Assembly: GCF_034531395.1 (NCBI RefSeq)
Contig: NZ_JARVCO010000010.1
Span: 620,001 to 684,000, forward strand
Direction: 5' to 3'
From: Pontiella agarivorans
GTDB lineage: Bacteria > Verrucomicrobiota > Kiritimatiellia > Kiritimatiellales > Pontiellaceae
Length of the DNA: 64,000 nucleotides
Positions 1-64,000 of the stretch are shown piece after piece (the first letter of the stretch is position 1; each line of letters begins with the position of its first letter). A program made the translations under genes and the position numbers. The notes beneath the pieces were generated by a model. That model was given only the letters and a program-made list of their open reading frames with translations. It searched no databases and was not told the origin of the DNA.

Positions 1-1
1 T

Positions 2-178
2 CTGGAAATTGGTCAGAATCTGCATGTCGCTGATCTCGGTATTGACGATGCCTTCAAGGTGCTGGTTGATGACGATGCAATTGTCTGCGGTGTCTCCGGT
101 CCGATGGCTGACGTTGATGAAGATGAAGAAGCCGCTGCCGGAGAGCCGGAAGTGCTTACTGAAAAGAATGCTGAGTAA
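2..178 (+). CDS. rplY: 50S ribosomal protein L25 (CTC family), C-terminal part
   Basis: This open frame enters from the left edge and ends in TAA at 176-178, so only the last 58 residues are present. The start of the visible part (LEIGQNLHVADLGI) matches the C-terminal beta domain of the long CTC-type L25 proteins, which bind 5S rRNA in the large ribosomal subunit. The tail is acidic (DVDEDEEAAAGEPE), as is common in this family. The following pth gene supports the call, because L25/CTC-pth is a very common bacterial pair. The N-terminal RNA-binding domain lies outside the window. Confidence 0.8.
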   Translation: MEIGQNLHVADLGIDDAFKVLVDDDAIVCGVSGPMADVDEDEEAAAGEPEVLTEKNAE

Positions 179-207
179 GCAGTGTTCGTTCTTTCCGGGA
201 GGTTGAT

Positions 208-783
208 TTGAGACTGGTCGTCGGGCTGGGAAATCCCGGAAAAGAGTATGAGCGCACCCGCCACAATGTAGGTTTTATGGTTGTGGAGGAACTGGCCAGG
301 CGTCAGGGCGCTGTACTCAAAAAAAAGTTTTTGTTTCCCGCCCGTGTGGCGAAATGCCGGATCGGGGAGCACGAGGTGCGGTTGATTGAACCGAGCACCT
401 TCATGAACTGCAGCGGTAAAGCGGTCTGGGGTGCGATGAAAAAATGGCGTGCTGAACCGGGAAATACTGTGGTGGTTTACGATGATGTCGATGTTGCTTT
501 CGGCGGAATCAGAGTTCGGGCAAAGGGCTCGGGCGGAAGTCATAACGGCATGAAATCAGTGCTGGAATGGCTTCAGACCAAAGGGTTCCCCCGCGTGCGG
601 GTGGGCATCGGGCCAAAGCCGCCTGAAATGGACATGATCAAGTTTGTGCTGGGCGGCTTCCCCGAACAGGAGCATTTGAAGTTGGAAAAGGTTGTCGAAC
701 GTGCCGCTGATGCGGTAGAAAGCATCTTTTCCGTAGGAACTGAACGAACCATGAACGAGTTCAACCAGTTACAGATAGGTTAA
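208..783 (+). CDS. pth: Peptidyl-tRNA hydrolase
   Basis: Cleaves the ester bond of peptidyl-tRNAs released from stalled ribosomes and so recycles tRNA in the cytoplasm. The protein has 191 aa, a normal length. Visible family signatures are GLGNPG with Asn9, RTRHNVGF with the catalytic His19, PSTFMNCSG, and YDDVDVAFG with the conserved Asp, followed by GSGGSHNG. The start is a TTG at 208 preceded by a GGGAGG-like ribosome site near 196-203; no ATG fits the conserved N-terminus. It sits 29 bases after the L25 gene and 16 bases before rpsF, so it is probably cotranscribed with the ribosomal genes. Confidence 0.95.
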   Translation: MRLVVGLGNPGKEYERTRHNVGFMVVEELARRQGAVLKKKFLFPARVAKCRIGEHEVRLIEPSTFMNCSGKAVWGAMKKWRAEPGNTVVVYDDVDVAFGGIRVRAKGSGGSHNGMKSVLEWLQTKGFPRVRVGIGPKPPEMDMIKFVLGGFPEQEHLKLEKVVERAADAVESIFSVGTERTMNEFNQLQIG

Positions 784-799
784 GCATAGGAGAAAACCA

Positions 800-1108
800 T
801 TGAATACGTATGAAGGACTGTTCATCTTTCCGGAGGCACTGGACGAAGAAGGACTCGACCAGGCAATCGGCCGTGTGAAAGAAGAACTCGAAAAGCTGGG
901 CGGCTCGATTGATAGTGCTGTCCGCATGGGAAAAAAGACGTTTGCCCGCGCGCTGAAAAAGCAGAAGGCCGGCCTTTATGTGAACATTACGTTCAAGCTT
1001 GAAGGTGAAAAGGTTGACACATTCAAAAGCCGTCTGAAACTGACCACGAATGTGTTCCGTCATCAGTTTGTTGTTGCCGAAGGAGCAGAAGTCGCTCAGG
1101 AGGCGTAA
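800..1108 (+). CDS. rpsF: 30S ribosomal protein S6
   Basis: S6 binds S18 and 16S rRNA in the platform of the small subunit. The 102-aa product begins MNTYEGLFIF, the usual S6 opening, and ends in a short tail VAEGAEVAQEA. The start codon is TTG at 800 with a TAGGAGA site just upstream. The order rpsF-ssb-rpsR-rplI is the conserved bacterial arrangement, and ssb starts 5 bases after the stop. Confidence 0.95.
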   Translation: MNTYEGLFIFPEALDEEGLDQAIGRVKEELEKLGGSIDSAVRMGKKTFARALKKQKAGLYVNITFKLEGEKVDTFKSRLKLTTNVFRHQFVVAEGAEVAQEA

Positions 1109-1113
1109 GCACC

Positions 1114-1545
1114 ATGGCCAGTTATAATAAGGTCCTGCTCATGGGAAACCTGACGCGTAATCCGGAAATCCGGTATACGCCGTCTGGTACTGCCGTGGCT
1201 GATCTGGGGCTGGCCGTTAATGAAAACTTCAAAAACAAAGCGGGTGAAACGGTTGAACAGACCTGTTTTGTGGATGTGGTTGTTTGGGGACGCCAGGCCG
1301 AAACATCGGCTGAGTATCTCCAGAAGGGCTCTCCCGTTTTTATTGAGGGAAGGCTTCAGCTGGACCAGTGGGAAAACCAGCAGGGCGAAAAACGGAGTAA
1401 GCTGCGCGTACGTGCAGACCGTGTGCAGTTCCTCGGGGCCCCTGGAAAAGGTACGGAGTTTTCTGCGGCACCTTCATCAGCTCCGCAGGATAACGTTACG
1501 CAGCCACCCCCGGTTGCGGACGATGAAGATGATGTGCCGTTTTAG
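1114..1545 (+). CDS. ssb: Single-stranded DNA-binding protein
   Basis: Coats single-stranded DNA during replication, recombination and repair. The 143-aa protein opens with MASYNKVLLMGNLTRNPEIRY, the first strand of the OB fold, which covers about residues 1-110. A proline/glutamine-rich linker follows, and the end is the acidic tip DDEDDVPF that recruits partner proteins in this family. It lies between rpsF and rpsR, the normal location. Confidence 0.96.
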   Translation: MASYNKVLLMGNLTRNPEIRYTPSGTAVADLGLAVNENFKNKAGETVEQTCFVDVVVWGRQAETSAEYLQKGSPVFIEGRLQLDQWENQQGEKRSKLRVRADRVQFLGAPGKGTEFSAAPSSAPQDNVTQPPPVADDEDDVPF

Positions 1546-1561
1546 AGAAAGGATATAAACA

Positions 1562-1774
1562 ATGGCTCGTAGAGATAGAGATGATTACAAGCGCGATCCG
1601 GAGCTCCTGCGTGGAGTCACCGAGGTTGACTATAAAGACGCTGAGTTCCTGAAGAAATTCATGACCGACCGCGGTAAAATTCTTCCGGGACGTATTACCG
1701 GTGCGAATGCCCAGCAGCAGCGTAATATTAAAAAAGCAATCCGCCGTGCCCGTGTAATGGGTCTGGTTCGCTAA
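1562..1774 (+). CDS. rpsR: 30S ribosomal protein S18
   Basis: Partner of S6 in the small-subunit platform. The product has 70 aa. Recognisable core: [20 protein letters not shown] followed by [21 protein letters not shown], the family signature. It starts 16 bases after ssb and ends 14 bases before rplI. The N-terminus is short and basic/acidic ([12 protein letters not shown]) and no zinc-binding cysteines are visible, so this is a C-minus type S18. Confidence 0.95.
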
Positions 1775-1788
1775 GCAAGGAGTTTACC

Positions 1789-2241
1789 ATGGCTGTTGAA
1801 GTACTGTTGATGGACCAGGTTGAAGGCCTGGGTATTGAAGGCGATATTGTGAAGGTTGCTGACGGCTATGCCCGCAATTTTCTTTTTCCGCGGGGCTTTG
1901 CTTCCGAAGTAACGGAAGGCAAAAAGCGCCAAATCGAGAAAAAACGCCTTGAGCGTTTGGCTCAGCTGGAAAAAGAAAAAGCAGCTGCCGACGAACTCGT
2001 CAAAAAAATCGAAGGTGTAGAGTGCACCATCTCGGCAAAAGTTGGCGAAAGCGGCAAGATGTTCGGTTCGGTCGGCGTGCCGGCTATTCTTGAAAAGCTG
2101 GCTGAGGCCGGTGTTGAGATCGATAAATCTAAAGTTGCACTTGCGGCACCGCTGCACGAACTCGGTGTGTTTGATGTCGAAATCAAACTCCACCCGGAAG
2201 TTACGGCAACACTTAAGGTATGGATCGTCGAAGATAAATGA
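1789..2241 (+). CDS. rplI: 50S ribosomal protein L9
   Basis: Elongated L1-stalk-side protein of the large subunit. The 150-aa product shows the N-terminal rRNA-binding signature (EGLGIEGDIVKVADGYARNF), a long charged connecting helix around residues 45-75 (KKRQIEKKRLERLAQLEKEK), and the C-terminal domain. Its last codons overlap the ATG of dnaB in an ATGA arrangement, which suggests translational coupling. Confidence 0.95.
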   Translation: MAVEVLLMDQVEGLGIEGDIVKVADGYARNFLFPRGFASEVTEGKKRQIEKKRLERLAQLEKEKAAADELVKKIEGVECTISAKVGESGKMFGSVGVPAILEKLAEAGVEIDKSKVALAAPLHELGVFDVEIKLHPEVTATLKVWIVEDK

Positions 2242-3620
2242 TCCCAGGGGATCCATCCGGACTGAGAATCCCCCCGCACAGCGATGAGGCCGAGCGGGGG
2301 GTTTTGGGTTCTATATTGCTCGATCCCGCCGGCTCCATAGATAAGTGTCTGGCAAAGCGCCTTGGTCCCGATTGTTTTTATGATCGCCGCCATCAGGCGC
2401 TTTTTGAGCAGTTACAGGACATGAGTCAGGCAAACGTTCCGATGGATGCCTTAACCATCGGCGAATGGCTGAAGAAAAACAATGCCCTCGATAAAGTCGG
2501 AGGCTACGATTATCTCGTTCAGTTGCAGGACAGCACGCTCGTTCCTGCTCACGTGGAGTTTTACTGTGACATTGTCATGGAAAAAAAACTCTACCGCAGT
2601 CTGATCGAAAAATCCTCCGAGGCGATCGATAAAGCCTATCAGGGAGAGGAAAATGCGTCTGAGCTGATCAGTGCAGCTCAGGAGGATCTGTTTTCTCTTT
2701 CCATTCATGGTGCTGAAAAGATTCCGGACTGGAAAGAGTCGGTCCGTGGGGCTTTTGAGGAAATTGAAAATGCGGATCCGAACCAGTTGGTTACCGGCGT
2801 CACAACCGGGTTTATAGGACTGAACGAGCGGCTGGGTGGATTGCAGAAAACCGACATGATCGTGTTGGCGGCCCGGCCCGCAATGGGAAAAACCTCTCTG
2901 GCGCTGAATATTGCTGAAAATGCAGCGCTGGGTTTGCACGGCGATCCGGTTGGGGTGGCCGTATTCAGTCTGGAAATGAGCCGAGAGCAGCTGGTGAAAC
3001 GTATGCTGTTCTGTAACGCCCGGCTTCCGATGCATCGTGCAAAAGGGCGTGGCCTGACACCCGATGAGCATGCCAAACTGACCTCCGCAGTGGACCGGCT
3101 GTCCAAAGCACAGATTTATATTGATGACACCCCGGGCCTTGAAGCCGTGGAAATGCGATCCCGTGCCCGGCGGTTGAAAGAGCGTCACGGCATCGGACTC
3201 GTCGTGATTGACTATCTTCAGCTGATGAATTTCTCGAAATTTGCGAGCGACGGTCGTCAGCGTGAAACCATGGCGATTTCCGGGGCTGTGAAGGCGATGG
3301 CGAAGGAACTGGATGTTCCGGTGATTGTGCTTTCCCAGCTGAGCCGTGCCGCGGAAAGTACCGGGGATAATATCCCTAAACTTTCACACTTGCGTGACTC
3401 GGGTGCAATTGAGCAGGATGCCGATATGGTCTGGTTGCTGTACCGCCCGAGTTATTATGCAAAAGGAGACGATCGAAACTCCGATAATCTCGCGGTGCTG
3501 GATGTGGCGAAATACCGCCATGGCGCCACCGGTGAAGTAAAGTTGTCCTTTATCCGGGAATATACCCGCTTTGAAGACCGTGCCGAATTTGATGATCAGT
3601 TCGAACCGGGTAATGAATAA
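2238..3620 (+). CDS. dnaB: Replicative DNA helicase DnaB
   Basis: Hexameric 5'-3' helicase of the replisome. The 460-aa protein has the N-terminal DnaB domain (PPHSDEAERGVLGSILLDP, residues about 10-30) and a RecA-like ATPase domain. Walker A is ARPAMGKTSLA near residues 213-223, Walker B is GLVVIDYLQLM near 320-330, and SQLSR follows near 363. The length is normal, with no intein. It overlaps the rplI stop by 4 bases. A degenerate copy of the TTCCAA-NNN-TTGGAA palindrome begins one base after the stop codon. Confidence 0.96.
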   Translation: MIPGDPSGLRIPPHSDEAERGVLGSILLDPAGSIDKCLAKRLGPDCFYDRRHQALFEQLQDMSQANVPMDALTIGEWLKKNNALDKVGGYDYLVQLQDSTLVPAHVEFYCDIVMEKKLYRSLIEKSSEAIDKAYQGEENASELISAAQEDLFSLSIHGAEKIPDWKESVRGAFEEIENADPNQLVTGVTTGFIGLNERLGGLQKTDMIVLAARPAMGKTSLALNIAENAALGLHGDPVGVAVFSLEMSREQLVKRMLFCNARLPMHRAKGRGLTPDEHAKLTSAVDRLSKAQIYIDDTPGLEAVEMRSRARRLKERHGIGLVVIDYLQLMNFSKFASDGRQRETMAISGAVKAMAKELDVPVIVLSQLSRAAESTGDNIPKLSHLRDSGAIEQDADMVWLLYRPSYYAKGDDRNSDNLAVLDVAKYRHGATGEVKLSFIREYTRFEDRAEFDDQFEPGNE

Positions 3621-3621
3621 G

Positions 3622-3636
3622 TTCCAACCTTTGGAC
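3622..3636. repeat. Palindrome TTCCAA-NNN-TTGGAA family, one mismatch, intergenic
   Basis: Reads TTCCAA-CCT-TTGGAC. It sits in the 21-base gap between the dnaB stop (3618-3620) and the bamA start (3642). The stem could form a small hairpin, but no T-run follows, so it is not a normal terminator. It is one of about twenty related copies in the window. Confidence 0.6.
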
Positions 3637-3641
3637 GGTTA

Positions 3642-5972
3642 ATGAAAAACATACTCACCATCCTTTTCAGCCTGTTAATCACTGTTACGGCCCATGCGGA
3701 AGTGATTAAGGATATCCGTATCGTGAATGAAGCCGGTAAGGCTTACGATAACAGCTCGGTGGCTGCATTCACTTCTTTCAGCGTCGGAGAACAGGTGCCG
3801 GACCGGGAGACCATTCTCTCTTCGATCGCGATCGATGTAAACCGAATGCGTGAATCCGGACGATATTCATACGTGAATGCCCGCATGGTTGTTGAGGGCG
3901 ACGGGGTCGTACTGGTCTATACGGTGGTCTCAAAGCACCGCCTGCGTAGGATTGCGATCGTCGGGGGTAAAAAAAGCGGACGGAAAATTAAACAGAAATC
4001 CGAACTGGAGGTGGGTCAATTTGCCGATGATTCCACGTTCGAAATTGCTGCGGCAAAGATTCGCGAGGCCTACCGCGATTATTGGTATCCGGAGGCTAAA
4101 GTCACATGGACCTCGAAAGTCAATGATGAGCTGGGAACTGTTGATGTGGCTTTCAAGATTGATGAAGGCCCGAAAATGGGCATCAAACATATCGAGTTTG
4201 AAGGCAATGACATTATTGAGGATAAGCAGCTGCGGAAAGTAATTCAGCAGAAAGAAAAGCGCTGGTGGTCTTTTATTACCGGATCCGGTAAATATAAAGA
4301 GGAAGTTGTTGATGCCGATGTTTATGCCATCAAGACGCTTTACATGAACAACGGGTTTCTGGATGTCCGTGTATCCGACCCTGTAATGGATGATTCCAAA
4401 CCTAAAAAGTCGCGACTCAGCTTCCGGATTGAGGAGGGGCAGCGCTATCGGATCGGCAAGGTTTTACTGGAAGGCATTGAAGCCTATCCCGAAAATGAAG
4501 TTCGCCGTGCCCTTCGCTTGCGGCCGGGAAGCATTGCCTCGGTGGAAAACTCGGAACGCGGAAGTGAAGCCATCAAAGCCTATTACGGTAACCGGGGTTA
4601 TGTCCGCACCATGGTACGTCCGGTGTACGATGCGAATGCGGAAACCGGTATTGTAAATATTACCTACGAAGTTACTGAAGGGCGTGTCGGCTATATCAAT
4701 GCCGTGAATATCAGTGGAAACGAGCGTACGCTCGATAAAGTGATCCGTCGTGAACTGGTCATGTATCCCGGTGAAAAATATAATCGCAGTCGCATCAAAA
4801 CCTCCGAAAACCGGTTGAGAAACTTAAACTATTTTGAAGTGGTCACGATCAACCCTGAAGCCACGGGTGAAGGGGATAAATATGATGTGAACGTTCAGGT
4901 CAGTGAAAAACCGACGGGGCAGTTCACCGCCGGGGTCGGATTCTCCAGTGTGGATTCGCTGGTGGGATATGTTGAACTGTCTCAAGGCAACTTTAACTGG
5001 AAAACGTGGCCGCCCATCGGAGCCGGCCAGAAATTCAAGATCCGTCTGCAGCTGGGTACTTCGCGTAACGATGTTGAGATTTCGTTTATCGAGCCGTGGT
5101 TTCTCAACCGGCAGCTTTCATTCGGTATTGATCTGTTCCACCACGAATACAACTACTTTTCCGACTCCTACGACCAGCAGAATGACGGTTTCCGGCTTTC
5201 ACTTGGTAAGCCGCTTTCCCGTTGGACACGTGGCAACCTGGCCTACACGCTGGAACAGTTCCGGGTATTTGATGTCGATAATTCTGCATCACAGGCCATT
5301 AAGGATGAAGAAGGCCGCCGTCTGAAGAGCAGTTTGGAATATACCTGGACCTTCGATTCGCGCGACCGGTTTTTCAACCCGACCAAAGGGAACAAAACCA
5401 CGATTGCCCCTTATGTGGCGGGCGGTATGCTCGGCGGCGAAACGGATCTGTACGGGGTCCGTGTGCGGGCCACGCATTATTGGCCGATGATCTGGGATAT
5501 GATTTTCAACCTGCGCGGACAGATTGAATCGGTTGAAGCCTTCGGAGACAGTAAAAAGAAAGCCGGAACTTATGGCGAAGGGGTGCCGATTTTCGACCGT
5601 ATGTTCCTGGGCGGTTCCTATAATTTGCGCGGATTTGAATACCGCGATGTCGGTCCGACCGATCCCGTTACCGAAGATACCTATGGCGGAAATTCCATGG
5701 CCTTCTGGACGGCGGAACTCACCTATCCGATCTGGAATAAAATCCGTGGTGCGGTTTTCTATGACTGGGGTTTTGTGAATGAAGATTCGTGGGACTTTAA
5801 TCCCAGTGGACACGGGGATAATTTCGGCTATCACGACGATTGGGGGATCGGCCTGCGTCTGGATCTTCCCGGTTTCCCGTTGCACCTCGACTATGCCTGG
5901 CCGATCACCTACGACGACCGGTACCTCAGCGATAAGGGTCGTTTCAACTTCCTGATCGGGCACACGTTTTAG
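3642..5972 (+). CDS. bamA: Outer membrane protein assembly factor BamA (Omp85)
   Basis: Inserts beta-barrel proteins into the outer membrane. The 776-aa precursor has a signal peptide (about 1-19, ending VTAHA), POTRA repeats to about residue 430, and a C-terminal barrel. The loop-6 signature appears as NLRGFEYRDVG near residue 660, and the protein ends in an aromatic residue (LIGHTF), as expected for an outer-membrane barrel. The length fits five POTRA domains. It follows dnaB by 21 bases. The usual neighbours skp/ompH, lpxD and fabZ are not next to it. Confidence 0.93.
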   Translation: MKNILTILFSLLITVTAHAEVIKDIRIVNEAGKAYDNSSVAAFTSFSVGEQVPDRETILSSIAIDVNRMRESGRYSYVNARMVVEGDGVVLVYTVVSKHRLRRIAIVGGKKSGRKIKQKSELEVGQFADDSTFEIAAAKIREAYRDYWYPEAKVTWTSKVNDELGTVDVAFKIDEGPKMGIKHIEFEGNDIIEDKQLRKVIQQKEKRWWSFITGSGKYKEEVVDADVYAIKTLYMNNGFLDVRVSDPVMDDSKPKKSRLSFRIEEGQRYRIGKVLLEGIEAYPENEVRRALRLRPGSIASVENSERGSEAIKAYYGNRGYVRTMVRPVYDANAETGIVNITYEVTEGRVGYINAVNISGNERTLDKVIRRELVMYPGEKYNRSRIKTSENRLRNLNYFEVVTINPEATGEGDKYDVNVQVSEKPTGQFTAGVGFSSVDSLVGYVELSQGNFNWKTWPPIGAGQKFKIRLQLGTSRNDVEISFIEPWFLNRQLSFGIDLFHHEYNYFSDSYDQQNDGFRLSLGKPLSRWTRGNLAYTLEQFRVFDVDNSASQAIKDEEGRRLKSSLEYTWTFDSRDRFFNPTKGNKTTIAPYVAGGMLGGETDLYGVRVRATHYWPMIWDMIFNLRGQIESVEAFGDSKKKAGTYGEGVPIFDRMFLGGSYNLRGFEYRDVGPTDPVTEDTYGGNSMAFWTAELTYPIWNKIRGAVFYDWGFVNEDSWDFNPSGHGDNFGYHDDWGIGLRLDLPGFPLHLDYAWPITYDDRYLSDKGRFNFLIGHTF

Positions 5973-6033
5973 ACTTTTTAAAGGTGAGACTGGAAAGTTG
6001 AAGCGCCTCTTCGCGTAACGGGCATTTCAGATT

Positions 6034-6480
6034 TCAGTCTACGGCCACTTTCACCACCACTTTGTGGATGGGGCCGTTTCCAATGCCTGGAAGATGGGCA
6101 TCGGAAAGCATAAAAACGGCAAAAGAGCCTTCGGGTACTTTCACGATGCTCTGGACAGGATCCGTAAAGAACTCCAGATCACGCTTTTCATCATAGCCTT
6201 GCGATCCGATCAGTTCGGAACGCGGGCTCCAGCCCATGGATTCATCTCCGCAGATAATATACTGGATATCGATGTACTTCCGGTGTGCTTCCAGTTGGCC
6301 GTCTTCAACTTTACGTCCGTCATTTTTTTCTATAATCGCGAAGACCAGATCATCGGAAATTTCATAGCGTCCCGGCTCCAGTTCAGCAATGCCCGGCTGA
6401 TCCAGAAAACCAAATCCTTCCGATAATCCGGTTCTAAGCCCGGCATAACGTGCTGCATTTTCAAGTGTATCCAAAATCAT
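6034..6480 (-). CDS. YhcH/YjgK/YiaL (NanQ, DUF386) family protein
   Basis: The 148-aa cupin-like protein carries the family hallmarks LEAHRKYIDIQYI and a late His/Asp pair in MLSDAHLPGIG. Members include NanQ, an N-acetylneuraminate anomerase, and EbgC, the small subunit of evolved beta-galactosidase. The histidines and acidic residues near 85-90 and 125-130 form the metal pocket in known structures. No sialic-acid or galactosidase genes are adjacent, so the substrate is open and a general sugar-anomer role is only an inference. It lies 44 bases downstream of ligA on the same strand. A near-perfect TTCCAA palindrome falls inside the gene at 6078-6092. Confidence 0.8.
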   Translation of the reverse strand: MILDTLENAARYAGLRTGLSEGFGFLDQPGIAELEPGRYEISDDLVFAIIEKNDGRKVEDGQLEAHRKYIDIQYIICGDESMGWSPRSELIGSQGYDEKRDLEFFTDPVQSIVKVPEGSFAVFMLSDAHLPGIGNGPIHKVVVKVAVD

Positions 6481-6524
6481 AGTATTTCTCCCTGTAGGTC
6501 TCGAAGCTGACCGCTTCGTCTACA

Positions 6525-8609
<2,085 letters not shown>

Positions 8610-8663
8610 CTACGCAATAGGCTGGGAAAGCGACAGACTGTCCGGAGGAGAGGGGAAGATTAG

Positions 8664-8745
8664 ATTTCGATGGGAAACTCCATGAAAACAGCTGATTTTT
8701 CTATAGCATCTGCCGGCGCATCCTTGCATGATTTCCCATTGAAAT
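8664..8745. other. Divergent intergenic region with a spaced inverted repeat
   Basis: The 199-base gap between ligA and the pyrophosphorylase gene (8577-8775) contains two arms, 8664-8677 (ATTTCGATGGGAAA) and 8732-8745 (TTTCCCATTGAAAT). They are complementary over 14 bases with one G-T type mismatch and about 54 bases between them. Both promoters must lie here. The arms could be a long-range hairpin or paired operator half-sites; nothing in the sequence decides. Confidence 0.35.
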
Positions 8746-8775
8746 TTTGACGGTAATCACTAAACGGGGAATACA

Positions 8776-10590
8776 ATGAAACCTACTTTTTCGGAGAGCA
8801 TGGAACTGGTCGGCCTTTCGACCAACTGGAACAATTTTTCTGATGAGCAGAAGGAGCTGATCAATACGCTGGTGGAAAACGGGCAGACGCATCTGTTTTC
8901 CGGTTGGGATGAACCGGGCACCAACGATGAGGCTAAAAAAGAATTTCTGGAATCGCTGGAAAAAATCAACGGGAATTATCCGGGCGGATTGGTGGGCTAT
9001 ATTTCCAATGCCCGGAAACTGCTGGCGGAATCCAAAGCCGGAGCCAACCCGTTTGAAGGGCTGACGCCTGAGCAGCCGGAAAAAGTGGATCTGACGTCGT
9101 TTACGGATGAGTTTAAGAAATATGAAAAAATCGGCGCGGATTATTTTGATAAAACGGGGGTCGTGCTGGTGGCCGGCGGGCTGGGCGAGCGTCTCGGCTA
9201 CAACGGGATCAAAATCGATATCGCCGTTGAGGTGCTCGAAGAAACAACGTATCTGAAACATTATGCGGACAATCTGCTCGCGATGCAGGCGCGTTCGGAA
9301 AGCAAACGTCCGGTGCCGTTCATCATTATGGTGTCGCAGGACACGGGGCCGAAAACCATCCAGTCCCTGGAAGAAAATAATTATTTCGGTCTGCAGAAAG
9401 AGCAGGTTCATATTCTGCAGCAGGAGCTGGTTCCGGCCATTTCCGATAATGACGGCGCGCTGGCACTGAAGGAAAAATATGAACTGATTCTGAAGCCGCA
9501 CGGACATGGTGATATTCACATGCTGTTGCATACCAGCGGTGTGGCGGCGAAACTGGCTGCGGAAGGTATCGAATATTTCATGTTTATTCAGGATACCAAC
9601 GGCCCGAGTTTCAACACGCTGCCGGCGGCGATCGGGGCTTCGGTGGCAAACGGCTACGATTTCAACTCGCTGGCGATTGTCCGCCGCCCGGGCGAAGCGG
9701 TTGGCGGGTTGGCCAAGCTGGTCGGAAACGGGAAAGAATTTACGCTGAACGTCGAGTATAATCAGCTGGATCCGCTGTTGCGTGCCACCATCAATCCGGA
9801 AGGCGATGTGGCGGACGAAACCGGATTTTCCCCGTTCCCGGGCAACTGCAATACACTGGTCATTAAAACCGATTCCTACGTCCGGATTCTTGAAGCGACG
9901 CAGGGTATTATTGCTGAATTTGTGAATCCGAAATATACGGATGAAACAAAGACCGCGTTCAAAAAACCGACGCGTCTGGAAACCATGATGCAGGATCTGC
10001 CGAAGCTGTTCGGCGAATCCGAAAAAGTCGGGGTCACGATTTTTGACCGCATGTGGAGTTTTTCGCCGAATAAAAACAATGTCACCGATGCCGCTGCAAA
10101 ATATGCTTCCGGCGGACCGGCCGATGCCAGCGCCACGGCGGAAAATGATTTTTATGCGGCCGGTCGCGCACGGCTTGAAGCCGCCGGCATGAAGGTGGTT
10201 GAAGGAGAAGAAATTAAAATTCTCGGTGTCCCGTTTACGGTCGGCCCGAAAGTGATCCTTCGTCCGTCATTCGCCATGACGCTTGAAGAAGGAGCGTCCA
10301 AAATTTCAGGCGGCTCGATATCGGATCAGGCCACGCTGATTATCGATGGGGCCGATGTTTCACTCGAAAACGTAGAGCTTTCCGGAAAAACCGGTCTGGT
10401 GGTGAAGGCCTGCAGCGGCGCGAAGGTGACCGTTAAAGGCAAATTTGAAAACGACGGATTTGAACTGGTTGAACTCGGAGCCGATGCCGACGTTCCGGAA
10501 TATCTTAAAATCCGCGGCTACCGTTTTGAAAACCGCGGGGCCCAGACCTTCGAATTCACCGAGCCCGGTGAATATGTGGTTGAAGCCTGA
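8776..10590 (+). CDS. UDP-sugar pyrophosphorylase, plant USP-like
   Basis: Predicted to make UDP-sugars from UTP and a sugar 1-phosphate. The 604-aa protein has the nucleotidyltransferase loop VAGGLGERLGYNGIK near residues 130-146. Further on are HGHGDIHMLLHTSG, YFMFIQDTNGPSFNTLPA and RRPGEAVGGLAKL. Family knowledge: these motifs match the broad-specificity UDP-sugar pyrophosphorylases of plants and kinetoplastids more closely than bacterial GalU (about 300 aa) or GlmU. The length is close to the plant enzymes. The last 100 residues are a beta-helix-like C-terminal domain. The gene stands alone with its own terminator, so the pathway is not shown by neighbours. It could instead prefer glucose 1-phosphate or an N-acetylhexosamine phosphate. 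Confidence 0.8.
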   Translation: MKPTFSESMELVGLSTNWNNFSDEQKELINTLVENGQTHLFSGWDEPGTNDEAKKEFLESLEKINGNYPGGLVGYISNARKLLAESKAGANPFEGLTPEQPEKVDLTSFTDEFKKYEKIGADYFDKTGVVLVAGGLGERLGYNGIKIDIAVEVLEETTYLKHYADNLLAMQARSESKRPVPFIIMVSQDTGPKTIQSLEENNYFGLQKEQVHILQQELVPAISDNDGALALKEKYELILKPHGHGDIHMLLHTSGVAAKLAAEGIEYFMFIQDTNGPSFNTLPAAIGASVANGYDFNSLAIVRRPGEAVGGLAKLVGNGKEFTLNVEYNQLDPLLRATINPEGDVADETGFSPFPGNCNTLVIKTDSYVRILEATQGIIAEFVNPKYTDETKTAFKKPTRLETMMQDLPKLFGESEKVGVTIFDRMWSFSPNKNNVTDAAAKYASGGPADASATAENDFYAAGRARLEAAGMKVVEGEEIKILGVPFTVGPKVILRPSFAMTLEEGASKISGGSISDQATLIIDGADVSLENVELSGKTGLVVKACSGAKVTVKGKFENDGFELVELGADADVPEYLKIRGYRFENRGAQTFEFTEPGEYVVEA

Positions 10591-10594
10591 AGGT

Positions 10595-10609
10595 TTCCAC
10601 TCTTTGGAA
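10595..10609. repeat. Palindrome TTCCAA-NNN-TTGGAA family, between stop codon and terminator
   Basis: Reads TTCCAC-TCT-TTGGAA, one mismatch, with T/A flanks extending the symmetry. It lies 4 bases after the stop codon of the pyrophosphorylase gene and 7 bases before the terminator hairpin. The same arrangement is seen at rpsU (51595-51609). Confidence 0.6.
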
Positions 10610-10616
10610 ATTGAAT

Positions 10617-10646
10617 AACCGCCCGGAAATTTCGGGCGGTTTTTTA
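10617..10646 (+). terminator. Rho-independent terminator
   Basis: A 9-bp stem AACCGCCCG / CGGGCGGTT with a 7-base loop is followed by a T-run (TTTTTATTT). It ends the pyrophosphorylase transcript. It lies one base before the stop of the convergent Na/Pi symporter gene and could serve that direction weakly. Confidence 0.85.
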
Positions 10647-10647
10647 T

Positions 10648-12396
10648 TTAGAGATATTCGTCTGATTGAAGACGGTCGAGGTAATCGCCGGGCTTGATGG
10701 GGTCGGGGAGAGCGTATCCGGGCGCTTCGAGAGACATTTTGCGGCCGAGCTTTTCACGTTTGAGCCAGAATTGCGGTTGTTGTTCGGCGAGGGCAATGCT
10801 TTTGATGTGTTTTGAAATCCGCCAGAAGTTGGATAGATAGTCGTTAAAGAACAACCCGGCGGCGGGAGTGATTTCCTTGTTTTCCAGTCGCTGGAAGTGT
10901 GCGCTGCGCACCTTGATGGCGGTTTCGCTGTATTGTTTCCGCAGGTCAATGATCTCTTTTGCGATATCCTGGAAATTATCGAGTTCGGGGTCGAGCGATT
11001 GGATGACTTTGGCGAGCAGCTGCTCGACGGCCTTATGGATTTCCAGCCAGTTTTCTACGGCATCGGGACTGAATCGGGCGGTGGATACTGCGCGTTGCCG
11101 TTTGGCGATATCGGCCAGATTGGCGATATGATCCCCGATCCGTTCGAGGTCGGACATGCATCGGTCGATGTGACCGATAAGAATCGACTGCCGTTTGGAC
11201 AGGTAGTGTTTGGTCAAATCGGTGAGGTATTTGCGCATCGCGGTTTTTATGGCATTGACGCTCTGCTCATTGACCTTAATTCGTTTGGCGCGACGGGGAT
11301 CATGCTGAATAAATTCTTCGGCGGCCAGATGCAGGCTGGCTGCACAGATTCTGCTGGTGCGCTGAAGTTCGCGCAGGCAGGCAAAAATGGCGCGTTCCGG
11401 CTGTATGAGCTGACCATGATCAAGAAAGCTGGATTCGGGTTGTTTGCGTTTTGTGGGGGTGAGGCCGATGGTCATTTTCACAATGACCGGAGCCAAGGGC
11501 AGCATGAGCATGGCCGAAAGGACCATTTTTATGGTGCCGGCATTGGCGGCCTGGCGAATCAGATCGTCGGAGGTCAGAGGAATGTAGTGATAGAAGAGGG
11601 GTGAGGTTGCAATCGCCAGAGTGGTGCTGATCAGATTGAAGAGCAAATGGGCAATGGCGGCGCGGCGGGCATCGACCGTGGTGCCGATGCTGCCGAGCAG
11701 TCCGGTCACGCAGGTGCCGACGTTGGCGCCGATGATGATGGGAAAAATGCCCTGAAAGTCGGTGATGGCGCCGGCGGAGATCATGGCGAAGCCCATGCCG
11801 ATGACGGCGCCGCTGCTTTGAATGACGCCGGTGATTAAAGCTGCCGCCAGCGTGCCGATGATGAGCCCGGTCGGGGTGGAGCCGTTGAGGTGTGCCAGCC
11901 ATGGTTCGAACAGTTCGCGGTGGGGTTTAATGGAATCGCCCATGAAAACCATCCCCAGAAAAAGGAGGCCGAATCCGAGGATGGCCTGTCCGCCGTATTT
12001 CAGTTTCTGTTTCCGCGCGACCAGATGAAGCACCAGCCCGATGAAGATGGCGGGCAGACAATAGTCGCTCAGTTTGAAGGAGATTAATTGGACGGCGAGG
12101 GTGGTGCCGATATTGGCCCCGAGAATCGGGGCGATGGATTGCGTCAGTGTCATCAGTCCGGCATTGATGAAGGCGATGAACAGGACAACCGATGCGCTGC
12201 TTTGAATCAGCCCGCCAATGACGGTGCCGAGGCCGAGCCCGGCCATGCGGTTGCGGGTGGCTTTTCCAAGCAGGGTCCGCATGCCGTCACCGACGGCTGC
12301 GGAAAGTCCTTCGCTCATGGTCCGCATGCCGAAAATAAAGAGGGCGAGTCCGCCCAGCAAACCGAAGATCAGTCCTGTAATACTCGAGGTGTCCAT
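10648..12396 (-). CDS. Na/Pi cotransporter family protein with PhoU domain
   Basis: Predicted inner-membrane sodium-phosphate symporter of the NptA/YjbB type. The 582-aa protein starts with a membrane helix (GLIFGLLGGLALFIFGM). It carries the two family repeats with QSS motifs, GGLIQSSASVVLFIAFINAG and TGVIQSSGAVIGMGF, across about ten membrane segments in residues 1-320. The C-terminal 250 residues are helical and PhoU-like (SDLERIGDHIANLADIAKR). It is convergent with the pyrophosphorylase gene and starts 34 bases after the last gene of the giant-protein operon, so read-through is possible. A TTCCAG-TCG-CTGGAA palindrome lies inside at 10882-10896. Confidence 0.88.
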   Translation of the reverse strand: MDTSSITGLIFGLLGGLALFIFGMRTMSEGLSAAVGDGMRTLLGKATRNRMAGLGLGTVIGGLIQSSASVVLFIAFINAGLMTLTQSIAPILGANIGTTLAVQLISFKLSDYCLPAIFIGLVLHLVARKQKLKYGGQAILGFGLLFLGMVFMGDSIKPHRELFEPWLAHLNGSTPTGLIIGTLAAALITGVIQSSGAVIGMGFAMISAGAITDFQGIFPIIIGANVGTCVTGLLGSIGTTVDARRAAIAHLLFNLISTTLAIATSPLFYHYIPLTSDDLIRQAANAGTIKMVLSAMLMLPLAPVIVKMTIGLTPTKRKQPESSFLDHGQLIQPERAIFACLRELQRTSRICAASLHLAAEEFIQHDPRRAKRIKVNEQSVNAIKTAMRKYLTDLTKHYLSKRQSILIGHIDRCMSDLERIGDHIANLADIAKRQRAVSTARFSPDAVENWLEIHKAVEQLLAKVIQSLDPELDNFQDIAKEIIDLRKQYSETAIKVRSAHFQRLENKEITPAAGLFFNDYLSNFWRISKHIKSIALAEQQPQFWLKREKLGRKMSLEAPGYALPDPIKPGDYLDRLQSDEYL

Positions 12397-12430
12397 TCGA
12401 AGATCATAGACCGCCCGAGGGCATTGTCAA

Positions 12431-15400
12431 CTAACGCAGGCTGATTCCGATTTTGAAAAAGCGGGCGTCGGATGAAGCGGTATTAAGCACGGTGCTCAAA
12501 GCACCGGGGCTCAGCTCATCGACTGTGGAGAATCCTGTATCGGCGAGGTCGTCGGAATAGATCACCGAAAATCTAAAGGATTCGGCATAGGCTGCCGGCC
12601 ACTGCACATCCAACCGGACCTGATCCGCACTCAGGGAAGTGATGAAAATTTCCGGCGGGCTGAGATCAGCAATCGGTCCAGAAGGAACACTCAGAGCATC
12701 GCCGGGGTCGGTGCCGTCGAGATATTCCTGAAGATCGCTGTAGCCATCGGAATCGGAATCCTGATGCGCAACATTGCCGGTTCCTTGAAGCACGGTATTT
12801 TCAAGGGCATCCGGCAGCAGGTTTCCATCGGCATCGAGATCGGAAGAAACGGGGACCGCGGTGAGGCTGAGGCTGATGATCTGCATCGGATCCGTTCCCG
12901 GTACGCGGTTCCATGCCACATCGGTGAAGCCCTGTGCCTGTACCATGGCGCCTATCCCGAGCTCAAAAGAGAAGGGCATGATATAGGGACGGCCCTCGGC
13001 ATCGTAGAGACTTTTTGCCTGATTACCGCCAGTCCATAAAACCGGGCAGGCATTGGTGAAGGAACCTTCGCGCACTTCGAGCATCAGGTTTTCAATCGGT
13101 CGTTCATTCACCAGATTCAATGCATTCATGGCATCGGTGTGAATGGCTGAAAGCTGGGGCGCGGTGTAGGCGGGGAGACTTGCGGCATAGTTGGAATGCA
13201 GGGTGCCCGTCAACAGGAAGTCCCGCAGCACGGTCATGGGAAGCGGATAGGCTCCGGGATTTGAATCGGTATACGTACTGCAGATATCATACAGATCTTC
13301 GGTCAGCGCTCGGAGGGCGGCGCTTCCGGCATTTGCAGTATACGTTTCAATTTCCTGAATGACCGTTTCCGGCAGAAAGGCCCGGTTGGTGTTGTTTCTT
13401 AAATACAGCAAATCCGACACCGCAACGCGGTCCATGGTCTGATCGGAAGGTCGTGCCGGGAAGAGGGTGGTTAATCGATTGGTAATCACAGCGGCGTCGT
13501 AGAGTTCATCTATCAGTTTCCGCTCAACCAGCATGGCCGTAAGGACATCATCCGTTGTCAAATCGGTGAGGATTTTCGGGGTGATGCTGTTGGTCAGCGC
13601 GGTGTATGCGGCATCGATCCATAGGCCGGCATCGGTGTAGATGTCGATTCCGGAATACGGGGAGGTTACCTCCAAGCCAGTGATGGCCGGAGGAATCTGA
13701 ACGGCAGCCATTTCAATGCCTCTGTTCTTATTCCAATTGGGCGTGTCGATGGCGAAATGCCGTTCGGTCAACAGCGTGAAAAATCCGGACTCGATGGTTG
13801 AAGGCAGATTGGTGAAAAGAATGGATGGATCGGCACTTCCGACCTGATTGGAAGCCACGCCGTAGGCATATTGCCAGCCGGAACTGCTGTAGACGCGCAA
13901 GGCCGTTCCGGTTGTGCTGGAGGTGACGGTATTGGCTGTTCCGTCGTAGGGGAAGGGGGTGACCTGCAGATCAAATGCTGTTTGTTGCTCCAGACGGCCG
14001 GAGGTTCCGGGGATTGGAAGAGCGGGGGTGCTTGCCGGGTCGGTCGGATTAGAGCCGCCGAGAAGTTCTTCCAGATCCGAAAACCCATCGCCGTCGCCAT
14101 CAAGACCGCTTTGCAGTGGATCCAGTCCGTTGGCCAGTTCCACATAGTCAGGAATTGAGTCGCCATCGGAATCAAGTTTTTCGGGGGGCACATCAAAGGT
14201 GTAAATGGCGGTCTGAATCGGTCCGCGTTCAATATCGCCATTGCGTTGCGCAAAAAACAGAAGTTCGGTGCTTTCAAATGCAGGAATGGGCTGTGTGTAG
14301 GGGGTCCAGCCATTGGAGCCGGCTTCGCGGTAAAAAATGTCATCTCCGGTTGTGTTGGAAAATGTGATTTCAATGCCGGTTTGGTAATGACCCGGCGCCG
14401 GCGAAATAAAGGCTTCTGCTTCCTGATCGCCCAATGCGGCTTCGGTGCTGTGTACGGAAAAAGAATCGCCGGCCTGATTGACGAGCACGTGGTTTGCCTC
14501 AAGGTCGGCATAGCCGAGTGTGGCGGCGTCCCGGTTGCCCAATCCGAGCGGCAAGCCCCGGTCGGTTTCAAATTCAACATCGACGTTTAACGGGCTCCCC
14601 GTTAAGCCGCCCAATCTGGACCAGTCGCCGGCCGACAAAGCCTGCAGACGTTGAGGATTCGAACTGACAAAGGGCTCGTTTCTGAAGGTAAATACATTGG
14701 CCTGGCCGCGTGTACGTTTTACGGATGGAAGCGACTGGGTTCCCAGACTCGTGAAGGTGCCGTTGTCGAAAATAAAATCTTCCGCAGTGGTGGAGTGCCC
14801 GGTGGCCGGATCCGCCGTAAGCGCCATAAACCGGTTGGGGCCGGAGGAGACTATGCCTGAATAGGTTAACCCGGTTGCGGGCAGGGGCAGATCCTGAAGG
14901 AAGGCGGGATTCTGAGTGCCGTCATAGCTGTAAACTTTAGCCGATCCGTCCGCGAAAATGACGATAAGCCAATCCGTTCCATCCGCGGGAATGGAATGAA
15001 TCGAGGCGATGGGCGCACCAAAGTTGACGGCGGTCAGTGCGGAAAAGTTTTCACCTGCCGTCATCTGAAAGCGGTGGCAGTTGGTGGTGCCGGCATCCCA
15101 GACGAAGAGGTGAACATAGTCGCCGGGTGTGGGATAGATCGGGCAGTAGTCGGGCGAGGAGAGGGCACCGCCGAAAAATTTGGAATTCAGGTGATTAACG
15201 GAACCCGATGAAAAATCATACATGCGGAAGGCGTTTACGCTGCGATCCATGAAGGCCGCCGCTGCATCGGTGTTATTAAACACCACCCGATTGCCGCGTT
15301 TCCAAACATCGGAAATGGCATACGCCAAATCAGGGGCGAAGCTGCTGCCGTGCGATTTAATCTGTTCAAGGCGGTAGGGGGTCGGGGTGCTCATGGAATT

Positions 15401-15865
15401 GACCACCAAAAGATCAGCCTCCGGCGTATCGCCTCCGATTTCGAGGGAAACGAGGATTTCCGGGCCGTATTCATTCCCAAATACGGGAACCGGGAATGCG
15501 GGTTGGGTTGGTTTTAGCGCCTCAATCAGATTAACCCGGTTGAGGAGGGGCGTTGTGGCGGCGATGGCATCCAATCCGGTGTTAAGCATCGGGCCGGTGG
15601 CCAGCCCGGTGATGTTGGTTGCGCCGAGTCCGCGCGATTCCGACCAGGTGAAAACCTGATCGACCAACTGATAGCCCGCGCGGAACGTTCCGCTGGCTTT
15701 ATCCACCACCAGAATGTCAGGAAACCCATCGCCATTCAGATCCGCCGTGGTGAAAAATTCGGTTGCGGTTTCCGAGACAAAACCTGCATGCGAGACGGTT
15801 GCGGCGCAACCGACGATGCCGATCAAAGCCGCGCGTTTAAATTCATTCCTGATTGCGCTCATCAT
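12431..15865 (-). CDS. Giant exported protein with FG-GAP-like, chitobiase-like and Ca-binding repeats
   Basis: The 1144-aa protein has a signal peptide (about 1-27, ending TVSHA). An FG-GAP/VCBS-like stretch follows (TTADLNGDGFPDILVV, about 38-53). A domain near 487-563 begins SPAPGHYQTGIEITFSN and resembles the chitobiase C-terminal beta sandwich. Thrombospondin-type-3-like Ca-binding repeats come next (DSDGDSIPDYVELANGLDP near 565, DGDGDGFSDLEELLGG near 590) and again near residue 1050. It ends SSDARFFKIGISLR, similar to the unrelated exported protein at 40793. These modules suggest a surface or extracellular role in adhesion or polysaccharide contact, but no catalytic domain is recognised. 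Last gene of the three-gene operon, 15 bases after its partner. A palindrome copy lies at 15300-15314. Confidence 0.65.
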   Translation of the reverse strand: MMSAIRNEFKRAALIGIVGCAATVSHAGFVSETATEFFTTADLNGDGFPDILVVDKASGTFRAGYQLVDQVFTWSESRGLGATNITGLATGPMLNTGLDAIAATTPLLNRVNLIEALKPTQPAFPVPVFGNEYGPEILVSLEIGGDTPEADLLVVNSMSTPTPYRLEQIKSHGSSFAPDLAYAISDVWKRGNRVVFNNTDAAAAFMDRSVNAFRMYDFSSGSVNHLNSKFFGGALSSPDYCPIYPTPGDYVHLFVWDAGTTNCHRFQMTAGENFSALTAVNFGAPIASIHSIPADGTDWLIVIFADGSAKVYSYDGTQNPAFLQDLPLPATGLTYSGIVSSGPNRFMALTADPATGHSTTAEDFIFDNGTFTSLGTQSLPSVKRTRGQANVFTFRNEPFVSSNPQRLQALSAGDWSRLGGLTGSPLNVDVEFETDRGLPLGLGNRDAATLGYADLEANHVLVNQAGDSFSVHSTEAALGDQEAEAFISPAPGHYQTGIEITFSNTTGDDIFYREAGSNGWTPYTQPIPAFESTELLFFAQRNGDIERGPIQTAIYTFDVPPEKLDSDGDSIPDYVELANGLDPLQSGLDGDGDGFSDLEELLGGSNPTDPASTPALPIPGTSGRLEQQTAFDLQVTPFPYDGTANTVTSSTTGTALRVYSSSGWQYAYGVASNQVGSADPSILFTNLPSTIESGFFTLLTERHFAIDTPNWNKNRGIEMAAVQIPPAITGLEVTSPYSGIDIYTDAGLWIDAAYTALTNSITPKILTDLTTDDVLTAMLVERKLIDELYDAAVITNRLTTLFPARPSDQTMDRVAVSDLLYLRNNTNRAFLPETVIQEIETYTANAGSAALRALTEDLYDICSTYTDSNPGAYPLPMTVLRDFLLTGTLHSNYAASLPAYTAPQLSAIHTDAMNALNLVNERPIENLMLEVREGSFTNACPVLWTGGNQAKSLYDAEGRPYIMPFSFELGIGAMVQAQGFTDVAWNRVPGTDPMQIISLSLTAVPVSSDLDADGNLLPDALENTVLQGTGNVAHQDSDSDGYSDLQEYLDGTDPGDALSVPSGPIADLSPPEIFITSLSADQVRLDVQWPAAYAESFRFSVIYSDDLADTGFSTVDELSPGALSTVLNTASSDARFFKIGISLR

Positions 15866-15880
15866 AGCCCGTTCCTGTCG

Positions 15881-18800
15881 TTAAGGTTTTTGCGGAATGC
15901 TAACGGTTCCGACGTTGTAAATTTTGAGCATCTCTCCATCCGGTCCGAAGCGAACGAGCAGATAGCGATAGGAGGCGCCGTAGACCATCGGGTGGGTGTC
16001 GAGCAGGTATAGGTCCCAGTCGTCATTCGTGCTTGTTCGGGCGGCTGCCACAAAGGGATCATAGATCAACGATTCATTTGTGCCCTGTCCCCACGCCAGT
16101 GCTTCCATCAGTACGGAAACCTGCACGACATCGCCACTCACATTCGGATACTGGGGGGAATCCACCTGAATACGATAGAGCGCACAGGGGAACACCGTTT
16201 CTCCATCGGCATTGGTGTAGAGGTAAGCCGACGGATCGCCGGGATCATAGATGGAGATTCCGGATTTTGAAGGCGGCTTCAACATCAGACTGACGGGAAT
16301 GCTTCCGATTTGAATTCCAATGCGGGGTTCGTTGATTCCCTGATAGACCGGATCCGGCAGGAGATCATATCCATCGGGCACAAGCAGTTGGGCATGTACA
16401 TCAGGATGGAACGGAGCGTCCTCAACCGGCGGAAGGGGGCGGGCGGGCCAGGGCACTTCCGGGCCGGGCGTCAACGTGGGCGACCAGATAAAAGACTGTG
16501 CTTCGCTCCACGCTCCGCGTTCGCCGTTGGGACCGGTGGCTCGAACCATCAGAATATATTCTGTGCCCAGCTCAATTTCGGCGGTAATCAGGAATTCCGG
16601 TTGATCCGGCAGGCCGAAATTAGCGCCGACGCGCCCGGTCATATAGGTCACACAATCCAAATTGGTGACCGATCCGTTCAGCACGATATCGACGAAATTG
16701 GTAATGCCGTTGTTTTCAATATCCCGCAGATCGGGGCTGAAGGTTTCTGGGGGGGCACTTCCCGAAGCTTTGTGTATGGCCACCTCAAACCGCTCAACGC
16801 CTTGCGGGGCACAGAACCAGCCGGCTTCCAATCCCGGTGATGCATTTTCGGTTCCGCTGCTTTTAATCGGATTCAAAACCGGAACGGGAAGCGCCATGGC
16901 CCGAGCCATTTCAACACAGTCAATCAGGGTCATCGGGCCGGGGTTTCCGTTAAAGTCGAAGAACTGATAGTAGTAACAAATGGTTCCGCCATTCGCGATA
17001 TAGGCCTGTTCATCGGATTCCGTAATGACGAGCGCATTGGTGGTTTCGCCCTGACCGATCAGGGTACGCGGCCCGCTGTTGACCCGTCTGTAAAAACGGT
17101 ACTCACCGGCATCGCTCGGCACTTCAACTTCCAGCACCGGGAAATAGGGCAGGCCGGTATTGGTAATATGCGGGCCCTCGCTGGAGTCATCGGTATAGCC
17201 GTAGGAGGCTCCGCAGACAAAATTGGCAATGCCGGTTCCCTTCACACTGCCGACGGCAGTTACATAATCACTGGTTTTCATTCCGTTGCCGACCCGGCAG
17301 TATATCGTGTAGTACGAGAGGTGCCCTTCCGGCAGTTTCACCTGCACCTTAACTTCCGGGCTGTCTCCGAAATAGTGGCGTCCCGTGAAGATTGCAGGTG
17401 TGTACTGGGGTTGCCCGATACTCTCTCCGGGCATGTAGGCGAATTCAACCCATTCAGCGCCGGCGTTGGTCCGGATGCAGTTCAACTCCAGATCGTAATC
17501 CGGAACGTCAGGGCCGCTGCCAAATTGATCTGCCCAACAGTTCAGCGTTTCCACATAAATGCCGACGCTTGCTTCGCCCTGATCTTCCGGTCCTTCCCAA
17601 TCGTGAATGCCGCCGTGAACCGGCGCGCTGTTCAACGAAAGGTTCGGCCCGCACGCCGCATCGTCAATGGCCCGCACCGTATACCAATAGGTGCGGTCCT
17701 GATCGGCCGCCGTCAACACATTCGTGTACATCAACCGGTCTACATTCTCCTGACGGGCAATGGGGCCGGCAATACGGCCGAACAACTCATTGGCCGCGTT
17801 GGCCTGCATGGCAGCAATGCTGTCGTAGCGATAGACATAATAGGCATGCGTTTCGGCGGCGTCGGGATCCTGATCCCAGGAAATCTCTACGGACTGAACA
17901 GTATTGCTGGCTTCATCGAAGGTGTAGAGCGCGCGGGTACGGATGTCCTTCGGCACGCGCGGTGCCACCCGGTCGCAGGCTTCCGCGGTAAACCCGGCCG
18001 AAACCTCGCCATCCCGGCCGAGCAAATCCAATGCGGTGACAAAATAAACATATTGTTCGCCGTCCACAAAAGGAATGCCTCCGCTGAGTCCGTCATTGTC
18101 ATCAATGAAGAAATAGGTGTTCGGTTCAACCGCATCTTCATCCGGCAGAATCGGCAGATTATTCACCCGTTTCACCTGCGGGTTCACCTGTGCCAGTTCC
18201 TGCAGTAAGGCGGTGCCGGGGGGCGTTCCATCGTATCCGTTATTCACAGCAAAGTCATAATCCATGCGATACAGGTTATAGCCGAACTGCATGAGCGAAA
18301 GCCGCCGCAATGCATCGGGCACCTGCCAGCGCAGGCGTATATTCAGGTGTCCTTTGGGGGAGGTGTCATAAACCTGTGTCATCGCTCCGGGGGCCGGAAG
18401 GACAAGCGGGTTGCCGGCTTCCACGCTGATTCGGCCGATGACTTCGTCGGTGTTGTGATCGCGAATTTCAAAGCTGGTAATACCTGCCGTATCGAGCCGG
18501 CAGGCAAAACCCCGGCCGAGAGCCAGCGTGAGGGCCGGGTGGGCCTGCGACATAAAGACGATATTCTGAAACATCAGGGTATCCTCAACGGACCCGTCGA
18601 TGACCGCCGCAACCTTTTCGCCAAGGGTCAGATTCCCGGCGGGTACGGCTTCCGCGAACAGCTGATCAATTACATCTTCCAATTGGTTTAAGTCCTGACC
18701 GAGATTTACAGCCTGACCGCTCAGCACCGTGATCGACTGCGGGTCTGTATGCAGTTGGGCGGTGCCCTTGAATTGGTAGGGGACGGCATCATCAAAATCG

Positions 18801-19042
18801 CCGGATTTGGCATAGATGTCGTACTGCACACCCAGCAGCATCGAAAGGTCGGTGGCCATCCAGCTGAGATAGGCCCAGTCGCGTCCGTTTTCATCGGTGG
18901 TCACCGTACCCGCCGTGAAAATCATATCGCCGAGTCCCTGATTGTTCTGGGCGTCTGATGATCGGGGCAGCAGGTTAACCGCCAGTGCCACGGACAAAAC
19001 CGCCGCGTTCAGTCCTGATTTAAATAATGTAGTTCCAATCAT
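15881..19042 (-). CDS. Giant exported protein with fibronectin-III-like domains
   Basis: The 1053-aa protein begins with an N-terminal export segment (FKSGLNAAVLSVALAVNLL, cleavage likely near SSDAQ). Several beta-sandwich segments resemble fibronectin type III units: VEISWDQDPDAAETHAYYVYR near 395, DRTYWYTVRAIDD near 450, and GTEYILMVRATGPNGERGAWS near 830. The C-terminal 200 residues are not recognised. No enzyme motif is visible. It sits between two other giant exported proteins with gaps of 9 and 15 bases, so the three are very likely one transcript and may form one extracellular structure (inference). Confidence 0.6.
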   Translation of the reverse strand: MIGTTLFKSGLNAAVLSVALAVNLLPRSSDAQNNQGLGDMIFTAGTVTTDENGRDWAYLSWMATDLSMLLGVQYDIYAKSGDFDDAVPYQFKGTAQLHTDPQSITVLSGQAVNLGQDLNQLEDVIDQLFAEAVPAGNLTLGEKVAAVIDGSVEDTLMFQNIVFMSQAHPALTLALGRGFACRLDTAGITSFEIRDHNTDEVIGRISVEAGNPLVLPAPGAMTQVYDTSPKGHLNIRLRWQVPDALRRLSLMQFGYNLYRMDYDFAVNNGYDGTPPGTALLQELAQVNPQVKRVNNLPILPDEDAVEPNTYFFIDDNDGLSGGIPFVDGEQYVYFVTALDLLGRDGEVSAGFTAEACDRVAPRVPKDIRTRALYTFDEASNTVQSVEISWDQDPDAAETHAYYVYRYDSIAAMQANAANELFGRIAGPIARQENVDRLMYTNVLTAADQDRTYWYTVRAIDDAACGPNLSLNSAPVHGGIHDWEGPEDQGEASVGIYVETLNCWADQFGSGPDVPDYDLELNCIRTNAGAEWVEFAYMPGESIGQPQYTPAIFTGRHYFGDSPEVKVQVKLPEGHLSYYTIYCRVGNGMKTSDYVTAVGSVKGTGIANFVCGASYGYTDDSSEGPHITNTGLPYFPVLEVEVPSDAGEYRFYRRVNSGPRTLIGQGETTNALVITESDEQAYIANGGTICYYYQFFDFNGNPGPMTLIDCVEMARAMALPVPVLNPIKSSGTENASPGLEAGWFCAPQGVERFEVAIHKASGSAPPETFSPDLRDIENNGITNFVDIVLNGSVTNLDCVTYMTGRVGANFGLPDQPEFLITAEIELGTEYILMVRATGPNGERGAWSEAQSFIWSPTLTPGPEVPWPARPLPPVEDAPFHPDVHAQLLVPDGYDLLPDPVYQGINEPRIGIQIGSIPVSLMLKPPSKSGISIYDPGDPSAYLYTNADGETVFPCALYRIQVDSPQYPNVSGDVVQVSVLMEALAWGQGTNESLIYDPFVAAARTSTNDDWDLYLLDTHPMVYGASYRYLLVRFGPDGEMLKIYNVGTVSIPQKP

Positions 19043-19051
19043 AATGGTCCT

Positions 19052-22000
19052 CTAATAATCGGCATCCCAATCGCCGTTTTCATAGGTGATTTCAGCGCTC
19101 GCGCTGAATTTGACGCAGAAGGGGCAGGGCCCGACTTTACCTGAAATTTTGCCTTTGCCTTTCATTCGCATAAGGTCGCCGTTTTTCATGCCGACCAGGG
19201 TAACCTCGCCGCGAACGCCCACCACACAAAGTGCTTCGCCTTCCGCCCCGAGGAAGACTTTTCCTCCGATCGGACCTTCCAGAAAGGCGAACATTCCCGC
19301 GCCGACGCCGGCCTTGATACGGAAGAGGCAGCCGTAGTCGACAATGGGCATCCAGCCTTCGCCATAGACATACACGCCGGTAAAGGGCGGATCGCCGAGA
19401 ATGCCCTGAACATCGGGATCCCACGCAAACGGATCCAGACTGCAGGTGCGCCCGAAGAACACGCCGCCTTCCACTTCGAAGCTGGTCATTTCGCAGCGCA
19501 GGGCCGCAGACAGATAGTTTTCCCGCGCGCCGAAGGCCGCCGCCGCATAGAGTTCGGTGATTTTGAAGGCTTCAAAGCTGACGCTGCCTTCCGTCATTTC
19601 GAAGGCACCGGCCAGACCGATCGGTTTGAAGGGGCCGGATGAAAAGGCAAACTTCGTATTGATTTTAGCACGCAGATCGGAACCCACCCAACTGAGCCCG
19701 ACATCATCCGTTCCGAGAATCACTTCGGTGGCATTATCGCCCGGTAGACCGCAACTGGAAGAGCCGTCGGCATTCAGCTGGCGGATAATCATGTAGGCCG
19801 AGAATTCCATCTCTTCCGGCACTTTCCATTGGAAGGCGCCGTCCAGCCGAAGCTCGGTCAGCGAATCGTGCTTAACATGGGCGTAGCCGTCGATCTGTCC
19901 GGCCCCGACGAGATCTGAAAGGTCGCCAAGCATACCGTTGATTTCTTCATCGATAGCGGTCAGGTATTCGCCGATGACATTTTTTATGGCGGTATTGACC
20001 TGCTGGAAAACACCGTCGATGGCTGTTTCCACCGAAGCCTGAACATCGTAGAGCCGGCTGCGGATCACCTGCTGGATATTGCAGCATGCGAGGGAGGCAT
20101 AGAACCGGTCTTCAATCGACTGGCGGATCAGGGTCTTGATTTCTTCTGCGGTATATTCCTCGAACAGATCGCCGGCGGCCTGAAGATCGTCAAACTGTTC
20201 GGTGAGGTCGCTGACCGCCGCATCCATGGCGGCCTGAAGCTGTGCCGGGTCGAGCGCGTTCTGCAGTTCGCGGACAAACGATTCACCGGCGGCCAATTGC
20301 GCTTTGGCCTCTTCAATCACGTCCCGGATTTCGGTTAAATATTCACGGGCGGTATCGAGCGCGGGTTTCAGTTCTTCAAGGGTTTCGTTCAGTTCCGGAA
20401 CGAGTTCGCCTGCCAGTTCATTGGCCAGATCGGCGGCCATGGTTCCGATGATGCCGGCGGCTAAATCGCCGAGGAACTCGAATTGGGTGCCCTGAAGATT
20501 CAGCAGGCCGGAAATCGGCTGAGCCAGTTGCTGTCCGGTCAGCGGATCATATTCAACGGTGTTGACGAAGGCATCAATCACCCGCAGGGCCTGTTCCAGA
20601 TGTTCGTCAATTTCATCGAGCATATTGACGGCATTTCCAGACGTGTCGACCAGGTCTTCAAGCTGCTGCTGAACCGATCCGACGGGCCCGGCAACATAGC
20701 CCTGAATCAGGGATGAATAATAATCCGTATCCGGCGCTGCGGCATAGGCATTGTTCAATGCGGTGTAGAGTTCATCCACAATAGGATCCACGGATTGCGC
20801 GAGAATAGGCTCAAACAGTTTTTCCGGTACATCGGCCAGCAGGTTGTCAAACTGGGTCAGGCCGGAAAAAATGGTTTGGAACAAATTGCTGTTTACGCTG
20901 TTCAGCACGGCGGAGGCCATCCCGGTTTGTTCATCGATGGCATTAAAGGCCATGTTGGCGATGTTAATCTGGGGAAGTCCGTCGTACTGAACCCCGAACG
21001 AAATCTCGGCATGGTCGGCGCTGAGGTAGTCGGCCTGATGCTCCAGTTTCAGGACCACAATATCATTTTCAACGGGCTCCGCGGATTGAAAGGATTTGGT
21101 GGAGGTGGACCAGTTGAGGGGGTAATCAAAATTCACGATTTCCAGCCAGGTTTTCCGGGCGTGAACCCGATACTGATCGGTATACGGATTGCGGAAATCA
21201 TCGACAATTACGCCGGAAGGTTTGCCGGCATTCAGTTCGTCAAAGGTTCCGGGGTTGACGTGGAAGGTCTGCGCCGAACCGTCGGAAAAACCACCGGTCA
21301 TATAGATCGGCGCTGTGGAACTATTGGTACTGGCACTGGTGTGGAACAAGACATTCAGATCGTCGAAGAAGGCCACATCCAGGGCACCCGCAAAGTTGAT
21401 CCAGCCGATGTCGGCGGACCCGCCCCCGCGATTTTCGTAGTCATTGTAGTAGGCGGAAAGAATGGGCGTGAAATGATATTCCTCGCTGCCGGGGCCATCG
21501 AGTTGGATTCGGTCCGGCAGGCTTAAGCGGGAATCGACGTTCTGCACGCCCGCCGCTTTGTTGGCGAGATTTCCATTGGGCATAAACCCGAGAACGCCGG
21601 ACAGCAGGCCGTCGATATTGGCGCAGGCGGTGGTGATGCCCAGGCAGAGGACGCGGGCGCTGTTGGCGCAGGTGCTTGCATCGGTCGGGGCATAAAAGAA
21701 GGTGCGCGGATCAATGACCGCATTCCAGTAGGCCATTAATTTGTCGGAGGCATTGGCGAGTTCGCCGCCGAGAATTTCGCCGAGGCAGTCAAAGCGGAGC
21801 CCGTCGTATTCCACATCAAAACTGGAAGGATAGGGCAGCATGACGAGGCCGTCGGTCCGGCTTTCCACGGGGTTGCCGGAAAGGTAGGAAAGGCCGTATT
21901 GATCGAATTGATGGAGATAGCCGTAAATTTCAAGGGTATCGGGGAAGCTGTACGGTTCGGCTTCGTGAATCCCAGTGACGCCGGAGGGACGGACGTAATA

Positions 22001-24748
22001 TTTCGAGCGCTCGGTTTGCAGCCAGTAATCGGTTTGCTCGCCGCCCAGAACCGAGCGGGCCGCCCGGTAAAGGTTCTCTTCAACCCGCAGGTTCAGTCCG
22101 GCATAATCGGCCAGTCCGGCGCGATAATCTTCGTTGCCGGAATAGTGGCCGGGTCGTTCCATATCGCCGGTATCCGGGCGCATACCGGAGAGGAGGATTA
22201 CAGCGGGGCCCACATTCAGATCGGAGGATAGCTGAGATTGGTCATTCCGGATGAAATGCCCGGGCATATAAAAACGCCCGTTATTAAAGTTTGATGCTTC
22301 CTGCGCATAAAGGCCGTTTTGTCCGCGGCCCCAGCGGATGTCGGTGGCGTTGAAATAGACCGGGAGGTCGAGCCCGCCGTCTTTACTGAATGTCATGAAA
22401 TAATCGTTGGGAACGAGAGGAAGGGTTTCCGGATCGGCCGGGGCTGAACAGGCGGCTTCCGCACAGGTGGTGGCGTAGGTGATGGATAGCGCGCCGGGGT
22501 CGGCCAGTGCGCTGCCCGTCGTCGGCAGGTCATCCGTCAACTCAAGCTGGCTGCTGTAGTTCCAGCTGATTTCCGGACCATAGGGGAGGTGCGGTGAAAA
22601 ATAGCCGGGGCTCAATGCGAGTTTTGTGCTCAAGCGAGCGTCTTCATTGGCGGTGGTGGTTACTGTGATATCGGATTGGACGGAATCGACAAAGCGATAG
22701 TATTCCGCGTTGGAGCGTTTGAGGGCGAGGTTCGGGTCGACCATATTCGAACTGTTGCTTTCCAGAAATTCATGCCCGGCGGTACGGGTGCAGACGATGG
22801 AGCCTTCGTGGGTGAATTCAAAGGTTCCGAGGGTTGGATGCCAGGTGGCGCTCGTGGCGGCAATCCACAGCGGTTTGGTTTCTTCCGAGAGTTGGAAGTT
22901 GGCATTGCGGGTGAGGGAGGTGTTCATGCTGAGCGCGGTATCGACCGGAACGTCATAGAATTCGATCGTGGAATCCATCATGTAGGTTTGGTGGGTGGAA
23001 ATGCCGAGCCCGGAAGGCAGCCGAACCTCCACATCCACGGTGCCGCCGTTGGCGGTGAGCCGGACCGGGGACGAGAAGGTGTAATGGATATCCTGCTGCT
23101 CGAATTGGTCCGGCACATCGACGTTAATCGTCTGCCAATCGGCGGGGTTCATGGTGTAGTCCAGCGTGGCGGGATCTTTAATGGCCTGAAGATTCGTAAA
23201 GGTGAACGGATAGCCCGAAAGCAGGCCGGTTCCGCTGATGGTGTGGTGCGTGTCGGAAGTGCGGCTCCAATCGGTCACGGTAATTTCAGTTTCGATGTCG
23301 TCGAAATACAGTTTGCCCGAATACTGGTTGATCGTGATCGGCAGGGTGGCGGTATTGTTGTTTTCCCGGCCCTCATTGATTTGGTTGTCGGCGTCGGCTT
23401 CGATCAGAATCGTGTAGTTGTTTTTGGCGAATTTTTCCGTACCGGGAATGTAGAAGTTTGCGGTCCAGTCATCCTCCTCCGTTTCAAGCGCTGGAAAGCT
23501 GATATTCCGGTTTGCGCTGTTGGAAAATACCGGTGTGGCCCCGTCGAGTATGGTGAAGCGGTATGCTGTATTCGGATAGGATTCGGCGGCGACTCCACTG
23601 CGCAGTGTGGTCTGGAGTTCAATCGGAATGTTCCGGGTGCCGAGTACGGTTTTCCAGATGTTGTTGGTGTTGGAAACGAAGAGATAGTCGGCATCATCGA
23701 GGTCGATATCCGCATTGGAATAGATCCGGATATCATCAAATTCGCGGCCGTCGGTCGGCCAGCTGTAATTGTCCACCTGCTGGAATTTAATGACTGGATT
23801 TCCAGTAATTGGAATGCCGTTCTGTGCGGCCAGGGCGTTAATGTCGAGGTTGAAAGTTTGCCAGCCGGTGGTTCCGTTCGGCAGATCATAAATTTTTGTG
23901 AATGAGGTGCCGCTGTCATTACTTAGGAAAATGCCGTCGCCGGGCTGGTCTTCCTCCCCGGATGCGCGATGTTTGAAACTGAGAGTAACCGGATCTAAGC
24001 CTTCGATATCGACCACCAGGCCAAGACTGTTGGTCGCAGTTTGTCCCGCGGAAATGCTGTCGTCCATACGCATAACCATATTGGTGGCGAGATCCAATTT
24101 CTGGACATATGTGAGACTGCTTGGTGAAGCGCCGGAAATGGAGTTGGCCGCCGGATAGCCGCTTGCGGTATAGCCGCCGAGGCTTTGCCCGAATGCGGTC
24201 TGTTGCGGATGGGAGCCGGAGGTGCTGTAGCGCGCCGAGTTATTCCAGGCCGCCCCGATCATATAGTATTTGCCTTCTTTCAGGATGGTGTTCAGTGTGC
24301 CGTAGACATAGTTGGTGCCGACCGGTGCGGTGACGGTGTTGGAGGAAATCAGCGAATACGTACCGTTTTCCGTCGCGCTTTCATAGACCAGAAGCTGTAC
24401 GGAGGTGGATTGCGGCCGGCCGAGGTAAAAACCCTGACGCGTGAGCTCCACGGTCTGGTCACACTCAAAAAAATTGCCCCGCATCCGGTTGCTGCCGGTG
24501 TAATGGTTCGGGTTGATAAAGAAGCCGGGAATGTTGTCGGTAACCACTGATTCGGTATCCCCGCGCAATTCAATGCGGCCTTCCGGAGAGGAGTCATAGA
24601 TCCACAAAATATCATTCGGCAGCGTGGCCTCATCGAAATCCTCGCGAATCGGGGGAGCCATTGAAAAAGCACTCGGGGAGATCGTCAGTAGAGTAAGCAG
24701 GCTTAAAAGCCGGAATAATCGAGTTGAACCGGAAGAGTGAGTCTTCAT
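19052..24748 (-). CDS. Giant exported protein of unknown function with CARDB-like domain and coiled coil
   Basis: First gene of the operon. The ATG at 24748 is preferred over an upstream TTG at 24784, because an AAAGGGA ribosome site precedes it and the signal peptide then starts properly (MKTHSSGSTRLFRLLSLLTL, ending near SPSAFS). The product is about 1898 aa. Visible parts: a beta-rich N-terminus; a CARDB-like unit near 380-480 (NYTILIEADADNQINEGREN); a long middle region; an alpha-helical, coiled-coil-like stretch near 1450-1620 (LNETLEELKPALDTAREYL); and a C-terminal region rich in glycine and hydrophobic beta strands (GEGWMPIVDYG, GPIGGKVFLGAEGEA). Paired cysteines near the end (GPCPFC) may form disulphides. 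The function is unknown. Confidence 0.6.
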   Translation of the reverse strand: MKTHSSGSTRLFRLLSLLTLLTISPSAFSMAPPIREDFDEATLPNDILWIYDSSPEGRIELRGDTESVVTDNIPGFFINPNHYTGSNRMRGNFFECDQTVELTRQGFYLGRPQSTSVQLLVYESATENGTYSLISSNTVTAPVGTNYVYGTLNTILKEGKYYMIGAAWNNSARYSTSGSHPQQTAFGQSLGGYTASGYPAANSISGASPSSLTYVQKLDLATNMVMRMDDSISAGQTATNSLGLVVDIEGLDPVTLSFKHRASGEEDQPGDGIFLSNDSGTSFTKIYDLPNGTTGWQTFNLDINALAAQNGIPITGNPVIKFQQVDNYSWPTDGREFDDIRIYSNADIDLDDADYLFVSNTNNIWKTVLGTRNIPIELQTTLRSGVAAESYPNTAYRFTILDGATPVFSNSANRNISFPALETEEDDWTANFYIPGTEKFAKNNYTILIEADADNQINEGRENNNTATLPITINQYSGKLYFDDIETEITVTDWSRTSDTHHTISGTGLLSGYPFTFTNLQAIKDPATLDYTMNPADWQTINVDVPDQFEQQDIHYTFSSPVRLTANGGTVDVEVRLPSGLGISTHQTYMMDSTIEFYDVPVDTALSMNTSLTRNANFQLSEETKPLWIAATSATWHPTLGTFEFTHEGSIVCTRTAGHEFLESNSSNMVDPNLALKRSNAEYYRFVDSVQSDITVTTTANEDARLSTKLALSPGYFSPHLPYGPEISWNYSSQLELTDDLPTTGSALADPGALSITYATTCAEAACSAPADPETLPLVPNDYFMTFSKDGGLDLPVYFNATDIRWGRGQNGLYAQEASNFNNGRFYMPGHFIRNDQSQLSSDLNVGPAVILLSGMRPDTGDMERPGHYSGNEDYRAGLADYAGLNLRVEENLYRAARSVLGGEQTDYWLQTERSKYYVRPSGVTGIHEAEPYSFPDTLEIYGYLHQFDQYGLSYLSGNPVESRTDGLVMLPYPSSFDVEYDGLRFDCLGEILGGELANASDKLMAYWNAVIDPRTFFYAPTDASTCANSARVLCLGITTACANIDGLLSGVLGFMPNGNLANKAAGVQNVDSRLSLPDRIQLDGPGSEEYHFTPILSAYYNDYENRGGGSADIGWINFAGALDVAFFDDLNVLFHTSASTNSSTAPIYMTGGFSDGSAQTFHVNPGTFDELNAGKPSGVIVDDFRNPYTDQYRVHARKTWLEIVNFDYPLNWSTSTKSFQSAEPVENDIVVLKLEHQADYLSADHAEISFGVQYDGLPQINIANMAFNAIDEQTGMASAVLNSVNSNLFQTIFSGLTQFDNLLADVPEKLFEPILAQSVDPIVDELYTALNNAYAAAPDTDYYSSLIQGYVAGPVGSVQQQLEDLVDTSGNAVNMLDEIDEHLEQALRVIDAFVNTVEYDPLTGQQLAQPISGLLNLQGTQFEFLGDLAAGIIGTMAADLANELAGELVPELNETLEELKPALDTAREYLTEIRDVIEEAKAQLAAGESFVRELQNALDPAQLQAAMDAAVSDLTEQFDDLQAAGDLFEEYTAEEIKTLIRQSIEDRFYASLACCNIQQVIRSRLYDVQASVETAIDGVFQQVNTAIKNVIGEYLTAIDEEINGMLGDLSDLVGAGQIDGYAHVKHDSLTELRLDGAFQWKVPEEMEFSAYMIIRQLNADGSSSCGLPGDNATEVILGTDDVGLSWVGSDLRAKINTKFAFSSGPFKPIGLAGAFEMTEGSVSFEAFKITELYAAAAFGARENYLSAALRCEMTSFEVEGGVFFGRTCSLDPFAWDPDVQGILGDPPFTGVYVYGEGWMPIVDYGCLFRIKAGVGAGMFAFLEGPIGGKVFLGAEGEALCVVGVRGEVTLVGMKNGDLMRMKGKGKISGKVGPCPFCVKFSASAEITYENGDWDADY

Positions 24749-24961
24749 CGCTTGTTCCCTTTTTAAAAAGTCCGGAGGGATCAATGTAAGGCGATGCCTA
24801 GAAACCCCTCTCTTTGTTTTTTCAGCAGTTCGAAGCTATGATTGAGACTCATTATTGTCAATGTTAACTATATTAAGATTAAATATTAATAAAAGATTCG
24901 CCCAGGATGAGTTCGTGGATTTTGATTTATTCAATCGCAGAAAATAGGGTATCGATGGTTT

Positions 24962-25618
24962 ATGAAAAAGGGATTGATGATCACTGTAGCGGCATTTTCT
25001 GCCATCTATGCCACCGCCCAACTGGAGTGGGAAGCGGATTTTATCCGGCTGGGAGCGCACCCGCTGCAGGAAAAGATGCAGGTTGAATTCAGGTATAGAA
25101 ACCCCGGGAATCAGTCGGTGGAAATGATCCGGGTGGATTCCTCCTGCGGATGTCTGGTTCCGCAGAAAGGGCCGCGCACGATAGCGCCGGGGGAGTCGGG
25201 GAGCATTACTGCTGAATTCATGCTGCGCGGTCGCAGCGGAAAACAGAAAAAACATATTCTGGTCACCACCGACAGGAATACGCAGGTTCCCTACCGGCTC
25301 GATATTGAAGTGAATATTCCCGACAGCTATCTGCCCTCGGTTAAGCGGGTCATCTGGGAGCGTGCGGAAGCCTATGAATCCCGCACGGTCAGGCTGACGA
25401 ACCACTATCATGAACCGATCAATCTGATTGAGGTGCTTCCAAGCATTGGAACGCTCAGAACAGAGCTGAAAACGGTAAAACCGGGGTTTGAATATGATCT
25501 CATCATTACGCCGGATCCCGGCGTGAAAAATCTCCGGGGGTTCATCCGTCTGAAGCCGGAACCGCTGTCCGGTGAACATAAAACCCGCGACTTTAAAGTA
25601 TATGTTTTTGTCCGGTGA
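24962..25618 (+). CDS. DUF1573 domain exported protein
   Basis: The 218-aa protein has a signal peptide (MKKGLMITVAAFSAIYATA) followed by an Ig-like fold. The family hallmark is RVDSSCGCLVPQKG then IAPGESGSITAEF, the typical DUF1573 strand pair with its cysteine pair. The rest (residues 120-218) is a second beta domain ending in a charged KVYVFVR strand. DUF1573 proteins are exported and uncharacterised. The gene is divergent from the giant-protein operon across a 213-base AT-rich gap (24749-24961) that must hold both promoters. A perfect TTCCAA palindrome lies inside at 25437-25451. It is separated by 147 bases from the next operon and may not belong to it. Confidence 0.8.
   Translation: MKKGLMITVAAFSAIYATAQLEWEADFIRLGAHPLQEKMQVEFRYRNPGNQSVEMIRVDSSCGCLVPQKGPRTIAPGESGSITAEFMLRGRSGKQKKHILVTTDRNTQVPYRLDIEVNIPDSYLPSVKRVIWERAEAYESRTVRLTNHYHEPINLIEVLPSIGTLRTELKTVKPGFEYDLIITPDPGVKNLRGFIRLKPEPLSGEHKTRDFKVYVFVR
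25437..25451. repeat. Perfect palindrome TTCCAA-GCA-TTGGAA inside a gene
   Basis: Exact 6-3-6 palindrome within the DUF1573 gene, where it encodes L-P-S-I-G-T. The reading phase differs from the copies in ligA and cusA, which encode Q-S-L-E, so the conservation is at DNA level. Confidence 0.7.
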
Positions 25619-25765
25619 CGCAGTTCGGTCCGTTAAAAACATACCTGAAAAACGTGTATTGTGCGGGCGTGTTTATAAAATTAAAAAGATAATAAAATAC
25701 CTTGCCGAACGATAACTTCCTTTTAGAGTTTGCCGTATAAAGGATACAAAAAAGGGAGGTATAGC

Positions 25766-26995
25766 ATGGCTGCGCAGGCAACGATTCTGATTCCGGGAAT
25801 TAAAGGAACGAAACTGCTCAATTCCAATGAGGTGAATCACGACACCATCTGGTCGGGGATTCAGAGTAATTTTGAATCGATCGACGATTTGGCTCTGACC
25901 AAAAGTTACCGCAACCGGTATTATGATGAAGCCCTCGAATCTATTATCCAGCCTAGCGAGGTGGAGTTGCTGGCCTACGGCGAGCTGGTGGGGGAATTGC
26001 GGAAAAATTCCAGCCGGCCGGTGTATATTTTCAACTACGACTGGCGCTATTCGAATGTCGAGAACGGCGAGCGGTTGCAGGACTTTATCGGCTATCTGAT
26101 TGCCAAATCAAAAGCCCGCCGGCGGGTAGACCCGAAGCAACCGGTGTTTTCATCGTTCGATTTCATTACGCACAGTATGGGAAATCAGGTGTTTCGTTCC
26201 TACCTGAACCTTGCCGGGTTTCGTTATGTTAATAAAGCGGTGCTTGCGGTGCCCCCGTTCCTCGGCTCGCTCGAAATCATATCAGGACTGATTAAAGGCG
26301 AAGGTTTTTTTGCGGGAACGAAAGAAAGCATGCGTAAATTGGTACGTACCTGGCCCGGTGCTCTGGAACTGCTGCCGCGTTATGCCGGGGTTTCCCGTTT
26401 TGAAAACGGCGCGTTGCATAATTTTTACAACCTTAATCACTGGCAGGATAATCTGGTGGATATCAAGCCGGACGATTCCGCCGAAAAAACGGCGCGCAAA
26501 GAAAAGCTGAAAGCACTGATCCGCCGCGGTAAACGGATGGTGGAGCAGGAAATGGTGGATCTCGACCAGCTTTCAGCTGCGGAAAAAAAGCGGATTCTGA
26601 TCGTGGTGCGGGACGGCTATAAAACGATGCAGTCGTTGCAGGTGCTCAAAAACGTTCCGCCGCCCGGACCAGTGAATTTATTCAACCTTTCGAAGGTGGC
26701 CGTAAGCAAAGACGGCGACGGCGCCGTGGCGCATGCGAGTTCCTGCTGCTATGCCCGTCCCGACGATTCCGGTGTTAAAACCGTGGCTCTGATCAAGGAC
26801 TTCTGGGCCAACGACAACAGCCATGGTTTTGTGCTCAACGAAGGACGCCTGCAAAGGCTGATCCAGCGGTTCCTCTATTCCGCCGAACCGTTTGATCACC
26901 GTATTCCCGGAAACTCGGTACGTGAAGTGGCCGGCGTGAATGAACGCAGCTGGGGGCACAACCTCTCGCGTTGGGAACTGGTGTTTAAAGACTGA
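25766..26995 (+). CDS. LCAT-like alpha/beta hydrolase (predicted esterase or acyltransferase)
   Basis: The 409-aa protein begins MAAQATILIPGIKGTKL, the opening strand and oxyanion loop of lecithin:cholesterol-acyltransferase-like hydrolases. The nucleophile elbow is THSMGN (Ser near residue 137), a common variant of GxSxG in this family, and a candidate catalytic His lies in DNSHGFVL near 352. The ATG at 25766 is chosen because GGGAGG precedes it by 6 bases; the frame stays open to 25730. There is no signal peptide, so it should act in the cytoplasm or at the inner face of the membrane. It is first in a tight operon with a lipoprotein (20-base gap) and a giant membrane protein. Substrate unknown; a phospholipid or acyl ester is the family expectation. 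Confidence 0.7.
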   Translation: MAAQATILIPGIKGTKLLNSNEVNHDTIWSGIQSNFESIDDLALTKSYRNRYYDEALESIIQPSEVELLAYGELVGELRKNSSRPVYIFNYDWRYSNVENGERLQDFIGYLIAKSKARRRVDPKQPVFSSFDFITHSMGNQVFRSYLNLAGFRYVNKAVLAVPPFLGSLEIISGLIKGEGFFAGTKESMRKLVRTWPGALELLPRYAGVSRFENGALHNFYNLNHWQDNLVDIKPDDSAEKTARKEKLKALIRRGKRMVEQEMVDLDQLSAAEKKRILIVVRDGYKTMQSLQVLKNVPPPGPVNLFNLSKVAVSKDGDGAVAHASSCCYARPDDSGVKTVALIKDFWANDNSHGFVLNEGRLQRLIQRFLYSAEPFDHRIPGNSVREVAGVNERSWGHNLSRWELVFKD

Positions 26996-27015
26996 TCAAA
27001 GAAGGGGAGGGCATT

Positions 27016-27870
27016 ATGAAAATCATCCTGTGTTTGGCCGTGATACTGGGGGCTCTTTCGGGGTGTAAAACCACAGCGGTTTGTACCGCTCCGAAGGTCA
27101 GTCCGGGCTACTATCCCATTGATCCGCTGCCGGTGCAGCTGGCTTTGCCCGATGGCTATGAGCCGCAAAAAATGAATGAAGCGATTCTGGCAGTCCTGCC
27201 GGATGAAACCATGCGCCTCTCGGTGGGATCCTTTACCTATTCCGGAGGGATTACCTATGGGCCGGCTGGCGGGAGCTTCAGCAAAGGCAGTTATGTGGTG
27301 GTGCTCGATTATATCAAATATACCACGCTGCCGGTGGGCATCATGGAAATCGAAGCTTCGACGAATGCTTGGCTGGAAGCGGTGGAGTATGGGACCGATG
27401 CGCCGATGTCAACCGGGCTGTTTGCCGGCGTCGGCCTGCGGTTGACCGCAAACCTGAGTGTGCTGGAGTCGAATGTGGATCTAGGCAGTCTTTTTGCTAT
27501 TGGAGCTGCCGCGGAAGCGAAAAAAGTCTCGGGATCAATGGTGATTCAAACACTGGGGATCAGCGGGGAGCCGGTTTCGACGATGTTGCCGATGCCCAGC
27601 GAGATCAGCCAGTCGAGCATCCAGAATGCCATGCTGGCGCTTGGGGCGATTAAGGCCAAATTGTATGAAGATGATATCACCATTTCCCCCCGGATTCTCG
27701 GTTTCAACAACACCTATTGTAAAACCCCGGAAGCGATCCATTATTTTACGGCATCGCTCCTGAATATGCCGCGGCCTTACCCGCCGATCAACTTGGTGCA
27801 GGAGTTTGCGGTACAGGCCTGCTATGGCGATGACGATGTCGCGTTGGCTGATGATGGTGAATCGGACTAA
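27016..27870 (+). CDS. Lipoprotein of unknown function
   Basis: The 284-aa precursor has a clear lipobox (MKIILCLAVILGALSGCKTT, Cys at residue 17), so it should be lipid-anchored in the cell envelope. The mature part is mostly beta and small residues (YSGGITYGPAGGSFSKGSYV near 75-95, GLFAGVGLRLTANLSV near 136-151) and ends acidic (DDDVALADDGESD). No family is recognised. A GGGGAGGG site precedes the ATG. It lies between the LCAT-like hydrolase and the 1334-aa membrane protein with gaps of 20 and 42 bases, so the three products probably work together. Confidence 0.7.
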   Translation: MKIILCLAVILGALSGCKTTAVCTAPKVSPGYYPIDPLPVQLALPDGYEPQKMNEAILAVLPDETMRLSVGSFTYSGGITYGPAGGSFSKGSYVVVLDYIKYTTLPVGIMEIEASTNAWLEAVEYGTDAPMSTGLFAGVGLRLTANLSVLESNVDLGSLFAIGAAAEAKKVSGSMVIQTLGISGEPVSTMLPMPSEISQSSIQNAMLALGAIKAKLYEDDITISPRILGFNNTYCKTPEAIHYFTASLLNMPRPYPPINLVQEFAVQACYGDDDVALADDGESD

Positions 27871-27912
27871 GTACGCCGGCCCGCGACCATAATGCGTGTA
27901 TAAGGAGGCGGT

Positions 27913-30900
27913 ATGAAGATGTTCGGAATCGGTTCGAGCCCGATCTCGTCGGGAAATTTGATTCTGATCTTTAGTGCAATCATCGGTACAGTGATTTCCA
28001 ACAGTCGTACGACGCTGAAATCGCACCGTCCCGAAATTGCCGAAGAGGTCGTGGTGGAACCGTCCGGAAATCAGGTGGACGCACGGCTTTGGGAGGACCC
28101 TTTTGATGTGCTGGAGCGTTGGGGGAAGCGGTATCCTGAAACGAATGCCCGGGCCGAACTCAGAAGCCTGAAAGAGATTCTCGAGACCCGGGTGGATAAA
28201 CTGATTGTTCCGGTGATGACCGATGATGGGCACTATCCGGAAATGAGGGAGAATCGGATTCAGCAGCGGTATGCCGTTTTGGCCGCACTGAGTACCTCGA
28301 ACTACAAACCGAACAGTCCGCAGAAGATGAATATCGGCAGGCTGGTGATCGGGGGCGTTACCAACACGGTACCGTATGAATGGTTTTCCCGGGATAAATC
28401 CAAGCCGGAAGTCTATCCGGCGGGTGGGTTAAATGGGCTGGCCCCTGCGTATGAGCAACCGGACAATTTGTACGGCAATGAATTTGAACATGTGTGTATT
28501 CTCTGGTTGCGCAGTGATTTTCTGGGTACTGCGGCTAAAGCGATCGTTTCTCCGGGACAGGGACCGCTGTCCGATTACCGGAAATTATCCGAAGCTCTGG
28601 CTCCTGCGGCGGAGCGGGGTAAACGGGGAGTATGTGATATTCGGATCATTGGCCCCCGTTCATCCGAAGGAATCCGGCGGATACTGCAGGAAATCGAGGC
28701 GTTTCGGGCGAGCGGGGTATGGCTGGAGGAGTCGATTCAGATACTGAAGAAACAGCTCCGCGAGCTGGCGGCGGGGCAGCAGGATGAGACGGTTGCCGGT
28801 GTTGATTTTAAGCGACAGGGAAATAACGGGGGGACCGAACAGGAATACAGGGCTGCTGTGACCGGGCTGAGTAAGGAAATCTGGAAGTATATGCAACCCG
28901 GGTGTAATGCCCGTCTGTTCAGTAGCCTGCCGTTCGGGGGCAAGGAGATCGGTACGAAGGAATCGGCAGGTATTGTGATCAATATCAGCCTTTACGGTGA
29001 GGAACTGGTTCGCGCGGAGAAATTGAGGATTTACCGCGGTACGCTGACGGCGATTGCAGAGGAAGAACAGAAGTTGAGAGCTGCACTCTTTAAACTGGAA
29101 AATAAACTGTGCGAACTGGAACAGCAGCGTGAGGATGCCGCGAGTGGTGAACAAATCAACTCCAGCCCGGTCCACATCCTTTCGAATGAATTCAATCTGG
29201 TACAGACCCGGCAAAAACTGGAGCTCCTCGGACAGCTGCGGGAACAGCTTATCAGGAGGGCCGGCGGAAAAGAAAATCGGTTTTCCCGTGGAAATGATCC
29301 AGAGCCGCAGCAGTTCCACCATGACTATCTGCAGCAGGGAAGCGCAGCGGATGATTATCAGCGTTTTGAGGCGTTGCTGAATTTGTGTACTGATGAGATC
29401 GATCGCCTGCCCTTTTACCGCTCCAAAAGGAAAGCACGGATTGCTCTGGAAGAGGTTCGCAGTGGGTTTGTAAAAGCAGCGAAAGACTGGGCCGAAAGGG
29501 AAGCGGAAATAAAAATAGAAGCAGCATTCACGAAAATTCGTGAGATGCAGACCAATAGACGGGCGAGTGTCAATGCTTCGATGAAACACCGGATCAGCAG
29601 GCTTGAGACTGCCCACATAGCCGTCGGCCGGGTAGTGAAAAATGAACAGGCCGAAGCGGGCGCGATGAACGGAATCAAAAGCCTGTATGCCACCCCCGTC
29701 TGCAGCGTCTTTTCACCTTGGGCCACGGCGGATAATTATCTGTTGAATGCGGATCTCTCCAACGGCAGGAAATTCAACGAGCTGCTGAATAAAAAATATG
29801 ACAGCGGAACAACCTCCGGCCGCGACGCGCTGGCGGAGTTGCGGAAGGAGATTCTTTATCTCCACGGTATTCATTTCAATCGTACGGTGCAGAAGGATAA
29901 ACGCGTGGCGAAGGCCCTTGTAGATGAGCTGAGCCGGCGCGGGGCCATCTTGCCGCCGGGCAATCCGCGTGAAACGCCGGCCCGGATTGTTTTGATCGGC
30001 GAATGGGATTCCGTATTCAGCCGGGCGCTTTCAACTACTTTTGCGCTGGAATATCTTCAGCGGCAGGGACGTTCGGCACTCCAGTGGCCGGAGGAGATTG
30101 AGGTGTTTGAATATCTGAGGGGGATTGATGGGTTGATGCCCGGTGCGGAACATGTTGATGTTCCAAAGTCTGGAAACGATTCTGGTAATGGGCAGAGCCT
30201 TTACCATACGTTGGGGCTGCGCTATCCGGATGGGTCCAGTCAGTATGACTATCTGCGCCGCCTGGCCGGGCGTGTTCAGAAGATCAATACCGAGGGCCAC
30301 CGGGTTACGGCGGTCGGAATTTTCGGCAGCGATGCTTATGACAAACTGCTGATTCTGCGGGCGCTGCGGGGAAAAATTCCTGATGCGGTATTTTTTACAA
30401 CCGACCTCGATGCCCGGTTTTTTCATGCTGACGAGTTGAAATGGACCCGCGGTCTGGTAGTCGGGTCGAGTTACGGACTGGAACTCTCACCCACGCTGCA
30501 GCAGCGGACGGCACCGTTTAGAAATACCTATCAGACCGGATTGTATGCGACCATGTTCACGGTGTTGAACGGGGCTCCCTGGGCCTTCAATATCGATGAT
30601 TATGATCCTCGTATTTTTGAAATCGGCCTGCAGGGTGCGGTTGATCTCTCAAACCGGGACACACAAATCGGGGAATTTTTTCTGCCGCTGCATCCCGAAC
30701 CGGATAATATCTGGCGCAAACACGTTGGCCGTATTGTTCTTCTTCTGGGGCTGGGGCTTGTTGTTCCGGCGCTCTTCCTCGGAGTGTTCGGTTATTTCCG
30801 GTCCGCTGGCGGAAATCCGGGCACGATGAAGCCGGCTTTTTACTGGCTGCTGTTTGCCGGGGCGTGCGGCGGGGTCGTTGTATTATTTTTTCAGACTATG

Positions 30901-31917
30901 GCTGCAAGCGGAGAAGACCCATACGGCGGGGAGCCCTTCACCGTTTTCGGGGGGATATCGATTTGGCCTTCGCTCATGATCCGTATTCTGGTTTTCATCT
31001 GTTCGCTCTATTTTATCATCAGAACCTATTTTTCAATCCGAAGCGATTCTCATTCGGTCGCGGCGGAATTTGGGTTTAAAACCGGCTGCTTGAAAAAGAC
31101 AGAATTCGGATTCCTTGAGAATCTCCTGTGGCCGTTCCGGCGGAATACAGCCGAAACTGATATTGCGCGGATTTGGAGCGCATACAGCTGGCGGCGCGGC
31201 ATCGGCTGGATTTATGTTGTACTGCTGGCCGCGACCATCATTTACGGCGGTTTGGCCGGGGCGGTGGTGCGTTGCGATCAGCCGTTTACCCCTTACCGCG
31301 GTACACTGGCGCTGGTGGCGCATCAGGGTTCGCTCCGGCTGGCGTTGATCAGTATGATTTTGCTCTGCGGTGTCACGGTTTACACCTTGCTGCGCAGTAC
31401 GCGTTTGATCTGCAACCTTTACCGCCGTAACAAAGAACGCTACGACCCATGTTGCTGGCATCACAGTGAAATGCGGGCTTTGGACTGCCGTGTGCATTTA
31501 AACAATATTTATCTCGTAGGCCGGGTTACGGAAACCACCGGCCGGATTATTGTTTATCCGTTTGTGGTTCTGTTTCTGATGATTCTTTCGCGGTATTCTC
31601 TGATTGATCTGTGGGATTGGCCGCTTCCGCTGGCGGGTGTGGTCGGCTTGACCGTGTTTGCTGCTCTTTTTTCGGCGGTCTACCTGAGATACAAAGCGAA
31701 GGAAATCCAGAAACGCGCGTTTGATCTGCTCCAGCTGGAAAAACTTAAAAAACCGGAGAATAGTGAAGAAGTCGATCGATGTATCGAACAGATCGCATCC
31801 TGTGAACGGGGTGCTTTTGCTCCTCTTTCGAGTAATCCGATACTTCTTGCTGTTTTGACGCCGTTCGGCGGCATCGGAGCTGTTTCTATCATTCAGAGCA
31901 TGGTTGCGGGCCTGTAA
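27913..31917 (+). CDS. Giant inner-membrane protein of unknown function
   Basis: The 1334-aa protein has one hydrophobic segment near the N-terminus (NLILIFSAIIGTVISN). A large soluble region of about 900 residues follows, with helical, coiled-coil-like parts (about 370-410 and 520-570). Near 690-880 comes an alpha/beta part with strands such as ARIVLIGEWDSVF and VTAVGIFGSDAYDKLLILRA and then AVFFTTDLDARFF. This last part loosely recalls a Rossmann-like or periplasmic-receptor-like fold, which is a guess from strand pattern. About seven membrane helices fill residues 940-1335. The start ATG is preceded by AAGGAGG. It ends the esterase-lipoprotein operon. A palindrome copy lies at 30161-30175. 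No known family is recognised with confidence. Confidence 0.65.
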   Translation: MKMFGIGSSPISSGNLILIFSAIIGTVISNSRTTLKSHRPEIAEEVVVEPSGNQVDARLWEDPFDVLERWGKRYPETNARAELRSLKEILETRVDKLIVPVMTDDGHYPEMRENRIQQRYAVLAALSTSNYKPNSPQKMNIGRLVIGGVTNTVPYEWFSRDKSKPEVYPAGGLNGLAPAYEQPDNLYGNEFEHVCILWLRSDFLGTAAKAIVSPGQGPLSDYRKLSEALAPAAERGKRGVCDIRIIGPRSSEGIRRILQEIEAFRASGVWLEESIQILKKQLRELAAGQQDETVAGVDFKRQGNNGGTEQEYRAAVTGLSKEIWKYMQPGCNARLFSSLPFGGKEIGTKESAGIVINISLYGEELVRAEKLRIYRGTLTAIAEEEQKLRAALFKLENKLCELEQQREDAASGEQINSSPVHILSNEFNLVQTRQKLELLGQLREQLIRRAGGKENRFSRGNDPEPQQFHHDYLQQGSAADDYQRFEALLNLCTDEIDRLPFYRSKRKARIALEEVRSGFVKAAKDWAEREAEIKIEAAFTKIREMQTNRRASVNASMKHRISRLETAHIAVGRVVKNEQAEAGAMNGIKSLYATPVCSVFSPWATADNYLLNADLSNGRKFNELLNKKYDSGTTSGRDALAELRKEILYLHGIHFNRTVQKDKRVAKALVDELSRRGAILPPGNPRETPARIVLIGEWDSVFSRALSTTFALEYLQRQGRSALQWPEEIEVFEYLRGIDGLMPGAEHVDVPKSGNDSGNGQSLYHTLGLRYPDGSSQYDYLRRLAGRVQKINTEGHRVTAVGIFGSDAYDKLLILRALRGKIPDAVFFTTDLDARFFHADELKWTRGLVVGSSYGLELSPTLQQRTAPFRNTYQTGLYATMFTVLNGAPWAFNIDDYDPRIFEIGLQGAVDLSNRDTQIGEFFLPLHPEPDNIWRKHVGRIVLLLGLGLVVPALFLGVFGYFRSAGGNPGTMKPAFYWLLFAGACGGVVVLFFQTMAASGEDPYGGEPFTVFGGISIWPSLMIRILVFICSLYFIIRTYFSIRSDSHSVAAEFGFKTGCLKKTEFGFLENLLWPFRRNTAETDIARIWSAYSWRRGIGWIYVVLLAATIIYGGLAGAVVRCDQPFTPYRGTLALVAHQGSLRLALISMILLCGVTVYTLLRSTRLICNLYRRNKERYDPCCWHHSEMRALDCRVHLNNIYLVGRVTETTGRIIVYPFVVLFLMILSRYSLIDLWDWPLPLAGVVGLTVFAALFSAVYLRYKAKEIQKRAFDLLQLEKLKKPENSEEVDRCIEQIASCERGAFAPLSSNPILLAVLTPFGGIGAVSIIQSMVAGL

Positions 31918-31942
31918 TAGCAGTAATGCTGATCGTGACGAT

Positions 31943-34900
31943 TCATTTTCCCCTGGCGGAAAATGTGCCGTCCCGTCCTATTTCTGATTCCTGGCGCCAG
32001 CAGTAGAGCACGGGTACGACGAGCATGGTGACGATTTCGATGAGCATGCCGCCGAAAGAGGGGATGGCCATGGGGACCATGATGTCGGAACCGCGGCCGG
32101 TGGAGGTGAGGACCGGCAGCAGGGCGAGGATGGTGGTGGCGGTGGTCATCAGGCAGGCGCGCACGCGGCGGTTTCCGGCCTGAAGAACCAGTGCGCGGAC
32201 TTCGTCTTTTGTGGTCGGGGTGTTTTCGCGGAAGGTCTGCGTGAGATAGGTGCCCATCACGACGCCGTCGTCGGTCGCAATGCCGAACAGCGCCAGGAAT
32301 CCGACCCAGACGGCCACGCTCATATTGATGACGTGCACCTGAAACAGGTCGCGCATCTCAGTGCCGAACAGGCTGAAGTCGAGAAACCACAGCTGGCCGT
32401 AGAGCCAGATCAGAATGAAGCCCCCGGACCACGCAATAAAGACGCCGGTGAAAATGAGGAAGGTGGTATACGCCGATTTAAACTGAAAGTAGATCAGCAT
32501 GAAGATGGCGAAGAGCGCGATCGGCAGCACCATCGAAAGGGTTCTGGATGCCCGCAGCTGGTTTTCGTAGGAGCCGGCAAAACGATAGCTTACGCCGCGC
32601 GGTAAACTGAATTCGCCGCTGTCGATTTTACGCTGCAGGTAGGCCTGGGCCTGCTCCACCACATCGACTTCCGCGTGCCCCGGCTTTTTGTCGAAAACGA
32701 CGTAGCCGACGAGGAAGGTATCCTCGCTCTTGATGTTCTGCGGGCCGCGTACATAGTTGATTTCGGCCAGCTGAGTGATGGGGATCTGCTGTCCTTTCAT
32801 TCCGGGAATCAGCACCTGTTCAAGCGCTTCGATATTATCGCGCAGCTCCCGCTGATAGCGGACCCGGACGGGAAAGCGCTCGCGGCCCTCGACGGTGCCG
32901 GTCACCTTTTTGCCGCCAATGGCGATTTCGATAATGTTCTGGAACTTGCGTATCGGAATGCCGTAGCGGGCGAGTGCCTCGCGGTCGGGGACGATTTCGA
33001 GGTAGGGCTTGCCGACGATGCGGTCGGCAATGACCGCCGCCGGTTCCACGGACGGCACCTCTTTGAGGTAGCGCTCAATCTCGAGGCCCACCCGCTCGAT
33101 GGTTTCGAGGTCCGGGCCCTGCACCTTCACGCCCATGGGCGCGCGCATGCCGCTTTGCAGCATTACGATGCGCGCGGCGATCGGCTGCAGCCTGGGCGCG
33201 GAGGTGGTGCCGGGAATTTTTCCGGCCTTTACAATCTCATCCCAGATGTCGTCAGGCGACCGGATATGGTCGCGCCATTGGCGGTAGGGCCGGCCGCGTT
33301 CATCCTCAATCAGCTGGCCTTGGGTATCCCGGACAAATTCTCCGTCTTCATATCTGAAGTTGAGGCGCTTTCCGTTGGGGTCGATTCGGAACTCCGGCTT
33401 GTAGTTGATCACCGTCTCGATCATGGAGATCGGCGCGGGATCCAGCGAGGTTTCGGCGCGCCCCAGCTTGCCGACGGCGGAAGCGATTTCCGGGATCGAC
33501 TCAAAGGCCATATCCTGCTTTTGCAGAATATCCAGCGCTTCGCCGATGGAGGCGTGCGTCATGGTGGTCGGCATCCAAAGGAAGGAGCCTTCGTCGAGGG
33601 TCGGCATGAACTCTTTTCCAAACCCTGGAAACGCGTGGGCGACCTTCTGAACCGGCGGCGTTTTCTCTATAAAGTCGGGCAGCCAGCCGAAGGTTTTACT
33701 GAATCCAAGCCAGCTGGTTGTTCCGAGAATCAGGAGTGCCAGCGGAAGCGCGAGGAAGGCGGATTTATGGTTCAGGCACCAGCGCAGGATCGGGGCGTAA
33801 AAGTGTTGGAACACCCGGAAGAAAAGGAGCAGGCCGCCGATCAGCAGGGTCACGAAAACCAGATTGCGCAGTGTGCCCGCTTGCGGTCCGAGCGGTTCCC
33901 ATTCGATCGTCAGCCAGCAGCCCACCAGCAAAACGGTGAAGATGATCGGGAAGTATTTTTTCAGGATGCCTCGGATGGAACGCCGGCCGGTCTTCGGCGC
34001 CGCGCCCGGCGAACGCGCCCGGCCGAACAGGGTATGCGCCAGTACGGGCAGGACGGTGAGTGCCAGAATGATCGAGGCGACCAGAGCCACCGTTTTGGTG
34101 AAGGCGAGCGGTTTGAACAGTTTGCCTTCGGCCCCGATCATGGTGAAGACGGGCAGGAAGCTGATGACGGTCGTCAGCACGGCGGTCAGTACGGCGCCTC
34201 CGACTTCCGAGGCCGCCCGGTGCACCACGTCGATGCGCGGTTCTTCGGGGTCGGCCCGGTCGAGGTGCCGGATGATATTTTCACAGATGACAATGCCCAT
34301 ATCGACGATGGTGCCGATGGCAATGGCGATGCCGGAGAGGGCGACAATGTTGGCCTGTACGTTGAAGAGTTTCATGCCGATGAAACAGAGCAGCACGGTC
34401 AGCGGCAGCATGGTGCTGATGGCCAGCCCGGAGCGCAGATGCATGACCATGATCAGCACGACGATGATGGTGATGAGGATCTGCTGAACGATGGCTTCGT
34501 TCAGGGTGCCCAGCGTTTCATAAATCAGGCCGGTGCGGTCGTAGAACGGGATGACGGTCAGCTGGCTGACGGTGCCATCGGCCAGCGTCTTTTTCGGAAG
34601 GCTCTGCGCGGTGGCGGCAATCTTTTCTTTTACGTTCCGGATCACGCGGAGCGGGTTGTCGCCATAGCGCGCGACCACCACGCCGCCGACCGCCGGGGCG
34701 CCGCCTTTATCGAGCGCGCCGCGCCGCTGCGCCGGGCCGAGGGTGACGTCGGCGACATGTTTGATCAGCACGGGAACACCGTCGGCGTTGACTTTGATGA
34801 CGCTGTTTTCGATGTCTTCCAATGATTGGATAAATCCGACGCCGCGGATGAAATATTCGACGCGGTTGACTTCCAGGTTTTTCGCGCCGACATCGAGGTT

Positions 34901-35632
34901 GGCGCCCTGTACGGCTTGGTAAACCTCATCCACACTCACGCCGAAGGCGCGCATGGCATCGGGATCGACATCGACCTGGTATTCGCGCACAAAGCCGCCG
35001 ACGGAGGCCACTTCGGCGACGCCGTCGGCGGAAAGGAGCCAGTAGCGGGCATACCAATCCTGCGTGGTGCGCAGCTCTTCGGGATCCCATCCGCCGGTCG
35101 GGTTTCCGTCGGGGTCGAGGCCTTCGAGCGTGTACCAGTAGACCTGTCCGAGCGCGGTGGCATCCGGCCCCAGCGTCGGCTGCACGCCGTCGGGCAGGGT
35201 GCCGGCCGGCAGGCTGTTGAGTTTTTCCAGCACACGGGTGCGCGACCAGTAAAATTCCACATCCTCCTTGAAGATGATGTAGATCGAGGAAAAGCCGAAC
35301 ATGGAGTAGGAGCGGATGGTTTTAACGCCGGGAATACCGAGCAGCTGAACCATCAGCGGATAGCCGATCTGGTCTTCGACATCCTGCGGCGAGCGGCCCA
35401 TCCATTCGGTGAAAACAATCTGCTGGTTTTCGCCGATGTCCGGAATCGCGTCAACGGCGACCGGGTAACGCTGCAGGTCGCCGATTTTCCAATCGAACGG
35501 CGCCGTCAGCAGACCGCCGAAAATGACGGCCGCGGTGAACAGCGCGACGATGAGCCTGTTCTCCAGACAGAAGCGGATCAGCCGGCCGACCGCTGAACGT
35601 TGTTCAACCGTCTGTGCGGGGTCAGTGTGCAT
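31943..35632 (-). CDS. cusA: CusA/CzcA heavy-metal efflux RND pump
   Basis: Proton-driven inner-membrane pump of a tripartite metal exporter. About 1229 aa, slightly above the usual 1020-1050 because of inserted charged loops. Visible features: the first helix (RLIVALFTAAVIFGGLL), QDVEDQIGYPLMVQL, the CzcA-type membrane motif AIGTIVDMGIVICENIIRHL, and twelve predicted helices in two groups. The ATG at 35632 is preferred, 7 bases after a GGAG site. It overlaps the cusB stop by 11 bases, so translation is probably coupled. Palindrome copies lie at 33616-33630 and 34817-34831. The CsoR regulator upstream points to copper or silver as substrate. Confidence 0.92.
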   Translation of the reverse strand: MHTDPAQTVEQRSAVGRLIRFCLENRLIVALFTAAVIFGGLLTAPFDWKIGDLQRYPVAVDAIPDIGENQQIVFTEWMGRSPQDVEDQIGYPLMVQLLGIPGVKTIRSYSMFGFSSIYIIFKEDVEFYWSRTRVLEKLNSLPAGTLPDGVQPTLGPDATALGQVYWYTLEGLDPDGNPTGGWDPEELRTTQDWYARYWLLSADGVAEVASVGGFVREYQVDVDPDAMRAFGVSVDEVYQAVQGANLDVGAKNLEVNRVEYFIRGVGFIQSLEDIENSVIKVNADGVPVLIKHVADVTLGPAQRRGALDKGGAPAVGGVVVARYGDNPLRVIRNVKEKIAATAQSLPKKTLADGTVSQLTVIPFYDRTGLIYETLGTLNEAIVQQILITIIVVLIMVMHLRSGLAISTMLPLTVLLCFIGMKLFNVQANIVALSGIAIAIGTIVDMGIVICENIIRHLDRADPEEPRIDVVHRAASEVGGAVLTAVLTTVISFLPVFTMIGAEGKLFKPLAFTKTVALVASIILALTVLPVLAHTLFGRARSPGAAPKTGRRSIRGILKKYFPIIFTVLLVGCWLTIEWEPLGPQAGTLRNLVFVTLLIGGLLLFFRVFQHFYAPILRWCLNHKSAFLALPLALLILGTTSWLGFSKTFGWLPDFIEKTPPVQKVAHAFPGFGKEFMPTLDEGSFLWMPTTMTHASIGEALDILQKQDMAFESIPEIASAVGKLGRAETSLDPAPISMIETVINYKPEFRIDPNGKRLNFRYEDGEFVRDTQGQLIEDERGRPYRQWRDHIRSPDDIWDEIVKAGKIPGTTSAPRLQPIAARIVMLQSGMRAPMGVKVQGPDLETIERVGLEIERYLKEVPSVEPAAVIADRIVGKPYLEIVPDREALARYGIPIRKFQNIIEIAIGGKKVTGTVEGRERFPVRVRYQRELRDNIEALEQVLIPGMKGQQIPITQLAEINYVRGPQNIKSEDTFLVGYVVFDKKPGHAEVDVVEQAQAYLQRKIDSGEFSLPRGVSYRFAGSYENQLRASRTLSMVLPIALFAIFMLIYFQFKSAYTTFLIFTGVFIAWSGGFILIWLYGQLWFLDFSLFGTEMRDLFQVHVINMSVAVWVGFLALFGIATDDGVVMGTYLTQTFRENTPTTKDEVRALVLQAGNRRVRACLMTTATTILALLPVLTSTGRGSDIMVPMAIPSFGGMLIEIVTMLVVPVLYCWRQESEIGRDGTFSARGK

Positions 35633-37436
35633 GGGCATGCTCCGCTTTTTCCGGTTCAATGCCTTCGGCGCGCATCTGCTTCAGGTATTGGTCGGGATTT
35701 TCTTTGAAGGTGCTGTCGCAGCCGGGGCAGCAGAAATAGATCCGCATGCCGTCGTGGTCGATGTAGACGTCTTTGTTGATGGGATTACCCATGACGGGGC
35801 AGAGGGTTTGAGGCTGTGGCACCTTTTCAGGTTCAATGCCTTCGGCGCGCATTTTTGCGATATATTTTTCCGGGTCGGCTTTGAACTCGCCGTCGCACCC
35901 GGCACAGCAGAAATAGATGCGCATGCCGTTGTAATCGACATAGACGTCTTTGTTGATTTCGCCGCCCATGACCGGGCAGCGGGTTTGCGGTTTTAGCGTT
36001 CCGCTTTCGGTTTCCGACTCCTCGCTCTCCGAAGACATCATGCTCGGTTTGGCGCGGATCTGCAGCTCGGCATCGAGCTTGAAGGCGCCGCGGGTGACGA
36101 CGTGCTCGCCTTCGTCGAGGCCGCTTTCGATGGCGTAAAAGTCGCCGAAGCGTCCGCCCAGCACGACCACGCGACCTTCGTAGGTCGGTTTTTCCTGATC
36201 AGGAATCTCGACGTAGACGACGGCGCGTTTGCCGGTTTTCAGCGCGGCGGAGACAGGAATCAGCAGTGGGGCGTTGGATTCGTTTTCGGAAACATAGCCC
36301 AGCGATTCCGCCGTCACGAGCGGCATACCGCAGACGTCGCAGGGGCCGGGCTCGTCCTTGATCACTTCCGGGTGCATCGGGCTGATCCATTTGCCGGCCA
36401 GTCCGGGATTCATGATTCTTCCATCCTGCGCGACTCTGGGGCGGGCGACGGCCCGAACGAACATGCCGGGCTTGAGCGTTCCGTCCGCATTTTCGACAAT
36501 CACACGAACTTTGGCGGTGCGCGTGGCGGCGTTGATGATCGGATCGATGAAGGAGATGGTGCCTTTGAACGCGCGCCCCGGATAGGCTTCGGTTGTGAAC
36601 TCCACCGAACCGCCGTAGCGCAGGCCGCTGAGGTCGGACTCATAGGCATCGAGCAGGATCCAGACTCTGGAAAGGTCGGCGATGGTATAGATCGGGGTGC
36701 CGGTTTTCACGTACATGCCCTCCGTCGCGTTCTTATGAATCACAATGCCGGCGGCCGGCGAATAGAGAGTCATATGATCGCTGGGGGTTCCGCGCACTTC
36801 TGTTTCGGCAATCTGCCCGGAGGTGAAGCCCCAAAGGCGCAGCTTTTCGCGCGCGGCAACCACCGTCTGTTCCGCGGTTTCGAGCAACAGGGAGCTTCGG
36901 CTGTTTTTGAGTTTTTCCAAGGTCTGGAGCGCCTGAATCAGTTCCTCCTGCGCGGTTAGCAGTTCGGGGCTGTAGAGCTCGGCGAGGTGCTCGCCTTTTT
37001 TGACGGGGATGCCGGTGTAGTCGACAAACAGCCGGTCGAGGCGGCCGGCGACCCACGCTGAGATGGTCGATACCCGGGTTTCATCATAATCGACCTTGCC
37101 GACCATGCGGATTTCGGCTTCCGCAAAGCGGCGCTGAACCTCCGCGGTTTCCAGTTCCATCAGTTTGGCGGCATAGGGGCTGACGCTGATTTCACGCTCG
37201 CCGCCGCCGTCATCATCGGCTTCCAGCGGAATCAGGTCCATAAAACAGATCGGACATTTTCCAAAGGCTGGAAGCTGGATCTGAGGATGCATGGAGCAGG
37301 TCCATATCTCCGGGGCGGTTTCGGCTGAATGGGCGTCTTCTTCGTGATGATCGTCGGAGGAGACCAAGCACCCGCGCAGGATGAAGCCCGCAAAGAGCGC
37401 GATGATCATGAACAGGATGGGCTTAGTACGTTTCAT
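35622..37436 (-). CDS. cusB: CusB-like membrane fusion protein with two HMBD and two YHS modules
   Basis: Periplasmic adaptor linking pump and outer-membrane channel. The 604-aa protein has an N-terminal membrane or lipid anchor ending RGCLVSS; Arg at -2 makes the lipobox atypical. It carries a heavy-metal-binding domain (WTCSMHPQ ... CPICFMDL, about 45-72) and adaptor core. A second such motif lies near 351-378 (ISPMHPEV ... CDVCGMPL). At the C-terminus are two YHS/TRASH-like modules near 484-540 and 543-600 (CPVMGG ... RIYFCCAGC; CPVMGN ... RIYFCCPGC), ending AEHAHAH. The two C-terminal modules repeat with a 177-base (59-residue) period. Four metal-binding modules on one adaptor is unusual. 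It overlaps cusC by 14 bases. Confidence 0.9.
   Translation of the reverse strand: MKRTKPILFMIIALFAGFILRGCLVSSDDHHEEDAHSAETAPEIWTCSMHPQIQLPAFGKCPICFMDLIPLEADDDGGGEREISVSPYAAKLMELETAEVQRRFAEAEIRMVGKVDYDETRVSTISAWVAGRLDRLFVDYTGIPVKKGEHLAELYSPELLTAQEELIQALQTLEKLKNSRSSLLLETAEQTVVAAREKLRLWGFTSGQIAETEVRGTPSDHMTLYSPAAGIVIHKNATEGMYVKTGTPIYTIADLSRVWILLDAYESDLSGLRYGGSVEFTTEAYPGRAFKGTISFIDPIINAATRTAKVRVIVENADGTLKPGMFVRAVARPRVAQDGRIMNPGLAGKWISPMHPEVIKDEPGPCDVCGMPLVTAESLGYVSENESNAPLLIPVSAALKTGKRAVVYVEIPDQEKPTYEGRVVVLGGRFGDFYAIESGLDEGEHVVTRGAFKLDAELQIRAKPSMMSSESEESETESGTLKPQTRCPVMGGEINKDVYVDYNGMRIYFCCAGCDGEFKADPEKYIAKMRAEGIEPEKVPQPQTLCPVMGNPINKDVYIDHDGMRIYFCCPGCDSTFKENPDQYLKQMRAEGIEPEKAEHAHAH
35653..36000 (-). 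repeat. Two tandem 177-base coding repeats (YHS modules of CusB)
   Basis: The block starting at 35653 and the one starting at 35830 share GGTTCAATGCCTTCGGCGCG exactly and much of what follows, including the CAGCAGAAATAGAT and TAGACGTCTTTGTTGAT segments. Each encodes one CPVMG ... YFCC-GC module. The high DNA similarity points to a fairly recent in-gene duplication. Confidence 0.7.
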
Positions 37437-38703
37437 GGTTTGCTCCGTGAAGTAAATCCAGGCCGGTCAGCCGGCTGAGGTCGGCGCGGTGTTTGAGGTG
37501 GTCGGCCAGCGCGCGTTCATAGGCGAGCTGGAATTCGAGCAGGATGCGTTCGGCATCCATCAGGTTGATGAATTCCATCTGTCCGGCTTCATAGGCAGTG
37601 CGGTTGACCTCGAGCGATTGCTCGGCCTTGGGAATCAGGCTCTCCGCGTAGAGATTGATTTTACGGTCGGCGTCGCGCAGGTTGTAGAGCGTCCGCTTGA
37701 TGTCGGCTTCCAGCGTTCGTTCGCGATTTTGCAGGGTAAGTTCCGCGGCGGTGCGCTGATAGTTTGCGGCTGCGACGCGGGCGCTGTTTTTTCCGGCCCA
37801 AAGCGGGATGTTGATGCCGATGGTTCCCATGATTGGATCTTTTCCATTATCCGAAACGGGGGTGCCGGCATCATCGGTCTGGATATACTGGACGCCGAGC
37901 GTGAAGTCGGGCAGGCGTTCGCGTCGGGCCAGGGCAACCTGATGAACGCCCCGCTCCACATTCCGCGCCAGGGCGGCCAGCGACGGGCTGGTATGATTCA
38001 GGTTTTCAAGCAGCGCTTCTTCGTCGGGGGCGATCCGGACGTAGGGGATTTCCGCCGGCCATGGCAGCGGCGCATCGGCCGGCCGATTGAGCGCGGCGTT
38101 AAGGCGGGCGACCTGCGGTTGGCGCAAATCGTTCAGGGATGAGAGGCGGTCTTCGAGGCGGCCGAGCTCAACCTGCGCCTGAAGGATCGGTGCCATGGGC
38201 GAGCCGGATTTGTAGCGGGTGCGGGCAACCTTTTCCAGATCGCGGATGAGCCGGATGCGGTCCTGTGTGATATCGATGCTGCGCTTCAGGTAATAGAGTT
38301 CGGCATAGGCCTGCGTGATCGCAAAATCGAGGTTGAGTTTTTCCTGCTTATAGTTTTCCCCGTAGGCGGCGGCCAGCGCGGTGGCGGCGGCCTTTTTGGC
38401 GGCGCGTTTTCCAAAGCCCGGAAAGGTCTGGGCCAGCCGGAACTGGTGATTCTGCGGCCCGACCCGGGTTTCGACCGATTCAAAATAATAGCCGTAGGTG
38501 AAGGCGGGGTCGGGCAGCGCCTTCTGAACGGCAATGTTTTCTTCATAGCCCTTCCAGCGATAAAAGGCGGCCTGGAGCTGCGGATTATTTTCCGCTCCGG
38601 CTTCCAGCGCCGCCTGCAGCGTGAGGTGGGTTCCGAACGGATCGGCATAACTGCTCAGCAGGGCGGCGGTGAAGAACGCTGGAATCAGTAATCGTTTTTT
38701 CAT
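37423..38703 (-). CDS. cusC: CusC/TolC-family outer-membrane efflux protein
   Basis: Outer-membrane channel of the copper/silver exporter. The 426-aa precursor has a signal peptide (MKKRLLIPAFFTAALLSSYA) and two related OEP halves. Typical pieces are LQAALEAGAENNPQLQAAFYRW near 30-51 and LTLQNRERTLEADIKRTLYNLRD near 315. The second repeat ends in an ALADHLKHRADLSRLTG helix. It overlaps the cusB start by 14 bases and follows the YHS protein gene by 59 bases. A palindrome copy lies at 38409-38423. Confidence 0.9.
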   Translation of the reverse strand: MKKRLLIPAFFTAALLSSYADPFGTHLTLQAALEAGAENNPQLQAAFYRWKGYEENIAVQKALPDPAFTYGYYFESVETRVGPQNHQFRLAQTFPGFGKRAAKKAAATALAAAYGENYKQEKLNLDFAITQAYAELYYLKRSIDITQDRIRLIRDLEKVARTRYKSGSPMAPILQAQVELGRLEDRLSSLNDLRQPQVARLNAALNRPADAPLPWPAEIPYVRIAPDEEALLENLNHTSPSLAALARNVERGVHQVALARRERLPDFTLGVQYIQTDDAGTPVSDNGKDPIMGTIGINIPLWAGKNSARVAAANYQRTAAELTLQNRERTLEADIKRTLYNLRDADRKINLYAESLIPKAEQSLEVNRTAYEAGQMEFINLMDAERILLEFQLAYERALADHLKHRADLSRLTGLDLLHGANHETY

Positions 38704-38762
38704 GGCGGGCCCTCCGGCCGGGGGTGTTCCCCCCCGTTCTGTACTCCTGGTGCTGCTTCAGT

Positions 38763-39239
38763 TTATGCATCCGGCTGCGGGGCTGGTGCGGGGGTAATGC
38801 CGTCGGCCTCGAGCTTATGGATGTAGGTGTCGGGATCGGCTTTTATCTTTCCGATGCAGCCGGGGCAGCAGACGTAAATGCGTTTGCCCTTCACGTCGAC
38901 ATATTGCGCCTTATTGATTTTGCCGCCCATCACGGGGCACAGCGTCTGGGTTTTGCCCGGGGCTTTTTCAAAGACAACGCCTTGGTCTGTCAGGCGCTTG
39001 ATGTATTTGTCCGGATTGGCTTTGATCTGGTTGATGCAGCCTTTGCAGCAGGTGTAGATACGGAAGCCCTTTACATCAACATAAAGAGCGTGATTAATTT
39101 CGTATCGTTGCATTACAGGACAGTGGGTTTGTCCTTTTTTTTCTACCGGTTTTTCGTCCCCTGTTTTTTTTACGTCAACCGCCACAGCGGAGAAGGTGAT
39201 GAGTAAGGTGCTGATGACGGTAAATATGCTGCTGTTCAT
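38763..39239 (-). CDS. Exported protein with two YHS-like metal-binding modules
   Basis: The 158-aa protein has a signal peptide (MNSSIFTVISTLLITFSAVA), then two repeats of the form CPVM-x-x-x-I-N-x-x-x-Y-V-D-x-x-G-x-RIY-x-CC-x-GC (about residues 40-90 and 99-150). They are the same type as the C-terminal modules of the neighbouring CusB. It could be a periplasmic copper-binding chaperone that hands metal to the pump (inference from cysteines and operon position). It starts 14 bases after csoR and precedes cusC by 59 bases. Confidence 0.8.
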   Translation of the reverse strand: MNSSIFTVISTLLITFSAVAVDVKKTGDEKPVEKKGQTHCPVMQRYEINHALYVDVKGFRIYTCCKGCINQIKANPDKYIKRLTDQGVVFEKAPGKTQTLCPVMGGKINKAQYVDVKGKRIYVCCPGCIGKIKADPDTYIHKLEADGITPAPAPQPDA

Positions 39240-39253
39240 GGCATGTTTCCTTT

Positions 39254-39535
39254 CTATTTTCCCATACGTTTAATAACGGTCATGATTTCCGCAAGTTTTT
39301 CGTCGATGTCGGACTCGTCTTTGGTTTCCAGCGCTGCGGCTACGCAGTGCTTGAGGTGTTTTTCGAGAATAATTTTACTGACCGACTGCAGGGCTGAACG
39401 TGCCGCTTGGATTTGGGTGATGATATCCACGCAATATTCATGGTCGTCGATCATTCGACTGACCGCGCGTACCTGTCCCTCAATACGGGCAAGCCGATAT
39501 TTATTCTCTTCGTGGGTGGTTGGATGTCCCTTCAT
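39254..39535 (-). CDS. csoR: CsoR-family copper-sensing repressor
   Basis: Four-helix DNA-binding repressor that releases DNA on binding Cu(I). With the start at 39535 the product has 93 aa, and the Cu(I) ligands fall at Cys35, His60 and Cys64 (EYC, KHLKHC). They match the C-H-C triad of characterised CsoR proteins, where it is C36-H61-C65. The second ATG is preferred because AAGGAG lies 7 bases before it, while the first ATG (39541) is only one base from that site. It heads the operon csoR-YHS-cusC-cusB-cusA and probably represses it through the operator at 39563-39579. Confidence 0.88.
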   Translation of the reverse strand: MKGHPTTHEENKYRLARIEGQVRAVSRMIDDHEYCVDIITQIQAARSALQSVSKIILEKHLKHCVAAALETKDESDIDEKLAEIMTVIKRMGK

Positions 39536-39559
39536 TTTCATACTCCTTAATTGATAGAA

Positions 39560-39588
39560 TAGATACCCCCCATAGGTATAATGTTCAA
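39560..39588 (-). promoter_or_regulatory. csoR operon promoter with CsoR-type operator in the spacer
   Basis: On the minus strand TTGAAC (39588-39583) is followed after 17 bases by TATCTA (39565-39560). The spacer and -10 carry an interrupted palindrome with a G tract, ATACCTATGGGGGGTAT (39579-39563). G/C-tract dyads flanked by TA-rich ends are the known operator class of CsoR/RcnR repressors. The overlap with the promoter explains repression without copper. The -10 match is only moderate. Confidence 0.65.
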
Positions 39589-39923
39589 ATAAAACATGAA
39601 CAAGGTGATCGTGGAATAGGTGAATATGGTTTGCGCGTTTAAGGCTGTGACGCTTTACCGAGGCGTCGAGGAGCGGTTTGCCAATAAAAGGTGCTTAGTT
39701 GAGTGATTAAGACGAACTAAATTATTTGGGCTATGAGTGCTTCCGATATGTAAACGTGTTCCGGCGCAAACTGCTTCGTAAGTGAGTGCAGTCTTCGGAA
39801 GTTGGAGGGGTACGCTCACTATTTGTCCCTTGAATCTGGCCGTTGTATTAAATGCAAAGCCAGTGTGAACATCGTGAAAATGAACCGCCTGAACCATCTC
39901 ACGGCTTTTTTCTTCATCCTTCA
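39589..39923. other. Non-coding or decayed stretch, no gene recognised
   Basis: About 335 bases upstream of the copper operon. A short minus-strand frame (39655-39924, 89 codons) exists but shows no family resemblance, no ribosome site and no coding-like composition. I see no RNA gene, repeat or insertion-element end here. Confidence 0.4.
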
Positions 39924-40067
39924 TTACGGGGGCAGATCGTGCAACCGGTTTAAAAACATGTCCGGGTGGGTCAGATGTTCCTCCATGAGGTATGCGGTAT
40001 CCACCGTGTCAGACAGAGGATGATGCCGGAACAGCTGATGCGGAAAAAGAATACCGGCCTTTTTCAT
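39924..40067 (-). pseudogene. Remnant of a cryptochrome/photolyase-related protein, N-terminus only
   Basis: A 47-codon frame starts KKAGILFPHQLF, followed by HHPL and YLMEEHL. This matches the N-terminal strand and loop of the FAD-binding cryptochrome/deoxyribodipyrimidine photolyase-related family (ILFP-x-QLF ... HHPL ... YLVEE). A full member has around 500 residues; this stops at TAA after 47. Its ATG overlaps the stop of the upstream DNA-repair remnant in an ATGA arrangement, as in an operon. Resemblance is by motif only. Confidence 0.5.
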
Positions 40068-40497
40068 TCGACCTCCGGCAGCCATTGCCAATAGCGCAAC
40101 GGCATGCAACGGGCCTGCTGTTTCGGGTTTCCCCGATCGTAACGCTTTTGAAAAAGGTCTTCCACAACTGCTGTACACCCTCTCCATCGTCGGCCACCGG
40201 ATTGTTCTTCAGCAGACGTTCCGGCTCAAACGGGGCCCAATATAAACCATCCACCAGTTTCCGGCATCGCAGTAACCCTTTGAAGCGGTGAATTTCGCGT
40301 CCCGCATTGCGCGCCGCCTGATGCACCGCATGCTCCACCGTATCCGCGTGCAGCCGGTCCACCTGCCGGCCGAGCTTCAGGCCCATCCGCTAATACGCCA
40401 GCGGCTCGAGCCCCATTCCTCCAAGCGGCCCGTCCAGGCAATAGACCGGATTCCGCGCCGCGTCCGCCAAAATCGCCATTTTTTCTTCAATACCCAT
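40064..40497 (-). pseudogene. Remnant of a TIGR03915/DUF4130-type DNA repair protein, stop and frameshift
   Basis: Read from 40497, the frame begins MGIEEKMAILADAA, which resembles the start of the radical-SAM DNA modification/repair protein (TIGR03916). It meets an in-frame TAG at 40392-40390 and continues RMGLKLGRQVDRL ... REIHRFKGLLRCRKLVDGLY ... LWKTFFKSVTIGETRN, all typical of the partner family TIGR03915/DUF4130. Near 40115 the frame breaks; the next frame gives MPLRYWQWLPEVE and a stop at 40066-40064, the expected family C-terminus. So one stop, one frameshift and probably a fusion by deletion have destroyed the gene. The two families are usually neighbours. Confidence 0.55.
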
Positions 40498-40792
40498 CCG
40501 CCCGAATCCTCGCCCCGCACACCATCAAAAGCACATCCGGTTGGCCAGCGAAATCAAGGAATCTTTGGGGCTGTCTCGGAAAGGCGAAACCATGATGGAG
40601 GCCCGGTTGTGTCAATGGCCGGGCATGACCCGGTGCCTCCGAGGGAAATCACCAGCCAGTGCCGGCTAAATGGTGGCTAAGAATATAATTAACCGCATGT
40701 TTGGTGCGCCCGTTATTGTCTTTACATAGAGGGCCCGGAGATTAAAAAAGAGCTGTGCGGAGAAGTTAATGACAACCTTGGAGGGCGATACC
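40498..40792. other. Intergenic stretch, no gene recognised
   Basis: About 295 bases between the decayed repair genes and the exported protein at 40793. It may contain further eroded coding sequence from the repair cluster and must hold the promoter of the next gene, but no clear promoter, terminator or repeat can be pointed out. Confidence 0.35.
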
Positions 40793-42439
40793 ATGAAAGC
40801 CGAACCGGTAACCATCACTTCGCGAAACCCATTCGTTGGAATCAGCATGCTGATCCTCACCATTCTATCGGTCATTGGCCCGCCTTCACAGGCTGCCTTG
40901 ACCTATTTCGGCTCAGTCACCGATCTCGATGGGAATCCCTGGCCCGGATCAGGACACGTGGCGGTCGGCTATGCTGCAGATGGATCTATGTATCTCGATG
41001 GATCAACCAGTATAGTCCTCTACGATACCTACATTGCGTATGGGGAAGGGGTTGACGGCAGTTTCGCCATGAGCGGCTCAGGTTGCTCTCTGGAGTTTAC
41101 AGCTAACCTATTGGTGGGAAATGGTATCAATTCATCGGGACGCGTAACGTTTAGAAATGGTGCCCGGATGATACAGCCGACATATCAAAATCATCATATT
41201 ATTCTGGGCCTCGGTGTCGGCTCATCCGGAGAAATGGTTTTGACCGGTTACGGGACGAAGATACGTCTTTCCGACAATCTCTATTGCGGGCATCTCACCG
41301 GAGCAAAAGGGTGGATGGAGGTTAAAGACGGTGCGGTCTGGGAGTCCGCCGGTATTCACATCGGCTATCAGGCGGACGCGGAAGGCGAGGTGGTCGTCAA
41401 AGGGTCGGGCAGCATTCTGAGGCAGTGGACTAACGGAAGGGCGGAAATTGGCCGATCCGGTCATGGATCGCTTATCGTCAAAGACGGTGCTTTGGCGGAC
41501 CTGCGGGACCTGCGGGTTGCCGATGTTGAGAGCAGCTACGGGGAAGTGCTGGTGACTGGAGCGGGATCCCGGTTGGAGAATCATTATTCAGCAACTCAAT
41601 TCGCAAGGGGGGCAAGCGGCGTGCCGGATCCGGAACCGGCAACGGCTATTATTCGTCTTGCGCGTGGCGGAGTTTTATATACCCACTCAGACCTGTATGT
41701 CGGCGGTACGGCCACCTCCTCGACAGGCACTTTGGTTTTCACCATCGGCAATAATGGAAGCGGTTCTATTGTACCGGGTCATGCCGAAGTGGACGGGGTG
41801 TTGAATCTTTATCTTTCGCATCTCCAGATGGAGGTCGACCCCGGGGTTGCCCTGACGCTGGGTCAACAGTTCACACTCATTGACTACCAAAGCTTTAACA
41901 GCAGTTATACGTTTGAGAATGTTTCAGAGGGCGGCGTGATTCTGACTCCGAATCACTATGCGTTCCGCATCAACTACGCCACGGACCTCGGATCCGGTGA
42001 TCTGGCGATCACGGCCACCGTGGTTGCCCCCCCCGTCGCTGATGGCGACGGCGATGAGCTGCTCGACGCATGGGAAATTCTCTGCTTCGGTTCCACGAAT
42101 AACCCGATTGGCGATCCTGACCTCGATCCGGACGGAGACGGCCGCAACAATATCTGCGAACACGTGGCGGGTACGGATCCCCTGGACCCCGAAGCGTACT
42201 GCTTTATCGGAATGAGCGATGTCCCTGCAAACACACCTTGGGAACTCTTCTACACCCCCTATGAAGCTGCGGTCACCTACGACATTGAGCGCGCCGCTGA
42301 ACTTACGACGACCAATCCGGCTTCGCCGTGGAATCCCGTCATCCCCGTATCGAATACTGTGAGCGGGAGCGAGATTCTGTTTACCATTCCTGGCAGCAGC
42401 TCAGACAATGCTTTCTATCGGGTGCGCATCTCACGCTGA
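40793..42439 (+). CDS. Exported repeat protein, autotransporter-passenger-like
   Basis: The ATG at 40793 is preferred over 40769 because GGAGGG precedes it at good spacing. The 548-aa product has a signal peptide ending PPSQA. The next 350 residues repeat glycine-rich strands of the form S-G-x-V-x-x-x-G-S-x-L and G-H-G-S-L-I-V-K-D-G-A (near 130-290), as in beta-helical passenger domains. A Ca-binding DGDGDELLDAWE ... DPDGDGRNN segment follows near 415-455. It ends SSDNAFYRVRISR, like the giant protein at 12431. There is no C-terminal barrel, so it is not a classical autotransporter. Binding or adhesion at the surface is an inference. Confidence 0.65.
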   Translation: MKAEPVTITSRNPFVGISMLILTILSVIGPPSQAALTYFGSVTDLDGNPWPGSGHVAVGYAADGSMYLDGSTSIVLYDTYIAYGEGVDGSFAMSGSGCSLEFTANLLVGNGINSSGRVTFRNGARMIQPTYQNHHIILGLGVGSSGEMVLTGYGTKIRLSDNLYCGHLTGAKGWMEVKDGAVWESAGIHIGYQADAEGEVVVKGSGSILRQWTNGRAEIGRSGHGSLIVKDGALADLRDLRVADVESSYGEVLVTGAGSRLENHYSATQFARGASGVPDPEPATAIIRLARGGVLYTHSDLYVGGTATSSTGTLVFTIGNNGSGSIVPGHAEVDGVLNLYLSHLQMEVDPGVALTLGQQFTLIDYQSFNSSYTFENVSEGGVILTPNHYAFRINYATDLGSGDLAITATVVAPPVADGDGDELLDAWEILCFGSTNNPIGDPDLDPDGDGRNNICEHVAGTDPLDPEAYCFIGMSDVPANTPWELFYTPYEAAVTYDIERAAELTTTNPASPWNPVIPVSNTVSGSEILFTIPGSSSDNAFYRVRISR

Positions 42440-42483
42440 ACGATTATTGAAAATGAGCCGCTGGACGTTTTTGCGTTCGAGTT

Positions 42484-42616
42484 GACACTTCACTCACGTC
42501 GATCGCCATTCAAGGTCTGAGTCCGAAGCCTGAATGTGAAATTGAGGAACTGAAGATCGAGTTGAATCAGCAGAAAGTCATGGTTCCGACACAGGCTGAA
42601 GGAGTTGCGCAATGAA
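42484..42616 (+). pseudogene. Possible C-terminal remnant of an exported coiled-coil protein
   Basis: A frame without start reads VDTSLTSIAIQGL ... CEIEELKIELNQQKVMV and ends in TGA at 42614-42616. The pattern of a hydrophobic A-I-Q-x-L segment followed by heptad E-E-L-K resembles the C-terminal coiled coil of phage-tail-like or S74-type exported proteins. It runs directly into the next remnant. Evidence is weak. Confidence 0.3.
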
Positions 42617-42710
42617 AAAGGCACCAATCACTCTATCTGTGGCCGTCGCGACCTGCGCCCACGCTCAGTATGCCATCGACTAGCGGACGTTCGACGGCGG
42701 GGAGGGGGGC
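42612..42710 (+). pseudogene. N-terminal remnant of an exported protein (QYAID-DGGGG type)
   Basis: ATG at 42612 opens a signal peptide (MKKAPITLSVAVATCAHA) followed by QYAID, an in-frame TAG at 42681-42683, and then RTFDGGGG. In PVC-group genomes many exported proteins start AQYAIDW-x-x-x-DGGGG, so the TAG most simply replaces the Trp codon TGG. The frame breaks up soon afterwards, so only the start of the gene survives. Confidence 0.45.
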
Positions 42711-42886
42711 GTTGCGCGCAACGCGGCAGAAAGCCTGCATCTGCGGCTACGCCGGGGCCTTTGCATAGTCGCGTTGAATTCCGGTGCTGCGGGCATTTTC
42801 CTTTTCATTTATGGATTTGTATCAAAGGCGCGGAAGAGGTAAAAACACGGGTTCTGTTTTTTAGAGAATGATTTGGAGCAATTTAA

Positions 42887-43849
42887 ATGAGAATTCTGAC
42901 GGGCATTCAGCCTTCGGGCAAACTGCATATCGGCAATTATTTCGGGGCGATTAAACCGGCGACGGAACTGCAGGAGCAGGGTGACGCCTATATTTTTATC
43001 GCGAATTATCATGCGATGACGACGGTGCAGGACGGCCCGGCGCTGCGGGAAATGACGAAGGACGTGGCGCTGGATTATCTGGCGTGCGGAATCGATCCGG
43101 AAAAGACGGCGTTGTATCGGCAGAGCGATCTGCCGGAAGTGCATGAGCTGGCATGGCTGCTTTCGGTGGTCTGCCCGATGGGGCTGCTGGAGCGCTGCCA
43201 CTCCTACAAGGACAAAATTGCGAAGGGCATCGCCGCGTCGCACGGATTATTCGCGTATCCCGTACTGATGGCGGCGGATATCCTGGCGGTGCAGTCGAAT
43301 GTGGTTCCGGTGGGCAAGGATCAGAAACAGCACGTGGAGGTGACCCGGGATCTGGCGATTAAGTTCAATAACCAGTTTGGCGAGGTCTTCACGATTCCGG
43401 AGCCGGCGATTCGCGAAAATGTGGCGGTGGTGCCGGGGATTGACGGGCAGAAAATGTCGAAATCGTATGACAACACCATCGAAATTTTCGCCGAGGGCAA
43501 ACCGCTGAAAAAGCGGGTCATGTCGATTGTCACCGACAGCAAAGAGCTGGAGGATCCGAAGGAGCCGGAAGGCGATAATGTGTTTGCGCTCTATAAACTG
43601 TTCGCTTCCGAAGAGGAACAGAATGATCTGGCGGAACGCTATCGCGCCGGCGGCCTGGGCTATGGTCATGCCAAGCTGGAACTGCTGGAAAAAATGAATG
43701 AACATTTCGGGCCGATCCGTGAAAAACGCCGGGAACTGGCGGCGAATATGGATTATGTGGAAGACGTGCTGAAGACCGGTGCGGAAAAGGCGCGCGTGCT
43801 TGCGTGTGCCACGCTGCAGAAAGCACGTCAGGCCGCCGGCCTGGAATAG
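42887..43849 (+). CDS. trpS: Tryptophanyl-tRNA synthetase
   Basis: Class Ic aminoacyl-tRNA synthetase that charges tRNA-Trp in the cytoplasm. The 320-aa protein has the first signature as PSGKLHIGNYFGAI (residues about 7-20) and the second as KMSKSYDN near 190-197. The length is normal for the bacterial enzyme. The ribosome site is weak (TTGGAG about 10 bases upstream). It follows the decayed region and is separated from scpA by 134 bases. Confidence 0.95.
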   Translation: MRILTGIQPSGKLHIGNYFGAIKPATELQEQGDAYIFIANYHAMTTVQDGPALREMTKDVALDYLACGIDPEKTALYRQSDLPEVHELAWLLSVVCPMGLLERCHSYKDKIAKGIAASHGLFAYPVLMAADILAVQSNVVPVGKDQKQHVEVTRDLAIKFNNQFGEVFTIPEPAIRENVAVVPGIDGQKMSKSYDNTIEIFAEGKPLKKRVMSIVTDSKELEDPKEPEGDNVFALYKLFASEEEQNDLAERYRAGGLGYGHAKLELLEKMNEHFGPIREKRRELAANMDYVEDVLKTGAEKARVLACATLQKARQAAGLE

Positions 43850-43942
43850 GGAAGGGATTTTAGAATTTTAATTTTTAAATTTTGATTTGTGGAACTCAGG
43901 CGGCGTTGGCCTTTATTCAGGTAAGGCTGTCGCAGACCGACA

Positions 43943-43970
43943 AATCGGCAATCTAAAATCGACAATCTAA
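43943..43970. repeat. 14-base tandem repeat upstream of scpA
   Basis: AATCGGCAATCTAA (43943-43956) is followed directly by AATCGACAATCTAA (43957-43970), identical except for one base. It sits in the 134-base trpS-scpA gap, which also holds an AT-rich run near 43860-43890. It ends 13 bases before the probable scpA ATG and so lies where the ribosome site should be. Confidence 0.5.
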
Positions 43971-43983
43971 ATTGAGTTCACAG

Positions 43984-44868
43984 ATGGAATTAATCAAAGA
44001 CGACTATAAGGTTCAGCTCGAGGTGTTCGAGGGACCGCTGGACCTGCTGCTGTACCTCATCAAAAAGGATGAGGTGGATATCTATGATATTCCGATCGGG
44101 CGCATTACGGATCAGTATATGGAATATCTGAAGCTGATGAAGGTGCTGGATCTGAATATTGCCGGCGACTTTATCGTGATGTCCGCGACGCTGATGCTGA
44201 TCAAGAGCCGCATGCTGCTGCCGGTGGAGGAGCGGAAGGACGAGGCCGAAGAGGAAGAAGAGGATCCGCGCTGGGATCTTGTGCGCCAGCTGGTTGAATA
44301 TAAAAAATTCAAGGATGCGGCGGATCACCTCGAGGATCTGGAACTGCACATGGAAAATGTCTTCGGCCGCGAGAGCGAGTATGTCGAGCTCGGGGACGCG
44401 CCGGATGTGGACCTGAAAGACGCGAGCATTTTCGATCTGATTTCGGCGCTGAATGAAGCGCTCGGACGGGTGCAGGAGGAGAATCTTCAGGAAATCTTTG
44501 CCGAGGAATATACCGTAAGCCAGAAGGTGAGCTTTATTGTTGAAAACCTGAAGGTAATTGATCGCCTATGTGTTTCGGATCTGTTCGGCGGGATGAAATC
44601 GCGGCAGGAAATTGTCTGCACATTTCTGGCGGTGCTGGAACTGATTAAGCTGAATAAGATTGCCTGTGTGCAGGACGACCACTTCAGTGATATTGTAGTG
44701 GAAGCGCGCGAGCCTGATCCGCCGCCGGTTTTGCCGCCGGAAGAGCCCGAGGAGCCGCACCCGGAATTTGATCTGGATGATGAAATGAAAGAAACAGGCG
44801 GTGAACCTGATGAAGATGGGTTCGGCGATGAAGATGAATTTGACGATGAAGAAGATGAAACGCTTTAG
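43984..44868 (+). CDS. scpA: Segregation and condensation protein A
   Basis: Kleisin subunit of the SMC-ScpAB complex that organises and separates chromosomes. The 294-aa product has the conserved N-terminus VQLEVFEGPLDLLLYLIKKDEVDIYDIPI, here split as VFEGPLDLLLYLI then EVDIYDIP. A helical core and acidic linker follow, and a winged-helix part lies near 170-235. A very acidic tail (DEDGFGDEDEFDDEEDE) closes the protein. ATG 43984 is preferred to TTG 43972, but no clear ribosome site supports either. scpB follows after 11 bases. Confidence 0.92.
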   Translation: MELIKDDYKVQLEVFEGPLDLLLYLIKKDEVDIYDIPIGRITDQYMEYLKLMKVLDLNIAGDFIVMSATLMLIKSRMLLPVEERKDEAEEEEEDPRWDLVRQLVEYKKFKDAADHLEDLELHMENVFGRESEYVELGDAPDVDLKDASIFDLISALNEALGRVQEENLQEIFAEEYTVSQKVSFIVENLKVIDRLCVSDLFGGMKSRQEIVCTFLAVLELIKLNKIACVQDDHFSDIVVEAREPDPPPVLPPEEPEEPHPEFDLDDEMKETGGEPDEDGFGDEDEFDDEEDETL

Positions 44869-44879
44869 CGGAGAGTGAC

Positions 44880-45626
44880 ATGAGCGAAAGCACGGTAGAT
44901 GTACTTCCTGAGTTGAAGCAGATTGTCGGCGCATTGCTGTTTGCGGCGAAGGAGCCGCTGACGGTGAAGCGGATGCGTAAAGCAATGATCGAAACCGGCA
45001 ACGGATACGGCGGACCGTACGAGCAGTATGCCAAGGCGACAGACAAGCAGATCGAAGGCGCTGTTGAACAGTTAATGGAAGATCTGGAGAAAGCCAAGGT
45101 CGGGCTGGAAGTGGCGCTGGTTGCCGGGGCTTATCGCCTGCAGAATGATTCAGCGTGCGGCCCGTTTGTTCGGGCGCTGCTGGAAAAAAAACAGACGATG
45201 CGTCTTTCCAAGCCGGCGCTGGAAACGCTGGCGATTGTGGCCTACCGTCAGCCCTGCCTGCGGTCGGAAATCGAGGAGGTTCGCGGTGTTTCCGTGGATG
45301 CGGTGCTGCGCAAGCTGATTGATATGCAGCTGGTGCGCGTGGTGAAGCGTTCTGAGCTCCCGGGGCGTCCGTGGCTGTTCGGCACCACCCAGAAATTTCT
45401 CGAGCATTTCGGGATCAATGATATCAACGATCTGCCGGGTTCTCAGGAGCTGAAACGCTCCATGCCGGCTGAGGAAAAGAAAAAAGAGACGACAGAGGAT
45501 CTTCCGGAGATCGAAAAACAGTTGAAAGAAAAATCGGATGCGGCGGATTCCGATGCTTCGATGGCGGCGCTGGATGAAGAGATTCAGGGTTCGGAAGATA
45601 ACGGAGAGAAAAAAAGTGAATCTTGA
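44880..45626 (+). CDS. scpB: Segregation and condensation protein B
   Basis: Winged-helix partner of ScpA in the condensin complex. The 248-aa protein shows the typical EQIVGALLF-like start (LKQIVGALLFAAKEPLT) and core LSKPALETLAIVAYRQPCLRSEIEEVRGV, then KRSELPGRPWLFGTTQKFLEHFGI. The last 55 residues are charged and of low complexity. It ends inside pheA (11-base overlap). Confidence 0.93.
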   Translation: MSESTVDVLPELKQIVGALLFAAKEPLTVKRMRKAMIETGNGYGGPYEQYAKATDKQIEGAVEQLMEDLEKAKVGLEVALVAGAYRLQNDSACGPFVRALLEKKQTMRLSKPALETLAIVAYRQPCLRSEIEEVRGVSVDAVLRKLIDMQLVRVVKRSELPGRPWLFGTTQKFLEHFGINDINDLPGSQELKRSMPAEEKKKETTEDLPEIEKQLKEKSDAADSDASMAALDEEIQGSEDNGEKKSES

Positions 45627-46680
45627 TGATTTAAGAAACCAGATCGACTCGCTCGATTCGGAAATCGTGAAGCTGCTCAATGAGCGCATTAACGTGGTGC
45701 TGAAGATCGGCGAGGAAAAGAAAAAAGAGGGTGCGGAGATTTATGTTCCGTCCCGCGAACGTGCGGTGTTCGATAAAATCAGATCTTTGAACGGAGGACC
45801 GCTTCCCGAGGAATCGGCCCACGCGATTTACCGTGAAATCATGTCGGCCGCGCTGGCGCTTGAAACCGATATGAAAATTGCCTATCTCGGACCGGAAGCC
45901 ACGTTCACGCATCAGGCGGCGCGCAATAAATTCGGTGTCAGTGTGGATTATATTCCAACGAGCACCATTGCCGAAGTGTTTGATCGCGTGGCAAACCGTG
46001 CGGCGGATTACGGCGTGGTTCCGGTGGAAAACTCCACCGAGGGCGCTGTGACGCATACGTTCGATCAATTCGCAACGACTCCGCTCAAAATCTGTGCGGA
46101 GATTTATCTGCCGATTTCCCTGACGCTGCTTTCCCGGCACCGGAAAGATGAAATCTCCCTGATTTTCAGTAAGCAGGAAGCGTTCGGGCAATGCCGGGCC
46201 TGGCTGGCGGGGAATATGCCGAATGCCAAGCTTTCTCCGGTTGAGAGTACGACGAAAGCGGTGCAGCTGGCGCTGGAAACCCCCGGTGCGGCGGCGGTGG
46301 CCAGTGTGATGGCTTCGGATATGTATGACATCGAGGTGCTGGCGGAAAATATTCAGGACATGCAGGGTAATACCACCCGTTTCCTGATTATCGGCCAGGA
46401 TTTCAGTGCGGCGACCGGCAACGACAAAACCTCCGTCATGTTCGGTGTGAAGCATAAGGTCGGCGCGTTGTACGATGCATTGTCGGTGTTTAAAGCCGAC
46501 AACATCAACATGACCAAAATTGAGTCGCGCCCGAGTCGGAACAAAAACTGGGAATATTATTTCTTTGTGGATATTGACGGCCATGCCGACGATCCTGAAG
46601 TGAAACGTGCTCTCGAAGCTCTGCAGGAGCACTGCACGGTCATGACGGTGCTCGGTTCTTATCCTAAAGCGGAAATGTAA
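45616..46680 (+). CDS. pheA: Bifunctional chorismate mutase/prephenate dehydratase
   Basis: Converts chorismate to prephenate and then to phenylpyruvate in phenylalanine synthesis. The 354-aa protein has an AroQ-type mutase helix bundle (LDDLRNQIDSLDSEIVKLLNER, residues 2-85), a dehydratase domain starting AYLGPEATFTHQAA near 90, and an ACT regulatory domain near 275-350 (VGALYDALSVFKADNINMTKIESRP). The GTG start at 45616 overlaps scpB and is preceded by GGAGAG; the frame is open further upstream but that would run into scpB. It is in the scpAB operon. Confidence 0.93.
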   Translation: MNLDDLRNQIDSLDSEIVKLLNERINVVLKIGEEKKKEGAEIYVPSRERAVFDKIRSLNGGPLPEESAHAIYREIMSAALALETDMKIAYLGPEATFTHQAARNKFGVSVDYIPTSTIAEVFDRVANRAADYGVVPVENSTEGAVTHTFDQFATTPLKICAEIYLPISLTLLSRHRKDEISLIFSKQEAFGQCRAWLAGNMPNAKLSPVESTTKAVQLALETPGAAAVASVMASDMYDIEVLAENIQDMQGNTTRFLIIGQDFSAATGNDKTSVMFGVKHKVGALYDALSVFKADNINMTKIESRPSRNKNWEYYFFVDIDGHADDPEVKRALEALQEHCTVMTVLGSYPKAEM

Positions 46681-46682
46681 AT

Positions 46683-47780
46683 GTGCCGATGTCTTTGAGT
46701 CCGTCAGATCTGAAATTGCTCAAGGATATGGTTTCGCTGCCGACGGCTCCTTTCTGTGAGCGGCATGTGCAGGCGTTTGTTCGCGATTGGGCGGCGGTGA
46801 ACGGGATTGATTTTACGCAGGATGAGGTCGGCAATATTCTGCTGACGTACAAAGGCCGGGGCCGCGCACCGAAGTATCCGTGGGTGCTGCAGGCGCACAT
46901 GGACCATCCGGGTTTTGAATTGATCAGTCGCCGGGGCCGCACGGTGCAGGCCTGGTTTCGCGGCAGTGTGCAGGAAGCTTATTTCCCTGCCGCGCGTATG
47001 CAGTTTTTTCCAGACATCGGAAAGCCGGTTGGCGGGACGGTGGAGACGGCGAAGCGGGATAAACAGGCGGGATTTCTGAAGTGTCGGATTAAACTCGATG
47101 ACGTGGTTCCGCTGGCGCGGGGAACCTTGGGCATGTGGGAGCTTCCGGCGTGGAAAAAAAGAGGGAATCGATTGTCGCTGCGCGTGGTGGACGATCTGTG
47201 CGGCGTGGCTTCGATTCTGCTGACCCTGAAACGATTGAAGGATTCCGGAGCAAGCCGGAAGGTCTTCGGTTTGCTGACCCGCGCCGAAGAGGTGGGGTTT
47301 GTCGGTGCCATTTCGGCGGCCAAAAATGAGCTGATTGATATGCGGTTTCCAATCCTTGGAATCGAGGCGTCGAAAGCGCAGCCCAATGCCCGGATCGGGC
47401 AGGGGGCGATCGTCCGCGTGGGCGATGCTTCGACGGTTTTTGATCCGGAGCTGACGTCCAATGTCCGGAAAACGGCGCGGGCGTTACACCGTGCAGATCC
47501 GTCGCTGAGGTTTGCGGAATCGCTGATGCCGGGCGGCAGCTGCGAGTCGACGGGGCTGGCGTTGCTGGGGTATCGTACCTGTGCGGTCTGTCTGCCGCTG
47601 GGGAATTATCACAACATGGGTGAATCGAAGATAGAGGCGGAGAAGATCGACCTTCGTGATTTTGAATCGATGGTCGCTCTGCTGGAAGCGGTTTCTCAGA
47701 CGAAGCCGGATGCTTCGAATACCGGCGAACTGAAGAAGCGGCTGCTGGAAAATCACCGAAAACGCGCACCTCTTCTTTAA
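46683..47780 (+). CDS. M42/M20-like metallopeptidase
   Basis: Predicted zinc aminopeptidase of about 365 aa. Metal-site motifs are visible in order: LQAHMDHPGFE near 72-82 (His and Asp), VVDDLCGVASILLTL near 164-178, TRAEEVGF near 200-207 (the Glu pair), and LPLGNYHNMGE near 308-318 (last His). The spacing fits the M42 glutamyl-aminopeptidase family, although the first motif ends in His-Pro and not the usual D-E. The start is GTG 46683 or ATG 46689; both are within 10 bases of the pheA stop. Palindromes lie inside at 47008-47022 and 47347-47361 (the latter perfect). Confidence 0.8.
   Translation: MPMSLSPSDLKLLKDMVSLPTAPFCERHVQAFVRDWAAVNGIDFTQDEVGNILLTYKGRGRAPKYPWVLQAHMDHPGFELISRRGRTVQAWFRGSVQEAYFPAARMQFFPDIGKPVGGTVETAKRDKQAGFLKCRIKLDDVVPLARGTLGMWELPAWKKRGNRLSLRVVDDLCGVASILLTLKRLKDSGASRKVFGLLTRAEEVGFVGAISAAKNELIDMRFPILGIEASKAQPNARIGQGAIVRVGDASTVFDPELTSNVRKTARALHRADPSLRFAESLMPGGSCESTGLALLGYRTCAVCLPLGNYHNMGESKIEAEKIDLRDFESMVALLEAVSQTKPDASNTGELKKRLLENHRKRAPLL
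47347..47361. repeat. Perfect palindrome TTCCAA-TCC-TTGGAA inside a gene
   Basis: Exact 6-3-6 copy inside the M42-like peptidase gene, where the plus-strand codons read F-P-I-L-G-I. A one-off variant (TTCCAG-ACA-TCGGAA) is 339 bases upstream at 47008-47022. Confidence 0.7.
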
Positions 47781-47805
47781 TGCCTGAAAATAGGGGATTG
47801 ACAAT

Positions 47806-47820
47806 TTCCAAACATTGGAA
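47806..47820. repeat. Perfect palindrome TTCCAA-ACA-TTGGAA in the leu leader promoter region
   Basis: Exact copy in the gap between the peptidase and the leucine leader peptide. It starts two bases after a TTGACA hexamer (47798-47803) and ends just before CTAGGTT, so it fills the 17-base spacer of a candidate promoter. It could act as an operator here. That promoter would leave almost no room for a ribosome site before the leader ATG at 47838, so it is uncertain. Confidence 0.6.
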
Positions 47821-47837
47821 CTAGGTTACGCACCGAT

Positions 47838-47915
47838 ATGAAAAACGAATTCAACAACCTGCTGCTAGGCCTGCTACTCACTGGGAATGATCCTGTGGAG
47901 GCGGTTTGCCTATAG
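47838..47915 (+). CDS. leuL: Leucine-rich leader peptide of leuA
   Basis: A 25-codon frame, ATG at 47838 to TAG at 47913-47915, contains LLLGLLL (codons CTG CTG CTA GGC CTG CTA CTC). It is followed by a short hairpin and a terminator, and then by 2-isopropylmalate synthase. Six Leu codons in seven, ahead of a leucine biosynthesis gene and an intrinsic terminator, is the arrangement of classical transcription attenuation. When charged tRNA-Leu is scarce the ribosome would stall here and prevent the terminator. The ribosome site is weak. Prediction only, but structure and location agree. Confidence 0.75.
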   Translation: MKNEFNNLLLGLLLTGNDPVEAVCL

Positions 47916-47918
47916 TCT

Positions 47919-47980
47919 GTTGATTGAATCAACCACTTTTGAAAAACCTCTGCAGGGAAACCGGCAGAGGTTTTTTTGTG
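47919..47980 (+). terminator. leuA attenuator: pause hairpin and intrinsic terminator
   Basis: First a perfect stem GTTGATT-G-AATCAAC (47919-47933) just after the leader stop. Then comes the terminator stem AAACCTCTGC (47944-47953) / GCAGAGGTTT (47964-47973) with a 10-base loop and a seven-T run (47971-47977). CGGTTT at 47902-47907 in the leader end can pair with AAACCG at 47958-47963, a possible antiterminator contact. The position between leader peptide and leuA supports attenuation. Confidence 0.75.
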
Positions 47981-48109
47981 GATGTGTCGCAGGCTTCCTG
48001 CCTGCCATGGCCGGCCGGGCGCCGGCGATACGAGCATGAGTTTTGTACGGAATGAAATGGAATAGACGAGCGGGCTTGGATAAATTAAGCCCCTTTTAGG
48101 AGAGTGAAA

Positions 48110-49786
48110 ATGAGTATACCCAAATACAGAATTCCGGAGATGATTGATATCCCGGACCGTCAGTGGCCTTCGAAGAGTGTCACAAAATCGCCGATCTGGT
48201 GTTCGGTTGATATGCGTGACGGGAACCAGGCGCTGCCGGACCCGATGGATCCGGATCAGAAACTCGAGTATTTTAAACTGCTCTGCGATATCGGGTTTAA
48301 GCATATTGAAATCGGTTTCCCGTCGGCCAGCGCGGATGAATTCAATTTTTTCCGTACGCTGATTGAAGGGGATCTCATTCCGGACGATGTATTCATTATG
48401 GGCCTCACGCAGTCGCGTCCGCATCTCATTGAGAAAACGATGGAAGCGTTTAAAGGATGTAAACGCGGGATTGTGCATGCGTATATTGCGCCGTCAGATC
48501 TGCATATGAAGCAGGTATTCGGCATGGAGCGTAAACAGCTGATTGAAACCGCTGTGGCCTCTACAAAACAGATTCGCGAGTTGGCGGACCAGATGCCGGA
48601 ATCGGATATCCGCTATGAATTTTCGCCGGAGGAATTTACCGATACGGATATCGATTTTTCCGTTGAAGTCTGCGAGGCCGTATTTGAAACGTGGGGTAAG
48701 GCGACACCGGAAAAACCGTTGATCATGAATCTCCCGGCAACCGTTGAGCGCCGTCCGCCGAATCACTATGCGGATATGGTGGAGCTGTTCTGCCGTAAGT
48801 TTTCGCAGCGCGACCGTATTTTGGTTTCGTTGCATGCGCACAACGATCAAGGTATGGGTGTGGCATCGATTGAGCTCGGTTTAATGGCCGGTGCGGACCG
48901 GGTGGAAGGTACGCTTTTCGGGCACGGCGAGCGGACGGGTAATGTGGATTTGGTTACGTGTATCAATAACCTCTATTCGCGCGGCATTGAAACCGGCATC
49001 GACTTTTCTGATCTCGGGCATGTGGCCGAAACGGTGGAGCGGTTGACGGGCATGCCGATTTATTACCGCCAGCCTTACGCCGGAACCTATGCATTTACCG
49101 CATTTTCCGGATCGCATCAGGATGCGATTAATAAAGGGGTACATAAGCTGACGGAAGCTCCGGATATGTTCGGTATGGGCTGGAAAGTGCCGTATATGCA
49201 TATTGATCCGGCGGACCTCGGGCGTAAATTCGAGCGGTTGATTCGCATTAATTCGCAGTCGGGTAAAGGCGGTATTGCATGGGTACTGGAACAGGATTTC
49301 GGCATTGGAATCCCGAAGGCGATGCAGCCGGAACTGAGTAAATATGTTCAGGGCTACAGCGAGCAGGTCGGCCGGGAAATCAGTGCCGACGAAGTCCACG
49401 AAGTTTTCCAAAACGAATTTGTGGCCCCGGAAGGGCCGTATGAACTCGTGGGCTACTGGCCGCGCCCCGACGATCAGGATCCGACGTTTATTCACGGTGA
49501 AGTGAAGCTGAAAATCAACGGCGAAGAAAAAACCATTCAGGCCGATGGAAACGGGCCGATTTCAGCTTTTGTTTCTGCGATCCGGCAGGTGGTGGATGTT
49601 GATTTTACCGTCGATGATTATCACGAGCAGGCCATCGATAAAGGGGCGGATGCCCAGGCGTTGGCTTATGTTCCGCTCAAATTAGCAGGGAACGGAGTGA
49701 TTTTCGGGGTCGGTGAAGATTCGAATATCAATCAGGCTGCAGTGCGTGCGATTGTTGCCGGCCTGAACCGCATTACTAAAAAGTAG
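48110..49786 (+). CDS. leuA: 2-isopropylmalate synthase
   Basis: First committed step of leucine synthesis, condensing acetyl-CoA with 2-oxoisovalerate. The 558-aa protein is of the long LeuA2 type (compare about 520 aa for LeuA1). Motifs: the active-site start CSVDMRDGNQAL near 31-42, SLHAHNDQGMGVA near 241-253 with the metal-binding His pair, HGERTGNVDL, and a C-terminal regulatory domain (DVDFTVDDYHEQAIDKGADA ...). The ATG at 48110 is preferred over GTG 48104 because AGGAG lies 8 bases before it. Expression is probably controlled by the upstream leader peptide and terminator. It ends 10 bases before aroE. Confidence 0.93.
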   Translation: MSIPKYRIPEMIDIPDRQWPSKSVTKSPIWCSVDMRDGNQALPDPMDPDQKLEYFKLLCDIGFKHIEIGFPSASADEFNFFRTLIEGDLIPDDVFIMGLTQSRPHLIEKTMEAFKGCKRGIVHAYIAPSDLHMKQVFGMERKQLIETAVASTKQIRELADQMPESDIRYEFSPEEFTDTDIDFSVEVCEAVFETWGKATPEKPLIMNLPATVERRPPNHYADMVELFCRKFSQRDRILVSLHAHNDQGMGVASIELGLMAGADRVEGTLFGHGERTGNVDLVTCINNLYSRGIETGIDFSDLGHVAETVERLTGMPIYYRQPYAGTYAFTAFSGSHQDAINKGVHKLTEAPDMFGMGWKVPYMHIDPADLGRKFERLIRINSQSGKGGIAWVLEQDFGIGIPKAMQPELSKYVQGYSEQVGREISADEVHEVFQNEFVAPEGPYELVGYWPRPDDQDPTFIHGEVKLKINGEEKTIQADGNGPISAFVSAIRQVVDVDFTVDDYHEQAIDKGADAQALAYVPLKLAGNGVIFGVGEDSNINQAAVRAIVAGLNRITKK

Positions 49787-49796
49787 GGATTTGAAT

Positions 49797-50657
49797 ATGA
49801 AATTGAGTGGGCATACCAAACCGTTTGCCGTGCTGGGGCATCCGATCGGACACACGTTGTCGCCGGTGATGCACAATGCATCGATGCAGGAACTGAATTT
49901 TGACGGCATTTATCTGGCACTGGATGTGCATCCGGACCGCCTGATGGAGGTGCTCCCGTCGATGGCCCTGATGGGGTTTGCCGGGGTCAATCTGACGGTT
50001 CCGCATAAAGAGGTCGCTTTCCGGGGACTGGAAAATCTGGATGCCAGCGCCAAGTTGTTCGGCGCGGCCAATACCGTTGAGTTTACGGAAAACGGTATGG
50101 TCGGCCACAATACCGACGGCTATGGATTCCTGAAGGCCTTGGAAGAGGCCTTTGGTAAAACCGTTAAGGGAGACTCCATCTTTGTGCTGGGTTGCGGCGG
50201 GGCCGGGCGGGCCATTGCATTACAAGCGGCAGTAGAAGGTGCGGTATCCTTTGTGTTGGCAGATGTTGATGCTGAGAGAACGCAAAAGTTAAGTAATGAG
50301 CTCATAAATATAAATCCTGAACTCATTATCACTCAGGTGCAGGAGGGGCCAGCCCAGATAGACTATTGCAAGAGGTGCGACCTCGTGGTGCAGGCGTCGC
50401 CGGTGGGCATGAAGAAGGATGATCCTTCGCTGCTGCCGCCGGAAGCGTTCCGGTCGGGGCAGCGGGCCTTTGATCTGATTTACATGTATCCCGAAACGGC
50501 GTTCCTGTCCGCCGCACGCGAAGCTGGCGCGCAGATTGCTAATGGGTTGGGTATGCTGTTGCATCAGGGCGCCCGCGCCTTTGAAATCTGGACCGGTACT
50601 GCACCGTCGGTCCCGGCGATGCGTAAGGCGTTGGAGGATGCCGTTTACGGGGCGTGA
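49797..50657 (+). CDS. aroE: Shikimate dehydrogenase
   Basis: Reduces 3-dehydroshikimate with NADPH in aromatic amino-acid synthesis. The 286-aa protein has AVLGHPIGHTLSPVMHNA near 11-28, NLTVPHKE with the catalytic Lys near 69, NTDGYGFLKAL with the catalytic Asp near 107, and the nucleotide-binding VLGCGGAGRAIALQAA near 131. ATG 49797 is preferred over TTG 49791. A stretch near 50265-50340 is much richer in A and T than the rest of the gene. It follows leuA directly, so both may share the leucine attenuator. Confidence 0.93.
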   Translation: MKLSGHTKPFAVLGHPIGHTLSPVMHNASMQELNFDGIYLALDVHPDRLMEVLPSMALMGFAGVNLTVPHKEVAFRGLENLDASAKLFGAANTVEFTENGMVGHNTDGYGFLKALEEAFGKTVKGDSIFVLGCGGAGRAIALQAAVEGAVSFVLADVDAERTQKLSNELININPELIITQVQEGPAQIDYCKRCDLVVQASPVGMKKDDPSLLPPEAFRSGQRAFDLIYMYPETAFLSAAREAGAQIANGLGMLLHQGARAFEIWTGTAPSVPAMRKALEDAVYGA

Positions 50658-50718
50658 TCTGTGAAAACGGATAGGTGATCGTTGCGCGGATTACGGCGTA
50701 CGAAAAGGACGGGGTTGG

Positions 50719-51534
50719 ATGGATTTTTTTGATTGGTATTGGATCTTGGTGGTCTTTCTCTTCGGAGCCTGCTGGGGCAGTTTTCTGAATGTGTGCATTT
50801 ATCGCATTCCGGCGGAGCTTTCGGTGGTTAAGCCCCGGTCCCGCTGTCCGAAGTGTATGACCGATCTGGCCTGGAAGGATAATATTCCGATTCTCGGATG
50901 GATCTTTCTGCGGGGAAAGTGCCGTTACTGCAAAGCGCCGGTTTCAGCGCGCTATCCCTCTATTGAGCTGCTGACCGCCCTGCTTTTTACCGCCGTCTGG
51001 CTCGTTTATCCGTATCAGCTGATTGTGCTGCCCTACGGCCTGCTCATCTTCGGGCTGATTTTCGGCAGCATGGTCGATTATGATGAAATGTGGATTCCCG
51101 ACCGGGTGACGATCGGCGGAGAAATTATCGGGCCGATTCTGAGTTTTCTGATTCCGGCGATGCATGGTGTCGATTCGCATATGAGCGGCCTGATCCAGTC
51201 GCTGATCGGTCTGGCGGTCGGCTTCGGGTCGCTTTATTCGGTTTCCATTATCGGGAAACTGATCCTGAAGAAAGATGCCATGGGTTTCGGCGATGTGAAA
51301 CTGATGGGTTGTATCGGGGCTTTTCTGGGCTGGGAGTCCGTGATTTTTATTGTTTTCATTTCTTCGCTGCTCGGAACGATTATCGGAGTAACGTTTATTG
51401 CGATCGGAAAAAAAGAACTGCAGAGCAAAATTCCGTTCGGGCCGTATATTTCTTTAGCCGCGATGATCTGGATGCTGGGGGGCTGGAAACTCTGGGCCCT
51501 GTATCTGGAGTGGATGAGCGGCACGGCATATTAA
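50719..51534 (+). CDS. pilD: Prepilin peptidase (A24, PilD/GspO type)
   Basis: Inner-membrane aspartic protease and N-methylase that processes type IV prepilins and pseudopilins. The 271-aa protein starts with GACWGSFLNVCIYRIP, then a four-cysteine motif (CPKCMTDL ... CRYCKAPVSARYP). The two catalytic Asp motifs are SMVDYDEMWIPD and MGFGDVKLMG (near 192). About eight membrane helices. It is separated by only 3 kb from the pilus/secretion ATPase operon, on the other strand. Confidence 0.9.
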   Translation: MDFFDWYWILVVFLFGACWGSFLNVCIYRIPAELSVVKPRSRCPKCMTDLAWKDNIPILGWIFLRGKCRYCKAPVSARYPSIELLTALLFTAVWLVYPYQLIVLPYGLLIFGLIFGSMVDYDEMWIPDRVTIGGEIIGPILSFLIPAMHGVDSHMSGLIQSLIGLAVGFGSLYSVSIIGKLILKKDAMGFGDVKLMGCIGAFLGWESVIFIVFISSLLGTIIGVTFIAIGKKELQSKIPFGPYISLAAMIWMLGGWKLWALYLEWMSGTAY

Positions 51535-51553
51535 CCGCCGGGTGTGCCCTGGA

Positions 51554-51584
51554 CGCAAAAAAAGCTCCCGATGAAGGGAGCTTT
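51554..51584 (-). terminator. Rho-independent terminator of rpsU
   Basis: A 9-bp stem AAAGCTCCC (51561-51569) / GGGAGCTTT (51576-51584) with loop GATGAA. On the minus strand it is followed by TTTTTTTGC, so it ends the rpsU transcript. It may also stop the convergent prepilin peptidase transcript. Confidence 0.85.
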
Positions 51585-51594
51585 ATCAAACCGT

Positions 51595-51609
51595 TTCCAA
51601 TGATTGGAA
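51595..51609. repeat. Perfect palindrome TTCCAA-TGA-TTGGAA between rpsU stop and terminator
   Basis: Exact copy, extended to TTTCCAA ... TTGGAAA by the flanks (51594-51610). It lies immediately downstream of the rpsU stop codon (51611-51613) and 10 bases before its terminator stem. Confidence 0.7.
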
Positions 51610-51610
51610 A

Positions 51611-51793
51611 TTAGCGGCGTGTACGACGGCTGTTGGCCAGACGCTTTTTCTTTTCGCTCGGCTTTTCGTAGCAGCGTTTGGAACGCATCGTTTTCAGAAC
51701 GCCTTCTTTATCCAGCGCTTTTTTCAGACGACGCAGTGCGCGGTCCACATTTTCGCCGCGGCGTACTTTTACTTCGCAGGTTTCTTGTGCCAT
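51611..51793 (-). CDS. rpsU: 30S ribosomal protein S21
   Basis: Small basic ribosomal protein near the 3' end of 16S rRNA. The 60-aa product has the family pattern [26 protein letters not shown] and a basic tail ([14 protein letters not shown]). A strong ribosome site GGGGGAGGTG lies about 10 bases upstream. A small stem CCCC ... GGGG (near 51809-51823) just before it could mask the site. Confidence 0.93.
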
Positions 51794-51840
51794 TTTTTAA
51801 TTCACCTCCCCCGATCGTTGGGGTCAAAAGAGCAGGGAAA

Positions 51841-52044
51841 TTAGGGGAGTGAAGGGCGTAAGTCAATGGCAATATACAGCCGGTTTCGGCTCATGTACTT
51901 ATGCTGCCATCGATCTTGTTTTTGAAGAATGGTCTGCGGTCCGTCGCCGTTGATGGCCTCATCGTGGGTTCCGGTCATGAGCATCCACGGGATATTCACC
52001 GTTTTTATACCACTTGCTAAAACATACGGGTATATTTTTGCCAC
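51841..52044 (-). pseudogene. Possible fragment of an alpha/beta hydrolase
   Basis: A 67-codon frame contains VNIPWMLMTGTHDEAINGDG, which resembles the late strand and acid loop of dienelactone-hydrolase-like enzymes (VPWMLMTGTHD-x-A). The rest (QTILQKQDRWQHKYMS ...) matches nothing recognised. There is no ribosome site, and the frame begins in the repeat-containing region just upstream. Most simply a decayed fragment. Confidence 0.35.
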
Positions 52045-52066
52045 CCGCTCCGCTGGAGGACCTCGG

Positions 52067-52103
52067 AGAACACAGAATCCTTCCTCCGTGTTCTTCGTGG
52101 TGA
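52067..52103. repeat. Copy of the CTCCGTGTTCTTCGTGGTGA-type interspersed repeat
   Basis: CCTCCGTGTTCTTCGTGGTGA at 52083-52103 matches a short repeat type (CTCCGTGTTC-C/T-TCGTGG) known between genes in many environmental bacteria. An arm AGAACAC at 52067-52073 can pair with GTGTTCT at 52088-52094 to give a hairpin. The 387-base gap rpsU to cbiX (51794-52180) otherwise shows nothing but the hydrolase fragment. Confidence 0.45.
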
Positions 52104-52180
52104 AACTTCGTACGAGGTTTATACCGAGAAGTAATCAAACAGGCTATTCATCAACGCACAGAGGGACGGGATATTGCACG

Positions 52181-52597
52181 TCAGTCCGTTTCGAGTGTTT
52201 CGAGCGAGGCCAGTGCGGGATTGCGGGGTTTTCCGCCTTTGTAGATTTGATTCAGGATCAGTGTACTGATGCCTTGCAGGGCGCCAAGATGCGGAAGGAT
52301 CTCAAAATCGATATCCGGATGGTTGTTTTTTTCCTCTTCGATGATGCGCGGGATGTCATTCACCACATGGGTGCCGGCGGCGAGAAAATAGGGAAAAATC
52401 CGGATTTCGGAAGCGCCCTCATCGACGAGGTCGGCGACGGCGGAGTCGATCTGCGGACTGGAGATTTCAAGAAAGGCGCTGGTTACGAGGTCGAATGCCG
52501 GGCCGGCGTTTTCATGTATGCGCTGAGCAAGGCGGCGGACTTCATCATTGGACTCTTTACGGCGGCTTCCATGCGCAACAATCAACAGTGCTTTCAT
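52181..52597 (-). CDS. Sirohydrochlorin chelatase-like protein (CbiX family)
   Basis: Predicted to insert Co or Fe into sirohydrochlorin in the cobalamin or siroheme pathway. The ATG at 52597 is preferred over 52624 because GGAGAG lies 6 bases ahead and the product then starts MKALLIVAHGSRRKESN with the metal-binding His9. The second His lies in FPYFLAAGTHVVNDIP near 77-92. The product has 138 aa, the size of the short single-domain CbiX form that works as a dimer. No cobalamin or siroheme genes are nearby. It overlaps nothing and sits just downstream of gspF. Confidence 0.8.
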   Translation of the reverse strand: MKALLIVAHGSRRKESNDEVRRLAQRIHENAGPAFDLVTSAFLEISSPQIDSAVADLVDEGASEIRIFPYFLAAGTHVVNDIPRIIEEEKNNHPDIDFEILPHLGALQGISTLILNQIYKGGKPRNPALASLETLETD

Positions 52598-52630
52598 CAC
52601 TCTCTCCAGGTTCTGAGGAGGCACCCCTGC

Positions 52631-53902
52631 CTAACTCAGGTTACCAATAATAGACACCATGGGGAGGAACATGGCAATCACAATTGTGCCGACAACCACT
52701 GCGAGAATGACAATCAGCAACGGTTCGATAATCGAGCTTAATCCGGCCACGATATTATCCACTTCGTCCTCATACATATCGGCGGTTTTCAGCAGCATAT
52801 CCGGCAGCTCGCCGGTTTCCTCGCCCACTTCGACCATTCCGCCGAAAATCGGAGGGAAAATGGAATTGGCTTCCACGGGCGCGGCCATGGATTCGCCGTC
52901 TTTAATGTTATCATGAATATTCTGGACCGCATTCGAGATTATTTCATTGCTGAGTGTTTCTTTTACAATTGAGAGGGCCTGAAGAACGGGAACGCCGGAT
53001 TCCATCAGGGTGCCGAGCGTTCGGGCAAAGCGGGCCAGAGCCGACATCCGGATAAGTTTTCCAAACAGGGGGAGGACGAGTTTCAGTGCATCGAGCACAT
53101 AGCGGCCGCGTTTGAACCGTTTCAGGATTATGAAAAGAACCGCGGCACCTGCAAGGGCTGCGAGGCCGACCGGCCACTGGTTTTTAATGTTTTCGCTGAT
53201 CCCCATTACATAAAGCGTGAGCGGCGGAAGGGCGCGCCCGTCGAGCATATCGGAAAAGATGATTTCAAATTTCGGAATAATGGAAACCATCAGGAAGATC
53301 ATAATCGCCGAAGAGGCCAGCAGCACCACGATGGGGTAGGTCATGGCACTTTTGACGCGATTTTTCACCTTCTGGGCTTTTTCCATATAGGAGGCGAGAC
53401 GGTCGAGAACGGTGTCGAGGACTCCGCCGGCTTCCCCGGCTTTGACCATATTGACATAGAGCCGGTTGAAGATGCGGGGATGTTCGGCCAGTGCATCCGC
53501 GAAGGTGCTGCCGCCTTCAATGGATTCGGCGATCCGGCCGATCGCTTTTTTCAGCGTGTTATGGCTTTCCTGCCGTTCCAGAATCTTCAGCCCTTTGAGC
53601 AGAGGCATGCCGGAGTGGATGAGGGTGGCGAGCTGGCGGGTCAGTATCATCAGCTGTTTCGGGGTGATCGGGGTCAGCAAAGCCGGAAGTCGGATTTCGG
53701 TGGAAAGTCCGCGTTTGTGCGACGGTGTCGATTCTGCCGTTTTTTCAGTTTTTGGAAGCTTCAGGTCGGTTCCCGCCACTTCGGTGGGAAACAGCCCCCG
53801 GCTTTTCAGCAGCGTCTCCGCCGCGGTCGAACTGGCCGCATTGACGACTCCGCTTTTTTCCCGGCCATTGATGTCGTGAGCTGTATATCTGAATTTAGGC
53901 AT
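52631..53902 (-). CDS. gspF: Type II secretion/type IV pilus inner-membrane protein (GspF/PilC)
   Basis: Platform protein of the pilus or secretion machine. The 423-aa protein starts MPKFRYTAHDINGREKSGVV and has two T2SSF repeats. Signatures are LTRQLATLIHSGMPLLKGLKIL near 85, VKAGEAGGVLDTVLDRLA near 160, GTLMESGVPVLQALSIV near 300, and VGEETGELPDMLLKTADMYE near 367. It has three membrane helices. It is the last gene of an operon read leftward: ATPase, ATPase, small membrane protein, platform. Confidence 0.93.
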   Translation of the reverse strand: MPKFRYTAHDINGREKSGVVNAASSTAAETLLKSRGLFPTEVAGTDLKLPKTEKTAESTPSHKRGLSTEIRLPALLTPITPKQLMILTRQLATLIHSGMPLLKGLKILERQESHNTLKKAIGRIAESIEGGSTFADALAEHPRIFNRLYVNMVKAGEAGGVLDTVLDRLASYMEKAQKVKNRVKSAMTYPIVVLLASSAIMIFLMVSIIPKFEIIFSDMLDGRALPPLTLYVMGISENIKNQWPVGLAALAGAAVLFIILKRFKRGRYVLDALKLVLPLFGKLIRMSALARFARTLGTLMESGVPVLQALSIVKETLSNEIISNAVQNIHDNIKDGESMAAPVEANSIFPPIFGGMVEVGEETGELPDMLLKTADMYEDEVDNIVAGLSSIIEPLLIVILAVVVGTIVIAMFLPMVSIIGNLS

Positions 53903-53938
53903 CGTATTTTTCCTGAGTTCGGAACAGGTATCACCGAA

Positions 53939-54553
53939 TTACTTCGGCAGCTCCTCGGGAAATTCCTCTTCGGACAGGTACTGTGTTTTCAGTTTTTTGC
54001 GGTCCGCCTCTTTCACTTTGTACATTTCGATGCAGCGCCGGAATGTGGCTTTGAATTTGTGGCGTTCCGGAAAGGTGTCTTTGTTGAGATAGGCATGGGT
54101 TACGCCGACATATTTTACGAGCAGGTGTTTCCAGTGCACCACGTGGGCCGGCATGGAGGCGCTGATGACTTCAATATCTTTGTCGGTAATCTCGGTCCAT
54201 GCCCGCAGCTCGTCGCGATTGAGCAGATGGGCAAGGCAGATGGTCCGTACGAGCGGTTCTGTTTCCTTGTTTAATGCAATTTCCCAGAGCAGATCGGTGG
54301 CCTTTTGCTCCTGGCAGGAATCGATCATGGCTTCGGCAAATTCAATGTCGCGGCCCGAGGCATAGATTTCCAGCATGTAGGGAATCAGCCGGGGGCGCAT
54401 GACCTCTTTTCCGCGTTGAATATGCGCTTCTCTGCTCCAGTAGCTTTTGGAGTACTGATAGTCGTTGAAAATGGTTCGCATTTCCATTTTTTTATTGGTC
54501 ATCAGCAGGACGAAAATAATCATGCAGATACCGGTAAAAATCCACTTCATCAT
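53939..54553 (-). CDS. Membrane-anchored protein of unknown function in the pilus operon
   Basis: The 204-aa protein has one N-terminal helix (MMKWIFTGICMIIFVLLM). A mostly helical soluble domain follows with repeat-like segments (PRLIPYMLEIYASGRDIEFAEAM, then EPLVRTICLAHLLNRDELRAW) that recall HEAT/TPR-type repeats; this is only a pattern. Its ATG overlaps the stop of the upstream ATPase by 4 bases, and gspF follows after 36 bases. It does not resemble PilM, PilN, PilO or GspL, which usually occupy such sites. Confidence 0.65.
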   Translation of the reverse strand: MMKWIFTGICMIIFVLLMTNKKMEMRTIFNDYQYSKSYWSREAHIQRGKEVMRPRLIPYMLEIYASGRDIEFAEAMIDSCQEQKATDLLWEIALNKETEPLVRTICLAHLLNRDELRAWTEITDKDIEVISASMPAHVVHWKHLLVKYVGVTHAYLNKDTFPERHKFKATFRRCIEMYKVKEADRKKLKTQYLSEEEFPEELPK

Positions 54554-56196
54554 GTGTATTGCACCACCTCTTCAACTGTTGTGCGTCCATCCAGAATCAG
54601 GCGGATTCCATCTTCGCGCAGGGTGCGCATTCCGAGAGCAATTGCTTTCCGGCGAAGGGCCAGTGTAGGTTGTTTTTCAACAATGGCTGAGCGCAGCGTC
54701 TCATTGATCGGCATATATTCAAAAAGGGCACAGCGTCCGCTGTAGCCGCTTCCTCCGCAGGTTTCGCATCCTGATCCGCGGTAAAACGGGCGATCGCCAA
54801 TTTGCGCCCGGGTGAGTTCGAGCAACTGCAGCATTTCATCATCCGGCGTATAGGCGGTTTTGCAGTCCGGGCAGATTGTACGCACCAACCGCTGGCCCAT
54901 GACGGCCTCGAGCGTCGAGGCAATCAGATAAGGCTCCACATCCATATCAATTAAACGGGTAATGGCGCCGGCGGCGTCATTCGTATGCAGTGTCGTGAAG
55001 ACCAGATGTCCAGTCAGTGAGGCCTGCACGGCAATCTGTGCGGTATCCAGATCGCGGATTTCGCCGACCATAATCACATCCGGATCCTGACGGAGAAATG
55101 AGCGCAGGGCCGAGGCGAAGGTGAGGCCGATGTTGTCACGAACCGGCAGCTGGATGATTCCTTCCACGTCGTATTCAACGGGATCTTCCGCTGTTAGAAT
55201 TTTGGTTTCGGTTTTGTTGATCCGCTGGAGAGCTGCATAAAGGGTTGTTGTTTTTCCGGAGCCGGTGGGACCGGTCACTATCACGATGCCGTTCGGTTTT
55301 TCTATATCCTTTGTGAAACTGCGGTAGATATCTTCCGGGAATCCGATGCGGTCGAGTTCGAGTTGAACATTGGAGCGGTCAAGCACTCGCAGCACTACAC
55401 TTTCGCCGAACTGGGTGGGCAGGGTGGAGACGCGGAAATCGATGGTATGTCCTCCTGCGGCGAGTTCGATGCGCCCGTCCTGAGGAAGTCGGGATTCTGC
55501 AATGTCGAGTCCGGCGATGACTTTGATTCGCGAGATAATCGGCAGGGCCAGATGAATGGGCGGGGGAGGCATTTCAAAAAGGGCGCCATCCACCCGGCAG
55601 CGGATTTTAAACTCCTTTTCAAAGGGTTCGAAATGGATATCCGATGCGCCGTCGCTGACCGCCTGCTGCAGGATGCTGTTTACGAATTGGATGACCGGGG
55701 TGGAGCAGGCGGCATGTTCGAGATCGGTGAAATGGGTCTGTTCCAGCCCCGCCGAGGGGGCGGGTGTTGATTCATCTGTTTCTCCAAAGAGTTTATGAAT
55801 CGTCTTTTTAATCTGTTCTTCCGGGGCGACCACAAAGCCGATCGGTTGCGACAGAATAAACGCCATGTCGTCCGCCACGGCCGAAGCGGGATAATCGCAC
55901 ACCGCAAAAATAACCGCGCCGTCCTCTTCCTTCACCGGCGTGGTAAAATACATGCGGACAAGGCTGGAGGGAATGCGGTTTCCAGGGTTTGGAAACGTTG
56001 GTGTGTTTTCGAGATCGATAATCTCGCTGTTGAGTGCATCGGCCACGGCCTGCAGATATTCCGGTTCGCGGAGATCGTGCTGATCAAGAATGATGTCGCG
56101 TATGCTGCGTCCTTGCGCGAGATGTTCCCCGTGAATGGACTCCGCCTGTTCCCGGGAAATACGTCCGCTGTCGACCAGATGGTTGAGCATGATCAT
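54550..56196 (-). CDS. gspE: GspE/PilB-type assembly ATPase, second of two
   Basis: Hexameric ATPase that powers pilus or pseudopilus assembly. The 548-aa protein has the N-terminal MshEN-type domain, Walker A GPTGSGKTTTLYAAL near 304-318, the Asp box, Walker B DPDVIMVGEIRDLDTAQIA near 368, the His box, and a four-cysteine zinc motif (CPDC ... GCETCGGSGYSG) near 440-490. It overlaps the first ATPase by 4 bases (start) and the 204-aa gene by 4 bases (stop). A palindrome copy lies at 55980-55994. Confidence 0.93.
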   Translation of the reverse strand: MIMLNHLVDSGRISREQAESIHGEHLAQGRSIRDIILDQHDLREPEYLQAVADALNSEIIDLENTPTFPNPGNRIPSSLVRMYFTTPVKEEDGAVIFAVCDYPASAVADDMAFILSQPIGFVVAPEEQIKKTIHKLFGETDESTPAPSAGLEQTHFTDLEHAACSTPVIQFVNSILQQAVSDGASDIHFEPFEKEFKIRCRVDGALFEMPPPPIHLALPIISRIKVIAGLDIAESRLPQDGRIELAAGGHTIDFRVSTLPTQFGESVVLRVLDRSNVQLELDRIGFPEDIYRSFTKDIEKPNGIVIVTGPTGSGKTTTLYAALQRINKTETKILTAEDPVEYDVEGIIQLPVRDNIGLTFASALRSFLRQDPDVIMVGEIRDLDTAQIAVQASLTGHLVFTTLHTNDAAGAITRLIDMDVEPYLIASTLEAVMGQRLVRTICPDCKTAYTPDDEMLQLLELTRAQIGDRPFYRGSGCETCGGSGYSGRCALFEYMPINETLRSAIVEKQPTLALRRKAIALGMRTLREDGIRLILDGRTTVEEVVQYT

Positions 56197-57821
56197 CCGT
56201 TGCGGTCTCCCATGGTTACCCGGAGCACTTCGCTCAGTGTGGTTTCACCGTCGGCTGCTTTACGGAGGCCGTCCTCCCGGAGGGTGCGCATGCCGCCGGC
56301 GGCAGCCGCGTTTCGCAGTTCGGCAGTGGAGGCCTTTCGGTAGATCAGCTCGCGCAGGGCATCATTGATCGCCATCAGTTCAAAAATACCTTTGCGGCCG
56401 TGATAGCCGGTATGGCCGCAGGCGGGGCAGCCTTCGCCTTTCCAGAGGCTGGAGACCGGCTCAGCGAGCTGTTGTTCGGTTGCGGAAGGTGCATAGGAAA
56501 CTTTACACGATCCGCAGATGGTGCGAACCAGTCGCTGGGCCATGATGCCGCGGACTGCGGATGAAATGAGAAAAGGTTTAATGCCGATGTCCGTCAGACG
56601 GGTGACCGCGCTTGGAGCATCGTTGGTGTGCAGGGTGCTGAGTACCAGATGTCCGGTGAGCGCTGCATTTACGGCAATCTCCGCCGTTTCCCGGTCGCGG
56701 ATTTCTCCGATCATAATGATATTTGGGGCCTGCCGCAGCATGGAGCGCAGGGCGGCGCTGAAGGTGAGGCCGATATCCGAGCGGACACGCACCTGGTTGA
56801 TGCCGTTCAACTGATACTCCACCGGATCCTCGACCGTGATGATTTTACGGTCCGGTTGGTTGAGGTGATTCAGGCAGGCATACAGCGAGGTGGTTTTCCC
56901 GGAGCCGGTCGGGCCGGTAACCAGCAGAATGCCGTCGGGGTACTGGATGAGACGCTGGAAGGTTTTATGGTCCTCTTCATGAAATCCAAGGTTTGGAAGT
57001 CCGAGCTGCAAGGTCTGCTTGTCGAGAATACGCATTACAATGCTTTCCCCGTGATTGGTCGGAATCGAGGAGACGCGCAGATCGAGCGGGCGGCCTTCGG
57101 CATTGATTTCAATTCGTCCGTCCTGCGGAAGCCGCTTTTCGGAAATTTTCATACCGGCCATGATTTTAATTCGGCTGATGACGGAGGGGTGCAGCCGCCG
57201 CGGCGGTCCTTCGACTTCCCGCAGGGCGCCGTCGATCCGGTAGCGAACCCGGAAGGTCGCGGAGAGCGGTTCAAGGTGGATATCGGATGCGCGTTGGTTG
57301 AAGCCTTCTGTTATCAGCAGGTTGACGAGTCTGATGACCGGTTCGTCATCACTTTGGACGGGGGGCTCTTCTTTTTTTTCCGGTATAGGCGTAGTGGGCT
57401 CGGAATAGAGCCGTTTAAGCGTCGCTTCGATTTGCTCCGGCAGGGCGGCCACGATTTCGACCGGTGTATCGAACAGGTAACGCAGGGTGTCAAGGGTTTC
57501 AATATCGGATGGATCTCCGAAAGCGAGTGTCAGGGCGGTCCCGGTTTTCCGGATTGGGACGGTGCGGTAGCGCAGGGCGATTTCCGGGTCGATCAGGTTT
57601 GCGGCGGATGAGGCAGGAACCGTTTCATCGAGTTCGATCTGTTCCATGCCGACATGGCGGGCCACATCTGAAAAAAGCATGTGCCTGGAGCAGTTTTCGT
57701 CCGCAAGCTGGTCTAGGAGATCTCCGGTTTCCGGTCCACATTGTTGCAGTGCGGTTTCAATCGTTTTCCGGCTGAACCGATTTCCAAGGATTTCCGCAAT
57801 ATAGTGATTATTCCGCATCAA
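56193..57821 (-). CDS. gspE: GspE/PilB-type assembly ATPase, first of two
   Basis: Paralogue of the next gene and first in the operon. The 542-aa protein has the same order of parts: N-terminal domain to about 160, a linker rich in E/P/K (TTPIPEKKEEPPV), Walker A GPTGSGKTTSLYACL near 300, Walker B PNIIMIGEIRDRETAEIA near 360, and zinc motif CGSCK ... GCPACGHTGYHG near 440-485. Both ATPases look catalytically complete, so neither is an obvious PilT retraction ATPase or a dead copy. A palindrome copy lies at 56984-56998. Confidence 0.93.
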   Translation of the reverse strand: MMRNNHYIAEILGNRFSRKTIETALQQCGPETGDLLDQLADENCSRHMLFSDVARHVGMEQIELDETVPASSAANLIDPEIALRYRTVPIRKTGTALTLAFGDPSDIETLDTLRYLFDTPVEIVAALPEQIEATLKRLYSEPTTPIPEKKEEPPVQSDDEPVIRLVNLLITEGFNQRASDIHLEPLSATFRVRYRIDGALREVEGPPRRLHPSVISRIKIMAGMKISEKRLPQDGRIEINAEGRPLDLRVSSIPTNHGESIVMRILDKQTLQLGLPNLGFHEEDHKTFQRLIQYPDGILLVTGPTGSGKTTSLYACLNHLNQPDRKIITVEDPVEYQLNGINQVRVRSDIGLTFSAALRSMLRQAPNIIMIGEIRDRETAEIAVNAALTGHLVLSTLHTNDAPSAVTRLTDIGIKPFLISSAVRGIMAQRLVRTICGSCKVSYAPSATEQQLAEPVSSLWKGEGCPACGHTGYHGRKGIFELMAINDALRELIYRKASTAELRNAAAAGGMRTLREDGLRKAADGETTLSEVLRVTMGDRNG

Positions 57822-57907
57822 TGAGGCCGCATCGTTAGGTGAGGAAAGAGGGTCTCACAGGAGATGGAGTGTTGTCAATCTGAGCGGTATCCGTCGTGTA
57901 TTTTGCA

Positions 57908-57941
57908 TAAAAAAGCCTCCCGCTCTGCTCGGGCGGGAGGC
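57908..57941 (-). terminator. Rho-independent terminator of the PEP-CTERM gene
   Basis: A 9-bp stem GCCTCCCGC (57915-57923) / GCGGGAGGC (57933-57941); on the minus strand it is followed by TTTTTTATGC. It ends the PEP-CTERM transcript 29 bases after its stop and shields the ATPase operon. Confidence 0.85.
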
Positions 57942-57969
57942 TGTGTAGAACAGCTGTTTTATTATCCGG

Positions 57970-58500
57970 TTACATCATCAGACGGCGGATAAAGAACAGC
58001 CCTCCGCCAACGAGGGCAATCAATCCGGCGGTTGCCGGCTCAGGGATGGCCTGAAAATTGACATAATCAACATTTACGCCGCCATTGTTGGAAGTATCTG
58101 CCCAGGCGAAATGGAAAACATCTCCGCTTTCGCCAGAGAGGTTGATGCTAATGGTTGTCCAGTCATCATATGATGCTGTTTTTGCAAAGAAAACGGTATC
58201 ACCCGCCGTGCTCAGCGGGGAGCCCGTTTCTTCGATGGAGATATGGAATTCTCCGGGATTGGTGCTGGCGGCAGCATAGCGCAGGACAATGTTGGTGAAC
58301 GCGGTATCAGCGGCGAGGGTAAAGCCGGAATTGTCCCGGTTATTGAGCGCGGTAAAACCGGCTCCGGTATATCCCGTATGGTCGGTTCTGATTTCTGTAT
58401 CACCGAACAGCGTTGCTGCACCGGATGCGGCATCAATAATTCCAGCCTGTGCAGCTCCTGTTACAGCAAGGACGGACAATATATAGATGATCTGTTTCAT
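57970..58500 (-). CDS. PEP-CTERM sorting-domain protein
   Basis: The 176-aa protein has a signal peptide (MKQIIYILSVLAVTGAAQA), a beta-rich central part, and the C-terminal sorting tail: PEPATAGLIALVGGGLFF then the basic end IRRLMM. In species with exosortase this tail is recognised and removed at the membrane, sending the protein to the surface or exopolysaccharide layer. The central part (NREN-like strands with FTLAADTAFTNIVLRYAA) belongs to no recognised enzyme family. No exosortase gene lies in the window. Confidence 0.85.
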   Translation of the reverse strand: MKQIIYILSVLAVTGAAQAGIIDAASGAATLFGDTEIRTDHTGYTGAGFTALNNRDNSGFTLAADTAFTNIVLRYAAASTNPGEFHISIEETGSPLSTAGDTVFFAKTASYDDWTTISINLSGESGDVFHFAWADTSNNGGVNVDYVNFQAIPEPATAGLIALVGGGLFFIRRLMM

Positions 58501-58890
58501 TTTATTCCTTTAGGTTTTCTTTTCAGGTGTAGTTTTTTTTGCCGATGTGCCGTTTAGCAGATTGGAGGCCAAGGTTGTGTGATATGCTGTGAAGCGGTAA
58601 AAGCTTATCATAAAACTAACAAATCGATTGATGAGCAGCAGGGCCGGGTTGATCAGTCGGCGGGGTTTTATGCAGTTCTGATAAAAAATCCGGATTTTGA
58701 AATAAAGCAACCGCGCTGGATATGCCTTCTGTTTTTTCTCATCTTCTGTGAAGCATCTGGATATACGCAGGCAGAGTCAGGAGCGTTGTTTAAATGGATG
58801 ATTTTTCAGTCTGCTGGGTGTGCCGGGGAGCGGACGAATTTGCCCTGTTTCTTAAATAAGTGTAATGTGATCGGTTTTAATGGAGATGTC
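58501..58890. promoter_or_regulatory. Divergent intergenic region, PEP-CTERM gene and histidine kinase
   Basis: 390 bases with no certain gene. The kinase frame stays open upstream to 58579 and would encode a further 104 residues, including a hydrophobic stretch (WICLLFFLIFCEA). There is no ribosome site for that start and the composition is AT-rich, so I treat it as leader DNA. Promoters of both genes should be here; none is clear. Confidence 0.4.
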
Positions 58891-60600
58891 ATGAGTGAAA
58901 AAACGGGGTTAATGAATAAAACACGGCTGGCTTTGATGCTGGGGCTTGTTCTGTTGGCGGGATTCATGACCATGAGTATTGCGGGGTATTATGTTTCCAA
59001 GGCTAATATCCGCGAAGCTGTACGAAATCATGAGCTGCCGCTGGCGAGTGATAATATCCATTCTGAAATCCAGCGCATTCTGCTGCCTCCGCTGAACATT
59101 TCAGAAACCATGGCCAACAGTGTTTTTCTACGCGACTGGGTGCTGGACGGGGAACAGGATGTCGAGCGAATCATTGACTACCTGAGCCGCATTCAGTCCA
59201 AGCAGGGGATGACTTCGGCCTTTTTAGTTTCAGAAAAAACGCGGAACTATTATTCCCATAAAGGTCTGCGTAATCAGATTGATCCGGAGGGCGAGGATGT
59301 CTGGTATGCCCGGTGTCGCGATGCCAGGACGGATTTTGAAATCAATGCCGACATTGATATGCATGTGAGTAACCGGCTGACGTTGTTTATCAATTATAAG
59401 GTCTATGATTATGACGGGAATTTTATCGGTGTTGCAGGGGTGGCTGAACGGATCGAATCGATTGAAGCGCTGATTCAGCATTTTAAATCGCGCTACCGTA
59501 AAACCATCTATTTTGCAAACCCGGACGGGCGGGTGGCCTACTCGGTCGGGGAAGATATTGATCCATTAAGCAAGCCCATGTTAAGCGAGTATTTGGCCTC
59601 AAAGCAGCTTGCTGGCCGGATACTTTCTCAGCCGTCTACGCAGCTGGAATACAGCCGGAATGGACGGAATCTACTGTTGAATGCCCGCTATCTGCCGGAA
59701 CTGGGCTGGTACCTGCTGGTGGAGGAGGATGTCGATATGAGCACGGCGCATCTGAAGGGAATTCTGGCGGCGAATCTCTCGGTCTGTATTGTTCTGACTG
59801 CATTGGTGTTGGCTGTGGTATATCTGGCGGGACAGCAGTATCAGCGTAGGCTTCTCGGTCAGCATGAGCAGGTGTTGCTGATGGCTGATGAGCTGGAAGG
59901 CCGCAACGATGAGCTCGAACGGCTGCATCATGAAAAGGATGAGTTTATGAAAATCGTCGTTCACGATCTGAAAACGCCGTTGAGCGGCATGATCGGAATG
60001 GCCCGGCTCATTCACGATGAATCCGATCTCACGATAGTGTACGACCTGGCTAAACGCTGTGAGGAGGCGGGGGAGGATATGATTGCACTGATCCAGAATC
60101 TGTTGAATCTCAAGTCGCTGGAATCCCCCGTACTCCCGCCCGTCGAACCGCTGGACCTTAATGATGTGCTGGATGCGGTATGGGCCGATTGCGAGACGCA
60201 TGCGCAGTCGAAAGCTATTCGCATGAATAAAGACACAGGCTTTGGTTCCATCATGATCCACGCCAGTGCACCCTGGGCTCAGTCCATTCTTGAGAATCTG
60301 GTTTCAAATGCGATTAAATTCAGCCCCGAAGGTTCGGTCGTAACCGTTCGGGTCGTCTCTTCGAAGTCTTTGGTGCGAATCTGGGTGGAAGATCAGGGGC
60401 CGGGGATTCTTCCGGAGGAACTGGGCCGGCTTTTTCAGCAGTTTTCCCGTCTCAGCAGCCGGCCAACCGGCGGGGAGCGGTCCAGCGGTCTCGGACTGTA
60501 TGTCGTTAAGACCATGGCGGATAAGCTGGGGGGACGAGTGGGTGTTGAGAGCGAGCCGGGCTCCGGCAGCCGGTTTTGGGTTGAATTTCCTCTGGGGTGA
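58891..60600 (+). CDS. Sensor histidine kinase with dCache-type extracellular domain
   Basis: Membrane signal sensor that autophosphorylates and passes phosphate to a response regulator not encoded nearby. From ATG 58891 (GGAG site 6 bases upstream) the product has 569 aa. It has a membrane helix near 10-32, a periplasmic double-Cache-like domain to about 285 (LSRIQSKQGMTSAFLVSEK, then YYSHKGLRNQI), and a second helix near 296-318. A coiled linker leads to HisKA with HDLKTPLSGM and phospho-acceptor His358. The ATPase domain has N box LENLVSNAIKFS, G1 DQGPGIL and G2 SSGLGLYVVKTM. The ligand is unknown; Cache domains usually bind small organic acids or amino acids. Confidence 0.88.
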   Translation: MSEKTGLMNKTRLALMLGLVLLAGFMTMSIAGYYVSKANIREAVRNHELPLASDNIHSEIQRILLPPLNISETMANSVFLRDWVLDGEQDVERIIDYLSRIQSKQGMTSAFLVSEKTRNYYSHKGLRNQIDPEGEDVWYARCRDARTDFEINADIDMHVSNRLTLFINYKVYDYDGNFIGVAGVAERIESIEALIQHFKSRYRKTIYFANPDGRVAYSVGEDIDPLSKPMLSEYLASKQLAGRILSQPSTQLEYSRNGRNLLLNARYLPELGWYLLVEEDVDMSTAHLKGILAANLSVCIVLTALVLAVVYLAGQQYQRRLLGQHEQVLLMADELEGRNDELERLHHEKDEFMKIVVHDLKTPLSGMIGMARLIHDESDLTIVYDLAKRCEEAGEDMIALIQNLLNLKSLESPVLPPVEPLDLNDVLDAVWADCETHAQSKAIRMNKDTGFGSIMIHASAPWAQSILENLVSNAIKFSPEGSVVTVRVVSSKSLVRIWVEDQGPGILPEELGRLFQQFSRLSSRPTGGERSSGLGLYVVKTMADKLGGRVGVESEPGSGSRFWVEFPLG

Positions 60601-60622
60601 CCTGCTCGAAGGTTGACGTGTG

Positions 60623-60655
60623 GGCAAAAGAAAACCCCGGTGGGTTAAGCCGGGG
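60623..60655 (-). terminator. Possible terminator, minus strand
   Basis: Stem CCCCGG (60635-60640) / CCGGGG (60650-60655), with TTTTCTTTT following on the minus strand. It could back up the fusA terminator or, poorly, end the kinase transcript. The remaining bases to 60820 show no feature. Confidence 0.45.
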
Positions 60656-60820
60656 CGGAGTAATAAAGGGCGAAGTGGGTTAATCTACCGCCCGGTAAAA
60701 CTGTTGGGTTCATAATGTAATACGTGGGCTGTCCCGGGAGCGTTACTCAAAAGGTGTGTTTTTTTTATTTTTGTGAGGAGTTTTGCCGGGGCAGGTAAGA
60801 CGGACAGTCTTCGGATACAG

Positions 60821-60848
60821 AAAAAGGCCGCCCTAGGGCGACCTTTTC
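60821..60848 (-). terminator. Rho-independent terminator of fusA
   Basis: An 11-bp stem AAAGGCCGCCC (60823-60833) / GGGCGACCTTT (60836-60846) with a G-T pair; on the minus strand it is followed by a T-run (TTTTTC). It lies 20 bases after the fusA stop. Confidence 0.8.
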
Positions 60849-60867
60849 TGCATCAAATAGGCTGTGC

Positions 60868-62952
60868 TTATTTGATTTTTCCTTCAGCGCGGCGTTTTTC
60901 AACCACTTCGTTCGCGATGTTGATCGGAACAGCTTCGTAGTGTTCAAAGGTCATGGAGAACGACGCACGTCCCTGGGTGAGGGAGCGGATGGTGTTCGAG
61001 TAACCGAACATTTCGCTCAGCGGAACGAATCCTTTGACGATCTTCATGCCGCCACGCTCATCCATAGACTCAATGCGTCCGCGACGCTGAGCGATGGTGG
61101 AGTTGCAGGGGCCCATGAATTCTTCCGGCGTGGTGATCTCGATGGCCATGATCGGCTCGAGCAGCTGCGGGTTGCCTTTCATGAACAGTTCTTTAAAGCC
61201 CTGGCGACCGGCGATCTGGAACGCGAAGTCGGAGGAGTCCACGTCATGGTAGGAACCATCAGTCAGCGTGACTTTCATATCCACAACCGGATAACCGGCA
61301 AACGGACCGGCTTCCAGAGCCTGAATAACACCTTTTTCAACGGACGGAATGAATTCGGAAGGAATGCGTCCGCCGACGACTTTGTTTTCGAACTCGAAAC
61401 CATCGCCCGGTTTGCCCGGCTCGACCGACATAACAACGTGGCCGTATTGACCGCGGCCACCGGACTGCTTGGAGTGTTTGTAGGAACCTTCCGCCGGTGA
61501 GGTTGCTGTTTCACGGTAGGCCACTTCCGGACGGCCTACTTCAGCCACAACGCCGAATTCACGTTTCAGACGGTCAACGATGATTTCGAGGTGAAGCTCA
61601 CCCATGCCGGCAATAATTGTTTCGCTGGTTTCATGGTCGAAGGCGACTGTGAATGTCGGGTCTTCGTCGGCCAGACGATGCAGGGCTTCGCCCAGTTTTT
61701 CGTTGTCGGCGTTGGATTCCGGTTTAATGGAGATCGAGATCACCGGTGCCGGGAAATCCATGGATTCGAGGAAGATCTCGTTGTCTTTTTCGCAGAGTGT
61801 ATCCCCGGTCTTGGTTTCCGCAAGGCCTGCAACGGCTACGATGTCACCGGCCACGGCTACGTCGAGCGCTTCCTGACGGTTGGAGTGCATGCGGAGCAGA
61901 CGGCCAATACGCTGTTTCTTCTGCTGGGAAGAGTTCCAGATGCTGGTTCCGGCCGTCATGGTACCGGAATAAATACGCAGATAGGTCAGTTTGCCCATGT
62001 GCTTATCGGACATAATTTTGAAGGCCAGAGCAGAGAACACTTCGTTGTCATCCACTTTGCGCTGATTGTCCGGATTCTTGGTGCAGATGATCGGCGGAAT
62101 TTCGTTCGGGGCCGGCAGGATTTTGATGACGCCGTCAAGCACCTGCTGAACGCCTTTGTTTTTGAAGGCGGATCCGCAGTAGACCGGCACCACCTGCCGG
62201 GCACAGGTGGCCTTGCGGAGGATGCCCCAGATTTCGTCTTCGGAGAGGTCGCCTTCTTCGAAATATTTTTCGAGCAGCTCTTCGTCCATTTCAGCACATT
62301 TTTCAACGAGGTTGTTGCGCCATTCTTTTGCGTTTTCGAGCAGGTCGTCCGGAATATCGATTTCGTCCCACTCAGCACCCTTGGCATCGTCGTTGAAAAT
62401 CAGGGCTTTCATCGTGATGAGGTCGATGACGCCTTTAAAGTCGTCGGAAGCACCGATCGGAATAACCACCGGAACAGCGTTGGCTCCCAGCATATTCTGG
62501 ATGCCGTCAACCACAGCGTAGAAATCGGCGCCGATACGGTCCATTTTGTTTACGAAAGCGATTTTCGGCACTTCGTAGCGTTCGGACTGGTGCCAAACGG
62601 TTTCGGACTGTGGCTGAACGCCGCCGACTGCGCAGTAGAGGGCAATCGCGCCGTCAAGTACGCGCAGGGCGCGTTCCACTTCCATCGTGAAGTCCACGTG
62701 GCCGGGGGTGTCGATGATGGAAATCATGTGGTCCTTCCACATGCAGGTGGTCGCCGCCGAAGTGATGGTGATGCCGCGTTCCTGTTCCTGTTCCATCCAG
62801 TCCATGGTTGCGGCACCGTCGTGTACCTCACCGATTTTATGGGAACGGCCTGTGTAATACAGAATACGTTCGGATACGGTTGTTTTACCGGCGTCAATAT
62901 GCGCCATAATGCCGATGTTACGGACTTTACTTAATGGAACTGTTCTAGCCAT
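60868..62952 (-). CDS. fusA: Elongation factor G
   Basis: Translocation GTPase of protein synthesis. The 694-aa protein has the G-domain motifs [14 protein letters not shown] (P loop), [37 protein letters not shown], and the C-terminal domains ([32 protein letters not shown]). A GAGGAAGAG ribosome site precedes the ATG. It is a single-gene unit away from the str operon and has its own terminator. A second EF-G elsewhere in the genome would not be surprising. Confidence 0.95.
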
Positions 62953-63171
62953 TGCTCTTCCTCGTTAATAATTACCTGAAAAAAACGCGCCGCATTCGGC
63001 ACCTGATCAGAAAGTCAAAAATTGTTCTAACCTATAAAGGCGCGCAAATATGCCCATTGGCTTTCATACCTTCAAGGTATAATTCGTTAAAAGTTGGTAA
63101 TTCGGGGCATACGCATTTTCGCGGAATATTTCTCGAGACCGCCGGTTGGTTCCGCTTTACTGCCGCGCATT

Positions 63172-63948
63172 ATGTTTATTGATTCCCATGTCCATTTTGA
63201 CCGTTTCGAAAAAGACGGCACGCTTGACGAGGTTTTGGCCGCGGCAAAAGAGGCCGGTGTTCTGGAAATGATCGCCATCGGCGGATCGGCCGAGGCGAAT
63301 GAACGTTCGGCCCGCCTCGCCGGTGAATATGCCGGACAAATTTTCGGCTGCGCGGGCTATGACCGCGACGAAGCTGAAAAGGATCTCGATTTTGATGCGC
63401 TGCGTGAGCTGCTCGGGCATCCGCCGGTGAAGGCCGTCGGCGAAACCGGGCTGGATTATTATTATACTGCGGACACGGCCGAGGCGCAGAAAAAACTGTT
63501 TAACGAAAACCTGGCGCTGGCGGTCGAATTTGAAAAGCCGGTGGTGGTGCATTCGCGCGATGCCGACGAAGACACGATTGATCTGTTGCGCGATTTTTCC
63601 AATGCCTGGAAGGGCGATGAGCTGCGCCGCGGTGTGCTGCACTGTTTTACGCGCGATGAAAAATTTGCCCGTGCAGTGCTCGATTTGGGGTTTTATGTGA
63701 GTTTCAGCGGGATCATGACCTTTAATAATGCCGGTCCGCTGCGCGAGGTGGTGCAGCATGTGCCCGATGATCGACTGCTGATCGAAACGGATTCGCCGTA
63801 TCTGGCGCCGGTGCCGATGCGCGGTAACCGGTGTGAGCCGGCTTTTGTGGTTCATACGGCTGAAAAACTTGCGGAACTCAAGGGGTATTCGTTAGGCTCC
63901 GTGGCAGAATTAACCGCAAAAAATGCGCGTACCCTGTTTGCGCTCTAA
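63172..63948 (+). CDS. tatD: TatD-family metal-dependent DNase
   Basis: TIM-barrel hydrolase of 258 aa. Motifs: MFIDSHVHFDRF at the start (His-x-His), GETGLDYYY near 106, KPVVVHSRDAD near 129, VLHCFTRDE near 157, and ETDSPYLAPVPMRG near 205. The ATG at 63172 is preferred to an open frame starting 26 codons earlier, because the conserved barrel strand begins exactly there. Divergent from fusA across a 219-base gap. Confidence 0.9.
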   Translation: MFIDSHVHFDRFEKDGTLDEVLAAAKEAGVLEMIAIGGSAEANERSARLAGEYAGQIFGCAGYDRDEAEKDLDFDALRELLGHPPVKAVGETGLDYYYTADTAEAQKKLFNENLALAVEFEKPVVVHSRDADEDTIDLLRDFSNAWKGDELRRGVLHCFTRDEKFARAVLDLGFYVSFSGIMTFNNAGPLREVVQHVPDDRLLIETDSPYLAPVPMRGNRCEPAFVVHTAEKLAELKGYSLGSVAELTAKNARTLFAL

Positions 63949-63967
63949 TGACTTCTAAGGGGTGAAG

Positions 63968-64000
63968 ATGAAAATTTTAATGATGATTCTGGCAGTTGCC
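63968..64000 (+). CDS. Start of an exported protein, cut by window end
   Basis: Only eleven codons are present (MKILMMILAVA), the beginning of a signal peptide, with AAGGGGTG just before the ATG. It starts 20 bases after tatD. The product cannot be named. Confidence 0.5.
   Translation, partial: MKILMMILAVA

Follow-up and report, generated by a model that had tools for sequence, protein, structure and literature searches.

A large protein of Pontiella agarivorans predicted to join a periplasmic Venus flytrap domain to seven membrane helices, encoded beside an LCAT-family hydrolase

In a stretch of 64,000 nucleotides from the genome of Pontiella agarivorans, here called the window, three tightly spaced genes encode a hydrolase, a lipoprotein, and a membrane protein of 1334 residues. 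This raises the question of what such a large membrane protein may do and whether the three genes form one system. A reading-frame check confirmed all three genes where the original prediction had described them, at the positions listed below. They are on one strand, with spacings of 20 bp between the hydrolase and lipoprotein genes and 42 bp between the lipoprotein gene and the large gene. That description did not contain the DUF1573 gene upstream of the trio. The locus comprises the following features, with the evidence in parentheses.

24962 to 25618, + strand: gene for a DUF1573 protein, upstream neighbor (Pfam DUF1573, E value 2.9e-20)
25766 to 26995, + strand: LCAT-type hydrolase, 409 aa, without signal peptide, proposed lipolytic partner (PF02450, motifs)
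27016 to 27870, + strand: lipoprotein, 284 aa, lipobox LSGC, proposed accessory (sequence; relatives in genomes G381, G301, and G157)
27913 to 31917, + strand: flytrap-7TM receptor-like protein, 1334 aa (reading frame, hydropathy, models)

The three open frames are real genes: the hydrolase and the lipoprotein have counterparts in a further genome of the genus that are 88% and 82% identical, respectively, to the products encoded in the window, and homologues of the large protein occur in at least eight phyla. The hydrolase gene starts with an ATG at position 25766, with GGGAGG ahead of it as a good ribosome-binding site. As predicted, its sequence identifies the product as an LCAT-family hydrolase: it matched Pfam LCAT (PF02450) with an E value of 1.5e-8 and 34.7 bits, compared to a curated cutoff of 21, and possesses the serine nucleophile motif HSMGN at residues 136 to 140. 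Candidates for the remaining triad are located in DGDGAV (316) and NDNSHG (349), and a signal peptide was not evident. The N terminus of the lipoprotein, MKIILCLAVILGALSGC, constitutes a lipobox, and no family in Pfam or NCBIfam matched this protein above cutoff. The GC content of the operon was 0.52 to 0.55, compared to 0.54 for the window, and this composition gives no clear sign of a recent transfer of the operon.

Both flanks of the locus are on the opposite strand. Upstream, positions 19052 to 24784 of the window encode an apparently secreted protein of 1910 aa with weak CARDB-like and coiled-coil matches, and this protein or parts of it also adjoin the DUF1573 gene in both other Pontiellaceae genomes. 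Downstream, positions 31943 to 38703 contain a heavy-metal RND efflux set, the parts of which were named by eye as a CusA/CzcA-like pump, an adaptor with metal-binding motifs, and an outer-membrane factor.

Pfam, NCBIfam, and PADLOC gave no match to the large protein, which agrees with the original view of an uncharacterized set of genes spanning the envelope. When named genomes were searched with a core alignment of four homologues as the query, at least 80 loci were found in at least eight phyla; a single-sequence query found none. The hosts were Nitrosomonas, Nitrosospira, Nitrospira, Nitrotoga, Pseudomonas, Burkholderiales, planctomycetes, verrucomicrobia, acidobacteria, deltaproteobacteria, and others. 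This is a sparse, unnamed bacterial family that is larger than these 80 loci, and 17 of 399 genomes in a Burkholderiales sample carried it. The large gene is present as a single copy in its own genome. Its nearest named relative according to the homologue search and a tree is Pontiellaceae bacterium B1224. This tree is a quick one with long branches and an unsafe deep order, and the three Pontiellaceae copies grouped together in it with full support.

Nitrifying bacteria of several genera and two phyla contributed about 17 of the 80 loci listed (L011-L013, L017, L018, L020, L022, L024, L025, L027, L028, L031, L032, L038, L046, L055, and L067). A Nitrospira copy grouped with a Nitrosovibrio copy with full support, which suggests a transfer of the large gene among nitrifiers. 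Two other settings of the large gene deserve mention. In the same phylum as Pontiella (L097:10971-16551), a copy of 1372 aa is preceded by two same-strand genes, one for a coiled-coil protein of 1598 aa that may have a lipobox, the other for a likely lipoprotein of 287 aa. In a zetaproteobacterium (L074:3048-10075), the large gene comes after genes in the same orientation that were named by eye as ftsA-, ftsZ-, and lpxC-like.

The 1334-aa protein could be divided into the following parts.

27940 to 28002, + strand: N-terminal membrane helix, residues about 10 to 30 (hydropathy over the alignment)
28081 to 28104, + strand: family hallmark ARLW(E/Q)DPF, residues 57 to 64 (column counts, 63 sequences)
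28195 to 28782, + strand: first part of the modeled flytrap domain, residues about 95 to 290, with GPxxS (Ser251) (AlphaFold2 model, Foldseek, conservation)
28783 to 29691, + strand: helical insertion in the flytrap domain, residues about 291 to 593 (mostly helical stretch of the model with low confidence; alignment A1)
29692 to 30627, + strand: remainder of the modeled flytrap domain, residues about 594 to 905 (AlphaFold2 model, Foldseek, conservation)
30727 to 31689, + strand: seven-helix membrane bundle, residues about 939 to 1259 (hydropathy, charge pattern, homologue model)
31834 to 31896, + strand: weak last hydrophobic segment, residues about 1308 to 1328, membrane placement uncertain (hydropathy, homologue model, column counts)

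According to hydropathy over 42 aligned homologues, an N-terminal helix precedes a long soluble region, which is followed by seven clear C-terminal helices and the weak last segment, so that the predicted count of one N-terminal and about seven C-terminal helices was correct, with the weak segment in addition. The N-terminal hydrophobic helix was present in all 63 sequences and was followed by the conserved RLWQDPF motif. The insertion of about 300 residues is missing from most homologues. In the remainder of the flytrap domain, the motifs SPWAT (Thr605), EWDSVFSR, SQYDYLRRL, GSDAYDKLL, and FFTTDL (Asp831) were found. If the N-terminal helix is taken as TM1, Lys and Arg are abundant in the loops that follow TM2, TM4, TM6, and TM8 and scarce in the alternate loops. 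Because of this pattern, the soluble region and thus the flytrap domain are predicted to be periplasmic. The most conserved motifs of the membrane region, GEPF-EGxSxWP, PxRG, and FDNW, would be in the periplasmic loops of the bundle.

In the structure models, the soluble part adopts the two-lobed fold of a type-I periplasmic binding (Venus flytrap) domain. An AlphaFold2 model of L023, a compact homologue of 959 aa, was built with 63 sequences and displayed an alpha/beta domain followed by seven long helices, with a pLDDT of 82 and a pTM of 0.83. In a Foldseek comparison with the PDB, this model matched class C GPCRs and LIV-type amino-acid-binding proteins, with a best E value of 5.5e-8. The model of the soluble part of the window's protein (903 aa) had a pLDDT of 72 overall and near or above 90 for most of the core, the lower overall confidence being due to the largely helical insertion. 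The best Foldseek match of this domain was the branched-chain amino-acid-binding protein 3h5l (E value 3.5e-4), and the ectodomain of the calcium-sensing receptor (E value 9.6e-4) was among four matches below 0.001. The TM-scores of the structural matches were modest, 0.3 to 0.58 depending on the target, at a high rmsd. Full-length receptors scored hardly better than ectodomains alone, which indicates that the match rests on the flytrap and not on the helices. Residues 690 to 880, recommended in the original prediction as the place to look, hold much of the second half of this domain.

At the sequence level, a comparison of 58 soluble domains with Pfam gave no match to families of the type-I periplasmic binding protein superfamily, and searches of PDB sequences with profiles of the whole protein, the soluble part, or the TM region gave no credible match. 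Weak PDB profile matches to class A GPCRs were rejected as homology, because a profile of the TM region alone failed to return them. A profile-profile alignment with LIV-BP-like proteins was collinear but weak (E value of 0.005 for one comparison, probability of 7%), and due to this weak similarity, homology to LIV-BP-like proteins rests on the structure models.

The motifs of the family, GPxxS, SPxAT, RTIxxD, EWDTxYGR, and FFTTDL, occur in the same order as in LIV-BP and mGluR, and four positions in them can be considered for ligand binding. Of the 63 sequences, 61 have Ser at position 251, and 60 have Asp at position 831. At position 605, 59 sequences have Thr and 3 have Ser; at position 702, 59 have Tyr and 3 have Phe, and the window's protein has Phe. 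The equivalents of these four positions in mGluR1 and LIV-BP, assigned from the motif order, are presumably those that bind the alpha-amino and carboxylate groups. By motif order, not by superposition, Ser251, Thr605, and Asp831 would be located at amino-acid-binding positions. Since the presumed equivalents in mGluR1 and LIV-BP bind amino-acid groups, an amino-acid-like compound is the best guess, and we infer that the ligand of the flytrap most likely carries an alpha-amino-acid group.

The protein may accordingly be compared with the systems it resembles. It has in common with LIV-BP (Peripla_BP_6) the fold found by Foldseek and the order of the motifs GPxxS, SPxAT, RTxxxD, YGR, and FFTTD, and its conserved residues are at what we take to be the positions binding the amino-acid group in LIV-BP and mGluR. 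In contrast to LIV-BP, it is predicted to be membrane-anchored at both ends, joined to seven helices, interrupted by long insertions, and devoid of ABC partner genes or a Pfam match. Neither the operon nor the recurrent families near the homologues included a permease or an ATPase; therefore, the large protein is not the binding protein of an ABC transporter. Alternatively, the flytrap may be a substrate-binding domain covalently tethered to a novel permease of seven or eight helices, to which it delivers a ligand for uptake or export. The flytrap shares its fold and conserved pocket residues with solute-binding proteins, Pfam found no cytoplasmic signaling domain, and the conserved loops with GEPF-EGxSxWP, PxRG, and FDNW would suit a surface on which such a tethered domain docks. 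A transporter is nevertheless unlikely, because no ATPase or energy-coupling gene recurs beside the large gene, no transporter family matches the bundle above cutoff, and the neighboring genes lean to lipases and not to substrate metabolism.

Receptors composed of a flytrap and seven membrane helices are known from eukaryotes as class C GPCRs. The models of the bacterial protein agree with the layout of this class (mGlu, GABA-B, CaSR), a flytrap outside followed by seven TM helices, the weak C-terminal segment being ambiguous, and class C GPCRs were top structural matches. Unlike these receptors, which start with a cleaved signal peptide and have no extra TM helix, the large protein possesses a putative N-terminal hydrophobic anchor, and it comes from a bacterial host, in which G proteins would not be expected. 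The Pfam family 7tm_3 matched none of 42 full proteins or 35 TM regions, and the TM profile gave no credible PDB match. Due to the missing 7tm_3 match and the putative N-terminal anchor, the large protein was not filed as a GPCR. The resemblance of its helix bundle to class C GPCRs is probably convergent. In bacteria, 7TMR-DISM receptors contain an extracytoplasmic domain before seven TM helices. The large protein shares this general plan but has a different ectodomain, and no fused cytoplasmic signaling domain was found in it. According to one paper (PMC8687355), GPCRs are observed only in eukaryotes, and the proposed origin of one class C receptor is that a periplasmic binding protein was joined to a seven-helix protein. 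A bacterial flytrap-7TM family was not described in the literature searched, which covered few of the subscription journals.

Pfam recognized no cytoplasmic enzyme or output domain in 42 homologues, so that an output of the large protein must run through a partner. The explanation preferred here, to which we give an even chance, is a periplasmic ligand sensor in the inner membrane that works with a lipolytic partner. The flytrap, of the branched-chain amino-acid-binding or class C receptor type, would close on a small ligand in the periplasm, and its closure would be passed on to the attached seven-helix bundle. The LCAT-type hydrolase, which is without a signal peptide, would act as this partner in the window, and the lipoprotein would serve as an accessory on the envelope side. 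Patatin, DUF900, PGAP1-like, Tle1-like, or other lipases would replace the hydrolase in some other genomes. Models and conservation support the fold and the layout, whereas the ligand, the direction of signaling, and the control of the lipase are inferred. The more specific statement of a bacterial counterpart to class C signaling, in which the receptor senses an amino-acid-like ligand in the periplasm and directly switches an adjacent cytoplasmic phospholipase or esterase, the type of which is exchangeable between lineages, appears rather doubtful.

Evaluation of the lipolytic partner needs to consider the neighbors of the other copies. A lipase or esterase of several unrelated types adjoins the large gene in a minority of the loci. 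LCAT proteins were beside or near the large gene in the window, G381, and L075, where LCAT is fused to CHAT. Patatin occurred at L014 and L042, the latter also with a class 3 lipase, and a phosphoesterase/phospholipase C-type protein at L040. DUF900 was found at L029 and L081, and by similarity at L015; PGAP1-like proteins, below cutoff, at L031 and L083, and by similarity at L068; Tle1-like proteins at L064, and by similarity at L049 and L070. Abhydrolase_2 was a neighbor in Nitrospira, where the cases may reflect shared descent. About 17 new Burkholderiales loci fetched later contained two more lipase neighbors, recognized by eye: L180 has a same-strand gene for a patatin-like protein at 152 bp, and L182 has one for a Tle1/DUF2235-like protein at 105 bp. 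Hydrolase families topped the tally of the nearest genes, and no hydrolase family was among those listed for genes more than 3.5 kb away (families with at least two members); the similarity queries were drawn from the neighbors, so this count is not unbiased and measures the enrichment only roughly. No receptor-lipase fusion was seen among the loci. Most loci, including most of those from Pseudomonas, had no adjacent lipase, indicating that the partnership would be optional or act from elsewhere in the genome. Among bacterial LCAT-type hydrolases, patatins, and Tle lipases, the enzyme in the window is of the LCAT family with the expected motifs, but adjoins a flytrap protein instead of a recognized secretion or CBASS locus.

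Two of these neighborhoods are more complex. The verrucomicrobial copy at L075 (12668-15871 and 15893-18001) adjoins the LCAT-CHAT fusion, with a caspase-domain protein on the other strand. In a planctomycete (L015:750-5354), genes for a membrane protein, two lipoproteins, and two DUF900-like hydrolases, of which one carries a lipobox, form a cluster ahead of the large gene on the same strand. Lipoproteins defined by a strict pattern were 6 of 246 genes near the large gene and 4 of 395 far from it, which is too small a difference to claim an enrichment.

The recurrence of unrelated lipase types (Tle1-like, patatin) would also be expected of a generic restraint on lipases, in which the flytrap binds no ligand and is a protein-interaction domain that holds or inhibits an envelope lipase or gives immunity against it. 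LpoA-type activators are a precedent for such use of a flytrap, the insertions in the domain are large and variable, and lipoproteins adjoin some copies. The Ser, Thr, and Asp residues at the putative pocket are, however, kept in more than 90% of the sequences across phyla, no type VI secretion family was among those listed for the nearest neighbors, and most copies have no lipase next to them, all of which makes a scaffold or guard distinctly unlikely. A T6SS effector-immunity pair survives only as part of this alternative.

The original prediction had proposed to check whether the trio travels together in other genomes. In a sample of 388 genomes of the phylum, the large gene was present in 6, the lipoprotein in 4, and the hydrolase in 3 genomes, and the full trio in only 2, the window's own and G381 of the same genus. 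In each of the three Pontiellaceae genomes examined, which include G157 and G381, a DUF1573 gene adjoins the large gene or the operon containing it. G381 keeps the order found in the window, with the trio behind the DUF1573 gene, and the large gene of G157 is directly 3' of DUF1573 with no hydrolase or lipoprotein gene in between. Lipoprotein relatives that are not accompanied by the other two genes were found in G301 and, at a differently organized site, in G157, and a distant relative of the hydrolase in G053 stands apart. This distribution indicates that the hydrolase and lipoprotein genes are a cassette that some genomes have and others lack at a syntenic locus, and that the trio is not an ancient unit. 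Because the large gene, the lipoprotein gene, and a distant relative of the hydrolase each occur in the absence of the other two, the trio was rejected as a conserved system. The large gene of G381 (L096:8569-11631) is without part of the first flytrap lobe and the helical insertion, has a different C terminus, and may be decaying.

Absence of the hydrolase and lipoprotein genes from the syntenic G157 site, their separate occurrence elsewhere, and the minority of loci with a lipase are consistent with an incidental neighborhood, in which the hydrolase and lipoprotein are unrelated cargo next to a gene for a receptor or transporter. This would be somewhat unlikely, given that lipases of many different types recur beside the large gene, often in the same orientation and within 200 bp of it, and do not appear among the families listed for distant genes. 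The preferred explanation remains a sensor with a lipolytic partner.

A role in defense, which had been offered beside lipid modification and signaling, found no support. PADLOC matched none of the three proteins, no defense family recurred among the nearest neighbors of the homologues, and no relatives were found in phage, plasmid, and viral-contig collections at the sensitivity used; a defense system was rejected. Lipid and signaling roles were rightly listed, so that the original interpretation is partly supported.

To understand their biological meaning, these data may be seen from the side of the family. A bacterial family with the class C order of parts exists in at least eight phyla, including the culturable Pseudomonas and Nitrosomonas, and such hosts make an independent evolution of this layout and a receptor function directly testable. 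The recurrent lipase neighbors suggest a concrete output to test, and a family without a Pfam name gains a fold and a working hypothesis.
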